Shown: positions 1-32,755, counted from the first letter of the stretch. The stretch is 32,755 bases of DNA from a virus (IMGVR_UViG_3300047480_000154:1-32755); one strand, 5' to 3'. Made by a program: numbers and translations. The notes: a model not told the origin generated them from the letters alone.

Positions 1-64
1 GTGCAATATGCAGGTTGTAATAGTTCACCATTGCCTGCTCTTTCTAGCTTTACGTATACTAAAC

Positions 65-169
65 TCAGATCTTTTCAAGCAATTGATCTACGTCCTGTGA
101 AGGATAGTGAGTGTTAGTCTCCGCTACCGCACGGAAGTTCCTTCCCCAGCGCAACCCTGGTGCCTGGTT
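65..169 (-). other. Open frame of 34 codons without a start, possible gene remnant
   Basis: Reading leftward, a frame is open from just after a stop at 172-170 to a TGA at 67-65. The translation looks protein-like (it includes GLRWGRNFRAVAETNTHY and ends QDVDQLLEKI) but contains no ATG; a TTG lies at 154-152. It could be the 3' end of a gene whose upstream part is in another frame because of a frameshift or sequencing error. It could also be a gene with a non-ATG start, or chance. I do not recognise the sequence. It lies about 120 bases downstream of the GIY-YIG gene on the same strand. Confidence 0.25.
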
Positions 170-259
170 TTATGGGTGTCATAGTATCGGCGACACAAGC
201 CTATCAGTAGTAAATGAGTCTGGGGGAGTTAGCGGTTTACGCAGGAAGTATAAGGATTT

Positions 260-274
260 ATCTGTTGAACAGAT
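260..274. repeat. Perfect 7-bp inverted repeat downstream of the endonuclease gene
   Basis: ATCTGTT and AACAGAT are separated by a single G. As RNA it can fold as a 5-bp stem with a 5-nt loop. It lies 16 bases past the stop codon of the leftward GIY-YIG gene, where a terminator or processing site would sit, but no T-tract follows. It may equally be a chance palindrome. Confidence 0.35.
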
Positions 275-289
275 GAGTTAACCGTGTAG

Positions 290-715
290 TTAAAGTTTGT
301 CTTTGATATGATTTTTATGTACTTTTAAGTTGATAATGCCGTTATAGTAGTCTGCTGATTCAAGTACTTTTCTGTCAAATTGTTCTTTTGCTTCTATGTA
401 AGAGCATACAGCTTTTGCATTGCAATAGTGCAGTATCTCTCTTTTAAATTTATCTGGGCCTAGTTGAGCTAAGTCTGCCAAAAGTTCTACAGATGAGCCA
501 TAATATGTTTGCCAGTCGGATTCAATCTTACTTTTGATCTTCTTCCGCTTTTTTGTACCATTCTTTAGTTTAACAACCCGGTATGTGGTTTTAGAAAACT
601 TTGATAGCTTCTTCCCCACATACTTTCGGTTGTTAGTTAGGTTTGTTATAAGGTACACAAACCCAACGCAGTCATCGGGTAATGTGTCTACAACTTGATC
701 GTTGTAAAACCACAT
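290..715 (-). CDS. GIY-YIG endonuclease-like protein
   Basis: The 141-residue protein starts with a GIY-YIG-type core: GFVYLITN at about residues 18-25 (the GIY half) and KYVGKK at about 36-41 (the YIG half). A lysine/arginine-rich stretch follows at about 50-62, then ESDWQTYYGSS at about 65-75, and a helix with EAKEQ at about 108-112 that may carry the metal-binding glutamate. This family cuts DNA; free-standing phage copies are often homing or exclusion nucleases. The ATG overlaps the stop of the gene upstream (TAATG), so translation is probably coupled. That also argues against the gene lying inside an intron. The DNA target and activity are unknown. It may be a domesticated operon member, because it is embedded in frame-coupled genes. 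Confidence 0.7.
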   Translation of the reverse strand: MWFYNDQVVDTLPDDCVGFVYLITNLTNNRKYVGKKLSKFSKTTYRVVKLKNGTKKRKKIKSKIESDWQTYYGSSVELLADLAQLGPDKFKREILHYCNAKAVCSYIEAKEQFDRKVLESADYYNGIINLKVHKNHIKDKL

Positions 716-900
716 TACTTGGCTGCTAACGCTTCTTTCTCCGCTGTAATCTCTTTACGGCGTTCCTTGATAGCTTTAGACATTTCCTGTAGTGCTTTAC
801 GAGCACGAGCGGCAGCGGCCTTAACGCCTTTACCTGCAAATTTTTCGTTTTCAGCCTTGTATGCTTCAAACTGTTCTAGTAAAATTTCATGATTTGTCAT
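715..900 (-). CDS. Small histone-H1-like basic DNA-binding protein
   Basis: This 61-residue, highly charged and almost entirely helical protein carries the pattern FAGKGVKAAAARARKALQE followed by KERRKEI. The pattern resembles bacterial and phage histone H1-like (Hc1-type) small proteins, in which a K-G-x-K-A-A-x-x-R-A-R-K-x-L core is typical. Such proteins bind DNA non-specifically. A Shine-Dalgarno-like AAGGAAC lies just upstream of the ATG (minus strand, about 910-904). The gene sits 8 bases after gp46 and overlaps the next gene by TAATG. The family assignment rests on motif memory; a plain coiled-coil protein is the alternative. Confidence 0.6.
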   Translation of the reverse strand: MTNHEILLEQFEAYKAENEKFAGKGVKAAAARARKALQEMSKAIKERRKEITAEKEALAAK

Positions 901-908
901 AATGTTCC

Positions 909-2684
909 TTAATTTTCAATGACTTGCGTATCCGCTTCAAGCATAGTGAATCCATTTTCCTTGACTACCATAAGCACATTATTAACACGGCTTGCTAGTT
1001 CATCTCTGTGTGAGATTAAGAAAATGTTACGATTCATTTCCCGACCCATTGACTTTAGAACTGACATGGAGTGTTCGATACCCACACTATCCATTCCAGA
1101 ATCAACAAGCTCGTCAATAAACATCAAGTTCATTGGCTCAGTGAAGCTTTCATACACATCTCTAAAACTCCAGCTCAATGCCAGAATTAAACGATTTCGT
1201 TCTCCTCGACTTAGGTTATCAAAGTCAAAACTTTGTCCTAGTTGGCTAATGTCTACTTCCAAATCACTTTTAAATGTAACTTGGTGGGGTAGTTGTAACT
1301 TATCCAAATAGTAACTTAGTCTATGATTCAAATACGCCAAGTTCTGTTCAATAATTCGCTTTCGTACAAATGAGTCCTTGCTTGTTAACAACTTTAACAA
1401 AAACTCTTGATGCTCAAGTAGCTTACTTACTCTGTTAATTTCATCCCAGCTAACCAGAGCTAGCGCAGTATTACGCATTGCTTCAATTTGTTCTTGATAA
1501 GGATCTTCTTCTTGGACCTTTGCATCAAGTTGCTTACGAATGTTTTCTAAGTTGTTCTTGTGAGCAGCCGCATCAGCTACGTCCTGATACTTGGTACGTG
1601 GTCGATCGCCCAAGTTGCCAATAGTTCGAACAGCCATATCAGCTTGAGCTAGATAGCCATGTTCTTCACGAAGCGCATTAACAGTTAAGTCTACGGCGGC
1701 TTGCGCATCTGCGGCCATTTGGTCATGCTTCTCGTCATGAACATCTTGACCGCAAGATGGACATTGGTGAGCCTTGATAGATTCCAAACTCTTTTGTGCA
1801 ACTGCCAGTGCATCCTGCAACTTCTTAACGTTGCTTTGGCGAGTAGCTAATTCTTTGTTGGCTAACTTAAGGCGACTTTCGTTATCCTTGTAAAGAGCCA
1901 CAGCACGGTGAGCCTCTAGTTCGGCTTCAATGTCTGTGTTTTCTAATTCTGTAATAGCCGCCTCAAATGCAGCCACGTCAGTTTCTTTCTTACTAGTCCA
2001 CACACGACTGCGGCGTTCTAAGTCATCAATAGCTGATTGAACACGAGCATTACTTTCTTGCAGGGCTTTGATGCGTGACTCTTCGTCTTTGATATCATCC
2101 TTGCTTTTCTTAATGAACTCTCGAAGGATCTCAGCTTTCTCACTTAACTGAGTAATGCCCAGTAGTTCTTCAATGATGTCACGTTGCTCACCACTTTTCA
2201 AACTCAAGAAAGGCTGAGTGTAAGTGTTTAGTGCAACAAGGTGCTTGAACATTTCTGCACTCATGCCAACAACTTTTTCAATTGCTTCTTGAGTTACACG
2301 GTTCTCACCAGCACCTTCGTCTGTACCTGATTCGTTGACTTCATGATCGTCAACTAAGAATCGCAACACGTTAGGTTTACGACCACGTTCAATTGTATAC
2401 TTGGCACCGTTCTTTTCAAACTCAACTGTGACCAACATGCCTTTGGTATTAGTTTTGTTGATAAGGTTCTCTTTACGAATGTTTGTAAGTGCATTGCCAT
2501 AGATAGCATAAGACAACGCATTGACCATTGTAGTTTTACCTACGCCGTTACGAGCACCATCGCCACCTAAGTCTAAGTTGTTACCTAACACAAGAGTCAA
2601 CCCATGTTGATTCATGCGGAGGCCTTGGGTAACATTACCCACACTCATAAAGTTTTTAATTGTTAGATTGTTAAACTTAATCAA
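909..2684 (-). CDS. gp46: gp46, SbcC/Rad50-like recombination endonuclease subunit
   Basis: This is the ATPase subunit of the phage gp46-gp47 (Rad50-Mre11-like) complex, which resects double-strand ends for recombination-dependent replication and host DNA breakdown. At 591 residues it is close to the T4 length. The N-terminal strand KNFMSVGNV at about 10-18 parallels T4 gp46. The Walker A motif is at 44-51 (ARNGVGKT). A long coiled coil is broken by a zinc-hook CPSC at 308-311. Near the C-terminus are the ABC signature LSRGERNRL, Walker B LMFIDELVDSG and the H-loop LISHRDE. The start is a TTG at 2684-2682 that overlaps the gp47 stop (TTGA). It is preferred over the ATG at residue 13 because the conserved first strand lies before that ATG. 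Confidence 0.96.
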   Translation of the reverse strand: MIKFNNLTIKNFMSVGNVTQGLRMNQHGLTLVLGNNLDLGGDGARNGVGKTTMVNALSYAIYGNALTNIRKENLINKTNTKGMLVTVEFEKNGAKYTIERGRKPNVLRFLVDDHEVNESGTDEGAGENRVTQEAIEKVVGMSAEMFKHLVALNTYTQPFLSLKSGEQRDIIEELLGITQLSEKAEILREFIKKSKDDIKDEESRIKALQESNARVQSAIDDLERRSRVWTSKKETDVAAFEAAITELENTDIEAELEAHRAVALYKDNESRLKLANKELATRQSNVKKLQDALAVAQKSLESIKAHQCPSCGQDVHDEKHDQMAADAQAAVDLTVNALREEHGYLAQADMAVRTIGNLGDRPRTKYQDVADAAAHKNNLENIRKQLDAKVQEEDPYQEQIEAMRNTALALVSWDEINRVSKLLEHQEFLLKLLTSKDSFVRKRIIEQNLAYLNHRLSYYLDKLQLPHQVTFKSDLEVDISQLGQSFDFDNLSRGERNRLILALSWSFRDVYESFTEPMNLMFIDELVDSGMDSVGIEHSMSVLKSMGREMNRNIFLISHRDELASRVNNVLMVVKENGFTMLEADTQVIEN

Positions 2685-3703
2685 ACTGTCAGTCCTTGGT
2701 AAATTTGCACAAGAATTTGTCTATCAATAACATCAGAGTCAATTGCTTGAATCTGATTTAACACAATAGCGTCAACAGATTCAAATTGAATCTCACCGCC
2801 TTGCCATTCAGTTGCGTGTTCTTCCTTCTTGCCAGGAATAAGCGACAGCTCACGCATGTTATACGTCTCTGCCCACTGTTCTTTAATATACGTTGCTTCT
2901 TCGTAGCTAATGTCTACGTCGATTGTAATACGAGCAAACGTTTGTTCATCAAACAGTTCAGCATGACGATCAATGGCTTGTGTTAGTGTAAGTGTTTTAA
3001 ACTTAGGAGCTCCTGGCCATGTGCGGAAGTCTGGTTCACTACCATACTCCAAGAACATGCAACCACGTTCGTCATCCCAGGCATCAGCATAGTTATGGGG
3101 AAAGCAATTACCCATGTACACAATATTGCCTTTGCGCTGGCGCTTGTGAAAGTGTCCGCTAAACACTAACTCTTGATTAGGAAAGTGTCCAGCATTAAGT
3201 CCACCATGATCTGGCATTTCTACCATGGCGTTCATTTTAAAGTGCGGAAGCTCAAAGTGTCCAAACACATAACGGCTTTTCAGTTTGGCCATTTTGGTCC
3301 ACTCATCGCCTACCAGCCAGGGGATGATTGTCATGTCGCCAACTGTAAGTGGCTCATCAACTAACACCACATTGTCCAAGTGCTTGGCAAACGGCAAGCT
3401 GTTGATTTCACGCTTTTCACGATATGCTAAATCATGATTGCCCATGATCAGGTATACCTTTTCAAAGTGCTCTGACAAGTACTTGACGTTGGATGTTGTA
3501 TAGTTTAACGTGCTTACGTTAACAGTGGAACGATTATTGTGCCAGTCGCCAAGGAAGATGCAAGTTTCTGCACCTTCCTTTTTGGCTTCAGCAGTCATCC
3601 ACTTGATAAAGTTTTCACAGTCATTGTTGTGGCTACGACTGTTGTTGCGTAGTCCAAAGTGAATGTCTGTGAAGCAAACGGCTTTCTTGAAAGATTGAGT
3701 CAT
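2681..3703 (-). CDS. gp47: gp47, SbcD/Mre11-like recombination nuclease subunit
   Basis: This is the metallophosphoesterase nuclease partner of gp46. The metal-binding blocks appear in order: FTDIHFG near the N-terminus, FLGDWH at about 50, IMGNHDLAY at about 92-100, VFGHFE at about 148, and VFSGHFHKR at about 182-190. The block YMGNCFPHNYADAWDDERG corresponds to the T4 stretch around its conserved Y-x-G and D-x-R-G residues. The total is 340 residues, like T4 gp47. The ATG at 3703-3701 is the chosen start; an in-frame TTG at 3709 abuts the stop of the upstream gene and is the alternative. Neither has a strong ribosome site, which suggests coupling to the gene upstream. It overlaps gp46 by 4 bases. 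Confidence 0.95.
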   Translation of the reverse strand: MTQSFKKAVCFTDIHFGLRNNSRSHNNDCENFIKWMTAEAKKEGAETCIFLGDWHNNRSTVNVSTLNYTTSNVKYLSEHFEKVYLIMGNHDLAYREKREINSLPFAKHLDNVVLVDEPLTVGDMTIIPWLVGDEWTKMAKLKSRYVFGHFELPHFKMNAMVEMPDHGGLNAGHFPNQELVFSGHFHKRQRKGNIVYMGNCFPHNYADAWDDERGCMFLEYGSEPDFRTWPGAPKFKTLTLTQAIDRHAELFDEQTFARITIDVDISYEEATYIKEQWAETYNMRELSLIPGKKEEHATEWQGGEIQFESVDAIVLNQIQAIDSDVIDRQILVQIYQGLTV

Positions 3704-3709
3704 TAGCAA

Positions 3710-3904
3710 TTATAGCATTTCTGCAAGTGTATGTCTACAACGAACGAGCTCGTCCTTAAGGAAAAGTTTTCGTTTCTTAAGAGTTTGGGCAACAGGAGTA
3801 TCATTCTGGTGCTGTTGTTCAAGGATCAACAATTGCTTTTCAAGACTATCGTGATGAATCTCTAAATGATCAATGTGTCTTTTCAAACTGTCTGGATGTT
3901 TCAT
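3710..3904 (-). CDS. Small helical coiled-coil protein (YdcH/DUF465-like)
   Basis: This is a 64-residue protein starting MKHPDSLKRHIDHLEIHH. It consists of two charged helices with heptad-like leucines and a KKRKLFLKDEL stretch before the end. The shape and the K-K-x-x-L-x-L-K-D-E-L pattern resemble the small YdcH/SlyX-type (DUF465) proteins, whose function is not established. The start at 3904 is chosen over an upstream in-frame ATG at 3949 because AAGGAG lies 5 bases before it (minus strand 3915-3910), formed by the last codons of the MazG-like gene. The longer frame would overlap that gene by about 40 bases. Confidence 0.6.
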   Translation of the reverse strand: MKHPDSLKRHIDHLEIHHDSLEKQLLILEQQHQNDTPVAQTLKKRKLFLKDELVRCRHTLAEML

Positions 3905-3906
3905 GT

Positions 3907-4281
3907 TTACTCCTTCTTTAAGAATGGTGCAAGCTCGGGTGGCTCCCAACCTAGTGGTTTAAGAACCTTGCCATCTTCGCGCTTTCGTACTTTGCCTGTC
4001 TCTCGATCAATCTTGGCAAAGTTTGTTTTCATAACTTCTTTCCAAGCACCGTCGCCGTCAAATCCTGCACTATGGATAGCACCAATAGTAACAACTAAGA
4101 TGTCAATCAATGCATCTAGTGTTTCTACTTCGTCGTGAGCCGCAATAGCTTCTGCAAGCTCACCTGATTCTTCTTCAATCAGTTTCAGATACATGTTAAA
4201 TTGATCTGCATTAAAGCCTTCAACGCTTTGATCGCAGGCCCTCATAAACTTTTCTTGATCGCGAAATGGATTAGTCATCAT
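3907..4281 (-). CDS. MazG-like nucleoside triphosphate pyrophosphohydrolase
   Basis: This 124-residue, all-alpha protein carries the MazG/PRA-PH metal-binding signature: EExxE at 37-41 (within IEEESGELAEAI) and ExxD at 53-56, followed by ALIDILVVTIGA. The family hydrolyses nucleoside triphosphates to monophosphate and pyrophosphate. Phage MazG proteins have been proposed to alter ppGpp or nucleotide pools during infection, and the substrate here cannot be read from sequence. The C-terminal part (KVRKREDGKVLKPLGWEPP) is a common tail in phage homologues. Its ATG overlaps the gp55 stop (ATGA), so it is the second gene of the sigma-70-driven leftward operon. Confidence 0.85.
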   Translation of the reverse strand: MMTNPFRDQEKFMRACDQSVEGFNADQFNMYLKLIEEESGELAEAIAAHDEVETLDALIDILVVTIGAIHSAGFDGDGAWKEVMKTNFAKIDRETGKVRKREDGKVLKPLGWEPPELAPFLKKE

Positions 4282-5285
4282 GCTTCCTCACTATCCTCTA
4301 AAATAATTTCAGTAACTTCGATGTCTGCATCGATATCAATGTCTGCTTCTAAATCAACATTGGCAGGTAATTCTTCACCTGGTTCAACAGCAGCCGCCGG
4401 ATCTTTAAGTGCATTATATCTTTCGATGCCCTCAAGGTGCGCCTGCTGGCTTTCCATCTGGCGTGTCCAGCTTGGCATTTGACCCGAGTCTTGTAGCATG
4501 TCATCACGGATATCACGTTGACGCTTTTCTACGTTTAGAACACGGGTAAAGGAGTTAGTAACTGCGGCAGTATAATAAGCAAACGGGTTTTGTGATTTGC
4601 CTTCGTCAAACTGTAATGCAATTTGTGTAAGCTGAATAAGTGCTTGCCCGCGCATTTCATCGACATAACTATAGCCACGCCAGTTGCTTCGCAAGCTGTA
4701 ACGTTCGCATAGCTTTAAGAACATTGCGCCTAAGCGATTTGTAATTTGTCCATGGGTCACACAAAACTCGCCTGTTTCTAAGTCGCCCTTCCAATGACTG
4801 CGAAGCACTTCGCGCCAAGTGCCATCTTCATTTTGAACAAAATGTTTAAATGGAGGAAAGTTTACTTTAGAGCGATGATCAGCAATACTCTTGGGATTAT
4901 TTTTACGTCCAGGCTCGAGAGGAATATGCTCAAACGTCATCATGCGAACAACAAGATCAGTTACTGGAATCTTTTTAGGATTAACTTCAAATTGATCTTG
5001 TTTTGGTTTAGTACTTGCTTTGCCCTTTGCGGCTTCCCATTCTGCAATGGCAGCCTGGTATGCTTGTTGTTGTAACCTAGCCGCGCGAGCTTCACGTGCT
5101 AAGTTGATAGCACCTTCGGGACAGGCTTTGGTTTTACGATTATGAAAGCTCTTTAATTCGGTTACAATGTAATCATACTGCTCGACATCTTTGCTTTCTT
5201 TCCAGCAATAGCTCATCTTACTTGCATGGATCGCCGCTAAAATATCTTTATTCTTTAGGTAAATGGTTGTTGTTTTTTCTGACAC
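4278..5285 (-). CDS. gp55: gp55, sigma factor for late transcription
   Basis: This is the phage sigma factor that binds host RNA polymerase and directs it to late promoters. The recognisable block at about residues 205-260 (DEMRGQALIQLTQIALQF, then NPFAYYTAAVTNSF from 233, then VEKRQRDI) matches the sigma region 2-like part of T4-type gp55. At 335 residues it is much longer than the T4 protein (about 185). The N-terminal part (about 1-200) is unassigned, and the C-terminus from about 295 is strongly acidic (repeated D-I-D-A-D). In T4 gp55 the C-terminus contacts the sliding clamp; the same role here is inference. The start is GTG at 5285-5283 with GGAG 7 bases upstream. It is the first gene of the leftward operon. 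Confidence 0.88.
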   Translation of the reverse strand: MSEKTTTIYLKNKDILAAIHASKMSYCWKESKDVEQYDYIVTELKSFHNRKTKACPEGAINLAREARAARLQQQAYQAAIAEWEAAKGKASTKPKQDQFEVNPKKIPVTDLVVRMMTFEHIPLEPGRKNNPKSIADHRSKVNFPPFKHFVQNEDGTWREVLRSHWKGDLETGEFCVTHGQITNRLGAMFLKLCERYSLRSNWRGYSYVDEMRGQALIQLTQIALQFDEGKSQNPFAYYTAAVTNSFTRVLNVEKRQRDIRDDMLQDSGQMPSWTRQMESQQAHLEGIERYNALKDPAAAVEPGEELPANVDLEADIDIDADIEVTEIILEDSEEA

Positions 5286-5304
5286 TAGTAGTCTCCTTAT
5301 ATCA

Positions 5305-5334
5305 AGTATAGCATAAAGTTGTAAGCATTGTCAA
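5305..5334 (-). promoter_or_regulatory. Sigma-70 promoter for the gp55 operon
   Basis: On the minus strand, a perfect -35 TTGACA (5334-5329) and a -10 TATACT (5310-5305) are separated by 18 bases. Transcription would start near 5298, giving a short leader that contains GGAG (5296-5293), 7 bases before the gp55 GTG. This is what a host-polymerase early or middle promoter should look like. It would drive gp55, MazG-like, gp47, gp46 and the genes after them. Confidence 0.75.
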
Positions 5335-5341
5335 CGGTAAT

Positions 5342-5373
5342 ATACCTACTTTATGGAAACGGTAAATAGGTAT
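5342..5373. repeat. 7-bp inverted repeat overlapping the late promoter
   Basis: ATACCTA (5342-5348) and TAGGTAT (5367-5373) are perfect inverted copies 18 bases apart. The right arm overlaps the end of the TAAATA element. An 8-bp direct repeat AACGGTAA also lies here (5333-5340 and 5358-5365). Together they could form a regulator site between the divergent promoters, or be chance. Confidence 0.4.
5361..5368 (+). promoter_or_regulatory. Late promoter element GGTAAATA (nucleotidyltransferase and tail operon)
   Basis: GGTAAATA resembles the T4 late -10 element TATAAATA read by gp55-RNA polymerase. It is one of five TAAATA copies placed in gene-start gaps in this window. Transcription would start about 6 bases downstream (near 5374), just before the GGAG that serves the start at 5387. 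It faces away from the sigma-70 promoter of gp55, which begins 27 bases to its left. Confidence 0.6.
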
Positions 5374-5378
5374 GGAGA
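5374..5378 (+). promoter_or_regulatory. Ribosome binding site that fixes the start at 5387
   Basis: GGAGA lies 8 bases before the ATG at 5387. The in-frame ATG at 5372 overlaps this site and lies only 3 bases after the late promoter element, so it would probably not be in the late transcript. Confidence 0.65.
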
Positions 5379-5386
5379 AACTTTTA

Positions 5387-6034
5387 ATGAAGATCAATGA
5401 GCTAAATTCCCGCATTGTTGCCGTATACGCAGGACGCTTCCACCCGTTCCACCATGGACACGCTGAAGTGTTTCGCGAACTCGCGAACAAGTTTGGCATT
5501 AACAATACTTACATCACATCAAGTGGCAAGGTAGAGCCAGAAAAGAGTCCGTTTTCATTTGCTGAAAAAGCACTTATGATGCAGGCTGCAGGCGTACCAA
5601 AAAAAAATATTGTAGAAGAAACAGTGCCATATGCACCAGTAAACTTGCCAAGCAAATTGGGACTTGACCCAAACAAAGACGTTATGGTTTTTGGCGTGGG
5701 CCAAAAGGACATGGCCGAAGATCCTCGTTTTGCGTTCAAGCCATTAAAAGACGGCTCTCCAAGTTACTTCCAGCCATACACTGGCAAGAATTTAATGCCA
5801 TTCAGCAATGCTAAAAATGCCGATGGTACCCGTGCTGGCCATGCTTACATTTATCCTGTTCGTGACGTACAGTTTAGCATTGCTGGACAAACAATCAACA
5901 GTGCAAGTCAAATTAGAAACTTGTACAAAGCCGCAGATGATGAAGGTCGTGTAGCAATTTTACATGAGCTATACCCAAATGGTGGCGCACAAATTGACAA
6001 GATCAAACGCATCTTTGATGCCAAGTTAGGATGA
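5387..6034 (+). CDS. Nucleotidyltransferase (cytidylyltransferase / NMN adenylyltransferase fold)
   Basis: This 215-residue enzyme of the HxGH nucleotidyltransferase superfamily transfers a nucleotidyl group from an NTP with release of pyrophosphate. The signature GRFHPFHHGH is at 16-25. The second signature, SASQIR at about 172-177, corresponds to the S-x-T/S-x-x-R block that binds the triphosphate. The lysine-containing stretch SSGKVEPEKSPF at about 45-56 is typical of the fold. Candidate substrates are nicotinamide mononucleotide (NAD salvage), phosphopantetheine or a sugar/polyol phosphate; sequence alone does not decide. It is the first gene of the late operon, 4 bases before a baseplate gene, which is unusual for a metabolic enzyme and hints at a virion-linked or late role. 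The start was chosen by the GGAGA site. Confidence 0.85.
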   Translation: MKINELNSRIVAVYAGRFHPFHHGHAEVFRELANKFGINNTYITSSGKVEPEKSPFSFAEKALMMQAAGVPKKNIVEETVPYAPVNLPSKLGLDPNKDVMVFGVGQKDMAEDPRFAFKPLKDGSPSYFQPYTGKNLMPFSNAKNADGTRAGHAYIYPVRDVQFSIAGQTINSASQIRNLYKAADDEGRVAILHELYPNGGAQIDKIKRIFDAKLG

Positions 6035-6038
6035 TACC

Positions 6039-6680
6039 ATGGCTAATTTAGATAGTCGAGTTACACTTGAATTTAAAGCATTTGCTGAAATGGGCACCAC
6101 TGATGAAAGTGGTCGTAAGACTGGTGATTATGATAGCCGCGTGCCTTCAAACGCAAACAAAGAGCCAGGTAAGAATCATATTTTAACATGGCCAAGTACT
6201 CCTAAGATTTCGCAATCAATTGAAGTAAATTATAGTACATGGGAATTGCAACACACCAACTATCAGCCAAGCGCATTTGGTAATCGCTCAACGCCTGTTG
6301 TAACAATTAGCGGCCCTTGGTTTAGTCGTACTGAAGAAGAAGCAAAGAAAACACTAACCGCAATTCATTTGCTACGTTCAGCGACAAGTATGTTTTATGG
6401 TCGAGAAGATAAGAACAAAGGAATACCGCCTCCAATTGGACGTTTAAGTGCTCATGGCTTATATTCAAATACACCAGTGGTTGTAAAAACGTTTCAATAC
6501 GATTACCCAAACGATGTTGATTACATTACTGTTGATATGTTTAACGGCAGACAATCAGTACCAGTGTTATTTGAAATGAGTGTTAGTTTAATTGTACAAA
6601 TTAACGCAGTTGAAGCAGTTAAAGAATACACATTAGAAAATTTCTACACTGGCAAATTATTAGGAAACGGATACATTTAA
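6039..6680 (+). CDS. gp48: Baseplate tail-tube initiator/cap protein (gp48/gp54-like)
   Basis: This 213-residue structural protein is probably the baseplate protein from which the tail tube starts. The C-terminal half shows the pattern PPPIGRLSAHG (about 128-138), then NTPVVVKTFQYDYPNDVDY, then VPVLFEMSVSLIVQINA, and it ends with a YTGKLLGNGYI tail. This matches what I recall for the shortened gp48 tail-tube cap of T4-like marine phages; gp54, a related tube-fold protein, is the alternative. It is shorter than T4 gp48 (364). AGGA lies 7 bases before the ATG. The position next to gp53 and gp5 supports a baseplate role. Confidence 0.65.
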   Translation: MANLDSRVTLEFKAFAEMGTTDESGRKTGDYDSRVPSNANKEPGKNHILTWPSTPKISQSIEVNYSTWELQHTNYQPSAFGNRSTPVVTISGPWFSRTEEEAKKTLTAIHLLRSATSMFYGREDKNKGIPPPIGRLSAHGLYSNTPVVVKTFQYDYPNDVDYITVDMFNGRQSVPVLFEMSVSLIVQINAVEAVKEYTLENFYTGKLLGNGYI

Positions 6681-6681
6681 A

Positions 6682-6981
6682 ATGGCAACTACTGGAAAGA
6701 ACCAATACGCTGATACGCCAATTCAAGACTTTTACCTTGACTTAGCAAAGCTGCCAACAGCCGCAGATATTACAGACGGCAAAACAACAGAGACTATTGT
6801 AGTTGGCCCCAAGTATCAACATCGTCCTGATTTACTAAGCTATTCTCTTTACGGCAACAGCAGTTACTGGTGGGTAATTGTATTGCTTAACCGCAATCAA
6901 CTTCGTGATCCTATTAGAGATTTAAAAACAGGTATGGTACTTCGTGTATTAAACAAAGCAGATATTGCTGGAGTAGTATAA
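6682..6981 (+). CDS. gp53: gp53, baseplate wedge protein
   Basis: This 99-residue protein is a short version of T4 gp53, the wedge subunit that joins wedges around the hub. The diagnostic stretch is RPDLLSYSLYGNSSYWWVIV (about 48-67), followed by NRNQLRDPIRDLKTGMVLRV. The latter is the LysM-like ending typical of gp53, with tryptophans in the middle and the D-P-x-x-D-L-x-x-G core. The ATG follows the previous stop by one base, and its own stop overlaps the next start (TAATG). The gene is therefore coupled on both sides. Confidence 0.85.
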   Translation: MATTGKNQYADTPIQDFYLDLAKLPTAADITDGKTTETIVVGPKYQHRPDLLSYSLYGNSSYWWVIVLLNRNQLRDPIRDLKTGMVLRVLNKADIAGVV

Positions 6982-9053
6982 TGGCAGAAAAACCAACACA
7001 TCTTAATAATATTGGCTTACCTGATATTCATTATAATCCTTTGCAGAATTATCGCAGTGTAACTTACACTACTCGTCTGACTATGATGCCGTCATCAGAA
7101 GCAACAAAAACAAGTCACGACCGAAGCTATGATTACAAAAAAGGTATTGTATTGTGGGAAACCGGCGGATCAGGTTTAGTATATCTTGAAGAAATGATTA
7201 TGACATGTGTTGGTGCTGGCAATGAAACTGGCAACTACGTAACACAGCAACCAACTAGTTTTAAAGGAAAATTAGTTGAGCCACTGGGCGGCAGATTTAT
7301 AGAATCGCTAAGCCTGGCTGCAATGGATTTAGGGTACAGTACCAATGCAGATGGTATGTGTTTACTTGAAATTGCATTTACGGGCTACAATACTAATTCT
7401 GATGTACCGGAGCAGTGTAAAGGCTGGGATAACGAAGAAATGATATTCCGTTGGTATATTCGAATTACCCAATTAGTCATGCAACTTGATTACAAAGGTA
7501 GTACCTATGATTTTTCCTTTGTGGTATCTGACGGTCAAGTTTTAAACACTGACTATAACACACTCGAAGATGGATTCAGGATGGTTGGTAGTCCAGACAC
7601 AATTGGAAGTTTTTGCAAAGAGTTTTCAGATGCACTTAACAAGCGCGAAGAAGAACATGTTAAATCTGGTATCCGTTGTATTCCTCACAAGTATGTGATT
7701 ACTGCACATAAGGATATTGCAAATTTAAAAGTAAAGAGCGGTTTTTGGTCAAGACAAACATTCAGTATGTTGATTGGCCGTGGCGAGATTCAAGGCAAAC
7801 CAGGTATGAGTGTGCAAGAATTTATACTAAATCAAATCTCCAATAGCGAAGAAATGATGAAACACTTGCATCGGATTCCCGAGAAAAAAGACTACAACAG
7901 CACTGAAGTCAAACCAGGTAAGATACATATTGTACCCAAATCAGTTGTAATTATAGCCGGAGCCCGAGACATAGAAATGGATAAGGAATATGCCTATGAT
8001 CCTAAATTAGGTACGTCAGCAAAAGAACTACACTTCTTTATAACCACTAAAGAAGATGCACGTACAGTCATTAGCCCACAAGAATTTAAAGATGCACAAG
8101 ACCCCGACCAGCGTGACGCTCGTGTGCAAAATTGGATTAAAAAAGGATTACTTCGCAAAGTCTACAGATGGATCTACACTGGCGAAAACTCCGAAGTTCT
8201 CAACGTAGAATTAAAACTTGATAACATGTGGCGCAATGTTAGACCGCTGTGGGTTAGCACCGAGACTGGTAAGGCAATCGCTCCTACAGCAAAATCGTCA
8301 ACCGCCCAGCAGAAGTCGCCGTCGGCTACAGGCGGCAAAGTTGTTGCTTGCAATGACGCAAAGGCAGTCAACGCAAAAACTCAACGTGTTGCCGCAACGT
8401 ATGCCGAAGATGCCGAATTTGATGCACAAACTGGTAAAATTAAGCCAAAGGAAGGTTGGTATCCTAACATGCCACAGTTTTATCATATGAACGTAGGAGT
8501 ACAACAGCAAAGCCAGCAAGGGGCATTGTCTCCTAGCAATGCAAACGAGTACGCGATCTACAGACAAATTGGTGCAAACATGTCTGGTTCTGGAGAAATG
8601 ACAAAATTGACCCTAGAAGTGGTTGGGGATCCTTACTGGCTGATGCAAATACCTGGCTCACCAGGTAAGCCTCCATATAACGAAGACGTGTGGGAATACG
8701 AAAAACAGCAACTTACCGAAGATCAAATGGCCGAGAAAAGAAAGAAAACTGCTTCGCACGCTTGGCTACCATTCATTTATTTTGATGCACAGATACCATC
8801 TGCTACAAATAATACAGCCACCGACACAATGAAATTACGTGAAGCAGAAGCAATAAGTGGTATATTTTGTTGCACTATGATAACAAATAAGTTTAGCAAA
8901 GGCAAATTTACTTCAACATTGGCTACTTACAGAGAACCATTATCTAATCCATGGACCGGTGGAATCAAAGGCGAAAATAGGGCATCTAATGGCACCTCGC
9001 CTGGTAATGCGTCGGCAACTGGTCCAAATAACGCAAACTTAAAGAAGAAATAA
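6981..9053 (+). CDS. Large baseplate protein, probable hub component (gp27 position)
   Basis: This 690-residue protein lies between gp53 and gp5, where a hub partner of gp5 is expected. I cannot align it with T4 gp27 (391 residues) by eye, so the hub role is inferred from position and size. The N-terminal 200 residues are beta-rich (VTYTTRLTMMPSS, FRWYIRITQLVMQLDYKG). The middle has a helical segment with NKREEEHVKSGIR at about 222. At about 430-470 lies a low-complexity Ala/Ser/Thr/Lys linker. The C-terminal part (about 475-690) carries GSGEMTKLTLEVVGDPYWL, a segment like those that precede folding blocks in tail proteins. It starts directly on the gp53 stop. Confidence 0.6.
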   Translation: MAEKPTHLNNIGLPDIHYNPLQNYRSVTYTTRLTMMPSSEATKTSHDRSYDYKKGIVLWETGGSGLVYLEEMIMTCVGAGNETGNYVTQQPTSFKGKLVEPLGGRFIESLSLAAMDLGYSTNADGMCLLEIAFTGYNTNSDVPEQCKGWDNEEMIFRWYIRITQLVMQLDYKGSTYDFSFVVSDGQVLNTDYNTLEDGFRMVGSPDTIGSFCKEFSDALNKREEEHVKSGIRCIPHKYVITAHKDIANLKVKSGFWSRQTFSMLIGRGEIQGKPGMSVQEFILNQISNSEEMMKHLHRIPEKKDYNSTEVKPGKIHIVPKSVVIIAGARDIEMDKEYAYDPKLGTSAKELHFFITTKEDARTVISPQEFKDAQDPDQRDARVQNWIKKGLLRKVYRWIYTGENSEVLNVELKLDNMWRNVRPLWVSTETGKAIAPTAKSSTAQQKSPSATGGKVVACNDAKAVNAKTQRVAATYAEDAEFDAQTGKIKPKEGWYPNMPQFYHMNVGVQQQSQQGALSPSNANEYAIYRQIGANMSGSGEMTKLTLEVVGDPYWLMQIPGSPGKPPYNEDVWEYEKQQLTEDQMAEKRKKTASHAWLPFIYFDAQIPSATNNTATDTMKLREAEAISGIFCCTMITNKFSKGKFTSTLATYREPLSNPWTGGIKGENRASNGTSPGNASATGPNNANLKKK

Positions 9054-9061
9054 GGATAGAA

Positions 9062-11218
9062 ATGCAAGTAAACGACAAAGGCAGAGCAGGCGGAGGAACA
9101 GCGGCACTTGGTAGCAAGATGCATGGGGTGTTTCTTGGCAAAATAAAAGACAACATTGACCCTGATGGTCTTGGCCGATTGAGAGTATGGATTCCGCAAT
9201 TAAGTAACTCAGCGGAATCGAATAAGCAAGGTTGGTTTACGGTTCGTTATTGCCCGCCGTTTGCCGGAGCATCAAATACCAGCGAAGAATCACAAGCCAA
9301 AGATGCAACCAAATATGCACAAACAAATCAAAGCTATGGCATGTGGATGGTCCCACCGGACAAAAATGTACAGGTAGTTTGCAGTTTCCTTAATGGAGAG
9401 CTAAGTCAGGGTATTTGGTGGGCATGTATGCCGCATGACGGACATACGCATGCGATACCAGCAGTGGCGTCTGGTACAACTCACGATGGTGCAACTACAC
9501 CATTGGCCGAACGTAATCGTTATAATACAGCGGATCCGGATCCAGAAAAGCGTCCCAAGCATCCGCTTAATAATGTTATTAGACGACAAGGCCTTGAAAA
9601 AGACAAACGTCGTGGCCACATCAATGCTGGCCCTTTTAGAAACAAGTCAAAGCACACCGGATTAGCGTACGGAGTGTTAACACCAGGCCAGCATCAGTTT
9701 GTAATGGATGACGGTGAGGAATTTAAGAACGGTCAAATCAGATTACGTACTGCTTCGGGCAATACGTTTATCATGGACAACGATGAAGGCTTCATTTATT
9801 TTATTAACGCAACAGGCAACGCTTGGATGCAACTTGACAAAGAAGGCAACGTTGATGTTTATGCAGGCGGCTCTTTTAGTGTTAATGCTGAAGATAGCAT
9901 TAACCTTCGTGCTGGTAATAACATCAACATGGATGCAGGCGCAAACTTAAATGCAGTTGCGGCAAAGGATTGGAATTTAGAAGCATGTGAAGTGTTTAAC
10001 GCTACAGGTACAACTGGTATGAAGTTAAGCACAAGCCAGAACATGAACATTCTTGCTGACAGCCAGTTTAAAATGACTGGTCAGCGCATCGACTTAAATG
10101 GTCCTCCTGCAGAACGTGCAACATTGCCTACGCCAAACAGTTTGGTAACAAACTCGTCAGTCGGTAAAAGTGTTGCAGGCCGTGTTCCCGAAGCTGAGCC
10201 ATATGGCGGCCACGTTAGTAAGGGAGGTGAGCAGCCTACTGTCGTGCCCGGAGCCGCTCCAATTGATGATCCTGAGATTACACCAGCACCGGAAAGCTAC
10301 GAAGATAAACCTAGCCCAGAAACAACAGATGCTATTGCTTGCGTTCCAGAAGTAACACAAAGTAAATTAAGTGACGAAGGATTTAAGATCTTAAAAAGCC
10401 GAGAAGCATATTGCGGTATCATGTACAGTGACTATCAAGGTTACAGTATCGGATATGGTATCCGCTTAGATATTTTTGGTCCCGGCGGTGGCGGCAAAAT
10501 TGATGAAAATCTAAAGCAAGCATTGTTAGCTGGCCCAAGCGAACCAGAAGCACGTTTAGCCAGCCGTCAAATCATTGATCGTGAAAACACACCACGAATT
10601 ATGCGATCGCTAGAAAAAGCAAAAAGCGGAGCAGGCAAGCCAATTTGTATTACACAGTCGCAAATTGATGCATTGATTATGGCTTCGTACAGCAGTCCAG
10701 CAAGTGCAGATAAAATGGCACAGGCCTTGGTTCAAGCTGCCGCAGCCACAGCAGATGGAAAGCCTACAAACGAAGATATTGCCAAAATTTGGGCTAACTC
10801 TCCGTATAACAACAGTAGCAAAGTTCGCAACAGTGATGCAAAATATGCAATGACTGGCAAGCCAAATTCTGATACACGAGTAATGGAACCAGAGCAATTG
10901 CAAGCAGAAGGTATCAAGCGAGATTTGTCACGTTTAAAGAACAACAAAGTTCAACTTCCTGACACAGCAGGTTGGCGTACCCCTTATGGCAATGGCGGTC
11001 AAACCGGAACTAAAGTTGAAAATACTTACGGAAAACCAACCCCGCAACATTTGGCTCAATGGGAAAGAAGTTACTATCTAAACACTGGAAATGTGCCGTA
11101 TGGTAGCAACTTGACTGTTGAACAACTACGTGACAAGTACGGTTCTCCGCATACTGGAGGTAATAATCCTCCAGGTAAAGCAACAGCCGGGACAGCATCC
11201 AACAGCAATGTAGGATAA
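9062..11218 (+). CDS. gp5: gp5-like baseplate hub spike with lysozyme-like domain
   Basis: This 718-residue spike protein pierces the cell envelope under the tail tube. The N-terminal OB-fold (about 15-140) carries GVFLGKIKDNIDPDGLGRLR and the VWIPQ ending seen in gp5/VgrG. A beta-helix with octad-like repeats follows at about 215-350 (GNVDVYAGGSFSVNAEDSIN and similar). After a proline-rich linker (about 370-430) comes a GH24 lysozyme-like segment: E448, D457 and S462 within REAYCGIMYSD and GYSIGYG, corresponding to T4 lysozyme E11, D20 and T26, with Ser for Thr and one residue less in the spacing. In T4 gp5 the lysozyme lies before the beta-helix, so the order is changed here. The C-terminal 100 residues are Gly/Asn-rich and unassigned. 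A GGA ribosome site lies 6 bases before the ATG. Confidence 0.85.
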   Translation: MQVNDKGRAGGGTAALGSKMHGVFLGKIKDNIDPDGLGRLRVWIPQLSNSAESNKQGWFTVRYCPPFAGASNTSEESQAKDATKYAQTNQSYGMWMVPPDKNVQVVCSFLNGELSQGIWWACMPHDGHTHAIPAVASGTTHDGATTPLAERNRYNTADPDPEKRPKHPLNNVIRRQGLEKDKRRGHINAGPFRNKSKHTGLAYGVLTPGQHQFVMDDGEEFKNGQIRLRTASGNTFIMDNDEGFIYFINATGNAWMQLDKEGNVDVYAGGSFSVNAEDSINLRAGNNINMDAGANLNAVAAKDWNLEACEVFNATGTTGMKLSTSQNMNILADSQFKMTGQRIDLNGPPAERATLPTPNSLVTNSSVGKSVAGRVPEAEPYGGHVSKGGEQPTVVPGAAPIDDPEITPAPESYEDKPSPETTDAIACVPEVTQSKLSDEGFKILKSREAYCGIMYSDYQGYSIGYGIRLDIFGPGGGGKIDENLKQALLAGPSEPEARLASRQIIDRENTPRIMRSLEKAKSGAGKPICITQSQIDALIMASYSSPASADKMAQALVQAAAATADGKPTNEDIAKIWANSPYNNSSKVRNSDAKYAMTGKPNSDTRVMEPEQLQAEGIKRDLSRLKNNKVQLPDTAGWRTPYGNGGQTGTKVENTYGKPTPQHLAQWERSYYLNTGNVPYGSNLTVEQLRDKYGSPHTGGNNPPGKATAGTASNSNVG

Positions 11219-11238
11219 GATAAAACCCAGCTTAATAA

Positions 11239-11266
11239 AACTTGGTAAATAGGTGTATGCCAAGTT
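11239..11266. repeat. 7-bp inverted repeat around the gp25 promoter and start codon
   Basis: AACTTGG (11239-11245) and CCAAGTT (11260-11266) are perfect inverted copies. The 14-base loop holds exactly TAAATAGGTGTATG, that is, the late element plus the gp25 start codon. In read-through RNA from upstream, this hairpin could present or hide the start. Confidence 0.55.
11244..11251 (+). promoter_or_regulatory. Late promoter element GGTAAATA upstream of gp25
   Basis: TGGTAAATAGG is nearly the same as the element at 5361 (GGTAAATAGG). The A of the gp25 ATG lies 6 bases after the end of TAAATA, about where T4 late transcripts start, so the mRNA may be leaderless. It lies in the 38-base gap between gp5 and gp25. 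Confidence 0.6.
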
Positions 11267-11637
11267 ACACATCAAAATTCCGCGGGTATAGCTCAATTGG
11301 GACTAGTTTTTTAAATCCAGTCCTGTACGATCTTGCCCTTGCGAAACAAGACTTACTAAACCACTTTAATACTCGCAAAGGCGAGCGTATTATGATGCCA
11401 GAATTTGGCAGCATTGTATGGGATATGCTTTTCGAGCCATTAGATGATTACACTATCAATTTAATCGACGCTGATGTGCGTTCGATTATCAAATCAGATC
11501 CACGTTGGTTGTTGCAAAGTGTAGCCATCAGCGAAGGCCCAAATGCACTTAACATTGAAGTTACAGTGACATATTTGCCCACAGACGAATCAGTACTATT
11601 ACCAATGGTATACGACAAAGGAACGAACACATTATGA
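11257..11637 (+). CDS. gp25: gp25, baseplate wedge protein
   Basis: This 126-residue wedge protein resembles T4 gp25 (132 residues) and the gp25-like sheath-initiator proteins of other contractile systems. The core FNTRKGERIMMPEFGSIVWD (about 38-57) and LFEPLDD are the conserved gp25 signature, with R-x-G-E-R and P-x-F-G. The start is placed at the ATG at 11257 (MPSYTSK). An in-frame TTG at 11242 would put the late promoter inside the gene. No ribosome site at proper distance exists (AGGTG ends 1 base before the ATG), in line with a leaderless message. The stop overlaps the gp6 start (ATGA). Confidence 0.92.
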   Translation: MPSYTSKFRGYSSIGTSFLNPVLYDLALAKQDLLNHFNTRKGERIMMPEFGSIVWDMLFEPLDDYTINLIDADVRSIIKSDPRWLLQSVAISEGPNALNIEVTVTYLPTDESVLLPMVYDKGTNTL

Positions 11638-14600
11638 GCCAGACACGACGCCTAGGACAGTTAAACGCCGCTGAAAGCTGGCTTAACAATTACCGTTATC
11701 TAGTAAACGCAGATTTTAAAGCGTATGACTTTGAAAGTCTACGTACTGCATTGTTAGATCACATTCAACTTAACTATCCAGAAGATTTTAACGACTTTAT
11801 CAATTCAAGCGAGTATGTTGCGCTTGTAGACTTGATGGCGTTCATGGGACAAAACTTGTCCTTCCGTGCAGATTTAAACTTGCGCGAAACGTTCTTGGAA
11901 ACAGCAGAAGTTCGCGGCAACGTATTAAGTATTGCTCGTCAGTTGGGCTACAAGCCGTTCCGTAACGGTGCAGCCAATGGCTTTTTAAAAATTACTTCTG
12001 TAACAACTACACAAGAATTATATGACAGCAAAGGTACAAACCTGGCTGGTAAAACAATCGTGTGGGCTGACCCGTTGAACTTAGACTTCAATGAGCAGTT
12101 TTCATTGATTTTAAATCAGGCACTAAACAAATCAAACCCAATTGGACGTCCAGTTAGTTCAATTTCTGCCAATGGCACTACACGACAAATTTACGAACTT
12201 GATCAACCAGACACAAGAACAATGGTTGAATCATTTTCGTTGACTGCAAGAAATAATAACAGCTATTCTTGTGAGCTAGTTCCTGTAACAATTGATACAA
12301 CTACAGAGCTTGCAAAAGAAAATACACCAAATCCGTATGGTCGTCAGACTGTGCTGTTTAACAATGATGGTACTGGCTTTGGCTCTGGTAGCAACGGCTG
12401 GTTCTTTATGTTCAAGCAAGGAACATTGAAGTTTGAAGACTTTATATTAGACACGCGAGTTGAAAACCGTGTAATCGATTTACAAGGCAATAACATTAAC
12501 GAAACTGACATTTGGGTTCAAAGCATTGACTCACAAGGACAAATTTTAGAGCAGTGGACTCCTGTACCTAACACAAACAATAAGAACATTGTATTCAATG
12601 CAGTAGCAAAAGACGTACGAAAAGTATACGAAGTTATTACTCGTGAAAACGATTCAGTATCTCTAAAATTTGGCGACGACATTTTCGCTGACATTCCTAC
12701 TGGTAACATTCGTGTATGGTATCGAGAAAGTGCAAACGAAACATTATCAATCTCTCCTAACGATGTAGCAGGTTTGGAAATGGCATTGCGTTTTGTTGAT
12801 GGTACATCTACAGAACAAGACTTGACAATTACACTTGAATTGTCTACTCCAGCATCAAGTACTGCTGGCGAAACACTAGAACAAATTAAAAATCGTGCAA
12901 GTCGCACAAGTGCAAGTCAGGACCGCATGATCACTGCTTCTGACTACAACATCTATCCAGAAGGTAAAGTAAGCGGCGTTGATAAAATCAAAGCAGTTAA
13001 CAGAACACATGCTGGTCAAAGTGTATATGCAGACTTGTCTGATCCAACTGGCACATACCGTCCTGTTATTACATTTGCAGACGATGGTTACATCTACGAA
13101 ACTGAAGTAGTTACATCTACTACAAAAGATTCTTTATCAGGACCGCAAGAAGTATTGTCTTGGGTAGAAAACAGTTTATTGAACAGACACCTGCACCAGT
13201 TATACTACAAAAAGTATACTCCCATTGCTCCAGATTCTGGCGTTAATGTCAAGTGGGTAACAGTAAGTTCTGGTAACGCAACTACCACAGGCCACTTTTC
13301 AATTGTGACAAATAATGCACCGCTACGTATTGGCCGTGGTAGCCCAGACATCAAATATAGAACCATTGGCAAGAACAGTTTGGTAAAAACCACTGGCGGC
13401 AAGTGGAGCCGTGTGCTAGATGTATATCGCGAAGGCTTGGGCGTAAGTGATAATGATGGCAACAACACTGGCTTACGTGCCAATGGCCAAGGATCTGTGT
13501 TTTTGAATTCTATTTTAACATCCACAAGTGTTGAAGCTTGGTTCCCATCATTACGTACAATTTTTACTCCAACAGAGCAACGTGAGATTCTTGCTGAGAT
13601 TCGTGCGGCACGTAGCTTTGGTTTGAAGTATGTAAACACAGCAACTCAACCAGACCGTTGGAAAATTATTCCAGTGGATGCAGTTGTAACAACAGGTGAC
13701 TTAGTTCCTCCAACAGAACAAAACACAAACTCTGGTGCAAGCTGGTTAGTGCGTTTAGAGTATGACACAACCACTGGCACCTGGACATTGTACACACGTA
13801 ACGACCAAACAGTGTTTGGCAGTGTTGACCAATTGAAATTCCATAATCAACGTTTTGGCCAATCAATTGACTCGTCATCAAAGCGTGTGCTAAAAGATAC
13901 TGTTAAGTTTTTAAAACAACACGGATTAGAGTCTGAGTTGTCGCTTGATGTCAACGACTACTTTAAACTAGATGATGGCCGCTTTGATTCGACCCGTGTA
14001 ATGTTATTATTACCTGGCCTAAATGAAAACTTAGCACCAAATGATCCAGAAGTAATTAGCAAGCTAATCACAGATACTGTGCAATTTGAACGTGTGCCAT
14101 TTGTTGATACTAAGGGACAATACACATTAAAGCCAAGCAATACCGCCGGCGTGCTATTACCTGGTAGAAAAGATTTAAAAGTACAAAGTACACACGTTCC
14201 GTTACGAGATAATAGAGTTGACGCATCAACTACAAACATTGTTGACATGTATGTGTTAACATCAAACTACAACGATGCTTATCGTGCTTGGGTCAACGCT
14301 GGCGGCAATGAGGCAACAAAGCCATTGCCATTAACTTCATATAGTTTAGAAAAGCTAATGAGTTCTATTATTCCTTATAAGAGTATTAGTGATAGCATTA
14401 TTTTCCATCCTGTCAACTATAAAGTTATCTTTGGTAAGAACGCTGACAGCAGAAATCAAGTTAAGATTCGTATTACCAAGAGTGATACTACACGAGTAAG
14501 CGATGCTGAAATTCGCAGTCGTGTTATTGCGGCAATCAACCAATACTTCTCGGTTGATAATTGGGACTTTGGCGAAACGTTTTATTTTACTGACATGGCT

Positions 14601-14762
14601 GCTTGGATACATAAGTCGTTGGGCGGAATTATCAGTAGCATTGTGTTGGTACCAAAACAAAAACAGTTGTCAAGCAATGACCTGTTCCAGATTCCATGTG
14701 AGGATAATGAAATTTTTATCAGTAGCGCAACGGTAAATGACGTTGAAGTTGTTTCAAATTAA
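11634..14762 (+). CDS. gp6: gp6, baseplate wedge protein (baseplate J-like)
   Basis: This 1042-residue wedge subunit is longer than T4 gp6 (660). Its ring in the baseplate changes shape on contraction. The N-terminal block DFESLRTALLDHIQLNYPED with VALVDLMAFMGQNLSFRADL and LRETFLETAEVRGNVLSIAR (about 28-100) is highly typical of gp6 and J-like proteins of T4-type phages. Later blocks include TLEQIKNRASRTSASQDRMI with TASDYN (about 412-440), the J-like core segment, and DTRGQ-like beta stretches. The C-terminal YFSVDNWDFGETFYFTDMAA (about 965-984) resembles the gp6 dimerisation end. It overlaps gp25 by 4 bases and is followed 12 bases later by the giant gene. Confidence 0.92.
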   Translation: MSQTRRLGQLNAAESWLNNYRYLVNADFKAYDFESLRTALLDHIQLNYPEDFNDFINSSEYVALVDLMAFMGQNLSFRADLNLRETFLETAEVRGNVLSIARQLGYKPFRNGAANGFLKITSVTTTQELYDSKGTNLAGKTIVWADPLNLDFNEQFSLILNQALNKSNPIGRPVSSISANGTTRQIYELDQPDTRTMVESFSLTARNNNSYSCELVPVTIDTTTELAKENTPNPYGRQTVLFNNDGTGFGSGSNGWFFMFKQGTLKFEDFILDTRVENRVIDLQGNNINETDIWVQSIDSQGQILEQWTPVPNTNNKNIVFNAVAKDVRKVYEVITRENDSVSLKFGDDIFADIPTGNIRVWYRESANETLSISPNDVAGLEMALRFVDGTSTEQDLTITLELSTPASSTAGETLEQIKNRASRTSASQDRMITASDYNIYPEGKVSGVDKIKAVNRTHAGQSVYADLSDPTGTYRPVITFADDGYIYETEVVTSTTKDSLSGPQEVLSWVENSLLNRHLHQLYYKKYTPIAPDSGVNVKWVTVSSGNATTTGHFSIVTNNAPLRIGRGSPDIKYRTIGKNSLVKTTGGKWSRVLDVYREGLGVSDNDGNNTGLRANGQGSVFLNSILTSTSVEAWFPSLRTIFTPTEQREILAEIRAARSFGLKYVNTATQPDRWKIIPVDAVVTTGDLVPPTEQNTNSGASWLVRLEYDTTTGTWTLYTRNDQTVFGSVDQLKFHNQRFGQSIDSSSKRVLKDTVKFLKQHGLESELSLDVNDYFKLDDGRFDSTRVMLLLPGLNENLAPNDPEVISKLITDTVQFERVPFVDTKGQYTLKPSNTAGVLLPGRKDLKVQSTHVPLRDNRVDASTTNIVDMYVLTSNYNDAYRAWVNAGGNEATKPLPLTSYSLEKLMSSIIPYKSISDSIIFHPVNYKVIFGKNADSRNQVKIRITKSDTTRVSDAEIRSRVIAAINQYFSVDNWDFGETFYFTDMAAWIHKSLGGIISSIVLVPKQKQLSSNDLFQIPCEDNEIFISSATVNDVEVVSN

Positions 14763-14774
14763 TAAGGCAAAGTA

Positions 14775-17700
14775 ATGGCAAAAGATCCAAAAAAATTAAA
14801 CCCTGAAAACCCATACAGTAAAACATTCCCGGGTCAGGATTTAAACACAGGCGTTTCACCTAAGACGACTGACTTACTACCTACGATTTTTAGAACTGAA
14901 ACAAATAAGAAAGTTCTAAGTGCAGTAATGGAAGACTTGTTTCAACCAAGTTCCATTGAAACATTAAACTATGCCGTTGGCCGTAATCGTACAAAGTTCA
15001 CTGGCTTAGACTATTTGCCACATCCTATTGCCCGCAGACAATTAGAAACTGGCTTAGTGCTTTTCAATGATGATAAGGTATCTGTATTAACAGCAGACGA
15101 CATTGCAACAGCATGGGATCTAAATGATAGAACACGTGAAACAGTAGAACCAATTAGCATTTTAGATTTGCCAATTGACCCAGACAAGTTTTTAAACTGG
15201 GCAAACTACTACTGGATTGAAGAACGTATGCCAGTGGTGTTCTTGACTAGTGGCAACACTGACTTAAATGTACAAGCTGACATTGTTGGTAAGAAATATT
15301 ACACATCACCTGTACAGCCAAACGGTCGTAGTTTAGAATTTAAAAATGGCATGCGTGTGGTATTTCACCAACGACCAGGTTTAACTGATATCAGTGGTAA
15401 TTTGGATTTAGACTTAGTTACAGACGGAACTGATCAATTACACCTAGACTATGAATTTGTCAACTACAATCGAGGTTTAATTGGTGTTTCAGTTGACAGT
15501 GTTATATTAACACAAGGCGTTGACTATTATATCACTGGTAACCATATAGTATGGCTAACCGAAGTTCCTGCACTAAAAGCAGTACATGTCCACGCACCAA
15601 ATTTTTACATCACATTAGATGAAGAACTTAGATTGCGTTCGTGGCTAGTAACAGGTGTTGGCACCGAAGAAGGTATTCGGTTACTAGGGCTAGCATCGCA
15701 GTTTACAAACACAGTTTACAGTAAATTATCAAACGCCTTATGGGATCAATCAGCAGTGCCTTGGGACCGTGTTGAATGGGATGGTTTCATTCCTGGTATT
15801 AACCCTAAGGAATACATCTTACAAGAACCTGGCGCAAAAAATAGAAATGCACACAGCCGAACAAACTGCTGGTTCCACAAGTCTACTATTCAAACAGCAG
15901 TTGACTTCTTAGGTATTGAATTTAGCGATATTGCAAATAGCAATAGTCAAGCATTGCGCCCTATTGTTGAATTTGAGAACAGCCTTGAATTATACAATCA
16001 CGGTACACGCTATCGCGCCTGGCCAACGTTCCTAGTTAACGAATTAAGCATCGGCGTGTCTGACTTTATTGGATTGCCGTTAGTAGATAATAATACAACA
16101 ACATTGAACACAAGATACATGGCTTTGTTGTCTAAACTTGATAGACCGGTTGATATTATTGTACAAACACGAATCGGCGCTAACTTTAAATTGGCTCTGA
16201 ATGCATCGTCTATTCCGCAAGACGAGCTTATTAAGATCTTGTCTAACCTTGACAAGGATAATGCCGCAGGTAGAATTCCAAAGTATGCAGTTTACAAAAT
16301 AAGCGGCAACAGTATTACCTGGATTAAAAACCCACCAGCGTCAAACTGGACAATTACCTACAGAATTTCTGGCGTAATGTTGTCTGCGTTGCGTATCTTA
16401 TGGTTAGCTAAAGATTCAAACGTTAACACAATTTTAAACATTCAACATGATGGTGTAATTACAACCGGAGTTTCAAAAGAAGTAGCAAATGATGGTGATG
16501 CAGTAGTAATCAATGTAACTTCATCAGCTGACCCACATTACCTAAAAGAGTATCATTGGAAGAATGGTGTTGCTGTTCCAGCAACATTCCGCACTACTGC
16601 AATCCAACAACCAGTATTTGAAATTTACAGTCGCGATGGTGTTAAGCTAAGTTCAAACACAAGAACAAAGCCATCAGTAGTTAATAGCACAATTATTAAG
16701 ATCAAATCTGGCGCATATTTTGACGACGAGTCGGGTTATAGCATTGACTTCTTGCCAACTCAATTTACGCAGTTAACTGCCGATAATACAGCGGTTAACA
16801 GCATGTACAACATCTTGTTTGAACACACACTTCAAACAACAGCATTGTATATCGACAGCACTGGTACTCAACAGCCAGTGCCGGGCCCATACTCATTCCG
16901 TAGATTTAATGGCGGTGATACGGTAGCTGAACTAAGCAATGGCTACCGTCGTGCATGGTTCAAGTTGAAAAGCTGGGCACTTCGTTCACAGCGAATTGAT
17001 GGTGCTACAACTATTCAATTAGACAGTTCAATGTGGCCAGAGTACAATTGGGCAGTTAAGATTGCCAATGGTGTAGGCACAGTATTGCACACTGACGACT
17101 TTAAAACAGTTGTAGATAATGTAGCAGTTGCCGCACGTGGCCACGAAGTCTCGTTCAAAGTATATCACAATGGATTACAAACCGTAGCAACAGTACGAGG
17201 CCAAGGGTTTGAAGCATTTGATGTTCCTGTAGTAGATGGTGCGTTATCATTTGTTGTTCCAACAACAGCAGTTGATACGCTAACTGTTTCTGTTGGCTTT
17301 ATTAGCTTTACTGCTCGACTAATTGAACTTAAAGATGATCCTCGATTTGTAAAGATTAAATTAAACGGTCTTCCAGTGGACTACGCAGTTGATTCAACTG
17401 CTTACACAGTTTCATTAACAGGCACAGGGGTCGTTGAGATTCAGCACCAAGGCAACGACATCGACGGAGATCACTTGACTGCTATTCCTGGTATTGATTA
17501 TAATCCAGAGCAATTTGAAAACTTCGGCGAGATTAGCGTAGCACGAATTGTCAAAGGCTTGTCAAAGAACATTACAGTAAACACAGCCAGCAAGCGTGAA
17601 TGGATCGACAGTCCAAAGTTTAAAACACTTGACGGCATTTACATGGCTGACAATAGTGCAATTCGTTCTTCATGGGCAAACTTTGCATTGCAACCTGGAC

Positions 17701-20700
17701 TACAAGATGTTGTAGTTGCACGTTCAATGAGCGCCTGGAGATGGTACCGTAAGTTTATTAGCAAGTTAGAAGAAAGCAATATTGTTTATAATATCAGCGA
17801 TTACGGTATTAACAATACACTTGACCGTATATTAGGCGAGATGCTATTAGGTGTAACTTATAGCTCAGTTGATGCAGTATCTGGTATGGCATTTACTCGC
17901 AATGGTATGCAATTGAATACATTAACAGCCAATGGTAGTGATACATTTGCTATTGGCTCTGTTGATTTGTTTACTCTACCATATGCCGCAGATCACGTTT
18001 ATGTTTATGTAAACGATAATTTACAATTGCGTGGCGTTGACTATACAATCAGTGGACAACAGGTTGTGTTTAATACTGCACCTGCAATTGACAGCGTCAT
18101 TGAGATTTACTTTGCTGGACAGACAGAAGTGTATTCTGGTATCCCAGCAAGCCCTGCTAAACTTGGCTTAGGCGGTGTTTATGTTCCACAGCTGGTAACA
18201 GAAACTTGGGGCACAAACTCCAAGACGTTTATCCAACGTCACGACGGTTCACGTATCACCGCATACACTGATCCAGAAACAGGTGAAGTTACCGATAGCT
18301 ATCCACTGAATGCAATTATTTTAGAATTAGAAAAACGAATCTACAATGCTTGTATCAACACAGTTGGTGAAGCAAATAGACAGTACGCATTTAGAAACTA
18401 TTCTTCGGAAGAAGTAACAGAGTCGCAGTCTCGCTCACAGTTAGAATGGTACTCTATCAATGGCATTGATTACAGAAGTCGTAGCGACTTTGATGCTAAC
18501 GATGCATGGACATGGAACTATGGTGGTGCAAGCTGGAGAAAGTTATACTTAGACTTTTATGGTACATATCATTTACATGATGCTCCGTGGGAAGCACTAG
18601 GTTACGACAGCAAACCAACATGGTGGGACACTCATTACTCGTGGACTGACGCAACCAAGCGTCAAGCACTTGAACTGGCATTATACTTTGGTATTTTAAA
18701 TGAACCAGGCGGTGCGGCCTTTACAGATCCAAAATTTGCACACCCACATGCAACTTACCCGGTTGATGCGTACGGTAATTTACTAAGCCCATTTGATGCT
18801 GGCATTGCTTCTCCTACGGTTGACGAAGCACAACAGCCTTGGGAAATTGGTGCAATAGGTCCAGCTGAAATGGCCTGGCGCCGAAGTGTAAGCGGCACAT
18901 GGAGTAATGTACTTCATGCACTAGATCGCTACAACTTGGCAAACGAGTTCTTTGATAGTTCAATCAACCCGTTCATTCAAACAGTACACAATAACAGTAC
19001 TGCACCTAAAGGAACAGGTAGTATTGCACCTGACCAATTCTTATACGCACGTACCTTAATTGGTATTGGCGCAGTGTTATTCGAAGGCTACCGCGAATTT
19101 AATTTATTAGGCGAGTCACCATTAGATGACTTGTTGGCTATCGGTACAAAGTTAGAGTTCAGTGTTGGTGGTTTTACTGACGGTGTTATTACATTGAAAA
19201 TGCCGTACACTAAATTCCAAGATAATGAAAACGTACCCGACAATGACTTTGGTTTAACATTGAGCCACGGTATTCCAAAAGAACAGTTGCGTTACACTTC
19301 GGTTAGAGTCGAAAAAGACGACGTTGGATTCCGTGTGTACGGCTTTGATCCAAAGTACAGATTCTTTAAAGTACTAGCACCAACAGCAAATGCGCTGTCA
19401 ACAGGATATCCTACAACTCGTCGTCAGTTGGCAACTAGCTACGGCACATTTGTTGAGTACTTGCAATGGGACACTACTCCAGTGGCAGTGCCTTACGGAG
19501 CATACGTTGCAAATAAACAAGACTTGATTACATTATTAATGGGTCTCGGTGAATATCAAAAGCAACAGGGTCTTGTATTTGATACTATAAACAGTCGTGG
19601 CACTATAACAGACTGGAAACAAGCGGCAATTGATGCTATTGCCTGGAGCGAAGAACAATGGGGTGAAGAACACTTCTGTATCGTAGGTGTTGCAACAACT
19701 GATGGTTTAAAAATTCATCACCCAATGGGCGCACTAAGCAGACTTGACGCTGATCTTGGACGTACTGGTAAAGTGTTGTATGCCAATGGACGTTCAGCTA
19801 CTGCCGCAGAGTTGTTAATTACTCGCGACTTTGAGCCAAGCACTGATAAAATCACACCATTGACAAATGATCAAGTTGTATTTGTAAATTTTGAAACACA
19901 ATATTATGATCACGTTTTCTTTATCAGCAACAAAACCAAGTTTGGTGATTTGATTGCTGACTTGCAAACAGACAACAGATTACAAGATCTAACAATTGCT
20001 GGCCGTAGAACTTATAACTGGACAGGCCGTCCATCTGCACTTGGTGTATTACCACAGCAGTATAGTTCATTGCCTGGCTTTGATACACTTGTAAATGATA
20101 TTGTTGCAAGTCACATGCCAGAACGTGTTGCATTTGATACACTTAAAACTGACATTGCTCGTGGAAACGTAGTACCTTCAAAGAAAAGTGTTATTGCTGA
20201 CATTGTACAAGACAGTTCAAGTGCATATCTATATCGCCAAGGCTTACAAAGTGCTGTTGGTACAAACTTAGCTATTGATGCACTGTTTAGAAACAGAAAC
20301 ATTGACATTCCAGGAAACGAACAAGACGTAAGTGTTAACGAACAATGGATGTTTAACACTGGCGAGTTTGGTAATTTGTCAAACAAGAAAACTTGGGAAA
20401 TTGAACTTCGTAAAAAGGATCTAACAAGCAATCGTCAAATCGTAAGATTCCGCGATGATGCACTTGGTGCTACAGATTTGCGAAGCGACAATATTATAGA
20501 TATCGTTGGCAAAGCTGATCCACGTTGGGTTTCTCGTCCAAGCGATTACTTGTTTAAAACAATCAACAGAGATGCTATTGACAAGAACTATAGCAAGTCA
20601 CAAAATTGGTTGCCAAGTGCCGGTCTAGCCGACGTTGTTACAACTGACGTAGAAATCATGCGCCTAAGCGATCTTACATTTGATAAGTTGCTTAACGTAG

Positions 20701-23477
20701 AAGATTCTGCAATACTATTTGAAACACAATCATTTAGCAGATACAACGATTACAATACAGGTGATTACGTTTGGAACCAAGGTAAGTTGTACAGAGCAAC
20801 AGTTCGTATCATTGGTTCTGATGTTAGCGCATTTGATAACACACAATGGGCCGAAGTACTAATAACTGGCACAATGCTTCCATCCATTTGGATTAGTGAT
20901 TACATCTTTACAAATCCGCAAGGTTACGGCTGGAACGTACTACAGGCGTTTGCCCCTGCATACATCGAGGAAATTTGTCCAAATGCAATCAACACTGGCT
21001 TAAACGAAAGTAAGGCTTCGTTTGCTAGCCCACACAGATTGGCAAAGGGTGACTCATTTATTATTTCTGGCGCCAATGATGGAAACTATGATGGCGTTCA
21101 TCAAGTTAAAGAAGTAGTTGATGATTATAACGTATTGATTCAAGCACGTAGTACAAGCAATGAAGTTGTGTATAACGCAGTTGGATTCAAATTAAGTTCT
21201 GTTAAATTTACAACAGACGAGGAATTCTTGGCATCTACACTATCATTTAGTGCAGGTATGACAGCGTATGTTGACTATGGTGACATCGAAGGTAGCTACA
21301 AGATTTACACCTTCACTGGCAACGGCCAGGCTAATGCACAGCAGTATAATATCGAAAACTACAGCAACACAATGATTGATAGTGGATCAATTTATCAAGT
21401 ACAGTTGTTTGATTATGATACTGAAGATTTAATCCAAACCCTTGAAGTTTTTGATCCATACAAGGGCTTGACCATTGATGACGTTGCTCAATACATTGAC
21501 TTTAAACAATTGCCAGACCCTGCAAGTTACAACGTTAACGAGCTAGGTTTAATTGACGACTACAACTCAACACCTTGGGGTGCTGAACAAGTTGGCAAAC
21601 TATGGTGGGATCTAGACAAAGTACGTTACATTGAATATGAGCAGTCAGGTAATTTACAGTACCGTGCTAACCATTGGGGCGAACGCTTTGCTGACAGTGA
21701 AGTTGCCATTTACGAATGGGTAGGTAGCACAGAACTACCATCTAGAGACGTTGTACCAGACGCATACTTAGACACTAGTGGCAATGCCGACGGTCAAATT
21801 AGATACAGCGAAATTGTTACGACTGATCCAGATTCTGGCGCAAGCACAACAACATATTATTACTGGAAGCGTAGCCCTTCAGTAGTACCAGCTGGCGGCA
21901 ACAGAGCATATTCTGCGTCTGCAATCGAATCAGTGCTAAACAACCCAGATGTAAATGGTGTTGCTTGGTTAGCACCTATTGATACTAATGCATTTATTAT
22001 TGCTAACATTTCTGGTGTTTTTGGAAACAAAGACAAAGTTATCTTACGCATTGAGCAGAATTTAAATCCTGAACAAGTGCATGACAATAGCGTACTGGTA
22101 ACAGAAAACGTAGACGTCATTGACGACTTCTTGTATCAACGATTGTCGTCAAGTATTGTTGGCCGTGACAACTACAGAGAAGCATACAAACTAAACGAGT
22201 ATGTTGTTGGCAAAAAGTACTTTAAGGGCGATTACGTGTACATCAAGAACAATGGCATTGATGTTGCTACCAGCACATACGGCGGCAGCGATTATCCAAT
22301 TCTTCAAAATCTCGATGATACTCGTTACGACATTAACACTGTTCGTCGTGCAACATCTGCAGATCATAAGATTTATGTAACCATCAATGACTTTGTTGCA
22401 AGTGGTCTTGCCAAGGATATCAAGCAGAGATTTATTATCAAGAGTGCCGCAGGTGCATTGATTAAGGATCCTTACGAAAACACAGAAGGATACTATGCAG
22501 TAGTTAATACTCGTCGTAAGGTACCTGATGCTAGCTTACACCCACTACGCCGCTATGGTAATGCGTATGCACCTCGACCACAATCTTGGTTTAAGGACGT
22601 TATTGCGGCACGTAGAACTCTCATTACAGCAGCCAACGACTACTTGCTAAACATTGACACGATTAGCAAACCAGACTGGGACCGATACTTGATAAAGTAT
22701 CAGCCTTTGAACGGATCATACGAAAAGGATCTAACGCAGTATTGGGACTATGTTGATTACATCGTACCGGGCTACACAGTTGGCAACGAACAAGTTCAAA
22801 TTCGTTCTGAAGAAATCGGTACGCTGGACAGCACAGTAACAAACTTTGGCATAGTTGATGCTTATGGAAATGTTATTGAAGCATATACAAAGTCTGGTAA
22901 CAACTTAACTCTAATGTATCGTAAAAATGGTACAATCCAATTCTCAAATTCAATTTGGGATGGCAGCTTAAACGATGCATGGGACAAGTTGTCTTGGGAC
23001 AGAACATACTGGGACGAAGATATCAGCGAAGTGGTTGAAAGTATCCTACGTGCCCTTCGCAAGAATATCTTTGTAGGCGAGGACATTAACTACTTTAACA
23101 AGTTATTCTTTGCATTGGTTAAGGAAAGTTTGTCACAGATTTCAAACGCAGATTGGGTAGTAAAAACAACATATCTTGATGTGTTCCAAACCAGCGAGCG
23201 CGAGTTGGAAAAGGTAGGTACATACTACAACAAGAAAGATAAGCTGATCATCAAGTACATTGATGAAGTTAAGCCTTTCCACAGTAAAATTGTTGAAGCA
23301 AACAAGCTAAACAACGCCCAACAAGATATTGCGGTTTCAATTGAGGAGTCAATTTCATTAACCTGGACGACTCGTACTATGATAACTGACGAAAATGAAA
23401 ATCCAATTACTACCGAAGACGGTAGAAAGCTATCACCAGTTACAGAAGTAGTTGTACAAGACTTGCAAGAGGAATAA
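14775..23477 (+). CDS. gp7: Giant baseplate/virion structural protein (gp7 position)
   Basis: This 2900-residue protein in one uninterrupted frame lies directly after gp6, where gp7 (T4: 1032 residues) is expected. The N-terminus (TIFRTETNKKVLSAVMEDLF, about 37-56, then LNYAVGRNRTKFTGLDYLP) resembles the start of large virion proteins in T4-like marine phages. Internal beta modules of the kind V-D-Y-x-I-x-G-x-x-I/V-x-x appear near 250 and 1085. The middle has PTWWDTHYSWTDATKRQALE (about 1280) and AWRRSVSGTW (about 1370), also seen in such phage proteins. No transmembrane segment or catalytic motif was seen. No gene resembling gp8-gp10 follows, so this protein may take over several wedge roles. 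An AAGG site lies 8 bases before the ATG. The name gp7 rests on position. Confidence 0.65.
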   Translation: MAKDPKKLNPENPYSKTFPGQDLNTGVSPKTTDLLPTIFRTETNKKVLSAVMEDLFQPSSIETLNYAVGRNRTKFTGLDYLPHPIARRQLETGLVLFNDDKVSVLTADDIATAWDLNDRTRETVEPISILDLPIDPDKFLNWANYYWIEERMPVVFLTSGNTDLNVQADIVGKKYYTSPVQPNGRSLEFKNGMRVVFHQRPGLTDISGNLDLDLVTDGTDQLHLDYEFVNYNRGLIGVSVDSVILTQGVDYYITGNHIVWLTEVPALKAVHVHAPNFYITLDEELRLRSWLVTGVGTEEGIRLLGLASQFTNTVYSKLSNALWDQSAVPWDRVEWDGFIPGINPKEYILQEPGAKNRNAHSRTNCWFHKSTIQTAVDFLGIEFSDIANSNSQALRPIVEFENSLELYNHGTRYRAWPTFLVNELSIGVSDFIGLPLVDNNTTTLNTRYMALLSKLDRPVDIIVQTRIGANFKLALNASSIPQDELIKILSNLDKDNAAGRIPKYAVYKISGNSITWIKNPPASNWTITYRISGVMLSALRILWLAKDSNVNTILNIQHDGVITTGVSKEVANDGDAVVINVTSSADPHYLKEYHWKNGVAVPATFRTTAIQQPVFEIYSRDGVKLSSNTRTKPSVVNSTIIKIKSGAYFDDESGYSIDFLPTQFTQLTADNTAVNSMYNILFEHTLQTTALYIDSTGTQQPVPGPYSFRRFNGGDTVAELSNGYRRAWFKLKSWALRSQRIDGATTIQLDSSMWPEYNWAVKIANGVGTVLHTDDFKTVVDNVAVAARGHEVSFKVYHNGLQTVATVRGQGFEAFDVPVVDGALSFVVPTTAVDTLTVSVGFISFTARLIELKDDPRFVKIKLNGLPVDYAVDSTAYTVSLTGTGVVEIQHQGNDIDGDHLTAIPGIDYNPEQFENFGEISVARIVKGLSKNITVNTASKREWIDSPKFKTLDGIYMADNSAIRSSWANFALQPGLQDVVVARSMSAWRWYRKFISKLEESNIVYNISDYGINNTLDRILGEMLLGVTYSSVDAVSGMAFTRNGMQLNTLTANGSDTFAIGSVDLFTLPYAADHVYVYVNDNLQLRGVDYTISGQQVVFNTAPAIDSVIEIYFAGQTEVYSGIPASPAKLGLGGVYVPQLVTETWGTNSKTFIQRHDGSRITAYTDPETGEVTDSYPLNAIILELEKRIYNACINTVGEANRQYAFRNYSSEEVTESQSRSQLEWYSINGIDYRSRSDFDANDAWTWNYGGASWRKLYLDFYGTYHLHDAPWEALGYDSKPTWWDTHYSWTDATKRQALELALYFGILNEPGGAAFTDPKFAHPHATYPVDAYGNLLSPFDAGIASPTVDEAQQPWEIGAIGPAEMAWRRSVSGTWSNVLHALDRYNLANEFFDSSINPFIQTVHNNSTAPKGTGSIAPDQFLYARTLIGIGAVLFEGYREFNLLGESPLDDLLAIGTKLEFSVGGFTDGVITLKMPYTKFQDNENVPDNDFGLTLSHGIPKEQLRYTSVRVEKDDVGFRVYGFDPKYRFFKVLAPTANALSTGYPTTRRQLATSYGTFVEYLQWDTTPVAVPYGAYVANKQDLITLLMGLGEYQKQQGLVFDTINSRGTITDWKQAAIDAIAWSEEQWGEEHFCIVGVATTDGLKIHHPMGALSRLDADLGRTGKVLYANGRSATAAELLITRDFEPSTDKITPLTNDQVVFVNFETQYYDHVFFISNKTKFGDLIADLQTDNRLQDLTIAGRRTYNWTGRPSALGVLPQQYSSLPGFDTLVNDIVASHMPERVAFDTLKTDIARGNVVPSKKSVIADIVQDSSSAYLYRQGLQSAVGTNLAIDALFRNRNIDIPGNEQDVSVNEQWMFNTGEFGNLSNKKTWEIELRKKDLTSNRQIVRFRDDALGATDLRSDNIIDIVGKADPRWVSRPSDYLFKTINRDAIDKNYSKSQNWLPSAGLADVVTTDVEIMRLSDLTFDKLLNVEDSAILFETQSFSRYNDYNTGDYVWNQGKLYRATVRIIGSDVSAFDNTQWAEVLITGTMLPSIWISDYIFTNPQGYGWNVLQAFAPAYIEEICPNAINTGLNESKASFASPHRLAKGDSFIISGANDGNYDGVHQVKEVVDDYNVLIQARSTSNEVVYNAVGFKLSSVKFTTDEEFLASTLSFSAGMTAYVDYGDIEGSYKIYTFTGNGQANAQQYNIENYSNTMIDSGSIYQVQLFDYDTEDLIQTLEVFDPYKGLTIDDVAQYIDFKQLPDPASYNVNELGLIDDYNSTPWGAEQVGKLWWDLDKVRYIEYEQSGNLQYRANHWGERFADSEVAIYEWVGSTELPSRDVVPDAYLDTSGNADGQIRYSEIVTTDPDSGASTTTYYYWKRSPSVVPAGGNRAYSASAIESVLNNPDVNGVAWLAPIDTNAFIIANISGVFGNKDKVILRIEQNLNPEQVHDNSVLVTENVDVIDDFLYQRLSSSIVGRDNYREAYKLNEYVVGKKYFKGDYVYIKNNGIDVATSTYGGSDYPILQNLDDTRYDINTVRRATSADHKIYVTINDFVASGLAKDIKQRFIIKSAAGALIKDPYENTEGYYAVVNTRRKVPDASLHPLRRYGNAYAPRPQSWFKDVIAARRTLITAANDYLLNIDTISKPDWDRYLIKYQPLNGSYEKDLTQYWDYVDYIVPGYTVGNEQVQIRSEEIGTLDSTVTNFGIVDAYGNVIEAYTKSGNNLTLMYRKNGTIQFSNSIWDGSLNDAWDKLSWDRTYWDEDISEVVESILRALRKNIFVGEDINYFNKLFFALVKESLSQISNADWVVKTTYLDVFQTSERELEKVGTYYNKKDKLIIKYIDEVKPFHSKIVEANKLNNAQQDIAVSIEESISLTWTTRTMITDENENPITTEDGRKLSPVTEVVVQDLQEE

Positions 23478-23497
23478 AGTGGGTTATAAAATAACTA

Positions 23498-23505
23498 ACT
23501 AAATA
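23498..23505 (+). promoter_or_regulatory. Late promoter element ACTAAATA
   Basis: ACTAAATAT lies in the 33-base gap after the giant gene. The next ATG (23511) begins 6 bases after TAAATA, the same distance as for gp25. No Shine-Dalgarno sequence lies between them. Confidence 0.5.
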
Positions 23506-23510
23506 TCATT

Positions 23511-24137
23511 ATGAACATAACATCTTTACCAGTTAAAATTACAACTCACATTGTGATTACAGATGCTGATACCGGGGAAGTATTGCGCGAAGGCTCGAAC
23601 GCCATTCACCAGGAAAATATGAGTCAAGTGTTGGCAACAGCACTTGCCCGCGGAACAAACAGCTTTATCAGCGAAATGCATTTTGGTAAAGGTGCTAGTG
23701 TAACTGCAATTGACGGTTCTATTTCATATAGAACGCCAAACGTTTTTGGATCTAATTCAGAACTGTACAATCCAACGTACTTTACTGTAGTTGACGCACA
23801 GGACCTAAATAATCCAGACCCTGCTAATAACAATTTAACAGTGACACATACCACAGGAACAACTTACAGCAGTACAGTAGTAACAGCAACACTGGACTAT
23901 AATGATCCAATGGCCAGTGACAGCGTTTTTAACATTGTTAACAGCACCGAAGACAGCTTAAATGCAACTACAAGCGTAGATGGCGAAATGGTATTTGACG
24001 AAATTGCGTTAAAAACAAAAGGGACAGCAGGTTTAAATTCTGGTAATTTGCTTACGCACTTTATCTTCCACCCGGTTGAGAAGAGTCACAATCAGCGTAT
24101 ACAGATTGTATACACGCTAAAAGTTCAAGCTGGTTAA
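23511..24137 (+). CDS. Virion structural protein, tail-fibre or baseplate associated
   Basis: This 208-residue, beta-rich, Asn/Thr/Ser-rich protein has no recognised catalytic motif. The start TTHIVITDADTGEVLREGSN (about 11-30) is followed by VLATALARGTNSFISEMHFG. The arrangement resembles the N-terminal part of phage tail proteins, in which a strand pair leads to a loop with the pattern F-G-x-G. The late position between the giant baseplate protein and a fibre protein suggests a baseplate-to-fibre connector or a short fibre; this is inference. The ATG lacks a ribosome site and lies 6 bases from the late element. Confidence 0.6.
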   Translation: MNITSLPVKITTHIVITDADTGEVLREGSNAIHQENMSQVLATALARGTNSFISEMHFGKGASVTAIDGSISYRTPNVFGSNSELYNPTYFTVVDAQDLNNPDPANNNLTVTHTTGTTYSSTVVTATLDYNDPMASDSVFNIVNSTEDSLNATTSVDGEMVFDEIALKTKGTAGLNSGNLLTHFIFHPVEKSHNQRIQIVYTLKVQAG

Positions 24138-24148
24138 TCCAAATTTAA

Positions 24149-24156
24149 ACTAAATA
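24149..24156 (+). promoter_or_regulatory. Late promoter element ACTAAATA
   Basis: AAACTAAATATAC lies in the gap before the fibre-like gene, 32 bases before the ATG at 24189. The leader carries AAAAGGA (24175-24181, 8 bases before the ATG) and a very short hairpin, GGC-AATAA-GCC. It shares ACTAAATAT with the element at 23498. Confidence 0.55.
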
Positions 24157-24188
24157 TACAAAGGCAATAAGCCAAAAGGACATGAGAA

Positions 24189-25262
24189 ATGGCATACGAA
24201 GTAAACAAAGCAAACGGTGAAGTGTTAGTTAACCTAATTGACGGGGAAATTGACAACACATCAACCAGTTTAAATTTATTAGGCAAGAACTATCTTGGCT
24301 ACGGCGAGCTGATCGCTGAAAACTTTGTTCATTTGCTAGAAAACTTTGCAAGTAGCATTGAACCAATTAGCCCAGTTACTGGCCAACAATGGTTTGATAC
24401 AGGCGAACGCAGATTAAAGCTAAACGCAGATAATTCCAACTGGAAAACTATTGCGTTCTTAGCCGCACAAAATTCAGTACCAGCAGTTGGCACATCAATC
24501 CGCGGCGACTTTTGGTACGACACAGCAAACAATGCTATTAAGATTTACACAGCTGATCCAGCATTGCCAGGTACAAACGGTAACGGCTGGATGAACGTTG
24601 GTGCGTTCCAAGGCAATCGAGAAACTGCAACAGGCATGGCGTTCTTGGATCTATTAGATACTAACAGTAGCCTACACAAAGTTGTTGGATTGTATGCAAT
24701 GGGTGTGTGCGTTATGATTATTAGTTCTGATGCCGACTTTACTATTGCTAACTCACATGCTGTACCAGGCTTTGACGAGATTGGCAAAGGTATTAACATG
24801 AATACCAGTGGCCGCGATAGTACTGGCTTTGATACAAACGCATTTAAGTTGCGTGGTATTTCTGTAGAAGCTGAATTTGCTGACGTTGCTGAAATCTACA
24901 CAGCTGATGCAAGCTACGAGCCAGGAACATTAGTTGCATTGGGCGGTACTGCCGAAGTAACACAAACAACAGGATCAGCTGATACAAACATTTTTGGTAT
25001 TGTTTCAACTCGCCCAGCTTACTTGATGAACGCAAAGCAAAAGCGTGAAAAGAACGCATTACCAATTGCAGTTGCTGGCCGTATTCCAGTTAAAGTTACT
25101 GGTACAGTCAATCGCGGTGATCGTTTAGTGTCAAGTGCTATTCCAGGAGTTGCACGAGTTGCCACTCAAGAAGATCCTGCATGGAGCATTATTGGCCGTA
25201 GCTTGGGACAGCACAGCGGAGAAGGCATCGGCAAAGTCGAAGCTACAGTCGGAGCACGATAA
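24189..25262 (+). CDS. Tail fibre-like virion protein
   Basis: This 357-residue protein resembles tail-fibre-type proteins of T4-like marine phages. The N-terminal module has LLGKNYLGYGELIAENFVHL (about 29-48), LLENFASS, and ISPVTGQQWFDTGERRLK (about 60-77). This module is repeated in long fibres of cyanophages and occurs once here. The C-terminal module (about 225-357) has EFADVAEIYTADASYEPGTL, then GIVSTRPAYLMN, PIAVAGRIPVKVTG and NRGDRLVSS. It is a beta domain often seen at the end of phage fibres. A host-binding or connector role is likely but not shown. It has a good ribosome site. Its stop overlaps the next start (TAATG). Confidence 0.75.
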   Translation: MAYEVNKANGEVLVNLIDGEIDNTSTSLNLLGKNYLGYGELIAENFVHLLENFASSIEPISPVTGQQWFDTGERRLKLNADNSNWKTIAFLAAQNSVPAVGTSIRGDFWYDTANNAIKIYTADPALPGTNGNGWMNVGAFQGNRETATGMAFLDLLDTNSSLHKVVGLYAMGVCVMIISSDADFTIANSHAVPGFDEIGKGINMNTSGRDSTGFDTNAFKLRGISVEAEFADVAEIYTADASYEPGTLVALGGTAEVTQTTGSADTNIFGIVSTRPAYLMNAKQKREKNALPIAVAGRIPVKVTGTVNRGDRLVSSAIPGVARVATQEDPAWSIIGRSLGQHSGEGIGKVEATVGAR

Positions 25263-26305
25263 TGGCTATTCAGCGTAAAAAAATTACCGCTGAAGACCTA
25301 AACAAATTGGCATCCGATGTCAATGAATTGTTTGGCGATACCCACGCAGGTGAAGGCCCATCTACTGACCCACAGGTTCAAGATGATATTCGTTGGGGTT
25401 GGGGCGGCGAAAATGTTCAATACGTACAGCCAAAACAAAAGCTAACCGCGGCTTTTACAAACGAGTTAGTTAATCGCATTAACTTGAGCACATATAGAAC
25501 CAACAGTACAGACCAAGAACTTGTTATTGTTTCCCAAGGTGAAAAAGTAACAGCAGAATTTTTTAATACTGCGGCAAGCCTACTCAATTCTGCACGAAAT
25601 TCACGCAACGAAGTTGACCCAGCTTTAACTACACTATCAACGATTCGAACAGTTGTAAGCAATGGCGCTACCTGGAGACACCAATTAGAAAACGTAGTCG
25701 AACTTGACTTTGAAGGGTACGAAAGTGCTCGTCACTTTTTCAACGCAGGCGGCGATATTCGTTTGGCATTTTCAATTGCTGAAGGTTATAACGCCGGCTA
25801 CCACACCTGGCGCGGCATTTTTACAGACCAAGGCACGCTAAGACTAAACGTTGAAACAATGTCTAGCTTGAACAACCGTGGTATCAGCCAGGATGTTGGA
25901 TTTGCTGAACTAGTTCTAGGCGAGCAACTACTATACACCAGTCCATCAGGCGGCGGTGGCGAGTATGGTGGCTATGGAGGCTATGGTGGCTATGGAGGCT
26001 ATGGTGGCTATGGAGGCTATGGTGGCTATGGAGGCTATGGTGGCTATGGAGGCTATGGTGGCTATGGAGGCTATGGTGGTTATGGTGGCTACGCTTCAAG
26101 CAGAGTAAAGATCTATGGCAACATTGAAAACAACCGTTTGCGCCTACGCACTTTACTTGACCACGCTGGTTTAGGTACTAAAGTAACAGGTACAATTACA
26201 ATGGCTGTGTCAGTTTCTCAGCCATCAACAGTAACAGAAAATGGGGTAACGTTGGACCTTCCAACCCCTATTATTTCAGTAACCACACCTTGGCAAGAAA
26301 TCTAA
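25262..26305 (+). CDS. Virion protein with a (Tyr-Gly-Gly)14 repeat
   Basis: This 347-residue protein starts directly on the stop of the fibre gene. The N-terminal third is helical (KKITAEDLNKLASDVNELFG, ... LTAAFTNELVNRINLSTYRT). A beta block, GYESARHFFNAGGDIRLAFS (about 156-175) with TDQGTLRLNVETM, matches a structural-protein family I know from marine T4-like phages. At about 235-277 comes an unbroken run of 14 Tyr-Gly-Gly units. A C-terminal beta domain (SSRVKIYGNIENNRLRLRTL and on) closes the protein, so the repeat is an insert between two folded domains, probably a surface loop or flexible linker. It is likely a tail or adhesin component; the function is unknown. Confidence 0.75.
   Translation: MAIQRKKITAEDLNKLASDVNELFGDTHAGEGPSTDPQVQDDIRWGWGGENVQYVQPKQKLTAAFTNELVNRINLSTYRTNSTDQELVIVSQGEKVTAEFFNTAASLLNSARNSRNEVDPALTTLSTIRTVVSNGATWRHQLENVVELDFEGYESARHFFNAGGDIRLAFSIAEGYNAGYHTWRGIFTDQGTLRLNVETMSSLNNRGISQDVGFAELVLGEQLLYTSPSGGGGEYGGYGGYGGYGGYGGYGGYGGYGGYGGYGGYGGYGGYGGYGGYASSRVKIYGNIENNRLRLRTLLDHAGLGTKVTGTITMAVSVSQPSTVTENGVTLDLPTPIISVTTPWQEI
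25964..26089 (+). repeat. In-frame tandem repeat: 9-bp units, 18-bp period, coding (Tyr-Gly-Gly)14
   Basis: Fourteen units of TATGGTGGC or TATGGAGGC stand head to tail. The first twelve alternate strictly between GGT and GGA as middle codon, giving six near-perfect 18-bp copies (25964-26071). The last two both use GGT, and one ends in GGT instead of GGC. Such regularity points to recent expansion by slippage or unequal recombination; changes by 9 or 18 bases keep the frame. A final TAC (26090) closes the tract. Confidence 0.95.
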
Positions 26306-26322
26306 TTGGTTAAACCAGGATT

Positions 26323-26348
26323 TGTACGTTGGTAAATAACAACGTACA
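26323..26348. repeat. 9-bp perfect inverted repeat around a late promoter element
   Basis: TGTACGTTG (26323-26331) and CAACGTACA (26340-26348) flank the 8-base loop GTAAATAA, which contains the TAAATA element. In read-through RNA it would form a strong 9-bp hairpin. No T-tract follows, so it is not a standard terminator. Confidence 0.8.
26331..26338 (+). promoter_or_regulatory. Late promoter element GGTAAATA in the loop of an inverted repeat
   Basis: TTGGTAAATAAC shares TTGGTAAATA with the gp25 element. It lies in the 61-base gap before the gene at 26367 and would give a leader of about 23 bases with a GGAA at 26359-26362. Confidence 0.55.
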
Positions 26349-26366
26349 TAATAATTCTGGAACCAA

Positions 26367-26711
26367 ATGGATACACGCCTAAATGATGCATTGGCCTTTG
26401 CCAACTATAGACTAACGCTACAAGTTCAGCGTCAAAATATCGAAGCACGAGTAAATGCGGCTTTGATCGTGTCTTACCAAAATGCAATTTTCAAATCAAC
26501 CCAAACATTGATTACGTTTGTTGGACTTAGAGCCATGCGATCAGACAAGTTGTTGGTTGAAGATAACAGCGGCAACGTTATCCATATTGAAAATCCAAAT
26601 GAGTTCCTGACAGAGTTGCTAACAGCGTATGATGCTGCCATGGAGCTAAAGCAACAAGAATTACAAAAATTAAAGTCAGCACGTAGTACTGCTAAAATTG
26701 TAGGGCTGTAA
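26367..26711 (+). CDS. Conserved small T4-like phage protein of unknown function
   Basis: This 114-residue, mostly helical protein starts MDTRLNDALAFANYRLTLQV and ends with a helix, LKQQELQKLKSARSTAKIVG. The arrangement is an N-terminal helix with A-L-x-x-A-N-Y, a middle with VVxDxxGNxIxI-like strands (LLVEDNSGNVIHIENPNEF), and a C-terminal K-L-K-x-x-R-S. It resembles a small protein that in marine T4-like phages also lies just after the fibre genes. No function is known to me. It has its own late element, 28 bases upstream, and is followed one base later by a glycosyltransferase-like gene. Confidence 0.6.
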   Translation: MDTRLNDALAFANYRLTLQVQRQNIEARVNAALIVSYQNAIFKSTQTLITFVGLRAMRSDKLLVEDNSGNVIHIENPNEFLTELLTAYDAAMELKQQELQKLKSARSTAKIVGL

Positions 26712-26712
26712 T

Positions 26713-27591
26713 ATGAGCACCAAGGGCTTTATGATGTTCGCTTACAACAACGAACAGTTGGACTACACTCAGTTGGCCCTTGTTGCGGCGTATGCATGTA
26801 AAAAGTACATGCCTGATATCCCAGTTGTGCTCGTAACCAATCAAGCAAGTTTGGAGCAATGTAAAAATACACACGGCCAAGCAATTATGAATGCTGCCTG
26901 GGACGACATTATCCTAACCAATCCCGAATACGAACGTAATATGCGCTTACATCACGACGGTGCATATCACAGCTTCAACGCACAATTTACAAACACAAAC
27001 AAGCACGACATTTACAATCTAAGTCCATTTGATGAAACTATTTTAATTGACACTGATTACCTATGTGGCAATGACAACTTGTCAAAACTATTTGGTAGCC
27101 AGTATGATGTTGCAATGTATAGAGATGCTCGTAACTTGCAAATGCAAGAGCCATATACTACAGAACGCTGGTTGCACTATGCTGGTATTCGCATGTGGTG
27201 GAGTACTGTAGTTTATTGGCGTAAGAGCGAAGAAGCAGAACACTTCTTTAATGTATGGACCGCAGTTAAAAAGAACTGGGAATACTATCGCTTCTTATAC
27301 AAGTTTCCAGGTACATTGTACCGTACTGACTACTCTGCTAGTATAGCCGCGCACATGGTCAACGGCTGGCAAGATGGTGGCTTCATTGGAGAGATTCCAA
27401 ATTATATGCGCTACCAAGACCAGCGTGATGACATTGTAGAAGTTAAGGGTCCTAACCATTGGGTAATGTTAAGCAACTTGCCTGAAGAATGGAAAAATAT
27501 TGTAGTTGAAGTTCGCGGGGAAGATGTTCACATGATGAATAAGAAAAGTATTCTTCGTAACTACGAAAAGATCATGGAAGAACTAGCATGA
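26713..27591 (+). CDS. Glycosyltransferase-like protein (GT-A fold, GT8-like)
   Basis: The 292-residue protein looks like a nucleotide-sugar transferase. The N-terminal half reads as a Rossmann-like alternation: FMMFAYNNEQLDY, then LVAAYACKKYMPDIPVVLVT (about 22-41). A DTD metal-binding motif is at 113-115 in ETILIDTDYLCGND. Later SPFDETI and GGFIGEIPNYMRY lie where acceptor-site residues usually are, and HWVMLSNLPEEW follows. The enzyme would transfer a sugar to an unknown acceptor, for example a virion protein, DNA base or host glycan. It lies one base after a late small gene and its stop overlaps the next start (ATGA). Confidence 0.7.
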   Translation: MSTKGFMMFAYNNEQLDYTQLALVAAYACKKYMPDIPVVLVTNQASLEQCKNTHGQAIMNAAWDDIILTNPEYERNMRLHHDGAYHSFNAQFTNTNKHDIYNLSPFDETILIDTDYLCGNDNLSKLFGSQYDVAMYRDARNLQMQEPYTTERWLHYAGIRMWWSTVVYWRKSEEAEHFFNVWTAVKKNWEYYRFLYKFPGTLYRTDYSASIAAHMVNGWQDGGFIGEIPNYMRYQDQRDDIVEVKGPNHWVMLSNLPEEWKNIVVEVRGEDVHMMNKKSILRNYEKIMEELA

Positions 27592-28286
27592 CACTACACA
27601 TTATTACGCCACAGGATTACGATGACCATGCTAAAATTACATCAATGGATGCAAAGTTTGTCAATGCCTCTGTTGAAATTAACATTGTCAATGTAGAAAA
27701 AGATCCATATAGTCAGATTAAGCAACTTGCTACTCTTGACTTAAAAGCCGGAGACATTATTTGTCTAGCTGGAACATGCACACGTCAATCAACTGTAGCA
27801 GTTGCTGAACTAGCTGCCGCAAAGAAAATAAATCTCATGCCCGGAACAGGTACAGATCATCGCGGAGTCCCAATCCAGCCACACAAGATAAATGCACGTG
27901 CCGCAATTGAGAAAAATGATATTACAGCTTGGCCCTATTTAATGGTCATTGGCGATCCTGAGTTAGCTAAAAAGAGTTTTGAGATCGTACCTGATTTAGA
28001 TAGCACACTATACTGGCCTAACTATGTACCAGAACCTGATCAAGTACGCATTGAGCATTTGCTTGCTGTAGTAGCCTCAACCGGATTATGGGAAACTCCT
28101 GAATGGTTTAAAATTGTTGATTTGTCTGTGCGAGACTTAGAGCTTGCTCCGGTTATGTATGCAAGTCATATGTGGCATGATTGGATTGCTTTCTATCCTG
28201 CTAACGGAAATTTTAAACTTGAAAATCATTCACAGCTACATCCAGTTTGGTTAGCTGGTAGCACTAAGCCATTGGAATATTGGTAA
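27588..28286 (+). CDS. Unknown protein in the post-fibre cassette
   Basis: I do not recognise this 232-residue protein. The N-terminal half looks like an alpha/beta fold: LHIITPQDYDDH, VEINIVNVEKDPYSQI, and GDIICLAGTCTRQSTVAVAE (about 55-74). The latter could be a small-molecule-binding loop. The C-terminal part is rich in tryptophan (WPYL, YWPNYVPEP, LWETPEWF, HMWHDWIAF). The aromatic content would suit a sugar-related role. It is coupled on both sides (ATGA overlap before it, two-base gap after it), so it probably works with the neighbouring glycosyltransferase-like genes. No membrane segment or signal peptide was seen. Confidence 0.55.
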   Translation: MTLHIITPQDYDDHAKITSMDAKFVNASVEINIVNVEKDPYSQIKQLATLDLKAGDIICLAGTCTRQSTVAVAELAAAKKINLMPGTGTDHRGVPIQPHKINARAAIEKNDITAWPYLMVIGDPELAKKSFEIVPDLDSTLYWPNYVPEPDQVRIEHLLAVVASTGLWETPEWFKIVDLSVRDLELAPVMYASHMWHDWIAFYPANGNFKLENHSQLHPVWLAGSTKPLEYW

Positions 28287-28288
28287 TC

Positions 28289-29263
28289 ATGGCAGAGTTA
28301 AAGTTTGAAGTACGCCGACGAGAAAAGAAACGAGCAGAGTTTTGGTGCGTCAATTACGACGAGCACACAGGCAAGATAAAATCAATTGAGCCTGGTGATC
28401 GTCAAGTTGCTGGTGTGCTTATAGTTAACTATGCCCGTGTTAAGAAAATTCTTGCAGGTGAAAGCAATCAAAACGATTACAGAGTATCCCTCAATGAGAA
28501 TCTTGGCGTACTTGACTTAGTAGACATAAGACGTCCGCTTGAGTATAAAAAGAAACAAGTGTACCGTGGATGGTTATCTGCGGCAGAATCAGAAAGCTAC
28601 GCACCAGCTTCGTTACGTGCGACACTTTTTGCAGACACTGGGCACATTCGATTTGAAGCAAGTCGAGCCTGGACCACAAGAGTAAAAGATGGCTTAGATA
28701 GAAACACAATGTCTGATAGTATTCCGTTTTTTATTAGCGATGCACAAGATCCGCACAACCTATTTGGATATGATTCAATTAACTTAGCTGAAGTTATTGA
28801 ACGTGGATTTTGGGAAAAGCGCCTATGGGCATTTATGGATCATGCCATTATACAAAAAATATTGTATCATGGACAAGAAGTTCGCATCAATATGCAACCA
28901 GTCGCAGATAGCTTTAACTTTGTACGAGCCCAACAGCACTCCGAGTTCTCTGAAATCATTGACGAACGTACAATTCTTAGTAGGACAGGTCCCGGAAAGC
29001 ATCTTAGCGTATATTCTAAGAATGGTTCACTGTGGGTACAAAGTCATTACACAAGGGGCTGTGCAATTGATCAGATAACTGGTAATTTGTCAGTAGCAGT
29101 ATTATCCCAACCTGACCCTGACTTCTTTGTAGCCTGGGCTGAACTACCTGCACTTATGCTACGACAAGAACATCCGTTTGAATTGATTTCAAATTGGCCA
29201 GACCATGTGGTCCCAAGTTTGTTATATAAAGCTAACAACATAGATATCGGAGTACTCCAATGA
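28289..29263 (+). CDS. Unknown protein in the post-fibre cassette
   Basis: I do not recognise this 324-residue protein. The N-terminus is strongly charged (MAELKFEVRRREKKRAEFWC), then comes VNYDEHTGKIKSIEPGDRQV, which reads as a beta-hairpin. A repeated beta style (RATLFADTGHIRFEASRAW, KHLSVYSKNGSLWVQSHY) looks like a structural rather than an enzyme fold. The ATG at 28289 is chosen; an in-frame TTG at 28280 would overlap the previous gene. Its stop overlaps the next start (ATGA). A virion protein or an accessory protein for the adjacent DAD-motif proteins is possible. Confidence 0.55.
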   Translation: MAELKFEVRRREKKRAEFWCVNYDEHTGKIKSIEPGDRQVAGVLIVNYARVKKILAGESNQNDYRVSLNENLGVLDLVDIRRPLEYKKKQVYRGWLSAAESESYAPASLRATLFADTGHIRFEASRAWTTRVKDGLDRNTMSDSIPFFISDAQDPHNLFGYDSINLAEVIERGFWEKRLWAFMDHAIIQKILYHGQEVRINMQPVADSFNFVRAQQHSEFSEIIDERTILSRTGPGKHLSVYSKNGSLWVQSHYTRGCAIDQITGNLSVAVLSQPDPDFFVAWAELPALMLRQEHPFELISNWPDHVVPSLLYKANNIDIGVLQ

Positions 29264-30231
29264 AAACCCCAATTACAGAATTTGACGTAGTGTTTATCAG
29301 CTACGATGAACCAAATGCAGATGAGAATTATGCAGACTTGCTAGAAAAGTGCCCGTGGGCCAAACGCAGTCATGGCGTGTATGGTAGCGATGCTTGCCAT
29401 AAAGCGGCTGCAAAGTTAGCTGAAACAGAACGCTTTATTACAATCGACGCCGATAACAAAGTTCGTCCAGACTTCTTTGAGATGGAGCTAGACTTAACTA
29501 AGTTTGATCGCAGTGACGTACTAAGCTGGAGCGGCAAAAACGTTATCAACGGACTTGTATATGGCAATGGCGGTGTCAAACTTTGGCCCAAAAAAGTTGT
29601 AGAACAAATGCGAACACACGAAGCAGTTGATGGCGGCGCTGGCGCTGTTGATTTTTGTTGGGACATTCACTATCATCAGTTAAACAACATCTACTCTGAT
29701 GTGTATAACAATTCTACTCCATATCAAGCATATCGTGCAGGCTTTCGCGAAGGTGTTAAGTTGGCACTACACGACGGCAAGCCGATGGACTGGAGACAAA
29801 TTGCCGCCCGCAATAACTTTAAAAATCATCGCAGACTGTTAGTTTGGATGAGTGCCGGCCAAGACGTGCAAAATGGATTGTGGGCCATGTACGGTGCTCG
29901 ATTAGGTTGCTATTTGACCAACTTACGTCGAGACTGGGACTACAAATTGGTAGCGGATTTTGAATGGCACAATCAATACTGGAGCGAAACAGTAATGCCA
30001 ATGTTTGCTGGTAACGAAGAAACATGTCCAGTGTCAAAGTACTCGTGGAGTAAAACAGCACTTATGGCTGAAACTGTAAAGTTGGGTAAACTACTACGCC
30101 AAGAATTAAAATTGGATATTGCTGAACTTGATGAAGCTGGTAGCAGATTCTTTAAGGCAAGTTTCTTTAATCCACATCGTTTAGCACCTCATATCAAAGA
30201 AAGTGATGTTGAACAGTTTATCGCTGAGTAA
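29260..30231 (+). CDS. Glycosyltransferase-like DAD-motif protein, paralogue 1 of 3
   Basis: This is the first of three tandem related proteins (323 residues). The N-terminal strand FDVVFISYDEPNADEN (about 8-23) is followed by DACHKAAAKLAE and then FITIDADNKVRPDFF, whose DAD (63-65) resembles the D-x-D metal and nucleotide-sugar site of GT-A glycosyltransferases. Further shared blocks are NGLVYGNGGVKLWP (about 98-111), AVDFCWD and YRAGFREGVKLAL. Similar proteins occur in marine T4-like phages, mostly annotated as hypothetical. A sugar-transfer role is inference from the DAD motif and its context. Overlaps at both ends (ATGA, TAATG) show tight coupling. Confidence 0.65.
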   Translation: MKTPITEFDVVFISYDEPNADENYADLLEKCPWAKRSHGVYGSDACHKAAAKLAETERFITIDADNKVRPDFFEMELDLTKFDRSDVLSWSGKNVINGLVYGNGGVKLWPKKVVEQMRTHEAVDGGAGAVDFCWDIHYHQLNNIYSDVYNNSTPYQAYRAGFREGVKLALHDGKPMDWRQIAARNNFKNHRRLLVWMSAGQDVQNGLWAMYGARLGCYLTNLRRDWDYKLVADFEWHNQYWSETVMPMFAGNEETCPVSKYSWSKTALMAETVKLGKLLRQELKLDIAELDEAGSRFFKASFFNPHRLAPHIKESDVEQFIAE

Positions 30232-31106
30232 TGTTAGATATCTTTTTCATCTCAATGGGCGAAGAAGGCAGCGAAGCCAATTGGCAACGCTTGCTTCAAC
30301 TTGCGCCTACAGCAAAGCGTGTTGATAACGTAAAGGGCATCTACGAAGTACATCGTGCTTGTGCTCAGTTAAGCACTACTAAAAACTTTTATGTAGTTGA
30401 TGCAGACGCATGGGTACTCGACGGATTTAAATTTCATTGGGAACCCGACGCTAAAACATTACACTGGGGAGTTCCTGAAACAGAATGTGTTTTGGTTTGG
30501 CCTAGTCGCAACCCAGTTAACGGGTTAGAGTATGGATATGGCGGCATTAAAATGTTCCCTCAGGCTCCATTTTTAGAAGATAAACAATGGCGCATTGACC
30601 TGTCTACTACTGTTGGTCGCGCAACAGTTAGCAAAGAACAAGTCAGTTGCGAAACACGATTTAATGCTACTCCTGAATCGGCTTGGATTGGTGCATTCCG
30701 TGAATGTGCTAAACTTGCATCATTGAGTATGATTAAAAGTCGTGTACGCAAAGCAGTTGCAACTAAAAATGAAGAATTAAGCAAGCTAGCAGAATATGTC
30801 GCAGAGCAAATAGATTGGGCCCCAGAGAAACGTGCCACGTATCGTCGAGTGCAAAGTGTACTGATTGCTGACCGTTATAGCCACGAATCAAACATTTACT
30901 CTTACTGGGCAGAAATTGAAGAATGTAGTCGTCGCAGATTACATTGGGCCACAGTGGGCTGGGAAGCGCACAATGGAAAATACAGTGTACTAGGAGCACA
31001 AGCCGGATCTCGGTTTGGACTACAGTACAGCGATGATTTGACAATGCTTGATAAAATTAACAACTGGGACTGGTTGCGAGGAGAATTTAAAAATGTCAAT
31101 GTTTAA
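30231..31106 (+). CDS. Glycosyltransferase-like DAD-motif protein, diverged paralogue 2 of 3
   Basis: This 291-residue protein is related to its two neighbours but diverged. The start LDIFFISMGEEGSEANWQRL replaces the D-E-P-N-A motif with G-E-E-G-S-E-A. YVVDADAWVLDGF keeps the DAD (57-59). NGLEYGYGGIKMFP keeps the glycine block with Tyr for Asn. The V-D-F-C-W-D block of the other two is missing (SCETRFNATPESAWIGAFRE stands there). The copy may have changed its substrate or become a partner subunit. It starts on the previous stop (TAATG) and its last 14 bases overlap the third copy. Confidence 0.6.
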   Translation: MLDIFFISMGEEGSEANWQRLLQLAPTAKRVDNVKGIYEVHRACAQLSTTKNFYVVDADAWVLDGFKFHWEPDAKTLHWGVPETECVLVWPSRNPVNGLEYGYGGIKMFPQAPFLEDKQWRIDLSTTVGRATVSKEQVSCETRFNATPESAWIGAFRECAKLASLSMIKSRVRKAVATKNEELSKLAEYVAEQIDWAPEKRATYRRVQSVLIADRYSHESNIYSYWAEIEECSRRRLHWATVGWEAHNGKYSVLGAQAGSRFGLQYSDDLTMLDKINNWDWLRGEFKNVNV

Positions 31107-32064
31107 CGTTAAGCCAAAGAAACAAAATACAAGAACTACCTTTGCAGATATTCCTGTTGTATTTTTAAGTTTTGACGAACCAAATGCTGAGGCACACTGG
31201 GACCTATTGCAACAAGTAGTTCCGCATAAAAGAATTGCTCGTGTGCATGGTGTAAAAGGATTTGACGCTTGCCACAAAGCCGCAGCCGACGCATTTCCAA
31301 TGAGCGATTATGTTATTACAGTTGATGCTGACAATCAAGTTGATCCAAAATTCTTTACTAAGTCTTTGCCCCAAAACATGAACGGGCAAGTTAGTTACAC
31401 CTGGGGTGGTCGTCAAGTCACAAACGGTCTTATGTATGGTAATGGTGGCCTAAAGATGTGGAGTACTGAACACTTGTCTAATATGAAGAGTCACGAGCTT
31501 GCTGATGAAGAACGTGATGCAGTAGACTTTTGCTGGGACTTTCAACGCTACAAAGAACTGCCAGGATGCTGGAGCAACGTACACACAAATGGTAGCCCTT
31601 ATCAAGCATTTCGTGTAGGCTTCCGCGAAGGTGTAAAGCTATCAATGGAGCAAGGCCGTTTACTTGCGTTTGACGAGTGGCCAACTACAATGCATGCCGC
31701 AAACTATCAACGATTGCTAACATGGATGACCATTGGCCGAGATATCGAACACGGTATTTGGAGCGTATATGGCACCAGACTTGCTGTTAAAATGTTGCAG
31801 TACGATAACTTTAACTTTGTAAACATCCGTGATTACGATTGGTTCAAAGATTTCTTTGAGCAACATTGTAATGCTGATCCAGTAAAGGCTGCTAAAGCAC
31901 TTGGAAAGAATATAAGCGATGGGTTAGGCTGGATACTTCCAGACTTTGACGCAGAGCAAAGTGCATTTATTAAGCAAACACAATTGCACCCTGACAAGCC
32001 ATTGACATATGAAGATGTTGAATGGCGTACAAATTTAAGTTTATATGGATGGTTCCGTGGATAA
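31093..32064 (+). CDS. Glycosyltransferase-like DAD-motif protein, paralogue 3 of 3
   Basis: This 323-residue protein is closer to paralogue 1 than to 2. It has VVFLSFDEPNAEAHW (about 22-36), FDACHKAAADAF, VITVDADNQVDPKFF with DAD at 78-80, NGLMYGNGGLKMW, AVDFCWDFQRY and FRVGFREGVKLSM. A basic N-terminal extension of about 18 residues (MSMFNVKPKKQNTRTTF) is absent from the other copies. The start at 31093 is set by AGGAG at 31079-31083, 9 bases upstream; it overlaps the previous gene by 14 bases. An ATG at 31099 is the alternative. The longer frame from 31048 would lack a ribosome site. Confidence 0.65.
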   Translation: MSMFNVKPKKQNTRTTFADIPVVFLSFDEPNAEAHWDLLQQVVPHKRIARVHGVKGFDACHKAAADAFPMSDYVITVDADNQVDPKFFTKSLPQNMNGQVSYTWGGRQVTNGLMYGNGGLKMWSTEHLSNMKSHELADEERDAVDFCWDFQRYKELPGCWSNVHTNGSPYQAFRVGFREGVKLSMEQGRLLAFDEWPTTMHAANYQRLLTWMTIGRDIEHGIWSVYGTRLAVKMLQYDNFNFVNIRDYDWFKDFFEQHCNADPVKAAKALGKNISDGLGWILPDFDAEQSAFIKQTQLHPDKPLTYEDVEWRTNLSLYGWFRG

Positions 32065-32755
32065 AAATGCAGAATTAAGATCAGCGTTAATGTACTTTAC
32101 TGACGAAGCAATTGGATACCGTCATAGTATTCATTTCCTTCATCGCTGGATTGAAACTGGAGAACAAGCTGAGTTAGAAGGCCTGATCCTCGAAGTCGGC
32201 CGCGAAAACTTTGTTGATTTACAACCATTGCTTGATACCGTTAAAAATCCGTCTAATACAGCAGGTATCGCAACACTGTATAATTTTATTAAGATACACG
32301 GAGTATGTTGCACAGGCGATCAATACACTCGAATACTGCCACCACCACAAGTTGATGACACAGTATTGCATAATATAGAAGGCAACGCCTGGGCCATGCA
32401 TAATTGGATTGAAGCAAATACCCATGATGGCATTAGTCCGTATTACTACATTGGGCGGGCGTACGGATTATTACAAGAGGCATCAAGTAACTTTTATAAA
32501 ATTTTTGAATTGCTTGAACTTATGTTTGGCAAGGACGTTACATTATTCTCGGCAGTACAAGATGATGATATTAAGTTGTTAGGTAAGCTATTGAGTAATT
32601 ATTATCCTAGTTGCAGTAAACATATTAATAGGTTAGCACATTCTGTTGCCGAGCATCCAGATTTAAATTGGAAAGATGCACTAAGCAGAAACCAAATTAA
32701 AAGCAAACTGTGGTTAATTGAACAAATGGATGCGCTTAAAATATTACCAAAACCT
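32045..32755 (+). CDS. Partial gene at the right edge, unknown (possible methyltransferase N-terminal part)
   Basis: The frame is open from an ATG at 32045 to the window end (237 codons, no stop). A GTG at 32057 is an alternative start; both overlap the previous gene. The visible part is helical (YRHSIHFLHRWIETGEQAEL, ... YYYIGRAYGLLQEASSNFYK). The last residues QIKSKLWLIEQMDAL, followed by K-P, resemble the segment that in some phage proteins leads into a Rossmann-type SAM methyltransferase domain; that domain would lie beyond the edge. The methyltransferase idea is weak inference. The gene continues the coupled cassette. Confidence 0.6.
   Translation, partial: MDGSVDKNAELRSALMYFTDEAIGYRHSIHFLHRWIETGEQAELEGLILEVGRENFVDLQPLLDTVKNPSNTAGIATLYNFIKIHGVCCTGDQYTRILPPPQVDDTVLHNIEGNAWAMHNWIEANTHDGISPYYYIGRAYGLLQEASSNFYKIFELLELMFGKDVTLFSAVQDDDIKLLGKLLSNYYPSCSKHINRLAHSVAEHPDLNWKDALSRNQIKSKLWLIEQMDALKILPKP

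Follow-up and report, generated by a model that had tools for sequence, protein, structure and literature searches.

Glycosyltransferase loci linked to tail-fibre genes are already known in phages. In pelagimyophages, fibre-linked islands that are rich in GT8 genes and also carry radical SAM genes have been read as modifiers of the host O-chain (PMC7029224), and the moraphages, uncultured large phages of aquatic habitats, have four core orthologous groups of glycosyltransferases (PMC12619734). The cassette described here has in common with the pelagimyophage HRC a T4-type myophage background and the presence of glycosyltransferases (GT8 being the most common in the HRC) and radical SAM genes beside the fibres, whereas the HRC is hypervariable and non-syntenic and our cassette keeps its order over deep divergence (41 loci). 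Its likeness to the moraphages is by description only and covers uncultured aquatic large phages with several glycosyltransferases. What is new is the fixed gene order, a slot holding a maintained pseudo-glycosyltransferase, an orphan beta-sandwich partner (B) and a cis-acting hairpin of its own, the last three of which are features seen here and not described for the HRC (PMC7029224). With these and a candidate acceptor, the cassette becomes a defined and widespread module, and a handful of purified proteins would suffice to test the old question of what the fibre-adjacent glycosyltransferases of phages modify.

The window, that is, the whole stretch analysed, is a 32.8-kb virus fragment whose end cuts the last cassette gene. 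Upstream of the cassette it carries a T4-type late sigma factor, SbcCD-like genes, a baseplate hub and a baseplate wedge; the wedge matches Agrobacterium phage Atu_ph07, Sinorhizobium phage Phosso, and RaK2-like and PA5oct-like phages (~31–37% identity), and together these genes assign the window to a jumbo myophage with no close relative in culture. A cytidylyltransferase-like gene (PF01467; 5372-6034) heads the late region. The initial annotation had proposed a tight run of glycan-modifying genes directly behind the fibre genes, and such a run is present: seven genes on one strand (GTa, W, B, GTb, GTc, GTd and H), spaced from the preceding stop codon by +1, −4, +2, −4, −1, −14 and −20 bases, with the starts of B and GTd corrected to ATG 28289 and ATG 31093, respectively. 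The true start of the unit lies ahead of GTa, at a hairpin/promoter-like element (26323-26348) followed by g26367 (26367..26711, + strand), a gene for a protein of 114 aa that always lies between fibre and GTa. For this run, Pfam and PHROGs searches with the window proteins gave no usable match, and g26367 had no family match; none of the cassette proteins has a membrane segment (top 19-residue hydropathy 1.26).

At least four of the genes had been credited with D-x-D motifs, and four do carry them: GTa (26713..27591, +; DTD at residues 113–115), GTb (29260..30231, +; DAD, 63–65), GTc (30231..31106, +; DAD, 57–59) and GTd (31093..32064, +; DAD, 78–80). The motif alone proves nothing here, because composition predicts about one chance copy per protein (0.7–1.9), and W and B hold such copies. 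The signal above chance is instead the conservation of both aspartates among aligned relatives (18 of 18 for GTa, 18 of 18 for GTb, 35 of 35 for GTc and 37 of 37 for GTd) along with homology to known glycosyltransferases. The motif reads DTD or DVD in all 18 relatives of GTa and DAD or DGD in all 18 of GTb, and D63 and D65 are invariant in a joint alignment of GTb, GTc and GTd. On sequence comparison we identify all four as predicted soluble glycosyltransferase homologues.

Their relationships to described families are of two kinds. The GTa profile alone had no direct match in the PDB, but it matches GTa-prime, a paralogue adjoining GTa in far relatives, at 99.5%, and the GTa-prime profile in turn matches glycogenin-1 (E 3.6e-6) over the N-terminal donor-binding half, D-x-D included. 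GTa is thus probably GT8-like by way of its paralogue; the acceptor tyrosine and self-glucosylation are traits of glycogenin, to which GTa is likened by sequence via GTa-prime only. In comparison, GTb, GTc and GTd are, by their profiles, one GT2-like family: 23 of 37 GTd orthologues match Pfam Glycos_transf_2 (PF00535; best E 2.1e-6), the window's own GTd falling below the curated cut-off, and GTb and GTc reach PF00535 only indirectly, through profile matches of GTb to GTd (100%, E 4e-72) and of GTc to GTb (99.6%, E 2e-24). In 8 relatives whose entire records were searched, copies of these three genes are confined to the cassette block. Nothing credible came from searching the PDB with profiles of GTa, of GTd, of H and of the joint GT2 set.

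The initial annotation treated the tryptophan-rich protein W (27588..28286, +) as a new kind of part, a view that gives way to that of a degenerate GT8-type glycosyltransferase once its fold, its position and intermediate sequences are considered. Its AlphaFold model (pLDDT 85.9, pTM 0.85) has PDB fold matches that, among those listed, are mostly GT-A glycosyltransferases or sugar-nucleotide transferases, including WrtF, LgtC, UGGT and glycogenin (best E 5e-4, TM 0.4–0.5), and its viral matches include GT8 and nucleotide-diphospho-sugar transferases. In far relatives the same slot is occupied by GTa-prime, usually with an intact D-x-D (LDADM, VDYDT), while the motif site reads LDEN in the sister clade, or ADS in one member (L129), and A-G-x in 27 of 27 sequences of the window clade; because of this replacement W was not filed as an active glycosyltransferase. 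A direct profile comparison of GTa with W failed until far GTa-prime sequences were added. W together with its sister sequences then matched GTa-prime at 89% (E 2e-6), and the window-clade W alone at a suggestive 11.6% (E 0.0026; controls E 0.06–0.5). Pairwise dN/dS of 0.024–0.094 indicates strong purifying selection. Given this fold, a slot shared with intact paralogues and this selection, W is best read, from sequence and predicted structure, as a maintained pseudo-glycosyltransferase, a GT-A-fold paralogue that would have lost its D-x-D.

Protein B (28289..29263, +; 324 aa), by contrast, keeps the standing first given to it as a beta-rich cassette part, being a conserved, cassette-specific occupant of its slot without a known relative. 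Its predicted model has tandem beta-sandwich domains at moderate confidence (pLDDT 78, pTM 0.47), a fold search gave weak Ig/FN3-like matches only, and profile comparison shows it to be homologous to the ~200-aa protein that far relatives encode at this slot (98%, E 2e-13). Only the N-terminal 237 aa of H lie in the window (32045..32755, +). The complete gene, encoding 392 aa, is found in L002 (6243-7421), a locus that shares 99.7% identity with the window across 6.95 kb. H has a conserved pattern (VGGWVG...DID...VEHF) and neither a Pfam match nor a credible one in the PDB profile search. To judge by sequence, the half of H that lies outside the window, towards its C-terminus, may be a Rossmann methyltransferase.

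Three viral scans yielded 172 loci, the window's own stretch included. The expectation that the six genes first noticed would occur together is borne out by this survey of gene neighbourhoods: the order from GTa to H is kept in 41 of 41 non-redundant loci spanning these genes, a count that includes sister-clade loci in which the first profile missed W although the gene is in place. Independent occurrence in relatives was not found for the core, but a few loci (L243-L247) hold GTc and H with no GTa, and the gene most often absent is GTd, missing from L011, L012, L073 and the sister clade. The latter (GTa 44% identical) otherwise has the same order, with a Methyltransf_24 gene between GTb and GTc in L129. 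A second tier of 43 loci, which counts the sister clade among its members, comes from environmental viruses and, in part, from bacterial MAG contigs. Here GTa is followed by W or GTa-prime, in most cases by a gene of B type, and then by GTb; the loci that were inspected lie behind fibre genes of the same kind and a gene like g26367. Several second-tier loci have radical SAM genes ahead of H, and in far relatives twitch-type and other radical SAM enzymes are inserted between GTc and H. GTa and GTb stay 73–93% identical while W, B, GTc and H drop to ~40–60% in more distant members, a pattern suggesting that two core enzymes keep one task while their partners vary. Searches of cultured phages by tblastn were negative for GTa, GTb, GTc and GTd, as they were for the two far versions tested. 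With collinear genes and glycosyltransferase homology, the proposal that the late fibre region contains a cassette for glycan-type modification is supported.

The 61-bp gap before g26367 contains a cassette-specific element (26323..26348, +) formed by a 9-bp inverted repeat, TGTACGTTG / CAACGTACA, around a late-promoter-like loop, GTAAATAA (26332-26339, +). TAAATAAC is unchanged in 14 of 14 aligned relatives, and in the alignment 89% of the pair cells of the stem are paired, 12 of them compensatory. A covariance model found one significant match per genome, ahead of the cassette, in 6 of 8 records; most of these matches are training-set sequences, so that the result is informative mainly as to single copy. 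A search of Rfam returned nothing. A search for the late-promoter consensus TATAAATA found no match, TAAATA being found instead: the plus strand of the window has six copies of [CG]TAAATA and the minus strand none, and four of the six fall in the plus-strand gaps of more than 20 bp, which total 254 bp (P 5e-8). One of these four is in the loop of the inverted repeat. The likely reader of these sites is the late sigma factor (4278..5285, −; phrog_12791, E 2e-87). This bias of strand and gap, with the conserved late-promoter-like element upstream, makes late transcription of the cassette likely, as had been supposed from its position. The hairpin could act as a promoter, an RNA processing site or the target of a regulator.

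We consider that the cassette is best explained as a protein-glycosylation module of a jumbo myophage, transcribed late and as one unit, with a virion protein as acceptor, and we give this reading an even chance of being right. Host sugar nucleotides would be the donors; the core transfers would fall to GTa and GTb, which are the best conserved; and W, no longer transferring sugar, may serve GTa as partner, scaffold or acceptor clamp. GTc, GTd and H might extend or methylate the glycan, variably between phages, and B might hold the acceptor or form part of it. As acceptor we would expect a virion protein synthesized together with the enzymes, most probably one of the tail-fibre group encoded just upstream. 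Several observations speak against such a module: the desaturase, Asn-synthase-like and ThyX genes further downstream are not obvious protein-glycosylation genes, the bacterial homologues lie among polysaccharide-type or radical SAM genes, and the block has no counterpart in cultured phages, while fibre-linked GT8 genes elsewhere have been read as O-chain modifiers.

If that last reading applied here, the enzymes would build or alter the LPS O-chain or capsule late in infection, blocking superinfection or the re-adsorption of progeny, as has been suggested for the GT8-rich fibre-linked islands of pelagimyophages (PMC7029224). Several glycosyltransferases in a row could indeed build an oligosaccharide, and related GTb genes in Roseibium adjoin a GT4-like gene. 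However, the lack of membrane segments in the cassette proteins, where Gtr-type O-antigen modification has a membrane glycosyltransferase/flippase, fits poorly with remodelling of the host surface, as does the failure to find a sugar-nucleotide pyrophosphorylase (PF00483) in 8 relatives. Host O-chains vary, whereas gene order and the GTa and GTb sequences (73–93% identity) are strongly conserved, and late timing leaves little time for such remodelling, which we regard as rather unlikely.

The extent of the unit bears on another possibility. In L002 the unit runs past H, nearly without gaps, into at least six more genes (7418-11709): Asp/Asn-hydroxylase-like, GNAT-like (assigned by eye), Asn-synthase-type PP-loop, a second GNAT-like, fatty acid desaturase and ThyX. 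Because hydroxylase, PP-loop and desaturase genes follow in the transcript, we keep alive the idea that these, the GNAT-like products, H and the glycosyltransferases make a small molecule or peptide, a diffusible or virion-borne glycosylated (lipo)metabolite. The radical SAM enzymes that far relatives insert between GTc and H agree with this, as do Bdellovibrionota chromosomes that mix homologues of GTb, GTc and H with radical SAM and PP-loop genes. But the downstream genes of L129 have no fixed place relative to the glycosyltransferase block, phage and bacterial PP-loop proteins share a short motif region only, and it is the link to the fibres that is constant; such a pathway appears improbable. 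Weakest is the proposal that the enzymes glycosylate modified DNA bases as T4 AGT/BGT do, which is a common service of phage glycosyltransferases and one in which several of them could build a branched modification, but which we think very improbable given a cassette position and promoter of late/structural type and no thymidylate-synthase-family hydroxymethylase (PF00303, the phage dCMP hydroxymethylase of T4-type glucosylation) in 8 relatives, whose records, those of 285 kb and 244 kb included, are possibly all fragments.

For a protein-glycosylation module acting on the virion, the candidate acceptor is a tail-fibre-region protein (25262..26305, +) with a (GGY)14 loop, encoded by a DNA repeat at 25964-26091. 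Of the fibres in the window and sister clades, 46 of 51 have [GY] runs, as opposed to one of 37 far fibres, an association that is confounded with phylogeny. Run length varies from 10 to 49 residues among close relatives, and fibres of the two clades without a run still hold a short G/Y-rich loop, so the (GGY)14 loop may possibly be a length-variable adhesin loop. We rejected GGY repeats as the mark of every cassette, since the repeat is almost always missing from far relatives, although these carry the cassette. Tyrosine is the residue that glycogenin glucosylates, and it is for this reason, together with the distribution of the runs, that we hypothesize the (GGY)14 protein to be the acceptor. 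The specific proposal that GTa and its dead paralogue W would O-glycosylate tyrosines of the (GGY)n loop of this fibre protein, whose gene lies two genes upstream, giving a glycosylated adhesin tunable by repeat length, is a good deal more speculative and improbable; if true, it would add a new element, a pseudo-glycosyltransferase partner, to the glycosylation of phage virions.

The slot behind the fibres also argues for a fibre-region protein as target, as it is refilled with different modification enzymes in other phages. In Atu_ph07 (L290, NC_042013.1, 8909-15647) and Phosso (L292, PV764938.1, 17999-25742) it lies behind homologous baseplate and fibre genes and holds several radical SAM enzymes along with a cupin/JmjC protein and one with the C-terminal motif CHSSCHASCH (gp170/289); none of these genes is homologous to the glycosyltransferase cassette, and PA5oct has no such modification set in the corresponding slot. 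Taking the lack of membrane segments, the fibre linkage and this slot together, we favour a virion target over the host surface or DNA. The Atu_ph07/Phosso set itself resembles a RiPP-like system for peptide modification, which would act on a virion protein.

Homologues of GTb, GTc and H also occur singly or in pairs in bacteria. Bdellovibrionota and Neisseriaceae assemblies (L271, L272, L273, L261) contain GTb-GTc or GTb-H pairs, with radical SAM genes near the pair in L271 and L272 and a PP-loop gene in L271, and single GTb- or GTc-type genes are found in Roseibium, Tateyamaria, Cribrihabitans and Photorhabdus genomes (L262-L270, L285-L287).
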